Shown piece after piece: positions 1 through 64,000 of a stretch of DNA of 64,000 bases. Below the pieces are notes generated by a model, which was given only the letters and a program-made list of their open reading frames with translations, ran no database searches and was not told the origin of the DNA. The translations under genes were made by a program, and so were the position numbers. Location: the NCBI RefSeq assembly GCF_000003815.2, contig NC_049992.1, forward strand, positions 10,152,090 through 10,216,089. Reading direction: 5' to 3'. Every line of letters starts with the position of its first letter. The first letter of the stretch is position 1. Source of the stretch: Branchiostoma floridae (lineage: Eukaryota > Chordata > Leptocardii > Amphioxiformes > Branchiostomatidae).

Positions 1-613
1 TGGAGATGGCAACTGGGCCAACGTGCACACCTTCGGCTCCATGGGGTCGGCCACTACCGACGACTACAAGAACCCAGGCTACTTCAGCATCAGCGCCTCC
101 AACGTCATGCTGTGGCACGTACCGAACAACATGCCGGCAAAAGAGTACAAAACCGCCGCCTACCTACGGTACCGCACCTCCGACGGTTTCCTGGATAGCT
201 ACGGAGGCAGCCTGTATTCGCTGTTCAAAGATCACTTCCCCATTGGCTACAACTTGGGCACGTACACTCACGACAACGGTCCGGCCATCCCCATTGTGTA
301 CGACCTGGGTGACAATGCTTTTGTTGAGTCCCTGTTGCCTCCGGAAATTGTTTCACATAATGAAGCCGTCCCCGGGTTCGTGCAGTTTCGGGTGTTCACC
401 AACAGAGGAGCGTGCCTGTCTGTTTGTCCAGGAGTCAACTTCGTAGGTATCAACGCAGAGCACGTGTGTATCGGCGGTGGATATGACCCACACTCCGGCG
501 GTAGGCAATGTGGTGACTACGCGTCGAAAGACTGGGATGGCTACGGCACGGGCAACGGCATGAGTTCTACTCAGCTTGTCACGGAGTCCGTCATCATGTT
601 CTTCTACCGCTAA
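1..613 (+). CDS. Intelectin-like secreted lectin, 3' part only (left edge of window)
   Basis: This is the C-terminal 203 residues of an intelectin, a Ca2+-dependent lectin that binds exocyclic diols on microbial glycans. The frame opens at base 2 and ends at TAA 611-613. Family marks are GDGNWANVHTFGS, DDYKNPGY, WHVPNN, LRYRT, DNGPAIPIVYD, PGFVQFRVF, NAEHVCIGGGYD, QCGDY, DWDGYGTG and the C-terminal FFYR. Relative to human ITLN1, the N260/E262/H263 positions are kept, but position 274 is His instead of Glu and 297 is Met instead of Tyr. The 5' exons (signal peptide) lie left of the window. A polyadenylation signal AATAAA is at 938-943. It is the paralogue of the gene at 16,359-17,114. Confidence 0.93.
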   Translation, partial: GDGNWANVHTFGSMGSATTDDYKNPGYFSISASNVMLWHVPNNMPAKEYKTAAYLRYRTSDGFLDSYGGSLYSLFKDHFPIGYNLGTYTHDNGPAIPIVYDLGDNAFVESLLPPEIVSHNEAVPGFVQFRVFTNRGACLSVCPGVNFVGINAEHVCIGGGYDPHSGGRQCGDYASKDWDGYGTGNGMSSTQLVTESVIMFFYR

Positions 614-2513
614 GAACTGGTGGGTAATGTAGGGCAATATGAAGGGCAATATGTAGGGCATACCGGCAACAAGCACTTGCATCACACTGTTTTTAATTCC
701 CTAGTCATCGGTATACTAGTCTTCCTATGCAGTTTGTTGAACTGTTGAGCTTATCATTAGATTGTGAAGCTAAACATTTCTTTGTAAAGAAGCAGTCATT
801 GCTTCATCGACCATTCAAACAGGTTGATGGCTTAGTATACTTACAATCATGATTACCTGTTACACCATACATGGACATATATACATCAATAGTCCAAATA
901 ATGTTAAGATGATAACGAAAATGTTGTAACAACCTTCAATAAAACGACAATTCAGTTAAAATTCAATGCAGGAGTACCATGAATTTGTGCTCAAGGCTTT
1001 CTTTGATTACTGTAGTCAAATGACATTGTTGATGCCAACAGAACAATGTGATATGCTCTGTTTACAAAATTAGCAGGTCACCTCTTTGGCAAAGTTATCT
1101 ATTTACATGGGAATGTCATACATCACTAAGAGCTTGCTGATTGTGCTGTAGCAGCAGGGAGGTCATTTGTATCTCCCATCTAGTATATATGCACAGGTTT
1201 ATAAGCTTGTAAGTAGCACAATTTATGTTATGTGGCAATTAACACGGTGGTATGGACGGTTTCACATTGCACGGAATGACTATGGGCCATAATACAGTCT
1301 AGAGGTGGGTACCGGTACAGAAAATTCAGGTCCAGGTCCGGTTCAGGTCCAGGTCCGGTTCAGGTCCAAAGGATCAGGTCCAGGTTTGGACCTGAACCTG
1401 ATTCAGTATGTGAGAACAAGTGAATGGACGATACTCAAAACAATGGTCCATTTTGCAACAAAGAAATCTGTTTTGTGGGGTATTCGACTCCCACTGGCAT
1501 TTTAAAGGCTAACTGCCTTGGTAATGTTAACTGTAAAACTTGGTAGAAATGACTATAGACTCTACTCTACTTCCCTCTTATTTGCCTCGACCGGTAAGCC
1601 CCAAAATGTGTGAATGCCTGATCATATAATATGTTCATTTTCCGATCTGTACAACATCCGGTCCACCAAATTTTTTCAGGTCTGGTTTTTCTGGACCAGT
1701 CCAATAAGAAAAAAATGGTTTTGTACCGGTACACTGTACCGATACCCACCCCTAGTACAGTCAGTTCTATCAGGGTCATTAAACGTGCTTGTTTGTATAT
1801 TGCACACCAAGTAATAATTGATATTCACTCATTTCTATAATTGTATTTACCATTTAATGTTGCTAAGAAGGCTTTGGCTTGAGGGAAAGTGATACATCTT
1901 TGGCAAATATGGGTCCTGATGAGACCTTTTAAGACTTGTTGAATAAGGCAAGATAGAGTGATGTGCTAAGTTGGTAGACAATAATTGCATTCTCTGCATT
2001 AAACATCCCTTTTCTAGCTAAGGGCATTGCACACATATATATCTCCTGAAACAACTGGTCCTTCAAAAAGTTAAATTTTCTGTACCTACACATACAAGTT
2101 CTTACATTCTTAGATGATGGGAACAGCATAATGGAAACATAACACAAACAGAATATTACCAAAATCTGAAACATTACATTTCAAACATACAAGTATATTA
2201 CATTAATGTAAAAACAAACATGAAAAAAAATCCATTGGGACTTTTGAATTTCTGGCTGAAACAGAAGCAGTATTCTCCAAGCAGACATTAGGACAGCAGC
2301 TCCTGACATTCACTGGTTGCTCTGCTTTCTCAAACAAGTGAACCTGCATGATAACATTGCAGACATTGGTTGTTACAGAGAAACTGGTCAGTTAACTAAC
2401 AGTTATGACCTTCCTTGGCTTCCAACATCTGCTAGGAGATTATAAAGAAGCAGCAGTACTTGTGATGACTAGGTTACATTACAACACACTTGTCTGACTG
2501 TTGTTATGACTGG
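614..2513. other. Intergenic stretch between intelectin and RhoBTB 3' ends
   Basis: No coding exon is visible here. The segment matches 17,115-18,599 in block 2, with roughly one difference in eight bases over the part I compared by eye, interrupted by the hAT-like element at 1,300-1,754. It holds the 3' UTR and poly(A) signal (938-943) of the upstream intelectin and, near its right end, the 3' UTR of the minus-strand RhoBTB gene. A short local duplication precedes the RhoBTB stop codon: an approximately 30-bp stretch at 2,473-2,496 resembles 2,511-2,535. Confidence 0.6.
1300..1754. mobile_element. hAT-like non-autonomous element (455 bp)
   Basis: The terminal inverted repeats read TAGAGGTGGGTACCGGTACAG on the left and, as reverse complement, CTAGGGGTGGGTATCGGTACAG on the right. 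They are flanked by an imperfect 8-bp target duplication, ATACAGTC (1,292-1,299) against GTACAGTC (1,755-1,762). An 8-bp duplication and TAG/CTA ends fit the hAT superfamily. The interior carries direct repeats of GGTCCAGGTCCGGTTCA around 1,329-1,405. The insertion is absent at the matching place in block 2 (about 17,740-17,765), so it arrived after the duplication or was lost from block 2. It has no transposase ORF. Confidence 0.75.
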
Positions 2514-5500
2514 TTACATGACGACACACTTGTCTGTGTTGTGGCCTTTCTCCTTCAACATTGCCTCATATTCTTCCACCTGCTTCAGGTAACTCACAGG
2601 TGGCCACTGATGCTCCTCCACATGTTTCAGATTCTCACCTACATGAGGATGGAAACTTCATTAGGCAGGTGTAAGAATGAGGAAAACAACAAGACAAGAG
2701 TTTTTACAATGTATGTACAGGGAAATTAGGGAGCTTGACAAGAATATGTCATGTGATACAGGTGACATTAATCTCTAATCAGAAGGCAGAATCTAATGGC
2801 TCTCAAGCTCACCTGCAGAGCTTCGTTGAGGAATGTTATGATTTTGTCTTTAATTTCTCATTGGAGATAAGTTTACTAAAGTAAAGAGCTGAAAGGCAGC
2901 TACAAGCCACATTATTGACAATGGCACTGGTTCTGTTAGTCTGTGTAACACAAACTCCGCTGTCCAGGGCTGTAACTGGCCCCTCCCCGCGGAGTTTGTG
3001 CTCCTCTACCCATAAGCTGGGGGAACTGTTGTAGAAAATAACAACACCAATGGCAGGCCAGGATTTTGGTCAAGCCCCCATTACCGTGGAAACCGGTTAA
3101 TTAGCATGTCTCCAAAGCCCAGACGGTGGGCGGGCAAGATGCCTCTCCATTGTCTGTGCAGGCTATGGTTCTGTGTGTGAAGGTCCCATGGGAGCAGAAG
3201 CATGGTTGTGTTGGAAAAACAACATCTTGTGTGTGCATGGGGGGGGGGGGGGGGGGGTCAAGAAACTTGAAGGAATCTTGAAGCGCAGACGCTGCTTCCT
3301 GGAACTATTATTTTGCCTGGTGGTGAGATTATTATATTGTCCCATCAAAAGTTCTGCCACAGGCACATTTATCTAAAAAAATGCCATTCCATGGAGAGCA
3401 ATTTTCACATTCCTTCTTCGGGGGAACGGGTAGTTAACAATCAGAAAGACAATAGAACTGGGGATACATAGTTGGCTGTTCCCACCATCAGCACTGGTGG
3501 CACAGAAGATCAAGGAGGTTAAAAAAGAGATCAACAACATGTGTACAGATAAGAGGTGTGATGCTGTCAATCACCACATAGCAACCCAACCCAGTCCCTA
3601 GCAGCCAAAAGCCAGGCTGTGGTGTGCTGTGATGACAATTACATACATTATCCATATATGGAAAACCCAGTTCCCCTGGCTTGTGGCCATTCTCCATCAA
3701 GCGTTAGTTGGCCGGCGGATGTTGGGCGGGCTGCTATAAGCGAGATTTAATCAGGCTATGGTTCTGTAACTTGTTGAAGTATGAATGTAACTTGACTTGA
3801 CTCAAAATGCAACAGGGTATTATAAATTATGATGCAGATGCGTGGTATCTATCTTACCTTGCAGCAGACTGAACTCTGGCCTCTTGCTGATAGCTGTGTA
3901 GTTGGTAGAAATAAAGTGAAGACACCAGGAGGACAGCTGGGGAGCATTGTGCATCTGTAGGTGTAAAATATATCAATCATTGGTGTTTCTTCACTGTATG
4001 CATTTGTGTCTATGACATTGCTAAAATTCTAAAATCAACTTCATGACTGTCATAGTCTGTAAGACAAATTTGATTTCCACTGCTGGCATAACAAATCATT
4101 CACTCTGTATTTAGCTGTATTTCTCACACCAGATGACAGAAAGAATCAATGACTACAACTAAGAAAAAAGTAAAAAAGCAAGCAGCCTGATGTCCCAACC
4201 TGTGCCATGACTAGTAGACCAATTACATCAGTCGAAGATTTCTCTATGCTCTCTCCTGTGTCACGGTCCACGTCTTTAGTCATGTAGAGTTCACACATGC
4301 TGATGAGGCGCGTCTGTCCGTACTGGTCAGCCAGTGGCAGGATGTCCAGCGGTCCCACATCCTCGATTGGTGCATTGTCAGTGTAGAGGTACTCCAGGAG
4401 TGCCAGGAATACATCTGTAGTTGGGCCTGTCACTGGAACCTGTGGTGAGAGAAGTGTGCTGTTTCAGTTTATCTAATTCCCCTTTTACCTCTATATATAC
4501 CTTCAAAGATATTTCACGAAGGCACACACAGCTTTACGTGTAAATGAGAACTACCACTGTCACAGTTAACGTCAGTTCACCTTTATCCGTGGGTTAACCT
4601 ATATCCATTGTTGTTAAAGACAGGGAATTTGGGGACATCAAGTCGACAGATATTGGTTTTAAACTACATTTGTATAACGTTTTACTAATATTGACATTTG
4701 AAAACCTCATCTGTCATCTTAACTTCCCTAAATACCCGGATTTAAAAAAAACAACGGATATAGGCTAACCCCCAGATAAAGGTGAACTAGTGTTATATAG
4801 TGCTGTGAAAACACTCTGTAAAACTATTCATAAGATAGTGAAACTGTTGTGCAAAGTGTACCTTAGAACTGGAGCTCTCAGAAAAGCTGCCACCAAACAT
4901 GACCCCCATGACTTCTGACCTAGAGGTCAAGATTGCCTTGTGTGCATGGACTGTGGTACCTGTGAATGCAATACAAACAATTACATCTTAGTCAACACTT
5001 TATTTTGTAACTTAATGGAATAAAAGTTTTAGTACATGTAGTAGTTCACTCCTGCTGTGCTGCTGCATTGATCTTAGATACACTGTAGTCTTTCTTCAAT
5101 TCTATCTCCTGCATATCTTTTTCTCCACATGCCTCCATTAATAGCTCCCTTTGTTTTCTTTCTGACTACAACAGTTGAAATCCTCCACCCTTAAAGCACA
5201 ATTATATATTTAACCCTCTCAGCACGAAAAGCCATTTTCGTGGCTTTCCCGTAGACCGCGAGAAGCCACGTACGGGGCTTCGTACGTCACGTTTTGGATT
5301 TTGAACTCCCTGCCCACCATCATGATGAATCCCACAACTAGAACGCTGGTAATTGTAAGAGAACCAATCAATCAGAAAACATACAGCATTTTGACTTCAT
5401 TCAAACCTTATTTGAACGTAATCCAGACGCTAGATAATCATGAGTGCTTCAGGGGCCTCATCGGCCGATAATGAAGATTTAGTGGAGGCTCCCACCAGCG

Positions 5501-8500
5501 GGGAAAGAGACGAACAACAAGGTAAACAACGGGGTTTTCTTGTTGAATATTAGCTGCTGTCTGTTCATGCCAGGTTTGCGGTTTCGTACTGCTAATATCT
5601 AGCTGCATTTTACAGGTTTGCGATAGCAAAACCTGTTCTGTTTTACATGCAGGCTTGCGATAGCAAACCTTTTTTTTTCAATTTTTTTTTTTTTTTTTAG
5701 ATATTGTCAGAGCTTGTAGTTATACTTATGTGAACATATAAATGAAAGTGGTTGGAAGTTGTACTATTTTTTAAATAATATTACTACAATTTTTCCTCAA
5801 CAAAACAACAATTTCACATGATAATACAACAATACAATTGTTCAACAACAAAACATGTGATTATTATAAACTATATTTTGGTTTTCTCCCCAGCATCCAG
5901 CAGTGACAACATCGATGAAGATGATGAGCAGTGTGAAGATGTTTGATGCCCATCACATAATTCCAGCATTGCTCTTGTATTATAATGTATTTCTGTGTAG
6001 TTTCAGGATAAGTAAAGTATGTTTTTGCCCCTGAATGGACTTTTTATTTTGTGAGACATGTTTTTGTTTTGTTTTGCATATTGTGTTTTTGTTTATTGTT
6101 ATTACTATTACTACTATCAGATTGATGGTATGATGTTTATTTTGCTTTTATTGGAAAGGCCAGTCTGTGAGCTTTCCAGAAATATATAGTTTTCTTACAT
6201 AGCAGCTGTAATAATAATTAACAAAAAGTACTAATTGACACCTGTATAGACTGAAATTATATGTCGTATATGGTATACAGGAAAAAATTTTATGACGTGC
6301 TGAGAGGGTTAAGTTAATATGAAATAGCATTCTCTGTTATCAGAGCAACAACAACAGCATCCAATATTCTTGCTCCTTCAAACCACCTTGGCTGTTGGAT
6401 TGCCAGAAGGCAATATTGTTTTACCCTTTACTTATGATATGTCACTTAAGATTTTCATCCTTTTATGACAGCCATGAGACATGAACAGTCAGAAAACTCA
6501 TCAAAACTCACCTTGCACAATAAAGCTGATATCAGAAAGCTCTGACTTGTTGAAGAACAACTCTTTGATCTTCTGTCCGGTAGTATCGTTCAGGTACGTG
6601 CCAATACTGGGGTTCAGGAACTCCTCTTTACGGATGATATTGTCACACACCTGGCTGAGGTACGGCAGGTGGAACAGTTCTGCTGCAGCTGTAAGTCTGG
6701 TCAGTTTCTCTTCTGTGGGAGCTTCAGTCAGAACTGGAAGACCTAGGGGCACAGGACAATCAAAAAACTTAATACTATTAGACTTAAATGCTAACCCCAA
6801 GCTACAACAAGATGGCTAAATGTCATCTTGATACATTGCATGGGGAACATTGTTCTAGGACCTATACACATAGTTTTGTATTTAAAATTTTCACATTGTG
6901 TATTCTTAGAATTTAGAGTTTTTAAAACTTTATTGCTCGACAATTGTGCAGCAATTGTAATTGCTATTAATAGGTAAGACACACTGATTGTTTAACCTAT
7001 GTGTCAACAAGCTACATGCCCCCTTGCATTGATACTGATATTAGGTTAAGTTCACACCTGAGTACAGAAACTCCAGGACATGTGTGAAGACCTCCAGACT
7101 GATGTCATCTCGCAGCGTTACCACAGTTCCTGATGTCCCCTCTTCAATCCCAGCAACCCCTGCACAGCCAGCAGCAAAGTTTGGGGTACTCTTGGATGAT
7201 TTGTCTTTCTGAAAATATGTTTTCAACAATCAGGTAATCTTGGCTCATTCACATAACCATTTTTTGATATGGCATTTGGGATAGGAGCAAATTAAAGAAG
7301 AACACAACACCTATGTCTACATCTACATTACATAATACAAGTTACTGGGCAAAGACCCTTGTGGGGCATTACGTCCAGGGAGTGAGGTGCCCTAGCATAA
7401 CAGGTAGTGGTGGATTCAAACAAATGGTGAAATGAAACAAAATCGGTAATATACATTGTGGCTTGCTACGGTATAGCAAATTAAAAGAAGAAAACATAAG
7501 CAACAAGTCTCTTGCCAAACCTTATTTGATGATTGAACACCAAAGAGGTTCTGGAAGAATTCTGAAGCACTGCACAGGACCAGTTTGTGCGCTGGGACAT
7601 GGTGTGACCCCTCCACTACAAAGGTCACGTCACTGTAGTCACCTGACTTCAGCAGCTGGGTCATGTGATCAGCAATGGTGGACGTCTCAATCTCAATCCA
7701 TGGGGCCTGACCTTTCGAAACAGATAAAATAAGTATCTCAATTGTAAGATCTACTAATTCGTCAAAATTTGATGACATTATAATTTGTTCACATCTGCGT
7801 TGATTTTCATTGCGCAAAGCATAATCTAAAGAATGAGGACAATCAATTCATGGCTAATATAACCATATAAAGGAGTAACAAAACCATAAAGGGCATAACA
7901 AAAATATTGCAATGGTTAAGTCAACGAAACAAAGACACATACCAGCAGGGGGCATGACAGGAGGAGGTGGGAGAGAGTTGGACTTTTTCCCTTTCAACCA
8001 GGAAGGAACCCACTTGCCGATGGAGCCTCCTTTTTTCTGTCTTCTAACACTCTGGCTCCCAAGTTGTACCTGTGACATTAGGTGGCAGAACATACACAAA
8101 TCTGTTACCGAAACCAAGGTCGAATGTTTCCAGAACTTAGATCTTAAGATGAAGGTTTTAACTGCAGAGAAACCAAAGTTTAGAGTGCTACGGTTAATAG
8201 TTCTGCTTTTGTGTTTTTTCTTACTGACATTTAGAAGTAGGAAATAAAACAAATTCTACATTGTACAGTAGTTACTATATAGACTACAATTAAACTCTAT
8301 GACCTATAGTCCTAGATACTTACTGCATGGTTCATCAGCTCCTTCAGTCCTACTTGTTTCAGTGAGCTTGTCTCGTGGTACGGAAGATTCAAACTTGTTG
8401 CAACTTGCTGCCCCTCCTGCCAAGACACACATCTGACGCAGCAGCGGCAGACATCAGACGCAGAGCGCAGATCTGCAAAGGATAAAAATATGACATTTTT

Positions 8501-11452
8501 AATTGTGATCTTATTATGATTTCTGATACTCTTATGTTAGGTTTGCAAGAAGTTGTGTCACTATAAGTAGTAGGAATCAAGATATGAATCAATGAGCCAT
8601 CAACATGCAAAGATATAAACACCCCCAGGCTAAGCACGGTGGTCAAATACGGGCTCCAAATCTCCCATGTCTAGCCGAATTCGAACCTGCTTCCACAATG
8701 TTCCATCTGACGTAATTCGAACCGAACCCGTGTTCTATTTGGGGTCATCTGCGGTCGTTGCCGGTAAAACACTGCTGGCTAGCCTTTTTTTCCAAACCGC
8801 ATTGAATTAGCCAGAAAAGATAGTTTTTTACCAATATAAACAAATTTCTGGACAGCACATCCATGCTATCACTTTGTTTGGGACATGTAACATGTAACGA
8901 AGCTACTGACGTTTGTGTTGTTGACCTTGAATATCATAAGTGTTGTTTACACCGGTATCAATTACACCCTCCCGCTATCCGTGCGGCATGACATGCGTGC
9001 AAACATCGTTTAAGATCGCGGCCAAGAAGAGTCCAACTTAACTCATTGACGGCTCAAAATGACCGCAACGATTTTCCCGAGATTTCTGTTTTTGGGATTT
9101 TTAAAAAATGCCTTCGATTTTGAATTATTGGTAATTAAGTGCAAAAAATGTCATTTTTACGCATATTTTTGACTGTAACTTTGCTTAAGATTAAAAATTA
9201 AAAAATCCCAAAAACAAAAAGTTTTATTTACTTCTCAGATGACGACAAATATAAAAATCGAGAATTTGCCATGGCACTTGCGGACCATGTTATCAAGAGT
9301 ATGGTCAAATTGAAGGCCTTCCTTGAAACAGAAAATAATGGTATTTGGAAGCAAAATCGAAACAAAACAACTATTTCAATCAAAATGGGAAGATTCAAAC
9401 TATCTAAAATTGCGAATTTAATCTTATTTTGAATACATTTTTCTTGTCATAACACTTTGTTTATTTTGAAATATTTTACCGTAAGCAAATAGTAGGCCTC
9501 TTGTAACCCGATACTCTGTCGAACCCGCATAGCAACGGGAAAGAATACCCTAGCAACCGACCGCCGTGAAGTCACACAATTGTTAAAGACAGCACAGATT
9601 TGCTGTACTCTACTGCTTGGAGTTTGGAGCCATTCCAGTCTTTGCTGAGAACTTATAGTAATATAAGTTAAAGGAAGGAGGAAAATTTAATGATCATAAG
9701 GATGATTACCAGTTTTTGTGCCCACTAGAATGATGGATGCAGTAGGACAGATATTATGGACTTATGGGTACCACTTTTCTCCAATATTTTTGAAAGAACT
9801 GCTGCAGTCTACAGCAAAGCAGACCAGGAAGATATCAGTACATCGTACGCTAGCAGGCAGAGACAATCATAGTCCTCCAACCTCCTCATAGTCATAGTTG
9901 AACAACTCATATACATGTACAAATTACTAACTATACAACAGCTAGCATGTATGTAACGTTACCATTTTTTGTGCCCACAAGAATGATGGGTGTGTCAGGA
10001 CAGAAGTGTCGAACTTCTGGGAACCACTTTTCTGAGATGTTCTCAAAAGAATCCCTGTTGCCAATGTCAAAGCACATCAGGAAGATGTCTGTCTGTGGAT
10101 AGGACAGTGGGCGCAGACGATCGTAGTCCTCCTAAAGAGTAAATAGCGTAATGTTATGCAAATAAGTTCTTTACAAAATTACATTGCCAAGCAGATGCTA
10201 TGAGGTACAGTATACTTCTTTATTGTTTTCCAAAATCTTTGTTTTCATTATTACAGAACTGGTATTCAGATACAATTCAATCTCTACAACTGGATAAAAA
10301 TACATAGAGATTGGATTGTATCTGAATATTGTTTACCTGGATGTCTAACCTTCATAAACATACAGAACTGTTAAGTGTGAAAGAAGCTTGGTATCCAAAC
10401 TTATCATTATATAGTTGTTGAGTTTCTTTTGATCTCAGCACAAATATTTGTGAAGAGGAACTAAGAGACCTGGCAGTTGTAATAGGTTTGGATATCAGTC
10501 TACTGTGATAGTCATGTTGCAATCCGTTGATTCATGAATTGTTTCAACATTAATATGATTACTTTCTCAACTTCCAAGCCCCTTTGACCCTTTGTTGACG
10601 TCACACTTCCGGTCTGAATGTGTGACTTAGGCTTTGGGTCATTTCAACTTGATAAGGATCAGAGGACTGCTCGAAAGCTTGTTGGTAAGCACTTTATATT
10701 GTGGGCAGATAATATAGAGTTTTAGATTGTAACATAATCATTAGTTCAACTTGAAAACTAACATAAGTCCCTGAAAACACAGAATAAAGATGATGAATTC
10801 TAGCAGCTCACCTGCCCAGCAGTATCCCAGAAGGCCATGTTGTACGGTTTTCCATCTACCACGATGTTGGTACAATAGTTGGCACGGTGTGAAGTCATGC
10901 ATATGAACCTACCTACATGTTAGTATACATTACCATAGGTTAGTATACAAATGATTTATTTTTACTACTTTAGTCACTTTCACAACCACACAGACACTCT
11001 TATTTACTCTCAGTCATCCTACCTGTGTATGATAGATCCTCATGCATCCCTGTGCATTCCCATTCATCCTACGCATCCTCATGCATCCCTGTGCATCCTT
11101 ATTCATCCGACGCATTCCCGTGCATCCTCATGCATCCTCATGCATCCCTGTGCATTCCCATTCATCCTACGCATCCTCATGCATCCCCGTGCATTCCCAT
11201 TCATCCTACGCATCCTCATGCATCCCTGTGCATTCCCATTCATCCTACGAATCCTTATGCATCCCCGTGCAACCCCATTCATCGTACGGTTCATTTGCAT
11301 AAATGGGACTTTACCATGCTCCCGCTACCGTTGTCAAAGACAGTGGGGACGTACTCACCGGGGAATGACTCGGTTTTGTAGGTGATGAGGAGGCAGCTCT
11401 TCCCCACCCCTCCATCGCCCACGATCACCAGCTTTAAGTTTAGTGCAGCCAT
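2514..11452 (-). CDS. RhoBTB/RacA-like GTPase, block 1 copy (exon 1 split by an insertion)
   Basis: This is an atypical Rho GTPase fused to a proline-rich linker and two BTB domains, a class known to bind Cul3 and act in signalling and trafficking. Eleven coding exons on the minus strand match block 2 exon for exon: 11,333-11,452 plus 10,812-10,880 (exon 1, interrupted), 9,963-10,131, 8,324-8,472, 7,943-8,069, 7,521-7,711, 7,058-7,208, 6,512-6,742, 4,862-4,959, 4,200-4,439, 3,858-3,954 and 2,514-2,638. All keep GT-AG sites and phase. Exon 3 is 12 bp longer than in block 2 (four extra, Cys-rich codons). The P-loop GDGGVGKS, effector loop VPTVFD, DTAGQ and TKND motifs are present, and the protein ends in CVVM. 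The problem is a 452-bp insertion after Asp-40/Asn-41 (10,881-11,332) that brings an in-frame stop unless spliced. A candidate intron of 10,913-11,328 would restore the frame with 12 extra residues in the effector loop. Whether this copy makes a full protein is therefore uncertain. Confidence 0.82.
2937..3758. mobile_element. Nested TAG-ended transposon insertion with perfect 9-bp target duplication
   Basis: An insertion of about 0.8 kb in the last RhoBTB intron of block 1, absent in block 2. It starts TAGTCTG and ends CAGGCTA and is flanked by the identical 9-mer TGGTTCTGT at 2,928-2,936 and 3,759-3,767. A third copy of CAGGCTA followed by TGGTTCTGT sits at 3,159-3,174, so a shorter element (2,937-3,165) may have received or been followed by a second insertion. 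A G19 homopolymer lies at 3,239-3,257. Both ends recur, inverted, in the 95-bp element at 31,531-31,625. A 9-bp duplication is typical of Mutator-type elements. There is no transposase ORF. Confidence 0.7.
4574..4788. mobile_element. MITE with ~40-bp terminal inverted repeats (215 bp)
   Basis: The left end starts AGTTCACCTTTATC and continues TATATCC; the right end is its near-perfect inverted copy (AACAACGGATATAGG to GGTGAACT). The inverted repeats span about 40 bp with few mismatches. It sits in the RhoBTB intron between the exons at 4,200-4,439 and 4,862-4,959, and the matching intron of block 2 lacks it. The target duplication is unclear (TA-rich flanks), so I do not assign a superfamily. 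Confidence 0.75.
5214..6308 (+). mobile_element. piggyBac-type element (TTAA-flanked, 1,095 bp) with small internal gene
   Basis: Ends are a 13-bp inverted repeat, CCCTCTCAGCACG (5,214-5,226) and CGTGCTGAGAGGG (6,296-6,308), each bordered by TTAA (5,210-5,213 and 6,309-6,312). TTAA targets with C-rich ends are the hallmark of piggyBac. It lies in an intron of block 1 RhoBTB and is absent from block 2. The interior has a T-rich tract (5,672-5,698), hairpins built on GTTTGCGATAGCAAA (5,616-5,670) and a small spliced ORF (5,440-5,946). A transposase catalytic core is missing, so it is an internally deleted derivative. Confidence 0.85.
5440..5946 (+). CDS. Predicted 44-aa acidic two-exon ORF inside the piggyBac-type element
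   Basis: Exon 1 is 5,440-5,521 (ATG; N-terminus [16 protein letters not shown]) with donor G|GTAAAC. Exon 2 is 5,894-5,946, preceded by a CCCCAG acceptor, and ends at TGA 5,944-5,946 with the acidic tail [12 protein letters not shown]. The two exons join in phase (82 + 53 = 135 nt). piggyBac-derived proteins often begin with an acidic leader, so I read this as the start of a transposase whose catalytic exons were deleted and then closed by a stop. Expression is not shown by the sequence. Confidence 0.4.
8635..9568. mobile_element. 934-bp insertion with CACGG ends and AAG target duplication
   Basis: The ends are CACGGTGGTC (8,635-8,644) and GACCGCCGTG (9,559-9,568), a 10-bp imperfect inverted repeat, flanked by AAG on both sides (8,632-8,634 and 9,569-9,571). 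Block 2 reads straight through this point at about 22,083. Motifs resembling TCGAACC recur near both ends, like subterminal repeats. A 3-bp duplication with CAC-starting ends suggests a CACTA/EnSpm-like or related element, but no coding part remains. Confidence 0.6.
9710..9877 (-). pseudogene. Dead duplicate of RhoBTB exon 2 (pseudo-exon), block 1
   Basis: On the minus strand this segment aligns over its whole length with real exon 2 (9,963-10,131). It starts EDYD and ends KYP-like ... ASIILVGTK, with the flanking donor still reading GGTAATC. It is 168 bp against 169, so the frame is broken, and it carries stop codons. It lies only about 85 bp from the real exon. A shorter relic occupies the same place in block 2 (22,227-22,315), so the exon duplication predates the cassette duplication. 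Confidence 0.8.
10881..11332. other. 452-bp insertion inside RhoBTB exon 1 of block 1
   Basis: Block 2 exon 1 is continuous (23,383-23,571). In block 1 the same exon is interrupted after the Asp-40/Asn-41 codons, with the trinucleotide AAC (minus strand) on both sides. 452 is not a multiple of three, and read-through meets TGA after 12 codons. On the minus strand a donor G|GTAGCG (11,328) and acceptor ATGTAG (10,913), preceded by two TACTAAC-like sequences, would remove 416 bp and leave an in-frame 36-bp addition. This could be a new intron or a simple disruption. Confidence 0.8.
11040..11283. repeat. 39-bp minisatellite (about six copies)
   Basis: Tandem units built on CATCCTCATGCATCC, then TGTGCATTCCCATTC, then ATCCTACG repeat with a 39-bp period, with some partial units. 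All six frames stay largely open because the period is a multiple of three, giving long His/Pro/Ser/Cys ORFs that are not genes. The array lies inside the insertion that splits RhoBTB exon 1. Confidence 0.92.
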
Positions 11453-12101
11453 CGTTTCAATGCTGAAATTAAACAGAGGAATACTGGGTTAGGTTAGGGT
11501 CGCCAAAAGTTTTAATGAGCCATGTGTTATTAACTCAGGCTTAACGTTAGTGGCGGCCGTGATTTTTTTGTGTTTGCACTCTACTGCAAAAATCACAGAC
11601 TTTAACTTAACGTTACTAACATAAGTGGCATTGACGTATTATTGCCTTAACCAAGGAGGTTCCTTAATTATTTAACCTCGTTGCCTTAACTGATTCTCCT
11701 ACTTGAAGAACATCAATGCAGCATGTCAGTCTGTTTAGTACAAAATCTGGACCCTTCCATTCTGAGAATCACAGTGAGCATGAATGAATAGCCACCTGTT
11801 TCCCATCCCACCTGTGTGAAAAGTTAAGTTGACCAAGGTGGTTATATCTGATATAACCTCCTTGAGTTGAGAACACAACATAACAATTGCAATATAGGTA
11901 CCTAGTTCAGAATACCTGCATCTTGGGGTTATGTTTTAGACAATGCAGGCAATGATGATGTTCTCATGTAAAAACAAAATAACTTCAAATAAGTTTAATG
12001 GGGCTACCCACATGTCTGGAGATAAATAAATAAATAGATAAAATGAGGTGAAAGAACGGATGAAAATTAAATGAGGTGAAAATGCTGCATAAATGTCTTA
12101 C

Positions 12102-12334
12102 CCTTAAATAATCACCGTATCCCCACCTACTCTCTCAGAAAAGAGGTCCTTGCTGGAACATAACAACAGTCACTGACGTTTCAGCTCTAACTTCCAGGTT
12201 TTATAGCAGAGTCATAGGCTAAAAATAGCAACCAATCAGCAGCCAGGGCAGGGCGTAATGTCTAAATATGGTAACCGATCCACGTACCCCAGATCGGACA
12301 GTGACTAACGGCTCGTTTTTGGAAGGTATAAAAG
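12102..12334. promoter_or_regulatory. Divergent promoter between RhoBTB and RIOK1, block 1
   Basis: Minus strand: TATAAAA at 12,199-12,205 (reverse complement of TTTTATA), followed by a non-coding first exon whose donor GTAAG lies just before 12,102. The matching acceptor is TTTCAG before 11,462. Plus strand: TATAAAAG at 12,327-12,334, pointing toward RIOK1. Between the two lies a CCAAT box, CCAATCAG (12,232-12,239). All elements recur in block 2, so the pair is conserved despite divergence nearby. Start sites are inferred. Confidence 0.6.
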
Positions 12335-12691
12335 AGTTTCATGCTGCTGTTGTTGTAGAAGAAGCAGTAGGTCTAAAAGTGTCCACTCGGCGACTTACTC
12401 CACATGTACACTGTCCGAAGACGATCCAGGTATCCAGGAAACAATCTAGAAATGGACTATTCCGATATTAGCAAGTATCACAAACAGTCAGTCAAACATT
12501 CACTGCTATATAGCAACCAGTTTTTAATGTCTCTAAAATGAATTTATACTATTGACATTGAACGCTAAGATTGATTTTCGCAAGGATATGTATGTTTGTA
12601 AAAATTACCAACCCCTCCCTTTTACTAATGGAAGAATCCAATGACCTCTCTTACGAAATTTGATGCAACACCCCCCATACGTCATCACAAG

Positions 12692-14391
12692 ATGGCCGCC
12701 ACCATGGACGATAGCACGCCGTTCCTGTTCCTGGCCAGTTTGATGATGCAGACGAACCCTCTCCTAACAGTTATACACCCGATACAAGCACTCCGATAAT
12801 GGAGACATTCCCAGCACGAGTGAGCGAGCTTTCAGTAGCAGAGGACCGTCAGCAAAATGGAGAATGGGATCCATGGGACGAAAGCGACGAGGATTATGCT
12901 GACTGGGACTGGGAAGACCACTCGGGGGATAATTTTCACAAAAAGGTACAACGCCGCCCAACACAACTCTGCACAGATGAATCCCAACAAACCCAACCCA
13001 GGTTAAGTGTCTTTTCAGCCAACAGACAAAACCATGACGAAATTCGCCAGCAAGATCACGGTTGAGAAATACTTCGGTCCCAAACTGCGCGGTGCCAGTG
13101 CTTTACTGGAGGGGGTGAGGAAGTCAGATTCGGACAGGTACAGGGTCAAAGATAGGCAAGACAGGGCAACAGTCGAGCAGGTCTTAGATCCACGTACAAG
13201 GATGATCCTGTTCAAGATGTTGAACAGAGGAATCATCCAACAAATCAATGGCTGTATCAGTACTGGTAAGGAGGCGAATGTCTACCATGCCACCTGCAAG
13301 GATGGGACTGACAAGGCCATAAAAGTGTACAAGACGTCTATTCTAGTCTTCAAGGACAGAGACAGGTATGTCACAGGCGAGTTCCGCTTCCGGCACGGTT
13401 ACTGTAAGCACAACCCTCGCAAGATGGTGAAGACGTGGGCGGAGAAGGAGATGAGGAATCTTACGAGGATGTACCAGGCAGACATCCCCTGCCCAGAACC
13501 CGTGATCCTCAGGAGCCATGTGCTCGTCATGGAGTTCATAGGGAAGGACGGGTGGCCCGCTCCACTGCTGAAGGACGTTCAGCTGTCGGTGAGCAAGGCG
13601 CGAGAGCTGTACCTCCAGGTCATCCAGCTCATGAGGACCATGTTCCACGACTGTCGTCTTGTCCACGCCGATCTCAGCGAGTTCAACATGCTCTACCTTG
13701 ACGGACAGGTGTACATCATCGACATGTCCCAGTCTGTGGAACACGACCACCCTCATGCGCTGGAGTTCCTCAGGAAGGACTGCACCAATATCAATGACTA
13801 CTTCGTGAAGAACGACGTAGCCGTGATGACGGTTAAAGAGCTGTTCAACTTCGTGACAGACATCAACATTAACAAGGACAACATAGATAGGACTATGTTG
13901 ACAAGGCCATGGAGGTCGCCTCCAGCCGTTCTATTCAAGAGGTCAAGGAACAGGACAAGGTTGACGAGGAGGTCTTTAAGAAGGTCTTCATCCCACGAAC
14001 CTTGGAGGAGGTACCAGACTTCGAGAGGGACATCAATTCAAAGCAGCATGGGAATGAGCTAGAAATCCACTACCAAGCAGTGACTGGACTGAAGGATGAC
14101 CTGACAGGACCCCTGACAAAACCATCCCTTCTGGAGGAAGAGGAAGCCCAGAATGATGAGGAAGAGGCCAGGGAAGACTCAGAAAACAGTAGTGGGTCAG
14201 AGTCGGACAGTGAGAAGGACAGATCAGAGCACACACAGTACACCAGACAGAGGGGAGAGTCTGCAGATAGCAGGAGGGCACGGAAGAAGCTGGTGAAGGA
14301 GGAAAATAGAGAAAAGAGGAAACAGAAGATGCCCAAGCACATTAAGAAGCGCAAAGAGAAAATTGCCAAGCAAAAGCATGGCAGGAACTGA
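12692..14391 (+). pseudogene. RIOK1: RIOK1 pseudogene (block 1)
   Basis: This segment matches the intact RIOK1 at 24,954-26,645 over its whole length but is broken at several places. There is a 1-nt deletion near 12,720 (leading to TAA near 12,796), a 4-nt insertion at 12,931-12,934, a nonsense codon near 13,002 (GGT TAA instead of GGT AAA) and a 2-nt insertion near 13,889. The kinase core is still readable between 13,007 and about 13,890: [19 protein letters not shown] and IIDMSQSV, where Met replaces the usual Val beside the metal-binding Asp. A 6-bp in-frame deletion after FGPKLRG is also present. Long open stretches remain, so inactivation is recent. Partial proteins starting at internal ATGs cannot be excluded. 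Confidence 0.9.
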
Positions 14392-15866
14392 ATGTGATGC
14401 CCTAAATAATTATAGTTACATTGAGCATGTTGAAACCAAGATGACACTGATCATGGTTAAATGTTTATACTGTACTTGTTTGTTTTAAAAAAGTGTTTTA
14501 ATTTGAGTTGATATCCATGATTAACAATTTTACAGTACATCCTCTGCTTAAAGTTTATTAGAGTACATATACATGATATGTACAGTGTTAATCAATTACC
14601 AAAAATTGTTCTTTAGAAACATTTAGCAAAAACATGGAAAAGGTCACTCACAGGTCACTTTTTTTCAATGAAACCAGTCACAAGATACAAACCTATTGCA
14701 AAAGAGAAGCTATCAATGTCTGCTTAGGCTGTGGTTGGTGAACATTTGTTTTATCATTATGCATTGTGTACATTGTTGATTGGAGAGAAACAATTTTCAA
14801 TTGTTCAACTTTTGTACAGTATACTGTACAGTAGATACCCTAGCATACTTGGAAAATAAAGTACCCTTCCTCACCGACACAGTCTTGTACAGTGAGTACT
14901 ATACACCAAGGCCGGTCATGGTGGCAGAGTAGAGCCAAATGCAGCTTGGAATTGCATAATAATTGCTGTATATAGAAATTTTTATTTCCATCACTCATGT
15001 GACATTGTCAGTAGCATTAGACATAGACCTGGTGTTTCTGGCTTCATGTACTGAAAATATCTGAAAGCATTTTACAACACTGGCCTATACCAGGCTCCAT
15101 ATGCCGCTGGAAAGTTAAAGAATTTAATTAGCCAAATAAATAACACTCCAGAAGACAGCAACTATACATTTTGGCTGGCTTTTCCATCGACATGGCTTGC
15201 CTGGTATAGGCTAATGCATTTGGGACCTTTATCGGTCTGTAGAGTATGCTGCCCAACCACCCAATGCAGGGCTACTAGCTGGTTGACAAAATTCTTGCAA
15301 ACGTCTTGTAAGTAGGTCAGCAAAAAGTAAACCAATCTAATGCGTTTGTTATATGTTTTTATCTTGCAGGTAAAGTAAACACCTTACATAATCTTGACTC
15401 AGTGGTAAGACGGACCAAAGGTCGTCCGAAGGCTGACAGTTCTGAGGCACACGGGTTGATTGGAAAGATTAGCTATCGGTTTTGGCGACGCCTCAGGGGC
15501 GGGTGCATTTCTATTACATACAATATTTGTATTGAATCAATATGCAACCTGTTGCATTTGGGACAATGAATGAGCCTTGGCTACGACATGTCATATATCA
15601 GATTTGAAAGATTTAAAAAAACTTTTTCTATAGTATGGCATAGTGATGTCTGCCATTATGCAGATGCACACATAGCAATTGTATAACAGTTGATCCTACA
15701 AAAAGAACAAAATCCACACGGACAAAAGAAATAGAAACTAACTCCCGAGGTGATTCTTGCACTCATTTATTTCTAAAACAAATCTAGATTAAAGATACAG
15801 TTGGGAGTTTGCATCTTACAGAGATATCCTTCTCCTGTATATAAGTCCGTCAGAGATTCACGGACC
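14392..15866. other. Intergenic stretch between RIOK1 pseudogene and truncated intelectin
   Basis: No gene is visible. It matches 26,646-28,037. An AATAAA at about 14,857 (shared with 27,103-27,108) could end the RIOK1 transcript. On the minus strand AATAAA (reverse complement at 15,766-15,771) is the likely poly(A) signal of the intelectin that ends at 15,867; the same signal is at 27,954-27,959 in block 2. Confidence 0.6.
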
Positions 15867-16345
15867 TCAGCGGTAAAAGAACATGATGACGGACTCCGTG
15901 ACAAGCCGGGTCGAGTTCCAGCCTTGCCCGGTGCCATAGCCGTCCCAGTCCTTGGAGACGTAGTCACCGCACTGGCTTGATCCCCTTTCCACCCAGTATC
16001 CACCTCCACCGATACACACGTGCTCGGAGTTCCCACCGACGAAGTTGACGCCTGGACAAACCGCATGACAGGCACTCTCGTAGTTGAAGACCCGAAACTG
16101 CACGTATCCGGGGATGGCTTCATGTTGCTGCAAGATGTTCGGAGGCAACAGCGACTCGACAAGAGTATTATTGCCCTGGTCGTACACAATGGGGATGGCC
16201 GGACCGTTGTCGTGGGTGTACGTACCCAAGTTGTGGCCGATGAGGAAGTGATCTTTGAAGAGGGAGTACAGGCTGCCTCCAAAGTCCTCGAGGAAACCGT
16301 TGGAGGTGCGGTACCGTAGGTAGGCGGCGGTTTTGTACTCTTTTT
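15867..16345 (-). pseudogene. 5'-truncated intelectin ending block 1
   Basis: The minus strand encodes the last 158 or so intelectin residues, from KEYKTAAYLRYRT to FFYR and TGA (15,867-15,869). It closely matches the C-terminal half of the complete gene at 28,038-29,521. Homology stops abruptly at about 16,345; signal peptide, coiled coil and the first half of the lectin domain are missing. Conserved residues include NSEHVCIGGGGYWVE, QCGDY and DWDGYG. The frame stays open past the breakpoint only because the antisense of the next intelectin happens to lack stops. Without the N-terminal half it cannot fold as a normal lectin, so I call it a pseudogene. Confidence 0.85.
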
Positions 16346-16358
16346 TGGTATTTTTTGC
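16346..16358. other. Duplication junction joining two head-to-head truncated intelectins
   Basis: Left of this point the sequence follows the minus-strand intelectin up to the KEYK codons. Right of it, it follows a plus-strand intelectin from the IYQT codons. The 13 or so bases between (TTGGTATTTTTTG) match neither. The arrangement is what a tandem duplication with one breakpoint in each of two oppositely oriented intelectins would leave. A misjoin of two haplotypes is the alternative. Confidence 0.75.
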
Positions 16359-17114
16359 ATCTACCAGACCTACTGCGACATGACCACGGCCGGAGGTGGC
16401 TGGACGCTGGTCTCCAGTGTGCATGAGGACGACATGTACGGCAAATGTACGGCCGGGGATCGCTGGTCCAGCACCCGCGGGAACAACAACAACTACCCCG
16501 GCGGAGATGGCAACTGGGCCAACGTGCACACTTTCGGCTCCATGGGGTCGGCCACTACCGACGACTACAAGAACCCAGGCTACTTCAGTATCAGCGCCTC
16601 CAACGTCATGCTGTGGCACGTGCCGAACAACGTGCCGCCAAAAGAGTACAAAACTACCGCCTACCTACGGTACCGCACCTCCGACGGTTTCCTGGACAGC
16701 TACGGAGGCAACCTGTACTCGCTGTTCAAAGATCCCTTCCCCATTGGTTACAACTTGGGCACGTACACTCACGACAACGGTCCTGCCATCCCCATTGTGT
16801 ACGACCAGGGTAACGACACTCTAGTGGAGTCACTGTTGCCTCCGGAAATTGTTTCACATAATGAAGCAATCCCCGGGTTCGTGCAGTTTCGGGTGTTCAC
16901 CAACCAAGGAGCGTGCCTGGCGGTTTGTCCAGGAGTCAACTTCGTAGGTATCAACGCAGAGCACGTGTGCGTCGGCGGTGGATATGATCCACGCTATAAT
17001 GGTAGGCAATGCGGTGACTACGCGTCCAAGGACTGGGATGGCTACGGCACGGGCGTCGGCATGAGTTCTACTCAGCTTGTCACGGAGTCCGTCATCATGT
17101 TCTTTTACCGCTAA
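16359..17114 (+). CDS. Intelectin lacking its 5' exon(s), block 2
   Basis: The frame is homologous to intelectin from IYQTYCDMTTAGGGW; the first ATG is at 16,380, giving 244 residues to TAA 17,112-17,114. The lectin domain from there on is intact (GDGNWANVH, DDYKNPGY, NAEHVCVGGGYDP, QCGDY, DWDGYGTG, FFYR), but signal peptide, coiled coil and the first lectin strand are missing, and an in-frame stop lies just upstream (16,317-16,319). If transcribed, the product would stay in the cytosol, so it is probably a young pseudogene. Ligand-pocket changes (E274H, Y297M in human ITLN1 numbering) match those of the gene at 1-613. The poly(A) signal is at 17,414-17,419. Confidence 0.75.
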   Translation: MYQTYCDMTTAGGGWTLVSSVHEDDMYGKCTAGDRWSSTRGNNNNYPGGDGNWANVHTFGSMGSATTDDYKNPGYFSISASNVMLWHVPNNVPPKEYKTTAYLRYRTSDGFLDSYGGNLYSLFKDPFPIGYNLGTYTHDNGPAIPIVYDQGNDTLVESLLPPEIVSHNEAIPGFVQFRVFTNQGACLAVCPGVNFVGINAEHVCVGGGYDPRYNGRQCGDYASKDWDGYGTGVGMSSTQLVTESVIMFFYR

Positions 17115-18599
17115 GAACTGGCGCGCGATTGTAGGACATACTGGCAACATGCACTATACTGATTGTATCACATTGTTTTAATTCCCTATTCATCGGTATA
17201 CTTCCTATGCATTTTGTTGAATTGTGAGCTCATCATAAGATTGTGAAGCTAACCATCTCTTTTTAAAGATGCAGTCACTGCTTCATCGACCATTCAAACA
17301 TGTTGATGACTTACTTTACACATAATCATGATTACCTGTTACACCAAATATGGACTATACATCAATAGTCTAAATAATGTTAAGATGATAACGAAAATGT
17401 TGTAACAACCTTCAATAAAACAACGATTCAGTTAATTCAATGCGAGAGCACAGTCAATTTGTGGTCAGTGCTTTCATTTACTGCAGTCAAATGACATTGT
17501 TGATGCCAACAGAGCAATGTGACATGCTCTGTTTACAAATTTAGCAGGTCACCTCTTCGGCAAAGTTATCTATTTACATGGGAATGTTATACATCAGTAA
17601 GAGCTTGCTGGTTGTGCAGTAGCAGCAGGGAGGTCATTTGTATCTCTATTCTAGTAATATACACAGATTTATAAGCTTGTAATTATCACAATTTATTTTG
17701 CAATTTACTCGGTGGTATGGATGGTTCTACATTGCACAAAATGACTATGAACCATAGTCAGTTGTATCAAGGTTAAATGTCTTGTTTGTACATTTCACAG
17801 CAAGTAATAATTCAAATCCATTCATTTCATACCTGTACAGGCATGCAGGGAATAACATTGACAGATGAATTATATGGTGATGCTGTCCTAGATATCTTTA
17901 GTTTGATGGTTAATGCTTTTGTCAGCAGTTGTTGGTTGGTTAGTTGATCCATATCTTCTTTGTGAACCAAACAACTTAAAGAATCTGTAACTTTATTTAC
18001 CATTTAATGATGTTTATAAGGCTTTGTCTTGAGGAAAAGTGATATATCTATTTTTGGCAATATGGGTCCTGACATGGTTTAAGAATTGTTAACTAAGGCA
18101 AGATAGGGCAATATGCAGTGTTGGTAGACATTTGCACTCTTTGCATCGAACATCCCTTTTACTAGATAAGGGCATTGCACACATATATATCTCCTTAAAC
18201 TACAAGTGGTCCTTCAAAACCTTATATTTTCTGTACATGTAAATTCTTAAATTCTTAGATGGTAGGAACAGAATATAAGAAACATAACACAAAAAGAATA
18301 GTAAAAAATCTCAAACATGACATTTCAAACATAAAAGTATATTACATAGATGTAAAAACAAGCATAAAGAAAATAATTGAGTAATATTGAGTACCTCACT
18401 GTTATCTACAAGCAGGTATTACAATTAGGACAGAAAGTTCTTGTTGCTCTGCTTTATCAAACATATGAACCTGCATGCTAACATTGCAGACATTGGTTGT
18501 TACAGAGAAACTGGGCAGTTAACTAACAGTTATGACCTTCCCTGGCTTCCAACATCTGCTTGGAGATTATAAAGAAGCAGCAGTACTTGTGATGACTGG
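17115..18599. other. Intergenic stretch, block 2
   Basis: Counterpart of 614-2,513. It has the intelectin 3' UTR with AATAAA (17,414-17,419), then unassigned sequence, then the 3' UTR of the minus-strand RhoBTB. No coding exon is seen. The hAT-like element of block 1 is absent. Confidence 0.6.
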
Positions 18600-21500
18600 T
18601 TACATGACTACACACTTGTCTGTGTTGTGGCCTTTCTCCTTCAGCATTGCCTCATACTCTTCCACCTGCTTCAGGTAACTCACAGGTGGCCACTGATGCT
18701 CCTCCACATGTTTCAGATTCTCACCTACATGAGGATGGAAACTTCATTTAGCAGGTGTGAGAAGGACAACAGTCAGATTTGTATGACCTTGTTAAAAGAC
18801 TGTTCAGTCTGCACAGGAGAGTTAGTGTGCTTGACAAGAAAATGTCATGTGATACTGGTGACAGTAATCTTCAATCAGAATGCAGAATCTAATGGTTCTC
18901 AATCTCCCAGTCCTGCAGAGCTTCATTGGGGAATGTTATGATTTTGACTTTAATTTGTTTACCTCATTGGAGATAAGTTTACTAAAGTAAAGAGCTGAAG
19001 GGCAGGCACAAGCCACACTTTTGACAAGGGGTACTTGTTCTGTAACCTGTTGAAGTATGGTCATAGTTTATTGCACAAAAAAGCAACTTGACTTGACTCA
19101 AAATCTGATAAAACATGAATATTATTTGGTATCTATCTTACCTTGCAGCAGACTGAACTCTGCCCTCTTGCTGATAGCTGTGTAGTTGGTAGAAATAAAG
19201 TGAAGACACCAGGAGGACAGCTGGGGAGCATTGTGCATCTGTCAATGTAAGATATATCATTAGCGTTTCTTCAATCACTGTGTGCATTTGAAATGCATGG
19301 TCATGTTTGTGTCTATGATATTGCTAGAATTCTAAAATCAACTTCATGACTGTCATAGTCTCTAAGAAAAATTTGATTTCCACTGCTGGCAATACCAACC
19401 ATAACAAACGTGGCTCTGTATTTAACTGTATTTCTCACACCAGATGACAAAAGAATTGACAGAGAAAGAATCAATGACTACAACTAAAAAGAAGTAGTTT
19501 AACAAGCAGCCTGTTGTCCCAACCTGTGCCATGACTAGTAGACCAATCACATCAGTCGAAGATTTCTCTATGCTCTCTCTTGTGTCACGGTCCACGTCTT
19601 TAGTCATGTACAGTTCACACATGCTGATGAGGCGCGTCTGTCCGTACTGGTCAGCCAGTGGCAAGATGTCCAGTGGTCCCACATCCTCGATTGGTGCGTG
19701 GTCAGTGTAGAGGTACTCCAGGAGTGCCAGGAATACATCTGTAGATGGGCCTGTCACTGGAACCTGTGGTGAGAGAAGTGCGCTGTTTCAATATCTTCTC
19801 CCTTTTATCTTTATACCCTCAAAGACATTTCACAAAGGCAAACGCAGCTTTACATATAAGTAAGAACTACCACTGTTACTGTTTTACAGCTTTGTGAAAG
19901 TATTCTGTTAAGATTTCATAAGAAAGGTTAACTATTGTGCAAAGTTTACCTTTGAACTTGAGCTCTCAGAAAAGCTGCCACCAAACATGACCCCCATGAC
20001 TTCTGACCTAGAGGTCAAGATTGCCTTATGTGCATGGACTGTTGTACCTGTGAATGCAATGTAAACAATCACATCATAGTCAACATTTAAGTTTGTACAA
20101 AAAAATAAGCAGAAGGCAAATGTTTTACCCTTTCATTTTGATACACAACACTAGATTTTCATCCTTTTAAAGATATAAACAGTCAGAAAACTCACCTTGT
20201 ACAATAAAGCTGATATCAGAAAGCTCTGACTTGTTTAAGAACAACTCTTTGATCTTCTGTCCCGTAGTATCGTTCAGGTATGTGCCAATACTGGGGTTCA
20301 GGAACTCCTCTTTGCGGATGATGTTGTCACACACCTGGCTGAGGTACGGCAGGTGGAACAGTTCAGCTGCAGCTGTAAGTCTGGTCAGTTTCTCCTCTGT
20401 GGGAGCTTCCGTCAGAACTGGAAGACCTAGGGGAACAGGACAATCAAAAAACTTAATACTATTAGACTTAACATTTACTACAAGATAGAGCAAGATGGTT
20501 AAATGTCAGTTTGATGCAAACCGTTTGCTAGGGGAAAATTGTTCTAGGACCTACACATCTATGTAAGATTTTCTAGAAAAAATAAAAATGTTTTAGGTAA
20601 AGCAGACTGATTGTTATCAAGATTTTAAAAAGTCTTTATGTTTATAGTCTTTAGTCTTTATTACATTGAGCTGTCCTTCTTACTTGTATTGATATGGATA
20701 ATAGGTTAAGTTCATACCTGAGTACAGAAACTCCAGGACATGTGTGAAGACCTCCAGACTGATGTCATCTCTCAGTGTTACCACAGTTCCTGATGTCCCC
20801 TCCTCAATCCCAGCAACCCCTGCACAGCCAGAGGCAAAGTTTGGGGTGCTCTTGGATGATTTGCTTTTCTGAAAATATGTTTTTCAACAATCAGGTACGT
20901 TTGGCTTATTACCATTACCATTTATTGATGTGGCATTTGAGATAGGAGCAACAACAAAAACTTAAGCAGAAAACATAAGCCTTTTGCCAACCTTATTGGA
21001 TGATTGAACACCGAAGAGGTTCTGGAAGAATTCTGAAGCACTGCACAGAACAAGTTTGTGTGCTGGGACATGGTGTGACCCCTCCACCACAAAGGTCACG
21101 TCACTGTAGTCACCTGACTTCAGCAGCTGGGTCATGTGATCAGCAATGGTGGATGTCTCAATCTCAATCCACGGGGCCTGACCTTTTGAAACGGATAAAA
21201 GAAGTATCTTAATTGTAAGACCCACTACTTCATCAAAATCTGATGAAAATTATAATTTGTCATGCATTAAGCATAATCTGAGACAATGGGGACAATCAAA
21301 TCATGTCTAAAGAAGTAACAAACCATATAAAGGGCATAACAAAGATATTGCAATGATCATGTCAAAGACACATACCAGCAGGGGGCATGATAGGAGGAGG
21401 TGGGAGAGAGTTGGACTTTTTCCCTTTCAACCAGGAGGGAACCCACTTGCCGATGGAGCCTCCTTTTTTCTGTCTTTTATGACTCTGGCTCCCAAGTTGT

Positions 21501-23571
21501 ACCTGTGACAATCAGCAGGACATACACAAATCCGTTACCTAAACCAAGGTCAATTGATTCCAGAACTTCAGGCTCTTAAAAAGATGCCTGTCATTACCAT
21601 AGTAGAGAAATCAAACTTAAAACTGTAACAGTTGAAGTCTTGGTCACTCTGAATTCCAATTCTTAAAGCAAACTTTGTGTTTTTTCTTACTGACATTTAG
21701 AAGTAGGTAATGAAACAAATTCTACAATGTAGTAGTTACTATATAGAATGCAAACTCCATGACCCAGATACTTACTGCATGGTTCATCAGCTCCTTCAGT
21801 CCTACTTGTTTCAGTGAGCTTGTCTCGTGGTACGGAAGATTCAAACTGGTCGCAACTTGCTGCCCCTCCTGCCAGGACACACACCTAGATGCTGCTACGT
21901 CAGTACGAAGATCTGCAAAGGATAAAAATATAATACACATGTATTTTTAATTGTAATCTAATTATCATCTCTGATACTTTTATGTTGGGTTTGCAAGAAA
22001 TATTGTCACTACAAGTCAAGTGGGAATCAACATATAAATTTCTCAGCCTGAACATGCAAAGATGAAAACACCCCCAGGCTAATAAGTCAAACAATTTTTC
22101 AACACAGCACAGATTTTCTGTACTACTGCTTGGAGTTTGGAGCCTTTCCAGTCTTTGCTGAGAACTTGTAGTAATGTAAGTTCAGGGAAGGAGGAAAATT
22201 TAATGATCATATTAAAGGATGATTACCAGCTTTTGTGCCCACTAGAATGATGGATGCATTAGGACAGAAATTATGGACTTCTGGGTACCACTTTTCTCGA
22301 ATATTTTTTAAGGAACATGATATTTGAATATTTTTGAATGCACATATTACTTATGATGCAATAGCTACTAGTAGCATATTATGTAATGTTACCATTTTTT
22401 GTGCCCACAAGAATGATGGGTGTGTCAGGACAGAAGTGCCGAACTTCTGGGAACCACTTTTCTGAGATGTTCTCAAAAGAAGCCCTGTTGCTAATGTCAA
22501 AGCACATCAGGAAGATGTCTGTTTGTGGATAGGACAGCGGTCGCAGACGATCGTAGTCCTCCTAAAGAGTAAATAGTGTAATGTTATGCATATATAAGTT
22601 CCTCACAAAATTACATTGCCAAGCAGATGTTATGAAGTATACATGCACTTTTTTTGTTACAACCTGAATAAAGTCAATACTTTTTTCCCTCGCACAGTTG
22701 TCGAGTGGAACGGACTGCCGGGGCACACTGCCCAGGCCCCGTCAGTCGAGGCCTTTAAGGCCAGTTTGGCTGCCTTGCCCTAATCCGCAAGCCGCCACAC
22801 CCATCCCCCCCCCCTCCCCTCAGCGACACCCCAGTGGGGTTTTGGAGGGTAAAGAAGATGAAGAATACATGTACTTATTTATTGTTTCCCAACATCTTTG
22901 GTTTCATTATTACAGAACTGGTGGTAGTGTGAGAGTAGCCTGGTATCCAAACCTATCATAGTTGTCGAGTTTCTTTTTACCTCAGCAGAATTATTTGTGG
23001 AGAGGAGCTATAAAGAGACCTGGCAGCTATAATAGCTTTGGATATCAGTCTACTACTGTGCAGGTCATGTTGCAATCCACTGATTCACGAATTGTTATCT
23101 TTCAACATTAGTATTATTACTTTCTCAACTTTCAAGCACCTTTGACCCTTTGCTGACGTCATATTTCAGGTCTGAATGTGATTGACTTACTAAGTAGGCT
23201 TTGAGTCATTTCAACTTGATAAGGATCAGAGGACTGATGGAAAGCTTGTTGGTAAGCGCTTTATATTGCATATTGTGGGCAGATATAGAGTTTTAGATTG
23301 TAACATAATTATTAGTTCAACTTGAAAACCAACATAAGTCCCTGAAAACATAGAATAAAGATGATGAATTCTAGCAGCTCACCTGTCCAGCAGTATCCCA
23401 GAATGCCATGTTGCATGGTGTTCCATCTACCGTGATGGATCTACAGTAGTTATCGAAGACGGTGGGAACGTACTCACTGGGGAATGACTCTGTGTTGTAG
23501 GTGATGAGGAGGCAGCTCTTCCCCACCCCTCCATCGCCCACAATCACCAGCTTTAAGTTTAGTGCAGCCAT
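18600..23571 (-). CDS. RhoBTB/RacA-like GTPase, intact copy (584 aa)
   Basis: Eleven coding exons, all with GT-AG sites and in phase: 23,383-23,571, 22,393-22,561, 21,776-21,912, 21,376-21,502, 20,992-21,182, 20,718-20,868, 20,196-20,426, 19,950-20,047, 19,524-19,763, 19,142-19,238 and 18,600-18,724 (1,755 nt). Residues 1-165 are a Rho GTPase with a complete set of nucleotide motifs: [20 protein letters not shown] and GTKND. A basic, proline-rich linker follows ([12 protein letters not shown]), then BTB1 ([19 protein letters not shown], split by an insert), BTB2 ([17 protein letters not shown]) and the RhoBTB-type tail ([19 protein letters not shown]). The last four residues, CVVM, form a CaaX box. 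The near-canonical GTPase resembles Dictyostelium RacA more than vertebrate RhoBTB1/2, whose GTPase is degenerate. Known family roles are Cul3 ubiquitin-ligase adaptor and trafficking. A non-coding first exon lies at about 24,368-24,440, with its acceptor before 23,576. Confidence 0.93.
22227..22315 (-). pseudogene. Truncated relic of a duplicated RhoBTB exon 2, block 2
   Basis: About 89 bp matching the 3' half of exon 2 (minus strand), with a donor-like GGTAAT still at the end. Homology then fades into T-rich sequence. It corresponds to the more complete pseudo-exon at 9,710-9,877. Confidence 0.7.
22691..22856 (+). mobile_element. 3' fragment of a non-LTR retrotransposon
   Basis: A short frame ends in a sequence of the type W-N-x-L-P ... 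A-P-S-x-x-x-F-K-x-x-L ([23 protein letters not shown] at 22,781-22,783), the usual C-terminus of CR1/L2-like reverse transcriptases. A C- and G-rich tail follows to about 22,856. It is inserted in intron 1 of the intact RhoBTB and is absent from block 1. Confidence 0.65.
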
Positions 23572-23735
23572 CGTTGCTGAAATTGAACAGAGGAACAGGG
23601 TTAGGGTTTGCAAAAGTTTTGGGCCATGTGCTACTAGTATTAACTCAGGCTTAGTGGCGGCTGTGATTTTATTCAAATTATTGTGTTTGAATTCTGCCTC
23701 AAAAATCACAGCCATGACCAGCTACTCGTAAGTCC

Positions 23736-23951
23736 TATAGGAGGGTCTGCAGGGGGGGGGGGTCCCAACAACGATTTACACTGAATTCAGAAGAACCCCC
23801 TACGTGTTACACTATATCAAGGGAGGCAATTACACTAAATTTGGTCGCTACGCTACGAATTACGTAGATAAGATGGTTTTCCCTACGAGTTACGGGAAAT
23901 AATAATAGGCTGCCTATGACTTACGGAAAAGAGCATGCAGACCCTCCTATA
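23736..23951. mobile_element. 216-bp MITE with 16-bp inverted ends
   Basis: TATAGGAGGGTCTGCA at 23,736-23,751 is repeated exactly in inverted orientation at 23,936-23,951. The interior repeats TTACG-containing phrases (CTACGAATTACGTAG, CTACGAGTTACGG). It sits in the 5' UTR intron of the intact RhoBTB and is absent from block 1. No ORF. Confidence 0.8.
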
Positions 23952-24367
23952 TAATTGGCCGCACTGATTCCTCTGATTGGAAAATAACAACATGCAACAA
24001 ATCCAACAGTTTGGCACAAATTTATACTATTGTGACAATGACAGCTAGATATAGTTATATGTTGTTTGCTATCAGAATAAAGTCCTTGAGGGACAATAGC
24101 CACCTTTTTACCATACCACCTGTGTGAATGTTAAAGTTAACAGGTCCATTATATATTCTTTCACCACGACATATCACAAGATGATCCAACTTCACACAAT
24201 TACATCACCTAGTTCTTTAATAATACCTGCATCTTGAGGTTATCTATTAGACCAAGGATCCTTGATTAGACTGTAGCTTGATGCATGTAAATGATGAACT
24301 CAGAGTTCTGAGGGAAAAACCAAAGGAGGTAAAAAGATATTCTGTGGCATATACTAGAATGTCTTAC

Positions 24368-24596
24368 CCTTAGATGACCACCGTATCCCCTCCTACTCTC
24401 TCAGACAAGAGCTCCTTGCTGGACAATAACAACAGACACTAACGTTTCAACTCAAACTTCCAGGTTTTATAGCAGACTCATAGGCTAAAAATAGCAACCA
24501 ATCAGCAGCCAGGGCGTAATGTCTTAATATGGTAAACCGATCCATGTACCCCAGATCGGACAATGACTAACGGCTCGTTTTGGGAAGGTATAAAAG
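24368..24596. promoter_or_regulatory. Divergent promoter between RhoBTB and RIOK1, block 2
   Basis: Minus-strand TATAAAA (reverse complement at 24,465-24,471) precedes the non-coding RhoBTB exon that ends at the donor GTAAG just below 24,368. Plus-strand TATAAAAG is at 24,589-24,596, about 360 bp before the RIOK1 start. A CCAAT box, CCAATCAG, is at 24,498-24,505. The two TATA boxes are about 120 bp apart and back to back. Confidence 0.6.
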
Positions 24597-24953
24597 AGTT
24601 TCATGTTGATGTTTTTGTAGAAGAAGTAGTAGGTCTAAAAGTGTCCACTCGGCGACTTGTTTACACTGTCCGAAGACGATCCAGGTATCCAGGAAACAAC
24701 CCAGAGAAATGGACTATTCCGATAGGTGGATATTAGAAAGTATCACAAACAATCGGTCAACAATTCACTGCTATGTAGCAACCAGTTTTCAAGGTCTCTA
24801 ATGATTTTATGCTGTTGATATATAACATTATAAGGATTGATTTTCGCAAGGATATGTATGTTTCTAAAAATAACTAACCCCTCACTTTTGCTAATGGGAG
24901 AGCCCAATGACCTCTCTTGCGAAATTTGATGCAACCCCATACGTCATCACAAG

Positions 24954-26645
24954 ATGGCCGCCACCATGGACGATAGCACGCCGGGTCCTGTTCCTGGGCA
25001 GTTTGACGACGTAGACGAACCCTCTCTTAACAGTTATCCAGCCGAGACAAGCTCTCCCGTAATGGAGACATTTCCAGCACGAGTGAGCGAGCTTTCCGTA
25101 ACAGAGGACAGTCAGCAACCCGACGTATGGGACGAAAGCGACGAGGATTATGCTGACTGGGACTGGGAAGACCACTCCGGGGATTTCACAAAAAGGTACA
25201 ACGCCGCCCAACACAACTCTGCACAGATGAATCCCAACAAACCCAAGCCAGGTAAAGTGTCTTTTCAGCCAACAGACAAAACCATGACGAAATTCGCCAG
25301 CAAGATCACAGTGGAGAAATACTTCGGTCCCAAACTACGCGGAGCAGCTGCTAGTGCTCTACTGGAGGGGGTTAGGAAGTCAGATTCGGACAGGTACAGG
25401 GTCAAAGACAGGCAAGACAGGGCAACAGTCGAGCAGGTCTTAGACCCTCGTACCAGAATGATCCTGTTTAAAATGTTGAACAGAGGTATCATCCAACAAA
25501 TCAATGGCTGTATCAGTACTGGTAAGGAGGCGAATGTCTATCATGCCACCTGCAAGGATGGGACTGACAAGGCCATAAAAGTGTACAAAACGTCTATTCT
25601 AGTCTTCAAGGACAGAGACAGGTACGTCACAGGCGAGTTCCGCTTCCGGCACGGTTACTGTAAACACAACCCTCGCAAGATGGTGAAGACGTGGGCGGAG
25701 AAGGAGATGAGGAATCTTACGAGGATGTACCAGGCAGAGATTCCCTGCCCAGAACCTGTCATCCTTAGGAGCCATGTGCTCGTCATGGAGTTCATAGGGA
25801 AGGATGGGTGGCCTGCTCCACTGCTGAAGGATGTCCAGCTGTCGGTGAGTAAGGCACGCGAGCTGTACCTCCAGGTCATCCAGCTCATGAGGACCATGTT
25901 CCACGACTGTCGTCTCGTCCACGCCGATCTCAGCGAGTTCAACATGCTCTACCTTGACGGACAGGTGTACATCATCGACGTGTCCCAGTCTGTTGAACAC
26001 GACCACCCGCATGCGCTGGAGTTCCTCAGGAAGGACTGCACCAATATCAACGACTACTTCGTGAAGAACGGCGTAGCCGTGATGACGGTCAAAGAGCTGT
26101 TCAACTTCGTGACAGACATCAACATCAACACGGACAACATAGATGAATATGTTGACAAGGCCATGGAGGTCGCCTCCAGCCGTTCTATCCAAGAAGTCAA
26201 GGAACAGGACAAGGTTGACGAGGAGGTCTTCAAGAAGGTCTTCATCCCACGAACCTTGGAGGAAGTACCAGACTTCGAGAGGGACATCAATTCAAAGCAG
26301 CATGGAAGTGAGTTAGAAATCCACTACCAGGCAGTGACAGGACTGAAGGATGACCTGACAGGACCCCTGACAAAACCATCCCTTCTGGAGGAAGAGGAAG
26401 CCCAAAATGATGAGGAAGAGGCCAGAGAGGACTCAGACAACAGTAGTGGGTCAGAGTCGGACAGTGAGAAGGACAGATCAGAGCACACACAGTACACCAG
26501 ACAGAGGGGAGAGTCTGCAGATAGCAGGAGGGCACGGAAAAAGCTAGTGAAGGAGGAAAATCGAGAAAAGAGGAAACAAAAGATGCCCAAGCACATTAAG
26601 AAACGCAAAGAGAAAATTGCCAAGCAAAAGCACGGCAGGAACTGA
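24954..26645 (+). CDS. RIOK1: RIOK1 atypical serine kinase/ATPase, intact and intronless (563 aa)
   Basis: RIOK1 acts late in cytoplasmic 40S subunit maturation (18S rRNA processing and release of trans-acting factors) and binds PRMT5. The whole protein is one open frame. It has an acidic N-terminus (WDESDEDYADWDWED, residues 59-73), then the RIO domain: [12 protein letters not shown] with the nucleotide loop STGKEA at 188-193, Lys-208 in AIKVYK, the flexible-loop region [11 protein letters not shown], catalytic HADLSEFN with Asp-325, metal-binding Asp-342 in IIDVSQS, and [12 protein letters not shown]. The C-terminus is acidic, then Lys/Arg-rich (KKRKEKIAKQKHGRN). Two starts are possible: ATG 24,954 and ATG 24,966, which sits in a perfect GCCGCCACCATGG context. 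Vertebrate RIOK1 has many introns, so this single exon suggests a retrocopy or massive intron loss. No other RIOK1 is in the window. Confidence 0.96.
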   Translation: MAATMDDSTPGPVPGQFDDVDEPSLNSYPAETSSPVMETFPARVSELSVTEDSQQPDVWDESDEDYADWDWEDHSGDFTKRYNAAQHNSAQMNPNKPKPGKVSFQPTDKTMTKFASKITVEKYFGPKLRGAAASALLEGVRKSDSDRYRVKDRQDRATVEQVLDPRTRMILFKMLNRGIIQQINGCISTGKEANVYHATCKDGTDKAIKVYKTSILVFKDRDRYVTGEFRFRHGYCKHNPRKMVKTWAEKEMRNLTRMYQAEIPCPEPVILRSHVLVMEFIGKDGWPAPLLKDVQLSVSKARELYLQVIQLMRTMFHDCRLVHADLSEFNMLYLDGQVYIIDVSQSVEHDHPHALEFLRKDCTNINDYFVKNGVAVMTVKELFNFVTDININTDNIDEYVDKAMEVASSRSIQEVKEQDKVDEEVFKKVFIPRTLEEVPDFERDINSKQHGSELEIHYQAVTGLKDDLTGPLTKPSLLEEEEAQNDEEEAREDSDNSSGSESDSEKDRSEHTQYTRQRGESADSRRARKKLVKEENREKRKQKMPKHIKKRKEKIAKQKHGRN

Positions 26646-28037
26646 ATGTGATGCCCTAAATAATTATAGTTACATTGAGAATGTTGAAACTGAAATGACA
26701 CTGATCATGGTTTAATGTTTATACTGTACTTGTTTATTTTTAAATTATATGTCTATGATTAACAATTTTACAGTACATCCTCTTATTGGAGCTTATAATA
26801 GTACATATACATGATTTGTACAGTGTTAATCAATTACCAGCAATTATGCATTGTACCTAAGGTTTAACAGAGAAAAAGGAAGAGGTCAGAGGTCACTTAT
26901 TTCAATGAAACCAACCACGAGATGCAAACCTACTGCAAAATAGAAGCTATCGATGTCTGCATAGGATATGGTTGGTGACTGTTTTATCATGAATTCATGA
27001 TGGATTGCACACATTGATAATTGGAGAACAACACTTTTCAACTGTTCAACATATGTACTGTACTGTATGCTACATACAATAGATACACATGCATGCTTGG
27101 AAAATAAAGTACCCTTCCTCACCGACACAGTGTTGTACAATGAATTGTGTACATCAAGGCTGGTCATGGTAGCAGAGTAGAGCCAAATGCAGCTGGGATT
27201 TGTGTAATAATCGCTGTCTAAAGAAATTGTTATCATTTTCCTCACTCATATGCCAATATGACCTGGTGCATGGTGTTGCTGGCTTCATGTACTGAAAAAT
27301 GTGAAAGCATTTACAAGACTGGCAACGCATCTGGTAGCCTCTACCAGGCTCCACATGCCGCTATGATAATAGCGGAAATTACCAAATACATCTTGATAAC
27401 ACTCCAGAAGAGCTAGACAACATCAACTGTAAATTTTGGCTGGCATTTCCATCGAAATGTCTTGTCTAGTAGAGGCTAATGCATTTGTGACCTTTATCTG
27501 CCTTTGGAGCATGCTAACGCTACTAGTTGGTTGACAAAATCATCAAAAAGTAAACCAATCTAATGCGTTTGTTATACAGTGTATGTTTTTGGCTGGCAGG
27601 TAGGGTAAACACCTTACATAATCTTGACTCAGTAGTATCACGGACCAAAGGTTAACAGTTGTGAGGCACGCAGGTTGATTGGAATGATTAGCTATTGGTT
27701 TTGACGACGCCTCTGGGGCGGGTGTACTGAATCCATAAGCAACCTATTGCATTTCGGACAATACAGGAGACATATATCAGACATGAAATATAAAAAAAGA
27801 ATTGTAGTATGGCATAGTGATGTCTGTCATTATGCACATGTATAGTAAACAGTAGTATTACAGCTGATCCCTCAAAAAGAACAAAACGCACACGGACTTC
27901 AAAATAAATAGAAACTAACTCATGAGGTAATTTTTTGCATTCATTTATTTCTAAAACAGATCTAAATCAAAGATACAGTTGTGAGTTTGCATCTTACAGA
28001 GACATCCTCCTGTAAGTCGGTCGGAGATTCACGGACC
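26646..28037. other. Intergenic stretch between RIOK1 and intelectin, block 2
   Basis: Counterpart of 14,392-15,866. Possible plus-strand poly(A) signal AATAAA at 27,103-27,108; minus-strand AATAAA (reverse complement at 27,954-27,959) for the intelectin. No gene is visible. Confidence 0.6.
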
Positions 28038-29521
28038 TCAGCGGTAAAAGAACATGATGACGGACTCAGTGACCAGCCGGTTCGCGCTCCAGCCATGTCC
28101 GGTACCGTAGCCATCCCAGTCCTTGGAGACGTAGTCACCGCACTGGCTTGATCCACCTTCCACCCAGTATCCACCTCCACCGATACACACGTGCTCGGAG
28201 TTGCCACCGACGAAGTTGACGCCTGGACAAACTGCATGGCAGGCACTCTCGTAGTTGAAGACCCGAAACTGCACGAACCCGGGGACGGCTTCATGTTGTT
28301 GCAGGATGTTCGGAGGCAACAGTGACTCGACAAGAGTATTATTGCCCTGATCGTACACAATGGGGATGGCCGGACCGTTGTCGTGGGTGTACGTGCCCAA
28401 GTTGTGGCCGATGAGGAAGTGATCTTTGAAGAGCGAGTAAAGGCTGCCTCCAAAGTCCTCGAGGAAACCGGTGGATGTGCGGTACCGTAGGTAGGCGGCG
28501 GTTTTGTACTCTTTTGGTGGTACGTTGTTCGGTACGTGCCACAGCATGACGTTGGAGGCGTGGATGCTGAAGTAGCCTGGGTTCTTGTAGTCGTCTGTAG
28601 TGGCCGACCCCATGGAGCCGAAGGTGTGCACGTTGGCCCAGTTGCCATCTCCTCCGGGGTAGTTGTGGTTGTTCCCTCGGGTGCTGGTCCAGCGATCCCC
28701 GGCTGTACACTTGCCGTACATGTCGTCCTCGTGCACGCTGGAGACCAGCGTCCAGCCGCCTCCGGCCGTGGTCATGTCGCAGTAGGTCTGGTAGATGGTT
28801 CCGTCCTTCCCGATAAGGAAGTAGGCACCGTCCTGGCTGGAGGGGTTGTTCTGTTTGATGTGAAGACAGGAGGAGGCGGGGTTGAGCTCGGTACCGAGAG
28901 CGTGGTCCAGGCTAGCCAGGGTTTGAGTGGCCACGACGGTGGTCTCCATCTGGGACAGTCGGTCTGCTAGCGTGTTCACGGTGTTGGCGAGGTCGTTGAT
29001 CACGAGCTTTGTAAGAATAGAGAAAAAATATAAGACAACATGAACGTTATCTCTATACAGAGACGTTATATACCTGAGAAAAATGATGATAATATGGCTA
29101 TATATAGGTTTCAAACGTCAGGGGTAAAGCGGCCTGTGATCACAAAGCTCAGGCATTTTAAACATGCAGGCAGGTTAACAGCATCGTCATCCCGAATAAC
29201 CCTCTTCGCTTTCCCCGGCTCTCCTGATATGATGTAGCGTTCGTTGCTAAAAAGTTTCCTCATGATGTCTCACTATTATTTCTACATTAGGAAAAGAGGC
29301 TATGTTCAACAATTAGGCGTCAACTATGTTGGCGTCTACTAAATTTAGTATTATGTAAATGCAGTCTGAGAACGTCCCAGTTAGTCGGCACATACCTGTT
29401 GATTTGCTAGCTCCTCCAGACAGGAACAGTTGGACGTTCCTGTGCGCCACGGGGTGTCGTTTGAGACTGAGCCGCAAGCGATAGCGACTAAGGACCAAAC
29501 GAGCAAGATGATTCTCGTCAT
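28038..29521 (-). CDS. Intelectin-like secreted lectin, complete (364 aa)
   Basis: Two coding exons: 29,396-29,521 (42 codons, donor CAG|GTATG) and 28,038-29,006 (acceptor CAAAG, 322 codons plus TGA). A signal peptide (MTRIILLVWSLVAIACG) is followed by a Cys-containing stretch (NCSCLEELANQQ), a short coiled coil (LANTVNTLADRLSQMETT) and the intelectin domain from about residue 85 to the end. Calcium and ligand positions (human ITLN1 numbering, counted from the shared C-terminus): N260, E262 and H263 in NSEHVC, E274 in WVEG, W288 in DWDGYG; Tyr-297 is Trp. Vertebrate intelectins lack the long coiled-coil leader, so oligomerisation probably differs. A TATA box lies 88 bp upstream of the ATG. 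Confidence 0.93.
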
Positions 29522-30520
29522 GCTTGCAACTGTGCAGACCACAGCCTCTCAGACGTGCAAGTATGGGAACCCCTGTCCGTACTGTACCCACACAGTGTCA
29601 GGTATACTCTTTTATACTCTATTCCTTGTTATTTAACTATGTTATTAAACTGGAGATAGAAAATACGTAAACGTATGGCCGCGTTTTGATGTTAGATCAT
29701 TACAACCTTTTAAAATACTTTGCTGGCCACAACAAGCTTCGGAAATACTCTGATGTGCGGTGACTTTGTGGACAGTTTGAAATCTCTGATGTATACATCC
29801 ACTGTGTGTTGCACTTGTTTTATGATTAAATTGTATCTGTGACAACACTTGTAAATGGAAAAGGCGTAAACAGAGCCCACTATCGGTCTTATTCTTATCT
29901 TTAGTCACGAAACACTATGAGATCAGCGACCCTGTTACAAAACGAGTGTCCCAAAATTTGTGACAGTTTGAAACACTGCAATTTGCCTGTTGTGCATCAT
30001 AGCAACAATCTGTAAACGGCAGTGTGGATTAGATTAAGTATAGAATACCCACATTATCTCACACACTTTTGTTCACTCGTTCCGTATGTATTAGAGAAGT
30101 GCAAATATTACGTAGGTCCACTAAAGGACGTACAGGGCAAATGCAACTTAAAAACGTCAAAAGGACGGACTGAGTGGAATTCGACTGTACTAGCTACTCT
30201 GTTTATCATGTTTATGCTATGGCAAGTCGCTTCAACTTTATGTATGCAATGACCATCCCACTCACTGTATTCCTGTGCAACGGGACCCTAGCCTGTATAA
30301 CGCTATTACAAATCTTGACAAAATTTAAAGAAAAAGGTCACACAGACAAAAGCATACACTGACACAGTTGTTTATTTCTACCATCGTTTGCGTTTATTAG
30401 TTAGTAAAACATTCAAACTTCTATCATGTTTGCCATTTTCTCTCTAGATGACTAAGGAACTAGAAATGTGACCTTCCTTCTCTTGGCCTTCCTTAATCTT
30501 GTCGTCAGTTGTTTCTTTAC
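29522..30520. other. Intergenic between two minus-strand intelectins
   Basis: About 1 kb with the upstream promoter (TATA at 29,609-29,616) and the 3' flank of the next intelectin. No other gene or repeat stands out. Confidence 0.5.
29609..29616 (-). promoter_or_regulatory. TATA box of the intelectin at 28,038-29,521
   Basis: The minus strand reads TATAAAAG here, 88 bp before the start codon. The 5' UTR between it and the ATG shares phrases (GTACGGACAG, TCTGCACAGTTG) with the intelectin at 30,521-31,792, so the two genes inherited the same proximal promoter. Confidence 0.6.
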
Positions 30521-31792
30521 CTAGCGGTAAAAGAACATGATGACGGACTCGGTGACTAGCTGGTTCGCGCTCCAGGCGATGCCGGTACCATAGCCACTAT
30601 AGGCCTTCCACAAGTAGTCGCCGCATTGAGACAGACCTTCTGCCCAGTATCCACCTCCACCGATACACACTTGCTCTGCATTGGGGCCGACGTAGTTGAC
30701 ACCTGGGCAGACCGCAGTGCAAGAACGAGTGTTGGTGAACACCCGAAACTGCACGAACCCGGGGACGGCTTCGCCGTAAGTAACGACGTTCGGGGGCAAC
30801 AGTGACTCCATTACAGTATTGTTACCCAGGTCGTACACAATCGGGATGGCCGGACCGTTATCGTGGGTGTACGTGCCCAGTCCGTAAGCAATGGGGAAGT
30901 GATCTTTGAACAGGGAGTACAGATTACCTCCAAAGTCCCCAAGGAAACCGGTGGCGGTTCGGTACCGTAGGTAGGCGGCGGTTTTATACTCTTTTGGCGG
31001 CACGTTGTTCGGTACGTGCCACAGCATGACGTTGGAGGCGCTGATGCTGAAGTAGCCTGGGTTCTTGTAGTCGTCGGTAGTGGCTGACCCCATGGAGCCG
31101 AAGGTGTGCACGTTGGCCCAGTTGCCATCTCCTCCGGGGTAGTTGATGTTGTTCCCTCGGGTACTGGTCCAGCGATCCCCGGCCGTACACTTCCCATACA
31201 GGTCGTCCTCGTGCACGCTGGAGACCAGCGTCCAGCCGCCTCCGGCCGTGGTCATGTCGCAGTAGGTCTGGTAGATGGTCCCGTCCTTCCCGATAAGGAA
31301 GTAGGCACCGTCCTGGCTGGAGGGGTTGTTCTGTTTGATGAGAAGACAGGACAAGGCGGGGTTGAGCTCGGTACCGAGAGCGTGGTCCAGGCTAGCCAGG
31401 GTTTGAGTGGTCATGACGGTGGTCTCCATCTGCGACAGACGAGCCTCGAGGTCGGTGACTGCTGCCTGGGAAGAATAAAGGCAAATGATATTTCATTTCG
31501 CACAAAACATTTCGCACAAAACGTCTACAGTAGCCTGATTTAATCTCGCTTATAGCAGCCCGCCCAACATCCACCGGCCTCCTATTTACATCCCCCGGAC
31601 AGCAGAGTTTGTGTTACATAGACTAAGGTTCTAGGTACTGTTAGGAATTTGCTTTTCATCAGACACGCGACATGTACATACCTGCAGATTTTCGCAGGTG
31701 CATTTGACCTTTCCTGTATCCCGCAGGATGTCATTCGGTAAGCCATACGCGAGGGTCGTAGCGAACCAAACGAGTAGGATTGCCCTCATCAT
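30521..31792 (-). CDS. Intelectin-like secreted lectin, third locus (351 aa)
   Basis: Exon 1 is 31,682-31,792 (37 codons, signal peptide MMRAILLVWFATTLAYG, then CTCENLQ) with donor CAG|GTATG. Exon 2 is 30,521-31,465 (acceptor CCCAG, 314 codons plus TAG). A short coiled coil (AAVTDLEARLSQMETT) precedes the lectin domain. Its pocket differs from the neighbours: NAEQVC replaces NxEH (His-263 to Gln), KAYSGYG replaces DWxGYG (Trp-288 to Tyr), and position 297 is Trp; E274 is kept (WAEG). It lies outside the duplicated cassette, about 1 kb from the previous intelectin and in the same orientation. Two adjacent ATGs are possible starts. Confidence 0.93.
31531..31625. mobile_element. 95-bp TAG-ended element in an intelectin intron
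   Basis: It begins TAGCCTGATTTAATCTCGC and ends TTTGTGTTACATAGACTA. Both ends match, in inverted order, the two ends of the larger insertion at 2,937-3,758, so this is a deletion derivative of the same family. A clear target duplication is not visible here. Confidence 0.65.
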
Positions 31793-33923
31793 GCTGTCAA
31801 CTGTGCAGAACACAACTTCGAGACGTGAAGTAGGAAAACCTCTGTCCGTACTGTAGCTGAGCAGTGCCGGGCGCTCCTTAAGTAGTTGACATTCTATAAC
31901 AATGGTAGATTGAAGCCAAGAACCTAAACTGTTATTGGCCATCGTGTGATCGTAAGCCACAACAACCTTTTAACGTGACTTTTAGGGCACAACATGCTTT
32001 TAAGGTGTTTTGATATTATGACCTCCAGGGGCGGATCCCGGATCTTGCAGGGGGGGGGGGGGGCATATGCTGTTGTAGCTCAGTTCGTGGGCGAAGGGGG
32101 CAGAGCACGAGAGGGGGTCAACCCCGGAAACTTTTTAAAATATAGAGGCTCTCTGGTGCATTTTAGAGCCATTTCTGTGCAAAAAATGACCAACGAATCA
32201 ACACTGATTTTTAGGGCGGAACAAATAGTATAAACGGACGAACACATTCTTATAGTTAGCAATCTCACATTTAACAATCATATGGTCTTAAGATCCATTC
32301 TCGTTTTTTTATTGTACATTCTCGGAGTTAAGTTGTCTACATTTAGCGGAGGTATATCGTAAATTTGACACAGTCTGACATTGAATTTTTACTCCTGACA
32401 TTTACCGTCACAGTATGAATGGATGAATGTTTGATATTGTATCTTGCGTCGCTCAGCCCACATGGGCTAATAGGGCACCAAAACAACAAATATAATAACA
32501 TAGAGCAGCGTTCCCGCCAGGCATTCGTCAATGCATTTTTGGACGCATTTTTTGGGGAAAGACGCACTCAGCCGACTGCGTCCCCCAAAAAAAATTAAAG
32601 GGCGGCTGATATGTGACCGAAATGATAGGAAACAACGCAAGATAAGGGTCAAATATGACCCGTAGATAGTGTATTACGTATATGTGAAACCGACACAATC
32701 GACTCAACTTTCTACCTTCTGTAACACTCTGAAGTGCGACTGATTTGGTATACTAGCATTAAATTTAACAATCGGTAATTATATATGAACAAGCATGACA
32801 AGAGTACTAGTATTTATTTGCTAACATTCACTTTTATTCAAGATTATATTTTGCAATGCTCTCCGATCGGAATCACCCAGACCTTGTACGATTTAAAATG
32901 CTTTTTGACGGGAAATTGTTATTACATACGAACTTGACACGGTATTTCTGACCTTTTCCTTTCTCGGCAATTGTGTGTGTGTATCGGAGGCTTCGTGAAC
33001 TGTCACACTGGTAATTTTTATACTTTTAAACCATCGGCAAAGGGTGTGCGAACTGTAAACAGACGCCGCACACCATGTTCTCATCATCTTCTTCCCCGAT
33101 GTGACGAAGCCACGGCTGATTTTTGCGCCAATTTTCCCGAAAAGCATAGTTATAGACACGTCTGCGCTTGGGTTTGAGAGGCACGAGCCCCCCAGCGGCC
33201 CTGATGTTATTTCCTTGCGATCGATGGCGGTGTTGACTTCACCGCTAGCCCTTGTCCTTGTATCTCAACACTTGGACTAGTTGGAGTGGGAGTAACAGTT
33301 TCCACGTCGTCGTCATTCTTCTTGGTTGGTGCCTTGGCGAAATACTTGAATCTCCAGTTCGGAGATTTCCGTTTATTGTACACAACCAATCACGGCCATA
33401 TTTGGAGCCCTCTGAAAACATCGCCTTTTCCAGTGATAACTAGCGTAACTGCCTTTGTTGGCGCCGTTGTTGGCTGTAATTGGTGGTAAGTTTAATTGCA
33501 TGTTCTGCATAACCGGGCACGCCCCGTCCTAGCGCTACATCTAAGGGCCGCTGCCATGGTAACAGTAGCCTCCATAGCAGGCTCTCTATGGCCCTTTTTG
33601 GCACTTTTGCTGGCCATTTCTTTTTGTACTGGGTCGCTGATTCGGCTGGCCTTTTCTGACAGCCGGCTATTTGGGTAACGTTTCTGCTTGGATTGGTATT
33701 ACCGTGATATAATATTAGTGACAGTCAAAAAATTCTTCCGGTCGATTTTTTATTTTTTTTTGTCCAGCCGAAGGGGGGCGCGCGCCGGATGCGTCCCCTC
33801 TAAATCTGTATCAGCCCGACAAATGTGGCCTCTGACATAACAACCTGTCGAAGTATGAACTGTTCTTATCTTGTAATCTGCCTGTTATGTAACATTGAAT
33901 ATCCATTGCACTTCGCGTATAGG

Positions 33924-34042
33924 TATTCTCCAAGCAGAGGTTGAGTCACGGAGATGCAGTCGGGATTTTTACCGGCGCGCGTGAAAGAAGGTAAAAATCC
34001 CGACTACTATATCTCCGTGACTCAACCTCTGCTTGGAAAATA
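33924..34042. mobile_element. 119-bp palindromic MITE with perfect 9-bp target duplication
   Basis: The element is almost one long hairpin. It starts TATTCTCCAAGCAGAGGTTG, and the right arm is its inverted copy ending GGAAAATA. A second inner arm pair (GTCGGGATTTTTACC with GGTAAAAATCCCGAC) surrounds a short GC-rich loop. The flanks are the identical 9-mer GCGTATAGG (33,915-33,923 and 34,043-34,051). A 9-bp duplication suggests a Mutator-type transposase in trans. Confidence 0.88.
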
Positions 34043-34896
34043 GCGTATAGGTACAGTCGTAGTAATCACATCCTTCTTCCGCATATTATGTAAAAGTACA
34101 TTCTTAACTAGGTTTGATTACCAGGACATAGGTTCATTGACCGGCCACCGTTCCTGTCACTTTATGGTGAATGTGAATAGCATATGGAACTATCAAGTGC
34201 CAAAGTACAAACAGACCAAAACTAAACTACTTGAAAATCTTCCATTGATGGCATGACCTGGACTATCAAAGTAATTCTCGTATAAGGAATATTCCTTACA
34301 TCTTGGACATTGCGTTTTATTATGAATTTTGTGCCATTACTGCAAATAATTGCTAAAGCTGACGGGAGTTGGACCTGTCCATGAAACGGGATCTGTAAGA
34401 CAGATGGAAGCACAAAAGGTCGTCTTTTAAGTACAACTAGCGTCTGTACATCTTGATCCAATTTCAAGTACATGTATTTAGTTCCATCTCGACATGAAGC
34501 TTGTTTTACCGAAACGTCATCGCCGCTTGACTCTGCGGGGGTGGTGAGGTGCGGTGAGGGTCAATGACCTCTCTTCGGTCATTGACCCTTCCACAAAGGT
34601 GACGCCGGCAATGTTCGCAAAGTGCACAAAAGTAAGTTTTATTGTGAGAGTATTGAACTGATAAGTGCACTCTTTACCCTGTCCCTAGCTAGATCTCGGA
34701 TTAAACTACTGACTATGACTCCTAGCCCTGCCGGACCAGGCGCTAGCATCAACACTGTTCTGCAAAATTGATACGACTGATTCAGGTCAAAAGAGAAGCC
34801 AAAAGTTGCAAATCTTATCTATCTATTCATTCATGTTTTTTTTGTTCATGGGTCTCTATGATAACCCCGGCTCCAGTTACCAATGACAGCTCGGAA

Positions 34897-35020
34897 TATT
34901 CTGCAGGCAGAGGTTGGGTTGAGCGGGAAGTATAGATCATAATGTAGTAGCTGGGAAGAGACATAGCGGATACAAATCCCGGCACTACCATCCCCCGACC
35001 CAACCTCTGCTTGGAGAATA
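34897..35020. mobile_element. Diverged second copy of the TATTCTCC palindromic MITE (124 bp)
   Basis: Left end TATTCTGCAGGCAGAGGTTG, right end CAACCTCTGCTTGGAGAATA, the same termini as the element at 33,924-34,042 but with a diverged interior. The flanks AGCTCGGAA and AGCTCGGGC share seven of nine bases, an aged 9-bp duplication. Confidence 0.78.
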
Positions 35021-35325
35021 AGCTCGGGCAAGGATCTGACTTTGTGTGGGACCACGCCCCCTAGTGAATGCAGACATACTGCTACCATAGCAATGTCCTC
35101 ATTATACATTCACATCACGTCCTATAGTGTCCTGCGGGTAGACTTGCCTTGCTTTGGAGGACACCACCCTATTTGATTGACATTTGTACACAGGACGCTA
35201 GGGCTGGCGTAGCGTCGGGGGCGGTGGTCAGCAGACCTCGAGCAGACAGACGCGTCGCTTTGGACTCAGCTACGGTCGGGTCTGGAAGCGTCGTCTGTCG
35301 AACTCCTACAAATCCAGCTTAGGTT

Positions 35326-35573
35326 NNNNNNNNNNNNNNNNNNNNNNNNNNNNNNNNNNNNNNNNNNNNNNNNNNNNNNNNNNNNNNNNNNNNNNNNNNN
35401 NNNNNNNNNNNNNNNNNNNNNNNNNNNNNNNNNNNNNNNNNNNNNNNNNNNNNNNNNNNNNNNNNNNNNNNNNNNNNNNNNNNNNNNNNNNNNNNNNNNN
35501 NNNNNNNNNNNNNNNNNNNNNNNNNNNNNNNNNNNNNNNNNNNNNNNNNNNNNNNNNNNNNNNNNNNNNNNNN
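35326..35573. other. Assembly gap (248 N)
   Basis: A run of N of unknown true length. Features across it cannot be assessed; an upstream exon of the plus-strand gene starting near 37,295 could be hidden here. Confidence 0.99.
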
Positions 35574-37294
35574 CTTGCACATTTATGGGTTGTGGTCACG
35601 TCACTATATATGGGAATGCTGTGTCTTCGGTATGAACAGAAATGAAGGGAGGGCTATACTTGTTTGGTCCCCTTGGGCAATATTCTGTGGCACTTCACTT
35701 TGTTGATTAGCGTCTGTTGTCTTCGATCCAACTTAAGGTTTTGTAACGATAGAGGTTCAAAGCTATTGATAACCATGGTCGTTTAACAGTGAACGCCTAA
35801 CGATAAATAATGAATGTGAGGCAATGATCTGTCAGCTATATTGAAGTTGTCGTGAATAGATACCTTTGGACTGAACCCGTTCCATAAGATGTCAACCGCG
35901 TCCAAGACGCACCCACAGAGGTGACAGGACATGATTGACAGCATGAGCAAGCGTTGTTTACCTGTGGCCAACTCCACAGTAGTACTCTGTCCTTGATCCA
36001 AGTGTTTATCTCATGATACTGGTGTCATTTCGTGTGTAGATTTTGTTGACTATGGCAGGCCGTTGTTTTGGTTGTTCTTGCGAGGTAGTCCATCTTCGCT
36101 TACTGTAGTTAAAGAAAATTGCAGTCACGAAATGTTTCAAAGCGAACATATTTCAGGATATCATTATATAGCAGTTATTATATTAGGCACGGGAGGTGCT
36201 AAGGCAAGGTAATTATACTGTATATCACTTCTTTATAAGCATTTGACAACATCGCTGTTAACATATGTGAGAGTCTGCTTTGTTTTTTCTTCACAACGCC
36301 AGTGGGTAAATACCGATGCAGCCTGTAGTACTCGCCATAGTTTGTCTGTAATCCCATTGGCAGATGCGGACAGGAAAGCAAATCGGTCTGACCTACTTCT
36401 CCGCGTGTCTGCTTCCAGAGGACATTGCCCCCTGCTCGATTGTAAACACAGTCACGTCAAAACATGGCGGTGACCTAGAAACGCTGTAGTTCGCCATACA
36501 TATCTCCCGTCATGTTCAATTTACGGCGAGGGAAAGTTATGACGTTGTTTTGTGGATTTGTTTTCCACTTTTACCACATTGTGTATACGATGATGGTTGA
36601 TACGGTGGATGAATTTGTGGTTGATACGCTTTGTGGAGTTTAAAGGGGCGTTGTCCACTGGGGGTGTATTTTGCAAAGACTGGTGGGCTATATATAGTGG
36701 TGTTTTGTAAACTGATACTTTTGGATAGTACTGAACAGGTATCTTGTCTTGTAACCTGTGGGAATGCGCGGCAATGGGGAGAGATTATGCTGAATAACAT
36801 TTAGAACTTGACATATCATGTACTATTCATCCGATGATTGTGATGTCGATTATACTTGTGTTCTCAGGTTGAACTCTAAATTGAATAACTGCAGGCTTGT
36901 TTGTACTATTAATGTCAACTGGTAACTGGGGCATAACCAGGGAGCATATCTGGGGTATGGATACAGTTTTTGTCACGCTTGTCTGCTTTGTGCACGTGCG
37001 CGGTTTCTTTTGAAACGTTACTTCTTTTTATATTTACCGGATACCCTCTAACATATATCTATTAGTCAAGATATCGAAATGTTCGCAAATGCAAAACTTT
37101 GCATAGTAATTTGAAATGAATGGATCCATTGCTTCTGTAACAAACTTTTTTTTCAGTATAATTCACAAATGTATCTAGTGTCTTAGAGTGACGAAACGAA
37201 AAAGATGATCATCATGGTTAGTCAACTTATACTTCTGATATTCTTATCGGGACGCTCGTCGTTCAGTTATCATAAGGAAATATCATAGGAGCTC

Positions 37295-40200
37295 ATGAGC
37301 TTTTGTTTTCTAATTTCAGAGGGCTTTTTCTTCGTGAGGCCCTCGGCAAGACGGTCGATTCACCGCAAGGGGTTTTCGCAGTCAACCTCGTACTCATCCT
37401 CGGTGTCAACTTCAAAGTCATCATTTTCATCCTTCTCCTCCTCTTCATCTTCAGCTACGAAGTACCAACCGAGTTTGGTCAGGACTACATCAACAAGTAA
37501 GACACAAATCACAAAATCTGTTTAACCGTAAAACAATAATCAGTATAGCATGGCGATGATGCATTCAATTTCATTCTTTGCAGCAAGGAGGTAGTAGCAT
37601 TTAGGGTTTGCGTTTTCCTTTTAGGTTCGAGTACATACTCCAGTGATGAAAGTCCGGCCAGCTCTCCAGCACCGGAGACTGCAACTGCCGAGTTCCTTTC
37701 TCCTACAAGCTGGTTCCAAACATCGCTGAAGACATCCGAGTCCGACCATCAGATGGCAACACTGACCGCCACTGAAGAGTCAGGCTCCACTCGTCAGTCA
37801 TCGGCGATGGGAACAGAGGGGTCCTCCAACAGCAGGAGAGACTTTTCACCAGTGCGCGGCTGGACGGAAGGATGGATGAAGGTTCAGACAGCGAGTGGCC
37901 AGTCTACAGCTACTACTCGCACGGGAGAAGGTACTCGTGGTCCGGGATGGGTGGTGGAGGACTACTGTCTATTATGAGCAACTGGAGGGTGTGGGGGAAG
38001 AAGGATGAAGCTCCCAACGGTGGCATGACTGATGCAACTTCGATGCACACAGGTACTATTTCACAATTCCTAACATTTTCAATATATTCTGGAAAAGTTA
38101 AACTGTAATTTCCAACACGAAAATTGGACTTACCCCAATTTTCAACTTGATTGCGCTTTTGTTTCTTCAGAACAGAAGTCCATGAAACGTCCATGAGATG
38201 TGTTTACTTGAAGTCTTTATCCAAACATTGAGAAATGCGTGAAATCCTACTTTCAGATGGGTGATGTTTACGACAAATTGTTTGATACACGCAATGCGTA
38301 ATTGAAACGGGAGAAGGGAGAAGAAGTTGACATTCAAACCAACCCCTGCCATTTCTTTTTATACAAAAAGCGTCATCCAAGGCCTCAACAAAGTTCAGGG
38401 GTTCAGCTCGACATGAAGGTATTCACAGCTGGTCAGAAGGGTGGATGAAACGCCACCGTGTAGGAAACAAGCATATTTCCGCATCGACAGGTACATTTTG
38501 GACAACAAATCAATTGGTGATGCATGGTTGCGGTGATGAAGTCAGTTACACTGGCTGTCGTTCGTACTACGAAAGTTGTCACAACATTACGTCACCGTGA
38601 AACCAAACTGTGTTAATGGAGGGAATATAGGTTCTCTTGGAAAGAATGTAGCGGGTTCGCTTCTTTAAGGCTGTGGTCAAACGGATTTAGGAAAAAAATC
38701 TAAATAACGTATCCCCTCGGTCTCTCCGTTAATATGGTGTCTTGTAGTCTCAGAGGTGCCTCCTGCACTGCGCTTCGACAGGACGCCTTCTCAGCTGTAG
38801 ATGCCGCTGATAGGGATAAAGGCTTGATCCAAGACAATACCTCATTTCTTGCTACTCACTCGCCATTGTCTGTTTTAGTTGTTTTATCAATTGAATACTA
38901 ATATTTATTATCATAGGTGTACATAAAAGATAAACTATATTTTGTATATGGAGAAAGAAAAAAAAACAGGAAAAACAAATGAATGCAAGGAACTTTTGAA
39001 GGAAAAGGTGGGTTGATAGGTCTAAGTATTTCCATTTTCCCGAAATTCTAACTGTCAAATCACACAGTGGTCTCCTTTGCAGATAAAGACGCACAGTTGG
39101 AGACATCCAGTGAGACAGTGGCGAGGACAGAGCACGCAACTGTGTGCCAAACATCATCTTCGACTGTCATCACATCACAAAGTACAGTAGTCGGACAGGA
39201 AGCAGGATTGCGCGCCGACAGTGCCACGTCTGGAGACCAGTATGGCGACCTATCCTCGGGGAAAGGTTTTGGAGATTCAGCAGATCATCTCCAGGTATGT
39301 GCATGTTCGTCCAACACAAAAATACTGGATATCATTCTGCAAAAAAAACTACAGTAGATATGTAAGCCAGTATCCTTTGCCCGTGCCTGTGACCCACTCT
39401 CCGTTGTCTATGTATACATGTTGGTCTTATATGAAGCTACCTGTGTCCGAGAGGATTTGTAAATATTGCCCCTCAAATGCTGTGGAAGACGAGAGTCATT
39501 TTATCACTAATTGTTCTTTTTATGATGATATAAGAAACCAACTATTTATGAGTGTATCCAAAATACACGCTTACTTTCCAACTATTCCTGACAATGAAAA
39601 ATCAATCCCACTATTAAAATCAAAGAACCCACACATTATAAAAGAAGTGGGTAAATTCGTCTTCCACTGCCTAAAGAGGAGAAGTCTAACCCAACAAAAC
39701 CAGTATAATGTACACTAGCATAGCATATAGTCATAGAATGTAGTTCCTAGCACCTTTGTATTTTCCTTATTTTACATGTTGTTTGTACCTGCAATTAGCC
39801 CTCGGGCAAGAACTTGCAATAAACATATCATATATAAAGGAAGGCCATGGCCACCAAAGGGCACCATAACCAATCTACCTTTCTTTACATTACATTCAAG
39901 AAGTTTTTTACATCACGAACTTTGTGAGTTGGCAGGCGTGTACGACCTCCGTGTTTGACAAATTCAAAGTGTTAAAAGTGAAATATTTTGCCTTTTTAAA
40001 AAGTTTTACCATTACGTACATTCTTGGTACGGTAAGTTTAACAACGCTCGAAATTGAATCGTATGTTCTAAGCAGGACGAAGAAGACGAAGTCAAAGTAA
40101 ATGGCGCAACTGTCCAAACCTGGAATCAGAACATCGACGCAATGGAACAAGAGGTGTCGCAAGTTAGGGACGTCCAACAGTCGATAACACAGCATAGTGA

Positions 40201-43200
40201 GATGAATGGAAATGTGACGGTGGCAGCCTCAGGCAACGATACAACAACTACCGAGATGACGGTGGTGACGGAAGATTTCCTCAAGCAAACCGATACACAG
40301 GGAACGGGAGAAGACCTGGAGGAAGACCACAAAGAAGGAGTAAAGAGTCAGGTGGCAATGGTAGTTAGGCAAGAAGAAACGGAAGCTATGGAGCTCACAG
40401 AAACCTCTCAGACCTCCTTCAGCGAGAGCATGGTCCACAGTGAGCAAGACAAAGTCGTGATTGTTGAAGAGAAAGTAACTAGGGAAACTGGAGAAGATGT
40501 AGAGTCGAAGGAAGATCACAAAGAAGAGGAGACGATTAGGGACGTGGCTGGCCTAGAGCAAGAAGAGACAGCGCAAGATGAAGTGTTGATGGCAGTGATA
40601 ACTACTGAAGGCACCACCACCGTTACAACGGAGAATGATGCTTCGCAAGAGGTTACAGTATCTGTGGTCTCCTCGATGGGTGAGATTCGAGACAAACAGC
40701 AGAGTTCATACGAAGATCAACACAGTGGTGAGGTGGCAATGGCGGTGAGGCAGGAAGAAAAGGAATTTGTGGAGCTCACGAAGTCCCAGACCTCCATCAG
40801 TGAGAGCATGGCCTACAGCGAGCAAGACAAAGTCGTGATTGTTGAAGAAAAAGAAACTAGGTCAACTGGACAGTCGGAGGAAGATCACAGTGAAGAGGAG
40901 ATGATTCAGAAAGTGGTTGGCGTAGAGCAAGAAGAGACAATGCAGGATGGAGAGATGACGACAGTGATAACTACTGAAAGCTACACTACCGTCATAACGG
41001 AGAGTGAAGCTTCACAAGAGGTTACAGAATCCGTGGTCTCCTCTATGGGTGAGATGAGAGACAAAGAGGAAAGAGGAATGCAGAGTACACCCGGAGAACA
41101 TCACAGTGTTGAGATGAACGTAGAGGAAGATAACATCATACAAGAAGTATCCTTTGAAGAGACAGAAGAAGTATCAACGAGGCCGCGAGAAAGAGGAGGA
41201 GGAGCTACAGCGGGGGCCTCATGTCGTACATCCTTCCTGATGAGGAGGACGAGGAAGAAGAAATGGAGAGAGATACTAGTAGCGAAGAAGTGTCCATGGA
41301 GGTTACTGAGGAGTCATACATGGAGACCAGCAGTGATCAAAGCGAAACAGTCATCGCTGGGGTGCAAGAGTCAGAGAGTACAGAAGTGAAAATTACGACT
41401 CAGGGCAACGCCGAATCGTCCCAGCAGGAGTCATGCATGGAGACCGGCACTGATCATACCGAAACAGTCAACTCTGGGGTGCAAGAGTCGCAGAGTATGG
41501 AGGTGGACATATCGATTCGGGGCGACGCCGAATCATCCCAGACAGTGACCACTGAGATTATGACAATAACTAGCACACAGCAAGAAGAGGGGCAAGGTGT
41601 GTCTACAACGTCCTCTGATATGACGATGGTGGTTGAGACTAATGAAGTCGTGGGTGTAGAGAAAACATCTCACGCAGCTACAAGTACCGATACAACAGTG
41701 GAAGAGTCTGCCCAGTCAACAATGACTTCAGAGGATGTTATTGTTGAACCGCAAGAGCCCCGAAGTACCGAAACCATTAAGACCAAAAGAGGCAGACCAA
41801 CAAATGAAGATAGGCGGGCGAGTGCCACCACTAGACGTAAGTCATACTTTCTCCGCAATAAGATGAGTCCTAGAGTTGCTAAATTGCGCGCGGGCAAGGC
41901 ACTTGAACCTGCAAAAGCTGGACAAGGACGAAAGAAAGCTGAGGAAACTGAAACTCGAAAGAGGAAGGGAGTACATGTTGAATCAAATAGCACAGCGGTA
42001 ACACTGAATAAGAAACAGAAAACCGCGATCAAGAAGACAACAAGTGCGACAGTAGAACAAGGCATTTCATTGGTTCTCAGTAGGGTGGATGAACAGCAAC
42101 ATTCTGACGAAGGAGATGTCTTGGATGAAGATGAAGATACTAAGGTAGCAGAAACAATGGAGGAGACTATGACAGTATCTGAAACAGGCCCACGAGATGA
42201 GCAAGACGAAGAAGAGAAAGACGAAAGTGCGATAGCAGAGGGAGAACCGGCTCTCGGTGAACAGGCGGAGGCTCAAGAGGAAGGGACGGAAGAGTCCATT
42301 ACAGATGAAAGCAACATTACTGAAGTGACGGACAACGCCGTGAAGACGATCCATGCTGACGAGATTGAGGAATCACATGACCAGGAAGACTTCATTGAGG
42401 AGCTGCCCGAACGGTCTGCTGACCAAGAAAAAGTCGAAGAAGAGCATCAATATTCGACTTTGACAAACGTTCAGACAGTCACAGAGACCTCGGCTATTAC
42501 AAATGAGACAGAGGAGCACATAAAAGAAATAACGCAGGGTGATGAGGGTGAGGTAGTCAGAGATAAAAGCATCACTATCGTGTCTGCACGAGTAGTTGCT
42601 GAAACACCCAGCAAAGGCGATTACTGGTTTAGGTCTCGTCGTAAGAGGCGTTTGTTCGACACAGATGATGGCTACACAGTCGGTCACAAGTCAACAAGCC
42701 GAAAGTACCCCGTCCAGGATGAACATAAGAAACCCTCGGGGTCTGTAGAAGAATCAAATCAAGTCAGTGTCATTGAAAAGCGCAAGAAGGAACGGAAGGA
42801 ACGCCAACCATCGGTCAATGAGGACAAACAAGAGGAAGTTCTTGCACTAGGTGAGGCATCAACAATCGAAACAGCTATTGCCACGAAAAGCAAAGCGCAG
42901 GATGAACAGACGACTAAGTCTGTCAGTAAATCAAACCAGAAAAAGGTCATCACGGTTAAGACTGCCACGAAAAGGACCGAGAGGGCAAGCAAAGATGTCG
43001 ATGGGCGAAAGAGATCTTACTGGTTGAGGGGACGGAAAGCTGTCCGCGGCCCCGACACGGAACCAAAGGTTAGGACTTCGCCTGCAGCCAAGGCCAACAG
43101 CACGAAAACTGTCACCGAGACACGGCAAAGCAACGTTGAAGGTTCACTGAAGAAGAAAAGCTTCTTTATACTGGCATCAACTAAGCCTCCTGCCTCTGCG

Positions 43201-46200
43201 GCGTCTATCAAAGGGACAGTCTTGAATAATACTAGTAAAGAACCGGGTGATCAGATGGAAGCTTCTGTAGAAGAGGTTTCTATCGTTGATGCCGAAGCTA
43301 AAGATCCAAAAGCTAATGAAGAGGTGACCGGTGAGGGCACAGAAGACGAGGAAAAGATTGAGGAAAATGATAAGGAAATACATTCCCAAGGCAAGCAAAC
43401 AACAATGGCAAAGCTAGAGGTAGTGCAAGAAGAACATGAAGAACTTCTAGGAGAGGAGGCGGAAGAGGAGGCGGAAGAGGAGGCGGAAGAGGAGGCGGAA
43501 GAGGAGGCGAAAGGGGAGGCGGAAGAGGAGGCGGAAGAGGAGGCGGAAGAGGAGGCGAAAGGGGAGGCGGAAGAGGAGGCAGAAGAGGAGGCGGAAGATA
43601 AAGCAGAAATAGCAGAACAAGATGGGGTAAGGGAGGAAGAAGAAGAAGCAGAAGGGGAAAGTGAGAAGGTAATAGAAGACGAGGAGGAGAATGAAGAAGA
43701 AGAAGAGGAGGGGGAACCAGAAGAGGAGGAAGCTGAACAAACGCGAGCCAAAACAAGTAGCCAAGGACGCCGAGGAAATTATTGGCTGCGGTCGAAAACG
43801 GTCTACTATGGCAGTGGGCCCAGTGCGCGAAGTGGCTTCCTTGCTGCCATTGCTACAACTACAATGTCTAGTGGTGCAAAACACATTGGCAACAAAACCA
43901 CTATGAAATCGACTGAGGAAACGACAACTACTGAAAGTGACGTGGATGACGAATCAGAAAAGTTAGATAAAGAAGGAATGGAACAAGAAAAACACGAAAG
44001 ACAGGAAGACAAACTAGAAGATGAAGTTGAAGTTGAAAAGAAGGAGGAAGAATCAGTAACAGTCGATGAAGAAGTCAAGGAACAAGAACAGTACGAAATA
44101 CATGAAGAAGACGCAGTAGACGAGGAAAAGAAGGAGGAAGAACGGGAAGAAATACAACTTGGAGAAGAGCAAACATCAACAGTACAAGACGAGGCAGCAG
44201 AACAAGATCAAGACGGAACGGTCGATGATGGAGAAGTAATGGAACAAGAACAAAATGAAGAAGAGGAAGAAACTCTAGAAGACGTAGATAAGGAAAATGA
44301 GGAAAGTGAGGAACCAGAAAAGGCTGTTGAAGGAGAAGTAATGGAACAAGAATTTGATGAACATCAGGAAGAAGAAATTGAAGATGAGGAAAAGACGGAG
44401 GATGAGCAGGAGGAAATACAAGAAGAGCAAACAACAGAAGTAGAGGAAGAAAAAGCAGAACAAGCGGAACAAGAACAAGATGAATTAAGACAGGAACAGG
44501 AACAAGAAGAAACAGAAGTGGTAGACGAGGAGACAATAGAAGAGGAGGAGGAGGATGAAGAACAGGAGGAAGCAGAACAAACGCGAGTTAAAACAAGAAG
44601 TCACGGACGCCGAGGAAATTATTGGCTGCGGTCGAAAACGGTCTACTATGGCAGTGGGCCCAGCGCGCGAAGTGGCTTCCTTTCTGTCATTGCTACAACT
44701 ACCATGTCTAGTGGTGCAAAGGGTATTGACAACAGCACCACTATGAAATCGGCTGAGGAAACGATAACTACTGAAAGTGACGTGGATGACGAATCAGAAA
44801 AGTTAGAAGTAATAGAAAAATACGAAAGACAGGAAGACAACTCAGAAGATGTTGAAAAGAAGGAGGAAGAATCAGTAACAGTCGATGAAGATGTCAAGGA
44901 ACAAGAACAATACGAAATACATGAAGAAGACACAGTAGACGAGGAAAAGAAGGAGGAAGAACGGGAAGAAATACAACTTGGAGAAGAGCAAACACCAGCA
45001 GTACAAGACGAAGAAGCAGAACAAGATCAAGACGGAAAGGTCGATGGCGGAGAAGTAATGGAACAAGAACAAAATGAAGAAGAGGAAAACAATCTAGAAG
45101 ACGTAGAAGACAAAGATGAGGAAAATGAGGAAAGCGAGGAAGCAGGAAAGGTTGTTGAAGGAGAAGTAATGGAACAAGAATTTGATGAACATCAGGAAGA
45201 AGAAATGGCAGATGGGGAAAAGACGGAGGATGAGCAGGAGGAAATACAAGAAGAGCAAACAGAACTAGAGGAAGAAGAGGCAGAAATAGTGGAACAAGAA
45301 CAAGATCAATTAAGACAGGAACAAGAAAAAACAGAAGGGGTAGACGAGAAGGCAATAGAAGAGGAGGATGAAGAAGAGGAGGAAGCAGAACAAACGCGAG
45401 TTAAAACAAGAAGTCACGGACGCCGAGGAAATTATTGGCTGCGGTCGAAAACGGTCTACTATGGCAGTGGGCCCAGCGCGCGAAGTGGCTTCCTTGCTGC
45501 CATTGCTACAACTACCATGTCTAGTGGTGGAAAGGGTATTGACAACAGCACCACTATGGCATCGACCGAGGAAACAACAACAACTTTTGTTTCTAAGAAT
45601 AGCTTTGTTGACGAATCAGAGAAGTTAGATGAAGAAGGAATGGAACAAGGTCAATACGAAAATAAGGAAGAAGATACACAGGAGGAAAGGGAGAAGGAAA
45701 TACAAATCGAAGTGCAAGTGCCAGCTGAAGACGAAACAGCAGAGGTAGTGGGACAGGGTCAAGAGGAAAGACAGGAAGATGAAACACCGATGGAGGAGGA
45801 GGAGGGACCAGTAGAGCAAGTAGCAGATGCAGAAGAAGCAGACGAAGACGAAAGAGAGGAAAGAGAATTAGATAGGGAAGAGGCAGAACGTGTAGAAGAG
45901 GAGGGGGAAGATGAGGAAGAAAAGGAGATAGAAGAAAGACAGGATGAGCACAAGGATATACAATTTGAAGTAGAGCAAGGACCAGATGAAGAAAAAGAAG
46001 AGGTAGTGGAAATAGAAGTGGAAGACCAAGATGAAAGAGAGGAAGGAGAATCAGATAAGGAAGAGACAGAAGCTGTAGAGGAGGAGGGGGAAGGTGAGGA
46101 ACAAAAGTACAAAGAACGAAAACAAGTTACAAGTGCAGTCGGACGCCGAGGGAACTATAGCTTGCGATCAAGGACAGTCTACTACGGTAGCGGACCAAGT

Positions 46201-49200
46201 GCACGCAGTAGTTTTCTTGCTGCCATCGCGACTACTTCTATGTCTAGTGGTCAAAAAGGAAAATTCAAACCAAGGCACACGACGCAGAATCAAAAGAGGG
46301 AGCACGGGGCCACTCAAGGGTCACAAGCAAAATAACAGCAATGACATCACAAGGCGAAACGCCCGAAGCGACGGTTATTGAGGAGGCTGATTTGGAAGAA
46401 GAGTCGGAAAAGGTAGATCATAATGGTGAAGTTCAAAACATCACCGTATTATCAGAGAAAGGTGAACTGTCTGGCTCTGAACTTCAAGCAACGACTACAT
46501 ATTTCATCACGAAAGTAACTGAAGAAGGGACTAGAGGAGATGAGCTGGCGGTGGATGTGGATACTATGTCACAAAGGACAACAGTTTCAACAGTGACCAC
46601 AACTAGTCGAGCTTCTACAGATAACACGCATATGGAAGATGCCGTGTCCACAGCAGGAGAGCAGACCATCACTGAAGTATATGAAGAGCAGGCTGACTCC
46701 GAAGCTGCGGTTATCGCTGATGACAATGATGAAAGTGATGGGGATGGCAGCGGCATTGAAGAGATTTCAGATGCCGCTGCTGAGGATTCGTCCCATAAGT
46801 CCAAGGTTGAGGAGAATCTGATTACCATGGCTATCCAGGAAGATCGTATTGAGAGAGAATCTGCAGCTAAGAAAGGAAAGGCGACAGTAGAAAGCTACAC
46901 AGAGCAAGAAGCTGGTAAAGTAACTGAATTTGAGGAAGGCACGGGAGAGGACGCAGAAACAGTGACCAGGGGGAGAAAGGGTGGCACAAGGGGAAACTAT
47001 TATCTGCGTTCTAAGACGGTGTACTACGGGAGTGGGCCAAGTGCAAGAGGCGGTTTCAGAGCTGCCATGGCTGCCGCGGCCATGCGAGGGGCTGTCGCTG
47101 ACCGGACCAAAGCGTCGAGCGCAAAGGCAGTACTTTCAAGGAAGGCCAAGAAAACAGATGTTCATCAAGCATCGAGTGAGAATCCAGAGGAATTAAATGT
47201 TGTAGAACAAGAAGCAGTCGTAATGGCTACTAGCAGTTACGAAGAAGAAAGTTCTGAAGAAATTCAAGAGTCGTCGACGGATGAAACCGTGACTGTTGAG
47301 AGCCTTGAACAACACACAAGTGAAAGTTCAGGGGACACGACTGAAGACCAAGATGCGTCAAATGCAGAATCTGAAGACAAGGCGAATGAACAGCAAGACT
47401 CTGAGGACAGAGAAGCACACACCTCAGATACTCAGGCAGATACGGAAGTATGCGCGACAGTTGAGAGCCCTGATGACCTTGCTGTCGGACAAGAGACAGA
47501 CCAAACTTCAGAAGAGAGTATGGACGACCCGGAAAGCCCCCAAACGCAGGAGGTTGCTGACGTTGAACAGACAAATAAAATGGAAATGCCTCCGGTCCCC
47601 AAAAACGTATCTAAGAAACGCAAGCATGATGAATCATCGATTGGAGAACGTTCCACTAAAGGAGAGGGAAGCCAGAAAGGTTCAAGAGGTAACCACAACT
47701 TGCGGTCAAGGACAGTCTACTACGGCAGTGGACCAAGTGCGCGTAGCGGCTTTCTTGCTACTATCGCGGCCGCCACAATGAGCAACAGACAAGGACAATC
47801 TGTGACATCACGATCAGCAAAGAAGTCATCAAGATTTGTTATGTCATGTGGCAATACAAGTGAAAAAGAGCAGACGGAAGAAGCAAATGCCGTTACCATC
47901 CAAGATGACGAGAACGGCCCGTCAGAAGAAATCTCAAAATCAACTGAAGTTCAAGGAGAAGGAGCTGAAACAGTTTCCACCACGATTGTAGAGGGCATCA
48001 CAGATGAGGATATTGAGGGCGTCTTGGAGGAGCTGTCAGAAAGTGCTGCCAGCGGGCAGATGTCTCTTGAGGACGCTATGGCGGAGGCTGCGTCTCCCAA
48101 AGATATTCTGACAGAAAACCAGGAAGAGAGCGGGAACGAAATTCAGGCTGAACATAGCACGGCAGATGCTATAGAGACTTTGGACGACGCCTCTTCTATC
48201 GACGACGACCCCTCTACAACAGTGCAAAGTTTTCAGACCAGTGACAAACAGCAAGAGGTACAAAACATCGTGTCATCGTCTACATCAAAAGTGGGTAGGA
48301 AGAAGAGAAAGGTCGACTACACCGAGACAGTTGGACAGAGCGAAGAAAAAGCAGATTCAATGGATGTAGCATCGTTGAGGCACAGACAGAAAGTATGACA
48401 GATGGAGAAGGATCTGAAGAGATGGTGGTAAGGACAAACACACAGAAGGAAAGTGCTGTGGAGTCCAGCGAATCGCCTGGCCGTTCATATTGGCTAAGAA
48501 AACGGACGATCGCGTATTATTACTCAACGGGACTTGAATCTCCCCTGGCAGTGGTCACAAAGTCATCAACCGTGTACGAGACAGACAGCAAGAAACGCAA
48601 CAAGAGCTCAGAGGCAAGTACCAAGGCGACTAAACGAGCAATAACCACCAGCAAGGAGGTGGCATCCAAGAAATCTAGAAAGGAAACCACCGTAGTTCAG
48701 ACAGAAGGAGAGATCAGTTCACCGTCTGAAACGCTGGAAGAATCCTCCGCATCTGAAGCTCAGAGTACAACGGAACAGGAGGTATCGTCGACAGGGTCGA
48801 TGGAAGTGGAGACAACTTCTGTTAAGGTGACTTCATCTGACGACAGCCAGAGTGAGAAAACCGAGACCATTGTGATGGAGGATGGAGAAACATCCAGCAA
48901 AACGATTCTATTCGCCGACCCAGGAACAGCCTCTACGTCGACTGAAACAACAACGATCATAACTAACGTCGAGGTAGGCTCAAAGGGACTCGGTGCCGAC
49001 ACAGAGACGCACGAAGAAGTGATGACTACCACATCAAAAACTAGGATGAGAGGCAGTCGAAAAGTGGGACCAAAAACGGTGACAAAGATATCCACACTGG
49101 AAAGTGTGGAGGAGCTTCCAGAGGACCAACATGTAAGTACATGTAACCTGTTCTACTATAGGTAACGTTACTAGGTCAACGTTAATGAAGAAAATTGAAA

Positions 49201-49866
49201 CATTTGCTTGAAAGAGAATTAGCGCTAAGTTTGAATCTCCATCATCATTCCATACACTTTGCTTAGTATGAGTGATGACTAACTTCGCCTCCTTATTAAT
49301 TCCCAAGGACGAGAAGGAAGGCGAAGCCATTTCAGCAGTCGAGACTGAAGAGGTCATGACAGCAAGAAGCGAAGAACAAGGGTGTGTTCACTTATTTGTT
49401 ACTGAATATTCAGATTAACATTAGCACACATAAAACCTTTATGCTCAGGGGTATCGGTCGCACATTCTATTGGTCACAAACTTTTTTCACATTGTGTAGG
49501 CATTCTTATTGCTATAGTCAAGGCAGATGTCATAGCATATATATTCAGTGTTGTTAAAGTATGGTCCGTTGTTTTTGGTATTCATTGCATTACGTCATCC
49601 CTCCCTCTAGAACAACATCTGAATCTCTCCTGTCAACTGGCAAGAAATCGACCAACAAGTCCAAAACAGTGAAAACTACTACAGTGAAGACTTCAAAGAT
49701 GAAGACGACTTCATCGAATGTTTCAATGTCACACACAACCGTCGTGACCAAGTCTTCCTCTTCAACGAGGAACATCAACAGCGAGGGATCTTTGGGCCAG
49801 GTATACTCCATGTCCCTTAGACGGATGGGAGACGGAAAGAGACGTGTGTACACCTGGAACACTTAA
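37295..49866 (+). CDS. Giant acidic protein with repeated basic/aromatic YWLRSK modules (~3,400 aa, unknown family)
   Basis: I recognise no family. Proposed exons: 37,295-37,496 (ATG; Ser-rich), 37,625-37,930, 38,371-38,490, 39,083-39,294, 40,076-49,132, 49,308-49,381 and 49,611-49,866 (TAA). All junctions are GT-AG and in phase, the first three introns in phase 1. Exons 2 and 3 share a GW[S/T]EGWMK motif. The 9-kb exon is very rich in Glu, Thr, Ser and Asp and contains about ten modules with core Y-W-L-R-S-K; those from 43,764 to 47,790 continue VYYGSGPSAR then a hydrophobic AAIATTTMSSG-like segment. Basic clusters (RKRRRSY near 41,190; SRRKRRLF near 42,625) look like nuclear signals. The 3' exons give a Lys/Thr/Ser tail ending VYSMSLRR...RVYTWNT. 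The frame steps back one base at three places (41,160-41,220, near 46,253 and 48,340-48,395), probably missing bases in the assembly. The start is uncertain: AG at 37,318-37,319 could instead be an acceptor for an upstream exon. Function unknown; a nuclear scaffold is only a guess. Confidence 0.7.
39360..39840 (+). mobile_element. 3' fragment of a CR1-like non-LTR retrotransposon
   Basis: An open frame ending at TAG 39,716-39,718 carries LPVSERICKYC, then VEDESHFITNCSFYDDIR, the Cys/His motif typical of the end of many non-LTR reverse transcriptases. An untranslated tail ends in GCAATAAAC-like sequence near 39,820. It lies in the intron between the exons ending at 39,294 and starting at 40,076 of the large gene. 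The left boundary is not clear. Confidence 0.7.
43447..43610 (+). repeat. 12-bp coding microsatellite (EEEA tract)
   Basis: Direct repeats of GAGGCGGAAGAG encode a Glu/Ala tract of more than 50 residues (EEEA units with occasional KGEA) inside the large acidic protein. Slippage here would change protein length without breaking the frame. Confidence 0.95.
43764..46257 (+). repeat. Tandem ~0.8-kb coding repeat (four module copies)
   Basis: Module starts at 43,764, 44,604, 45,418 and 46,141 give spacings of 840, 814 and 723 bp. The 117-bp module core is nearly identical at the DNA level between the first three copies, and the acidic linkers (DESEKLD, then runs of E/Q) also align. Recent unequal crossing-over or gene conversion is likely. 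More diverged modules follow at about 46,987, 47,686 and 48,478, and precede at about 41,841, 42,617 and 43,003. Confidence 0.92.
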
Positions 49867-52800
49867 GACGAACACTGCTACTCCTAAGGACCAGTTTGTT
49901 CAGGTTTATTCAAATTGACCCAATAATTGTTGTGGGACCAATAGTTGTTGATTTCTTTGTGTTACAAACGGCTACCTCCTTTAATGTGTGTTACAAGAGT
50001 GGTTAGTTCTAGTCACTACAGTGAAATTTATTAGACGTTATACAGTCCAACATGGCTACGGTGTGGTATAACATGTATTGGTGTTTGTTTGCTTAATAGC
50101 CTACTAGATGATTAAGATAATGTGTATGCTAGTGGAGGTAGTGGCATATATATTCATAGATGTAGGTCCAAGGAATTGGATATATTTTGGGAACTTGTCA
50201 TCAAACTAGAGGTTGAATCTTTACTGACTTTTCACGTTTTGTACTTTGAAATTTGTAGCGGGAGTAAATGATAGGGGTGTGCGATAGCTAGATGCAAAGT
50301 ACATGGATATTTCTGAGTTAACATCAACTGTCATATTTCCAACGGATGCCATGATACTGCCACTTGCGAAAAATACATGGATTTAAAGAGACGTACGAAT
50401 GCATCAGTAATCCTGAGGTATATACACTTCAGATATCTAGGTGTCCAAAACAATCTTGACAATGCTTTTTTTATGTAGTGACATTATGACAACTGGTGAA
50501 ATTATGAGAGTTGATGTTACAATGTTATGATAGTGTGAGATCTGTAATGTTAGAATTAGCTTCAGTGTGTGGACAAGAGTTGCACTATGCTCCTTACTAA
50601 TGAATCAAGTACCAATTTCAGTAAAAGAAAGACAAAAATACATGGAACAGTCTATTACATACTTTGCTTTAATCTGAAGTGGTACAAAAGTCTGTGTGAC
50701 ATCTATGAAAAAAGACAACAATCATGAAGTGTTACAAATGTAACAGCAGCAGTTTACAAAAATATCTCCTTCAACGTGGAGATCCTCTCAATATGTGGGA
50801 TGCAAAAGGCTCTTATATTACAAGTTGATGGTTGGATTGTTGGATGAAGAAAAGGGAAATGTAACGTTTATGAAAATCTATAATCAAAAGTTGATGGTTG
50901 GATTGATCCTTGGATATATGAATAAAAGGGAAATTAATGTAACACGTATAATATGGACTCCTTTGGTTACCTTTCCATTGTATCAATGCCTACAATGTAG
51001 CTTGCACCACTTTTATACATCTATAAGCAATACAATGTAGATACATACAAGGATAATTGTAACATATCCCTCAAGCAAACCTTGCTGGTTTTGACTCTGG
51101 CTTCCCATAGATACAACAGTGTTATATATAAAAGGTTTCAAAGAAATATAAGGGGAGGGGGACATACATAATACGGTTGGCTCCCTACTTGACATGTATC
51201 GGCATACCACACTGACACAGAAAATAGTGAAGCTGCAACTTGTTTGGTCCAGTCTTAATCAGATGTAAAATGTAGGCGCTTGTGACACTCAGAAATATAC
51301 TCGTGTATCATAAAGCTGAATCCAGCAGTATGAATAACAACGTTGCAAGATAAAGGTCTTGTATCATGTATTTTCTTTCTTTCCTGAGCCCACTGTGATG
51401 GTTCAGGCCCCTTAAATTAATCACTTAACACGTTACTGTCTTAAGCATATAGAAGGAAAAATACATAAATGATCACCTCATCTCTAAGTTAAAATCAAGC
51501 CAGAACTCAATTTTTCCCAGTGGACATACAAGAGTCACCAGCACCAGTTTTCTAAGGAACATCCCCACCCAAATACAAAATGATTAATGTAACCTTTACT
51601 GCAACTGATTTCTACTTCATAAAATATTTCTAAACATACCAAAAAACAGTCTTTGCTGTTCCCTATAACTATTGTACAAATTCATTTCATTTTTCATGAC
51701 AAAATAAGACAAGTAAAAAAGTGACAAGGTTTTGTTTAGAAAAAAATTGTAAATGACAATCATTGAAAGTCATACAAAAGTGAAGTTTAGGCAGAGTGTA
51801 TCTTACCATGCTATGAAGAAAGAGACTTGTGCTAAGTTTGTTCACACTTCAATATTTTATGGTGGGATGATTTTGACAAAAAGAAAACTTCCAAATCTAT
51901 CCTGCATGCACATCCTGCATGTAGGTTACATTTTCACTCATTAATTGTGCCCTGTACAGTACATTTACACTTTGCCATTCTTAATGAATTTAAGAACCTT
52001 CTTTGATATACAAAATAAATCATTAATCAGTTACACTTATATACCACTGCACTGCCCATATACGGTAGTTTTTGGGTAGTTGTTGTTCAAGTACATTTTA
52101 CTTTTTGACACTATCCCAATACCTTAAAATGCAAATACACGCAATTTGCTGTCTATATAATACTGCCTCTGATGGTGCATAGCATAAAACTCGTCAAAAT
52201 AAAACATGAATGTAACCCATTCTATGCTGAATTCAGTCAAAATGTCACTGATTCAAGAAAACAAGTGCTACATTCTGTAAACATAAAAGCAGAAAAGTGC
52301 CGATTTGTACTGTCCCTGTCTGGCAAGCTGCAAGTATGCATCACTGATGATTTCTACTTTATCCAGACATACCTGGCCTTGATTTACAGCAATACCACTA
52401 TATCGCAAACAAACACTGTAGAGACATGTGATGTTACTTTTCAAAGCACCACAAAGTACTACAAATCTGTGTAGAATGATGTTCCCATGAATGGATATGG
52501 AATGAGATTTCTCTTTACTGGAATGAGCCTCCATCTTCGTCAATCATTTCCTACAATTAATCTCTATTCATAGGAATTAGTTAAAAACAAGTTCTGATAT
52601 CCTAACAAATATAATAAGAGTCATTGCACTAATGGTCAATACAAATATGGTTCGTCTAGTATCACTTAGTTTACATCAACAACCTTACTATTATACAGAT
52701 CAATTCTAGTAATCCTGTCAACTAGATTGTCAATCCTGTCAAATACATTGTCAATCCTGTCAACTAGACTGTCAATCCTGTCAACTAGATTGTCAATCCT

Positions 52801-53565
52801 GTCAACTAGATTGTCAATCCTGTCAACTAGATTGCTACATAGTTCATCTATTGCATGACAAATCCTCTAGAACAGAACTAAACACTTATCTTATTAATAG
52901 GAACAGATCATGATCAGGCAGGTTGAGAATGGGTGTGTTTGGAAAAAATTGGTCATCAGAAAATTTTGATATGTACAATTACATTTTGGCAAAAAAGTGC
53001 AGCATGTAGGGTTGACCTAGGGTTATGGAATGCATCCCACAACATCCTCTCCTACATAATCCTGGTTTCTACTGTCAAGAAAGCTGGACATTTTTCTGTA
53101 AAGCACCCTTAGGCCAGAATTGTGCAGGTCATAGCATTATGTTTTTATGATTCCCTGTATTAAAGTTTCTGTTATGTACATACACCTGTAAATATAAATC
53201 CTAAAATGGGTAACATTATATACATGTTGAAATACATGAAGGGCATTACTCAGTGACTCTTGTGAATTGCCATGCATCTATTGTACAACAAAATCAAAAT
53301 CTCTCTTGTGCATGTGGCCAAGCTGCTTTCATTAATATCTTGGAGAAGATAGATACTTATAACATCCTTCACCCTTTTTGTATTTGTCCCGCTAAGGATT
53401 CACAATGACAAGTGCAAAACTTTCAACCAAATCACAATCTTTCATTCTTTAACATACAATACAATCCCTGACATACGTAAAACAGTCTTCACATACATTT
53501 CTCCCATACCATATGCATCAGGCACCCTCATACCGAGTTCCCTGTTCATGCAACTGTCTGTACAA
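49867..53565. other. 3' flanks of two converging genes; no exon seen
   Basis: This is the space between the end of the acidic-protein gene (+) and the end of NAD kinase (-). It is AT-rich with no convincing ORF. AATAAA on the plus strand occurs near 50,921 and 52,014. A 21-bp minisatellite lies at 52,711-52,836. Confidence 0.5.
52711..52836. repeat. 21-bp minisatellite, six copies
   Basis: Units of AATCCTGTCAACTAGATTGT plus C repeat six times with a few substitutions, at 21-bp steps from 52,711. It is non-coding, in the region between the converging genes. Confidence 0.92.
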
Positions 53566-56500
53566 CTAGGCCTCTATGCTGCAGTCACTGTCATCCTTCA
53601 CTCTCCCGTTTGCCCCCTCGTTGTTATTGAACGCTCGCTGCGGTCTCCTGACGTTCCAGTGGAGGCACTCTGCGAGACTGTCGAACCAGTCGCTGATCTG
53701 ATCAAGCTTGCAAATTGATGGAATCGGAAACTCAGAAGTGGTGATCCTTACACTGCAAGATCAAAAACAAAAACTGTTCAATGGGATGAAACAAAACAAT
53801 TTCAATTTCAGATCAAGATCAGTGTGTTCAAATACATGCAAGTTAACCACAATAACTTTTGAACCACCTACATTGGCTATAAGTAGCAGCAAGAAGTAGT
53901 TTCCAGTCATTCTACCCTGATGATGGTGTCTGATGGACATCGAAACGTTGGAAGTAAGTACTCCCTTGTGCCTAAATAACCTTACTATATGAACTTTTGA
54001 AGTTTTGTGATGACAAAGAAGTGGTTTCCACACACCTGTCTCCCACTTTAATCTCCTGTCTGTTTCTACCATCCAGGGAAACCCAGGCAGAGCCTCTGGA
54101 CTCAGGGGAAACCATGACCTGAAGATAGAAAATAATCTACATCAATGTATGATAATGTGTGATATAAAACCATGGACAGTTGACATGTTGTGTTAAATGA
54201 AGCATATGATGCGCACGCATGTATCTACCAATCTTTTCACATTGATAAAAGAAGTTGAATCAGTCTTTACTGCTAGGTACTAGAGTATTTATTTGGACAT
54301 CTTAGACAGCACCCACTGTCTTTTATCAGTGAAATGAAAGTAAAAGAATACAAGACTTTACGGAACAAAGAACACTTAACAAAACAAAGAACACTTCCAT
54401 ATATCAATAAGAAGTATTCTTTGTTCTGTAAAGTCTTGTATACTTTTATTTTCATTTCACTGATGAAAGACAGTGGATGCTGTCTGAAACATCTGAATAA
54501 ATATTGCAGTATCCAGAAATAAAGATTGATTCAACTTCTATTATTCAATTTCCTGGATGACACATCTGCACAAACATATCCACATTAATCTTTCTTTAAT
54601 TAATTTGTAGTCTTTCTTGACTAAAACGGCTAAAAAAATGTCAAAGAACAGCCGAAGCCTAACCTCTGCTTGGAGAGTAGGGGACTTGGCCCTCCTTACC
54701 TTAATCTCCACACCAGCGGGCACTACGATTGGTCTGAAGGACAGGGAATGTGGACAGATGGGGGTGACCATGATGGCGGGAACGTTGGGATGGACCATGG
54801 ACGCTCCTGCAGCAACAGCGTAGGCCGTGCTGCCAGTGGGGGTGGACACTATCAGACCTGCATGTATGGAAACCACATGTTGCATTTGCTTGTAACATTC
54901 ACCCTCGCAAAGCTCAGTTCAATAGTCAAAACTCAGGGGAAACACTGGAGAAACACATCCAGCAAAATAGAAGGTATCTCCTGTGTGTATCTTCCCTAGT
55001 CAAAGGGTTTCTAATGTTTGCTTTGGTAGGAGGATACTGTATTACATATCTGAAAGATTTTCTTATGTATGGAAACCACATTACATTTGCTTGTAACTTT
55101 TAACACGAAAGATTCACATCAATATAAAAGTTGTGATGGAAGAAAAGAAATCCCAATAGAGAAGAAGGCAGGTCCAGATAAAACATGAAGTAGTTACAAG
55201 GGTGTGACATTCAAAATGTTGCACACTGTTAGATTAGTACACCAGTGTAGATATTTTGTACAGCAAAAGTGGTCGCGTCGCATTGGTCAGGTGGACGTTT
55301 TGAAAAGGTCACTTAATGCTTACGTCAGTGGGAAAATTTTCGAGACCAAGAAAAAACGGTACACGAAGAGAAGGTCACTTGGGCAGGTTTGATTGTAGTT
55401 GTTAGTAATGCGTGTTATTTACCATACTTTGTACCTGGTGTAATTGATGTGCAAAAAAAATTCAAAATGTTACTTATTGCATGAAACAAAAAGGACTAAT
55501 GCTGGAATGTCTGAAGGGTTTGCTATGAGTCACTTACCGTCTCCCTGTACAGAGGTGACATGCCTGCCTTCCAGGTACAGGTCCAGGTGACACAGGTAGG
55601 GGGAGGGGCCTCTGTCGATCACAACTTCATTCAGCACCTGAATCTTCTTTGGTTTCTCTATACTGTTGATGTGACTGTCACATTCAGCGTCTGTTATCAC
55701 ACACTTCAACCTACTCCTTAGGGTTAGAGCTGCATGACCTGAAACAGACAGAGAAGAGTCATTAAAAATGACCATAATCCCAACATACCGGTAAAACACA
55801 ACACTTATTGCTTTAAGGTTGCCATTTTAATAATCACAAGGGTTGTTCAAGACTGTACATCAAAATTAACTGCCTTTGTCTGTTAGCTTCACCTGAATTA
55901 TCTTTTTGCAACTTTTATCTTGTCTTGAAATTTCTTAGGACTTTGCAGAGTCACATGGAAGCCAGTGTGAAAACTAGCTGACTGTTGCCAACCCCTGTGT
56001 CAGGGATCCCAGCAGCAGTATAATCAAATACTGGAAACTACTACTTTTGACATGAGCCTAATTTGAATCAATGTCCTTCAAATAAGTTTTCATTAAAAAG
56101 ATTGAAATATGACCTACCTTCTAGAACATGGTTGACCTGTGATTTAAAGTTGTCAAACTCAAAAGGTGTGAGAAATCCCAGGGAGCCCATGTGGAACGCC
56201 ATCACAGGGGGAACACTGCCCTGTTTAGAGAAAAAAAAACAATTATAACATGTCAAAATGTTTCTAAAACAAAAACAATCAAAACTGCAGAATACCTCAA
56301 GCCCATTAGTCTCACTTTATAAAAACTCATATCTGATTCAGAACAGGACAGTTTATCTTGATTTTACATTTACATGTAATGTCAATACTCATATACGTTT
56401 GCCTGGTGCCCAAAGACATTAAAATCATGTCACATATCAAACACGCCAAAAAGTAGTTACTCAAGCAACTGGATATGGTTCTGGAAATAGTCAGACATTT

Positions 56501-59500
56501 CAACTACTATCCAGTAGTTTTTGCCAGTGTCAGTTGCTTGAGTAACTACTATCTTATTACCTGGATGTCTAACCTACATCGACACATATTAAAACACATG
56601 AGAAATTCTTTAATGGGATTGTCTTGAACACCTGGATATTGAGAATGCACAGACCTCAGGGATTACTACTGATGCTGCTCTTTTAACCCACCCCTTCTTT
56701 ACATGTGGCGGTCCAAGGGCACGTTGCAGAATAAAAACAGAGTTGACGTAACTAACTAACCTGGAACAGTGAGGATGCCCACAGAAGTGTACCGTCTCCT
56801 CCCAGACAGATGATGAAGTCTATTCTGCCAGACAGGTCCTCCGTACCTGGAGTCAAGGGGGAGGGGGGCATTGGTAAGAAAATTTGTTTATTCCAAAATA
56901 TCATCTTACCAAAAATCGTTAAAAACGTTAATGGGACAAGAAAGATATTTATTTTGCAGTATAGCAGTCATGACTGTGACAGACTGTCCAATACATAATG
57001 CAATTTGTTTCAGTCCTTTTTCTAAAAGTAATGATGTGTACATTTCCATTCTGTAGTGCTTACCTTCTTTGAATGTGTTGAGTTTTTGTTTGATCGGTTG
57101 GAAACCAGAGTCATCTGCGATCATTTCATCCTCCAGTGTGGAGACTTCCACATAAACCACCATTCTTTTCTCCTGTAAGACCATTCATTCATTCAGTTAA
57201 TCAGTATCAAGATAATTCTTTATCAACGAAGTATTCAGCTAACAACACGGGATAACAAAGGTTTCCTTCATCTAAATTATAATGACCATATGAAGAATAT
57301 GCTGTCAAACATCAATTTCAAGATGTTATTTCTTAATCATCTAGTAGGAAGCTTTTTAACAATCTGAACCTAAGATAAATGAGTCCAGGCAATTAGTCAA
57401 CAATCAATAATAATATCTCTTGAATACTAGAAGAAAAAATCCTATTGTCCACTATTGTGGAAAAGCTCAATCAATCAATAAATAAATGGATAAATTCACA
57501 TCAATCCATACTTATTCCACAGAATTAAGTCCTATTCTTAGGAGAGACTAAGGGTATTCTCCAAGCTCTTTACAACCTCCCTCCCAGTTAACACCATCTA
57601 TGCATAGCCTCCTTCACAGACTTCAAGTGGGGCTGGCTTTTACTTCATGGTGACGGTTGCTGGTTGGCTAGTTTCAAAGTTGGCTAAGGTTGTCTTCTGG
57701 AAAAGGGAGTTTGCCTCCAGGTGGGACAAAACTCGTTCCACGGCAAACTACCTTCTACTGCAAACTCCCTTTCCCAGCAATAGACAACCTTGGCCAACTT
57801 TGAAACTAGCCAACAAGCACCCCCCCCCCCCATAAAATAAAGCCCAGACCCACTCAAAGTCTGCGAAGGAGGCTAATCCATGCAGTTCTTGGTAAAACCG
57901 CTGACCTGAACCAGCCAGGTGACCAGGTCCATGAAGGGCTGCACCACGGAGCACTCATGGATCTTCTTGATGATGAGAACACTGAGCGGGGGTTTGTTCC
58001 ATGTCAGCCGCTGAGACAGGGGGTCCTGCACGTGCCTAAAGAAGGGAAATATTTCATTTACATCAAATAAACCACTCTTTTAAAACAATCCTTATCCTTA
58101 TTTCATTTATCATCTACCACTACCACATTAAGCATATTACCTTACTTGTAAATTATTACTCATTGACTAATTAATTTAGTCTACTAGTATAAGGGAAGAG
58201 GGTTTAGTTTAAGCTACATATTACATTTTTCCTTCCTCCTGCACCTGGTTTTATGTATTGCTTTTGTATGATATTTATGTATTTTTACCAAATAAATAAA
58301 CAAACAAACAATCCAGGAATATAAAATGTTTTGTACATGTGTAAAGGCAAAGTTCCATCATCCTCAGAAGTTAGCTAGATAAGTATACTTTTTATATTTT
58401 TATATTTTAATCTTGAAAAATCAAAATCTCTATGCTGTGATAAAAAAAAAAGGTTGACAAGTCTTCAGACCTATTCTTATATAAGTGGTGTACTGTATAA
58501 GTAATGGCAACGAAACCTTTAAATGATCCGTCTCAGGAAAAACAGATGTGGTCCCAACTATTTGTTGCACTCAAATATAACTTGAAGACCCCTCCCTTAA
58601 CAAACTCTATAAGAGTAACACATTACTCTGATATGCATACAGTCGTTTTTTGACAGCTAAAACTTCCATATCCACATTTTCTTCTGTTGGAATGACAGAT
58701 TGACCAAAACTTATAAGTATTTGATATGTAAAACTGTATTTACTGCTGCTATGACAACAAACATACTATGTTGGTTGGTTGTCAAGCACAATGAATCTAA
58801 CTTGCATGTAAAACATCATATACACAACAATCAACAAAACAGTCTAAGATTGAAATACACATGACTTACGTAATACAAGATTTCTGTGGAAGTTTCATTC
58901 CCAGACAGTGTGGCATCTCTTATGTCACCTGTTGCACGTTGAACTTCTGACTAACTGAGTCCAAAAGGCCAGTAACATGGCATTCTCTATACACTCACAA
59001 TAAACAATGACACGACTAAAAAGTACAAACACAAAAAAAAGGCTATAACACTTCCTCCTCCGTTCAGCAGGTTCCCAGAAAAAAACATGACTTTTACCAA
59101 GAAAATTGCTAGTAGAAATTTAAGCTTAACACCGGGACAAAGTTGGCACAATGTAATGGTCCAAAGGGCACTCCTCACCTGACATAGGTCAAACCAAGTT
59201 TTGTTGACAAACTGAAAAATTTCATTTTAAATTTGTAGCTGAGGAACATTGTTTGGTCCTTAAAGTTTCTTCACTAGCTTAAGCTTTACTTGATTTTAGT
59301 ATGATCATTCTTATACTGAAAACACATGTAATCTGGAGTTAAACAAGTCATAAAATGTACCCCATTAGGTAAGTGGCATGTTCCATTGAACAAACATAAC
59401 ACTGACAAGTGGACTAGTCACCATTATGCAATGATGACTTTGTGCTAAAATAAGCCATACAAAAGAATATTGCTACACAGATACCTGCCCAGGAAACCCC

Positions 59501-61119
59501 ATACCTTACTGAATCAGATGATTTTGAAAAAAAGAAGCTTGTTTGCAAACAGAGTAATACAATTTTTTTGTATAACATATTTGACCTAGACTAGAGGACA
59601 TTGCCCCAAACTAAACACAAAGGCCTGGATTTTCCTTATCAGATTTTACTGAAATCAGTTATGGAACTGCTTTTAAACAACTGCTTTTTGAAATTTCATC
59701 CCCAGACAGTGTGTCATCTCTTATTTCACCTGTTGGAAGTTGAGCATCTGACTAACCAAGTTCAAAGTGCCAGTGACACGGCATTCTACACACTGACAAT
59801 ACACTACGATACAACTAACAACAAACAATGACACAACTGCAAAGTACAAGCACAGAGAAGGGCTACAACACTTCCTCCTCAGTTCAGCTGGTTCCAAGAA
59901 AAAAACACACAAGAAAAACAAGAAAATTGCTAAGTGGAATTTAAACTGAACACCGGGACAATGTTATGGTCCAAAGGGCACTTCTTATGTGACACAGGTC
60001 ATTCCAAATTTTTCCAACAACTGGAAAATGTCAAAACGTATAATGTTATAAAGCTGTAGACTATTGTTCAGATCCTACAATATTTAACACCAAACTTTAA
60101 CTTGTTTTCCATGATTATACTTCTTTTTAAAACATTATGTTAACTGGTATTAAATATGTTGCAAAAGACATACCCCCGTTAGGTAAGTGGCATGTCCCAT
60201 TGAACAAACCTAACAGGTGGATTGGTCACATCATTATGCAATGATAATTAAACGATAATAGTTTTGAAACAACCTCAAAGTAGCTCCAAACAGAGTACTG
60301 GTAATGCATGTTTTCATTCAAGCAATACACAATTGACCTAAAGAACATTGCCCCCAACCAGTTTATGGTTATGGAACTGCTTCAAAACAGCATTCAGTTG
60401 CTTCTCTACACAGCATCAAAAAAAGGGACCCAGAATTTTGGGCAGTTCTAACATCCATTAGTTTTGTTGTGCAAATGACAACAATACTGAGAAGATGGCA
60501 CTTTTCTAGTCAAGAACCGAATATGATGGGTCAAGTGTTAATTAATACCTTATACACGACCCATTATTGCCACTAGATTTGTCTTGTTGCTTGGGAAGGA
60601 GACTGTGAAAGTTATTCCAGGGTTCTATTTTTGAAGATTGACAAGCTGATAGATGGTTTTCTAATGGTACACAAACTGTACTTTGCATGTTGTAGAGAAA
60701 AAGGGGAAAGTTATTTACACTGATGATATACTTTCAGTTATCAACATCTGTCAGCACTGATTGATCTAGTATGAATATGCATGCAAATTAAATCAACATA
60801 AATTCTGCAATCTTCATCAGAAAAAATTGTCTTGGTGACAATACATTTGAAGATATCATAAAATGCTTTTTGGGTGGGATAAAAAATTTAATATGCGCAG
60901 TAGTTCTTGACAAAATCAGTTTATTTTTCGGAAACAGAATTGATGCAATATGTCAATTATCAAGGAAAGTTTGAACTACCTCGGATTATACATCAAACCT
61001 TAAGCACCACAAAGAAAATGGTTCACTTACCTAGTAGGAGACTCAAGAGGGACTCTTAAGGGTGCTTCATAAGGCTCTACCTGCATGCCGCAGCAAAAGC
61101 ATGCTTTCACAACCATCAT
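53566..61119 (-). CDS. NADK: NAD kinase (381 aa, nine exons)
   Basis: It phosphorylates NAD+ to NADP+ with ATP in the cytosol. Exons (minus strand): 61,031-61,119, 57,906-58,035, 57,064-57,172, 56,761-56,846, 56,118-56,220, 55,538-55,738, 54,700-54,857, 54,036-54,118 and 53,566-53,752, TAG at 53,566-53,568. All have GT-AG sites and sum to 1,146 nt in phase. Diagnostic motifs in order: [38 protein letters not shown] (the GGDG nucleotide motif), [63 protein letters not shown] and [15 protein letters not shown]. The first exon gives [20 protein letters not shown], unlike the basic, Ser-rich N-terminus of human NADK, and joins exon 2 in phase (AG|G). It may be one of several alternative first exons. 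The protein is shorter than human NADK (446 aa) only at its N-terminus. Confidence 0.95.
54251..54539. mobile_element. 289-bp fold-back element in a NADK intron
   Basis: A near-complete inverted repeat: GAAGTTGAATCAGTCTTTA at the left returns as TAAAGATTGATTCAACTTC at the right, and inner arms such as GAATACAAGACTTTACGGAAC pair with GTTCTGTAAAGTCTTGTATAC. The loop is only about 20-40 bp. It lies between the NADK exons at 54,036-54,118 and 54,700-54,857. The target duplication is unclear. Confidence 0.85.
57605..57875. mobile_element. 271-bp fold-back MITE next to a NADK exon, 9-bp target duplication
   Basis: Ends TAGCCTCCTTC and GAAGGAGGCTA, long inverted arms (GTTGGCTAGTTTCAAAGTTGG pairs with its inverted copy near 57,795-57,815), flanked by ATCTATGCA (57,596-57,604) and ATCCATGCA (57,876-57,884), eight of nine bases identical. 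It ends only 31 bp from the 3' end of the NADK exon at 57,906-58,035, inside its donor-side intron. Confidence 0.85.
58889..60400. repeat. Two-copy tandem duplication (~0.8 kb unit) in NADK intron 1
   Basis: The segment 58,889-59,690 is repeated, diverged, at 59,691-60,400. Shared landmarks are CCCAGACAGTGTG, ACACTTCCTCCTC followed by GTTCAGC, AACACCGGGACAA, GGTCCAAAGGGCAC, TTAGGTAAGTGGCATGT and TTATGGAACTGCTT. No exon was recognised in either unit. Confidence 0.85.
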
Positions 61120-64000
61120 CTCAAAAAAAGTAGATTCGCTTTTGCGGTTTTGGGTGAAGTGGACAACTTTCCCACAAGGTATTTTTCTTGCAAAAAGACA
61201 ATTTAGGAAACTCAAAAGAAATTGCCAAAAAGGTTTGAGATAGCAGTGTTTCAGTCAGAAATATATATATTATTCAGCATCTACTATTTGATGTTCTAAG
61301 GTTCTAGCTGAAGAGCATGTTGTTCTTTGACATTAAACACAGGTGTTTTTGTCAGGTCTTTTTCAAGCCATATATGGTGTCACTAAATTTTGAATATGGG
61401 CCGTACCATTTCTAAAATTTTGGAGGAGTTTTTAACCTTTCTAAAAAATCTATTGCAAAAAAATAAACACATTTCTTATCCTTCCAAAACCTACTACTAG
61501 TAAGAAAATGGCTAACCAATTGCACTGTTATCTAATAAGAGTTATGGGCAAGTGGTAACTGAATCCATTTGTACCTTTCTTTGCCATCCTTTACAATAAT
61601 CAATGGACTAACAATTGCAGTTTGAAAGGAAACGAGTACTATGAAAATTCCATTTCCACACTTCATTAACTAAGATTTTCCAATAGACAAAAACATCTTG
61701 TGAGAAGGAAGGAAATAAATCTTAAAGGAAGACCGAAAGAATCAAACCATTTCTCACCTATGGTATTGCCTTGCCATACGCCTCCAAATCATGAAGATCT
61801 ATGAGGGGTGATCATAAGTTCTCGGCCTCACCCGGAAATAATAAGCACAACTCAAATTTTGAGGCACAACTTCATAGTATGAATCCTTTTATCAATATCA
61901 TCCAAATTTCAAATCATTGCAGTCATTACTTTCCAGGCATTCGTTTTTTGAAAATTAGAAGGTAAGTGGCGAGAAAAACAAGAGTGAAATGTGATCAGAC
62001 TTGTGTGGGTGGAGTTCCACATGCTGTAAATTCTTTGTCATTAACAAAAGACATTGTCAAAATGTTTGATAATGATTCTCTTCCTGCTTTCAAGCAGAAA
62101 AAAGTGGGTGTCTGACTTCCAGCAGCGCAAGTTGACCCGCACACCTCAGGTCGCAGCTCAATTGTCCACGTTTTTTCCTTCTCCCTTACCTAACGTTACT
62201 GGGTGTCGCCCGCAAAGTAATGATCATACTAATTTGAATTTTGGTACACATTCATAAAAGACTTTATACTTGACATCTATGCTTCAAAATCTGAGTTGTG
62301 CTTATCATCTTTGGGTGAGGCCGAGGACTTATTGATCACCCCTCGTAGACATTTTCTCAGTTATCATGTTGACAAACCAACAAACCATCACATCTATATG
62401 GAAACAGCCTTGAGCCTTTGCAGATAATCCATCAACCCATCAATTGTTGACATATGTCATGTATAAGTGTATGAATAATTTAGGATATTGATGTTTGCTC
62501 TTAGGAAAGATTTCTTGCCAAAAAGGTAAGTCAAAGTGGCAGATTATTGTCAAAGATTGATAGATTCCATATATATTATTTATTCTTAATATTTTGATTG
62601 TGTTAGTTTAGAATGTCATTAACCAAGACTGAAGTTTTTTGACAATTAGTGAAATTATATGAAACAATTTGATAATATGTTTCATTCCAAATATCCTTTC
62701 AAAAGTATGATGCTTATTCTTAAGTCTTGAAGGAGAATATAACATTTTCTTCGATGAAAAATTTCCGCTTTTCGCACTATGATGATCTAATATTTAAGAA
62801 AAGAAATCAAAACCACAACTGTTAAACAAATGTCTGTAGGATACAAGCCTCTGTGAGTTAATTATGGTTTATTTTGTGGGTTATTTGTTGCTGTTTGTAC
62901 ATTTGATGATGACATTTCTGACTTACATGACAGTGCGTTGTCTGGCGTACCATCATTCAGCACACCGGATGGGAGAAGTGGAAAATGCGCCTCACCATGT
63001 TTTTACCAACCTACCGGTAACTAATCGTGAGATCATATGGCCAGCAAAACAGGCAAACTAAACAAAATTCAACTAAATTGGGAAAGCTAATCATTAGTAT
63101 CAACTTTAACCCCTATTGGCCTGAACACAATTTTCACCAAAAACACTCAACCCTCTGACAATTTCAAAACCCTCCTTTCCGTAGAGGTAACAACAGTAAG
63201 AATATCAATATATTATACTTACATGTGAAAATCCTTGGCTATCCCAGGCATCCTATCTCCCCACTTCGAAACTCTAAAACCTCTTTCAATAAAGACCTTT
63301 CAATGACAATGTCTCTCTCCCGACACCAAATTCTGACAGCGATCTGGCAAGTTTGCTTCCATACAATGCCATGTTCCCCTCTAACCAATAGGTTTTATAT
63401 ACTAGTAATGGTTTGGGACTCTCCACTTTTGGTCAACAGTAAGGTTGGGCCAAGTGTGACATCATCAATTTCACCTCATGAATATTCATGACATCAAGGC
63501 CTTCCCTCCTATTGGTTTGCTCAACCAATCACAGAGATACAAATGGCTTCCTCATAGTGAGTCATGCCTTAGTTGATGACTGGGAGGTGATTCTCATTTG
63601 CAGAGTTGTATCACTTCTCAGAACAAGACTACAGACAGCACCCCAGTATGTCATGCTTATTACTGGGATGTCCCAAACATCCTGTCGATGCAATGATGGG
63701 ATACAATTTTTTATGTAACACTATTTCTGAGAAGGAAGCTAACCCCTATCACATCCACTACAACTTGGCTTTCTGCCAGTTCTTTGGATTTCAGCTTCCT
63801 AACTGTTGGCAGCCCCTACTACATACAGACAAGGACGTTACGTCCTTGATACAGACTGGTTCTTACATACAGACTGGTTCTGGTGAAGAAGAGGATTTCT
63901 CCATTTCTAACCCTACTTTTATCATATATCCTTCCTGTATAAGCCCAGAGAGATTTCTATCAAAATGAAAAGCACCCTTCCCCAAGCCTGAGCCAAGGTA
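61120..64000. other. Region upstream of the proposed NADK first exon; no gene recognised
   Basis: Apart from the mariner-like element (61,802-62,345) I see no supported gene. Other NADK first exons or its promoter could be here, but no motif decides it. The short ORFs near 63,225-63,968 show no family signature and no clear splice structure. Confidence 0.4.
61802..62345. mobile_element. Tc1/mariner-like non-autonomous element (544 bp)
   Basis: Long inverted ends: TGAGGGGTGATCATAAGT at the left against CGAGGGGTGATCAATAAG (reverse complement) at the right, continuing through CTCGGCCTCACCC and AAGCACAACTCA for more than 50 bp. Flanking TA dinucleotides (61,800-61,801 and 62,346-62,347) fit a mariner target duplication. 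No transposase is recognisable inside. Confidence 0.85.

Follow-up and report, generated by a model that had tools for sequence, protein, structure and literature searches.

A giant acidic lancelet protein with ten lamin-A-like motifs: a candidate multivalent nucleosome binder

Gene structure

We analysed a 64-kb stretch of the Branchiostoma floridae genome (the window; C14:10152090-10216089), and the genome searched comprised 513 Mb in 431 contigs. Positions below are those of the window unless a contig is named. On the plus strand we found a gene whose exons, between 37320 and 49866, are compatible in splice sites and phase and whose bulk is a single 9-kb exon:

37320..37496, plus strand: exon A, basic and serine-rich (GFFFVRPSARRSIHRKGF...), with AG/GT borders and a phase that agrees with exon B; a single place in the genome
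37625..37930, plus strand: exon B, carrying GWTEGWMK; a single place in the genome
38407..38490, plus strand: exon C, carrying SWSEGWMK, which echoes exon B
39083..39294, plus strand: exon D, compatible in splice sites and phase
40076..49132, plus strand: giant exon E, about 3,012 amino acids when read with three frame changes
43452..43598, plus strand: 12-base repeat of 12.2 copies, coding for an E/A-rich run
49308..49381, plus strand: exon F, compatible in phase
49611..49866, plus strand: last exon G, ending ...GQVYSMSLRRMGDGKRRVYTWNT and a stop

The exon model starts at 37320 and the 5' end of the gene was not found upstream of exon A; the window has a gap of Ns at 35326-35573. A frame-0 peptide at 37776-38105 was discarded as an exon, since exon B joins directly to exon C. 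The W[T/S]EGWMK motif common to these adjacent exons forms a second small repeat within the gene. At 39191-39718 lies a fragment that by eye resembles the tail of a reverse transcriptase, and the open frame that contains it shares sequence with the last part of exon D and continues into the intron before exon E. The giant exon codes for an acidic protein (E 20.9%, T 10.2%, S 9.9%, D 6.2%, K 6.3% and R 4.3% of about 3,012 residues; E and D together 27%), the N-terminal part of which gave no match in a phage collection. Genome searches with module, C-terminal-module and N-terminal-exon queries returned one locus and, besides, a match on C5 at chance level (E 9.5); the module queries failed to recover modules 1 to 3 of the gene itself, so distant relatives could escape such a search. 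By these searches the locus is a single-copy lancelet gene.

Other features of the window were mostly assigned by eye. Two RIOK1-like copies lie at 13007-14391 and 24930-26645, one open over 571 aa and the other split over frames, and similar BTB-like pieces near both suggest a local duplication. Intelectin/fibrinogen-like lectin genes were recognised at 16320-17114 (plus strand), 28038-29117 and 30521-31492 (both minus strand). A 21-base tandem repeat of 5.9 copies with 94% matches is found at 52711-52834.

To stay open, the giant exon needs its frame to change three times, each time by -1, within 41158-41389, 46248-46335 and 48299-48398. They could be read as marks of a decaying gene, whose modules were once under selection and whose current copy has been disrupted by frameshifts. 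Two other giant frames in the same assembly (1854 and 1520 aa) served as a rough control and are open; frame breaks are thus not found throughout it. We scored the possible joins by codon likelihood. For the third change a direct -1 seam, as from one lost base, scores best (70.4 vs 56.9 for the best GT-AG intron), while the first two also fit short introns or gaps. At the second, 106.4 is reached by a seam plus a gap of 8 bases, which nearly ties with long gaps (106.1) and with GT-AG introns that delete module 7 (104.4). At the first, the top score (125.1) goes to joins that skip 41-59 bases, and a 74-base GT-AG intron scores 119.1. On these scores the changes may be due to lost bases, to small introns or to real lesions, and the clear look of a single lost base belongs to the third change only. 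Programmed -1 frameshifting was considered as well; no slippery heptamer was seen by eye at the second change. Against decay stand the four frame segments, which hold no stop in the 3,012 codons counted, and the nature of the assembly, which its description gives as Sanger-based with two haplotypes merged (PMC7269912). The same text describes a 19-chromosome assembly for Branchiostoma floridae (PMC7269912). We give decay of the gene only a small chance, and it is possible that the assembled copy is not translated as one protein.

Ten modules on acidic linkers

An initial annotation had described a short module recurring about ten times along this protein. All ten are present on the plus strand, their core aromatic codons lying 4-16 bases past the positions first given; each line below begins with the first base of that codon.

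41845..41862, plus strand: module 1, core YFLRNK
42622..42639, plus strand: module 2, core YWFRSR
43018..43035, plus strand: module 3, core YWLRGR
43780..43878, plus strand: module 4, YWLRSKTVYYGSGPSARSGFLAAIATTTMSSGA
44620..44718, plus strand: module 5
45433..45531, plus strand: module 6
46156..46254, plus strand: module 7, YSLRSRTVYYGSGPSARSSF..., with module 9 the top-scoring against lamin A over the 8-residue flank
46998..47096, plus strand: module 8, YYLRSKTVYYGSGPSARGGF...
47694..47792, plus strand: module 9, HNLRSRTVYYGSGPSARSGF..., the other top-scoring module
48488..48505, plus strand: module 10, core YWLRKR

The modules are spaced by 132-281 residues and their number far exceeds chance. 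The 3,012-residue protein of the giant exon contains [YFWH]x[LFIM]R 10 times, where 2,000 shuffles gave a mean of 0.44 and at most 4; for Y.LR the count is 8, with a shuffle mean of 0.04 and a shuffle maximum of 2. The core arginine is found in 10/10 modules, tyrosine and leucine in 9/10 each and serine in 7/10, and the next residue is K or R in 10/10. YxLRS is present in five of the ten (modules 4 to 8), with HNLRS in module 9 and YWFRS in module 2, and the exact string YNLRS in none. Modules 4 to 9 follow the consensus RGN-(Y/H)-x-LRS-(K/R)-TVYYGSGPSAR, the TVYYGSGPSAR block being conserved beyond the core. The module as first described was thus only partly tenfold: the core and its basic flanks are in all copies, and VYYGSGPSAR with the A/T-rich tail is limited to modules 4 to 9, being absent from modules 1, 2, 3 and 10. 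Likewise the near-identity in DNA that had been claimed for the middle modules holds for modules 4 to 6 and fails for modules 7 to 9.

We compared 20 core codons between the module 4-6 group, module 7, module 8 and module 9 and obtained a pS of 0.53-0.97, near saturation, with a pN of 0.04-0.11. The resulting pN/pS is about 0.05-0.14 in the core between diverged copies of modules 4 to 9 vs 0.5-0.7 in the linkers; the core is therefore held while the linkers drift, as the initial annotation had supposed in taking the modules for the constrained parts. Its picture of a flexible polyanion that bears a repeated binding site would fit well with such cores and looser linkers. The cores of modules 5 and 6 are identical at all sites, the linker pair L4-L5 is young (pS 0.108, pN 0.078) and the pair L5-L6 is old (pS 0.625, pN 0.314), which points to a recent duplication of a linker-plus-module unit. 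The identical cores and the young pair also make it plausible that module copy number varies between individuals.

The linkers turned out to be less extreme than the almost pure E/D/S/T/Q stretches once described: in 12 measured segments these five residues make up 46-71%, and E and D 18-51%. Charge nevertheless alternates strongly along the chain, with module segments of up to +11 and linkers down to -23 per 40 residues. This alternation would suit a self-associating polyampholyte, whose basic aromatic modules bind its own E/D-rich linkers (or RNA, or DNA) and form a gel or condensate, any likeness to lamin A then being convergence. Charge alone, however, leaves unexplained why Y, L, R and TVYYGSGPSAR are strictly conserved at near-saturated synonymous sites. 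We regard this alternative as unlikely, though with an appreciable chance of being right.

Comparison with known families

The absence of a recognised family reported for this protein was borne out by domain searches. Among ten pieces of the gene, Pfam gave only New_glue (E 0.0025, 17.9 bits, cut-off 31) and TraD, both below cut-off and in one piece, the remaining nine being without a match. For the ten modules the one Pfam match was DUF6098, in a single member (E 0.0043), which is not convincing. Against PDB sequences one module matched one plant protein at E 0.77 and the module profile matched nothing. Pfam found no domain in the three plus-strand frames of 31501-40091, and in those of the 10 kb upstream of the window only weak matches to Fibrinogen_C (14.9 and 15.1 bits, cut-off 22) and COLFI (12.9 bits, cut-off 26.2). 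Where the claim did not stand is the core of the module, which matches the acidic-patch motif of lamin A, and the nucleosome is therefore suggested as the missing partner.

In human lamin A, residues 579-583 (YNLRS) contact the H2A-H2B acidic patch, according to a 2025 cryo-EM study at 2.3 A (PMC12527912), where R582 is the arginine anchor to H2A E61, D90 and E92 and the tail fragment binds nucleosomes with a Kd of 48 uM and H2A-H2B with 12 uM. Compared with the human tail motif as printed in PMC10154249, the module core YxLRS[K/R]TVxxG shows a likeness that is a new point. The likeness consists of the core Y-x-L-R-S-K/R followed by T-V-x-x-G in modules 4 to 9, with the arginine invariant, and in lamin A the motif sits in a disordered tail. 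Over the 8 residues after YxLR, each of modules 4 to 9 matched human lamin A at p 0.0001 or less (20,000 shuffles each); since these modules are related copies, their matches count as effectively one test, and the test is partly post hoc because the lamin A and LAP1 lead came from a text search for similar strings. The flanks of the other modules gave p 0.68 (module 1), 0.31 (module 2), 0.016 (module 3) and 0.049 (module 10), and over 20 residues the match of modules 4 to 9 fades to p 0.006-0.05. When whole modules were aligned with gaps to a lamin tail the outcome was mixed, the shuffles as good out of 2,000 being 587, 1280, 16, 52, 228, 201, 33, 11, 1 and 248 for modules 1 to 10 in order. 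By eye the C-terminus of lamin A seemed to resemble the last exon, but this tempting likeness failed, 1346 of 2,000 shuffles being as good. A genome search with a 30-residue lamin A motif gave no match, the query missing even the giant-protein gene, which makes the result uninformative.

A motif of four or five residues such as YxLRS can arise by convergence, and human LAP1 (TOR1AIP1) offers an example in its nucleoplasmic region, ESAYYLRSRQRRQ (PMC4252041), where the core YYLRSR compares with YYLRSK of module 8. LAP1, an integral protein of the inner nuclear membrane, has a flank unlike that of modules 4 to 9 (p 0.12-0.36 over the same 8 residues), and its luminal torsin-activating domain gave no Pfam match in the ten gene pieces (the exons found). 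That LAP1 carries YYLRSR without a lamin-like flank, and that module 2 is nearer to the LAP1 flank (p 0.0086) than to that of lamin A, is in favour of the self-associating polyampholyte, for which the flank match of modules 4 to 9 to lamin A is again left unexplained by charge. Judged by sequence, shared descent and convergence as sources of the likeness of the modules to lamin A are not separable by these tests. In the literature the string YWLRSK was absent from text searches, papers found with the strings YNLRS, YxLRS, YSLRS, YYLRS and GSGPSAR named no lancelet protein in title or abstract opening, and the titles among the matches listed for lamin and lancelet did not include this gene.

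The match of core and 8-residue flank to lamin A, together with the missing 5' end, could mean that the gene is part of a lamin or lamina protein, with the rod and lamin-tail domain in unrecognised exons. We searched for these by tblastn with human lamin A and found in the window a best E of 2.0 for the intermediate-filament rod (PF00038) and 0.77 for the lamin-tail Ig domain (LTD; PF00932); the 30 kb upstream contained no match at E 0.01. A genome-wide LTD family search gave 21 matches, 20 on C12, one on C1 and none on C14, and also missed the real lamin, whose LTD is split over exons; an LTD protein query found four places, on C2 and C4. The C-terminus lacks a CaaX box, the last exon ending VYTWNT. 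The genome's own lamin lies on C2, where pieces of the rod reach 60% identity with human lamin A, pieces of the LTD are present, and a short frame that closes with GDPASPRQRCSIM was assigned by eye as the CSIM end. Because neither a rod nor a lamin-tail domain turned up in the window or, at E 0.01, in the 30 kb before it, the C-terminus is without CaaX and the lamin of this genome is on another contig, the giant-protein gene is, on present sequence, not a lamin, and we consider a hidden lamin very unlikely. Between LTD and CSIM of the C2 lamin, where there are N gaps, a search for [YFHW]x[LFIM]R and then [SPNGKTQ][KRQ] returned a single match, on the minus strand (30158119, VYCIRSK) and judged non-coding, and the motif is thus likely absent from that lamin.

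Two further LTD loci came to light in these searches. The twenty matches on C12 (22527004-22549084, minus strand; loci L008-L015 and L040-L042) are in tandem, with open frames of 1854, 1520, 668 and 183 aa, and appear to form an unusual LTD-array gene or genes. At C4:18772351-18773126 (plus strand) there is a second lamin-tail-like gene, with no rod match at E 0.01 within 40 kb.

Putative nuclear signals and histone target

Three short basic features bear on the location of the protein:

41785..41799, plus strand: KRGRP in KTKRGRPTNEDRR, just before module 1, with an RGRP core; no Pfam match there
47613..47627, plus strand: KKRKH
48294..48314, plus strand: GRKKRKV

The RGRP core may be AT-hook-like, and GRKKRKV and KKRKH resemble nuclear localization signals. 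Together they agree with the nuclear location proposed from basic clusters in the initial annotation, and the giant protein is likely nuclear. They speak against a cytoskeletal or secreted structural protein (a glue, a sheath or a neurofilament-like side arm), for which the E-rich giant exon and the weak New_glue match could be cited; that match is below cut-off and Pfam found no filament domain in the gene pieces or the plus-strand frames of 31501-40091. A structural role of this kind is in our view highly improbable. In the three H2A loci that were read, of 50 matches, the acidic patch is intact (E56, Y57, A60, E61, E64, D90, E91 and E92), and a docking target therefore exists.

Discussion

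The reading that we favour, with slightly better than even chances, is that of a giant, acidic, presumably disordered nuclear protein with ten lamin-A-like nucleosome-binding motifs that serves as a multivalent nucleosome-binding scaffold. Docking, nuclear location and multivalent chromatin binding are what we infer. The H2A-H2B acidic patch would receive each Y-x-L-R-S-K/R core as it receives YNLRS of human lamin A, the tyrosine and leucine packing on H2A/H2B and the arginine, present in 10/10 modules, acting by analogy as the anchor. With such modules on negatively charged linkers, a single molecule could bind several nucleosomes in a weak, reversible way, gain avidity from module number and thereby cross-link or space chromatin. 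The acidic linkers may keep the chain extended and compete with DNA for histone tails; they could also occupy the basic modules themselves, which would count against the nucleosome reading.

Lamin A carries its motif as a single copy in a filament protein with rod and Ig domains, whereas the lancelet protein has ten on an acidic chain in which no lamin domain was found. Other arginine-anchor binders of the acidic patch (KDM5A, BCL7A, viral proteins and others) likewise rely on a short basic motif that supplies an anchor arginine and that frequently lies in a disordered region, and among those listed no ten-copy array is mentioned in titles and abstract openings. As for the origin of the motif, we regard it as a doubtful but conceivable idea that chordates before lamin A had a stand-alone giant multivalent nucleosome tether, that the vertebrate lamin A copy perhaps came from a relative of it, and that acidic-patch tethering predates attachment to the lamina. 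In the lancelet the search of the lamin turned up no YxLRS motif, and the ten related cores are in a separate protein.

If the scaffold reading is true, the lancelet would offer a natural multivalent binder of nucleosomes in a chordate protein that is not a lamin but has ten related motifs. Effects of valency and of acidic linkers on chromatin could then be studied with it, and it would bear on the origin of the disease-linked motif of lamin A (R582 and its neighbours).
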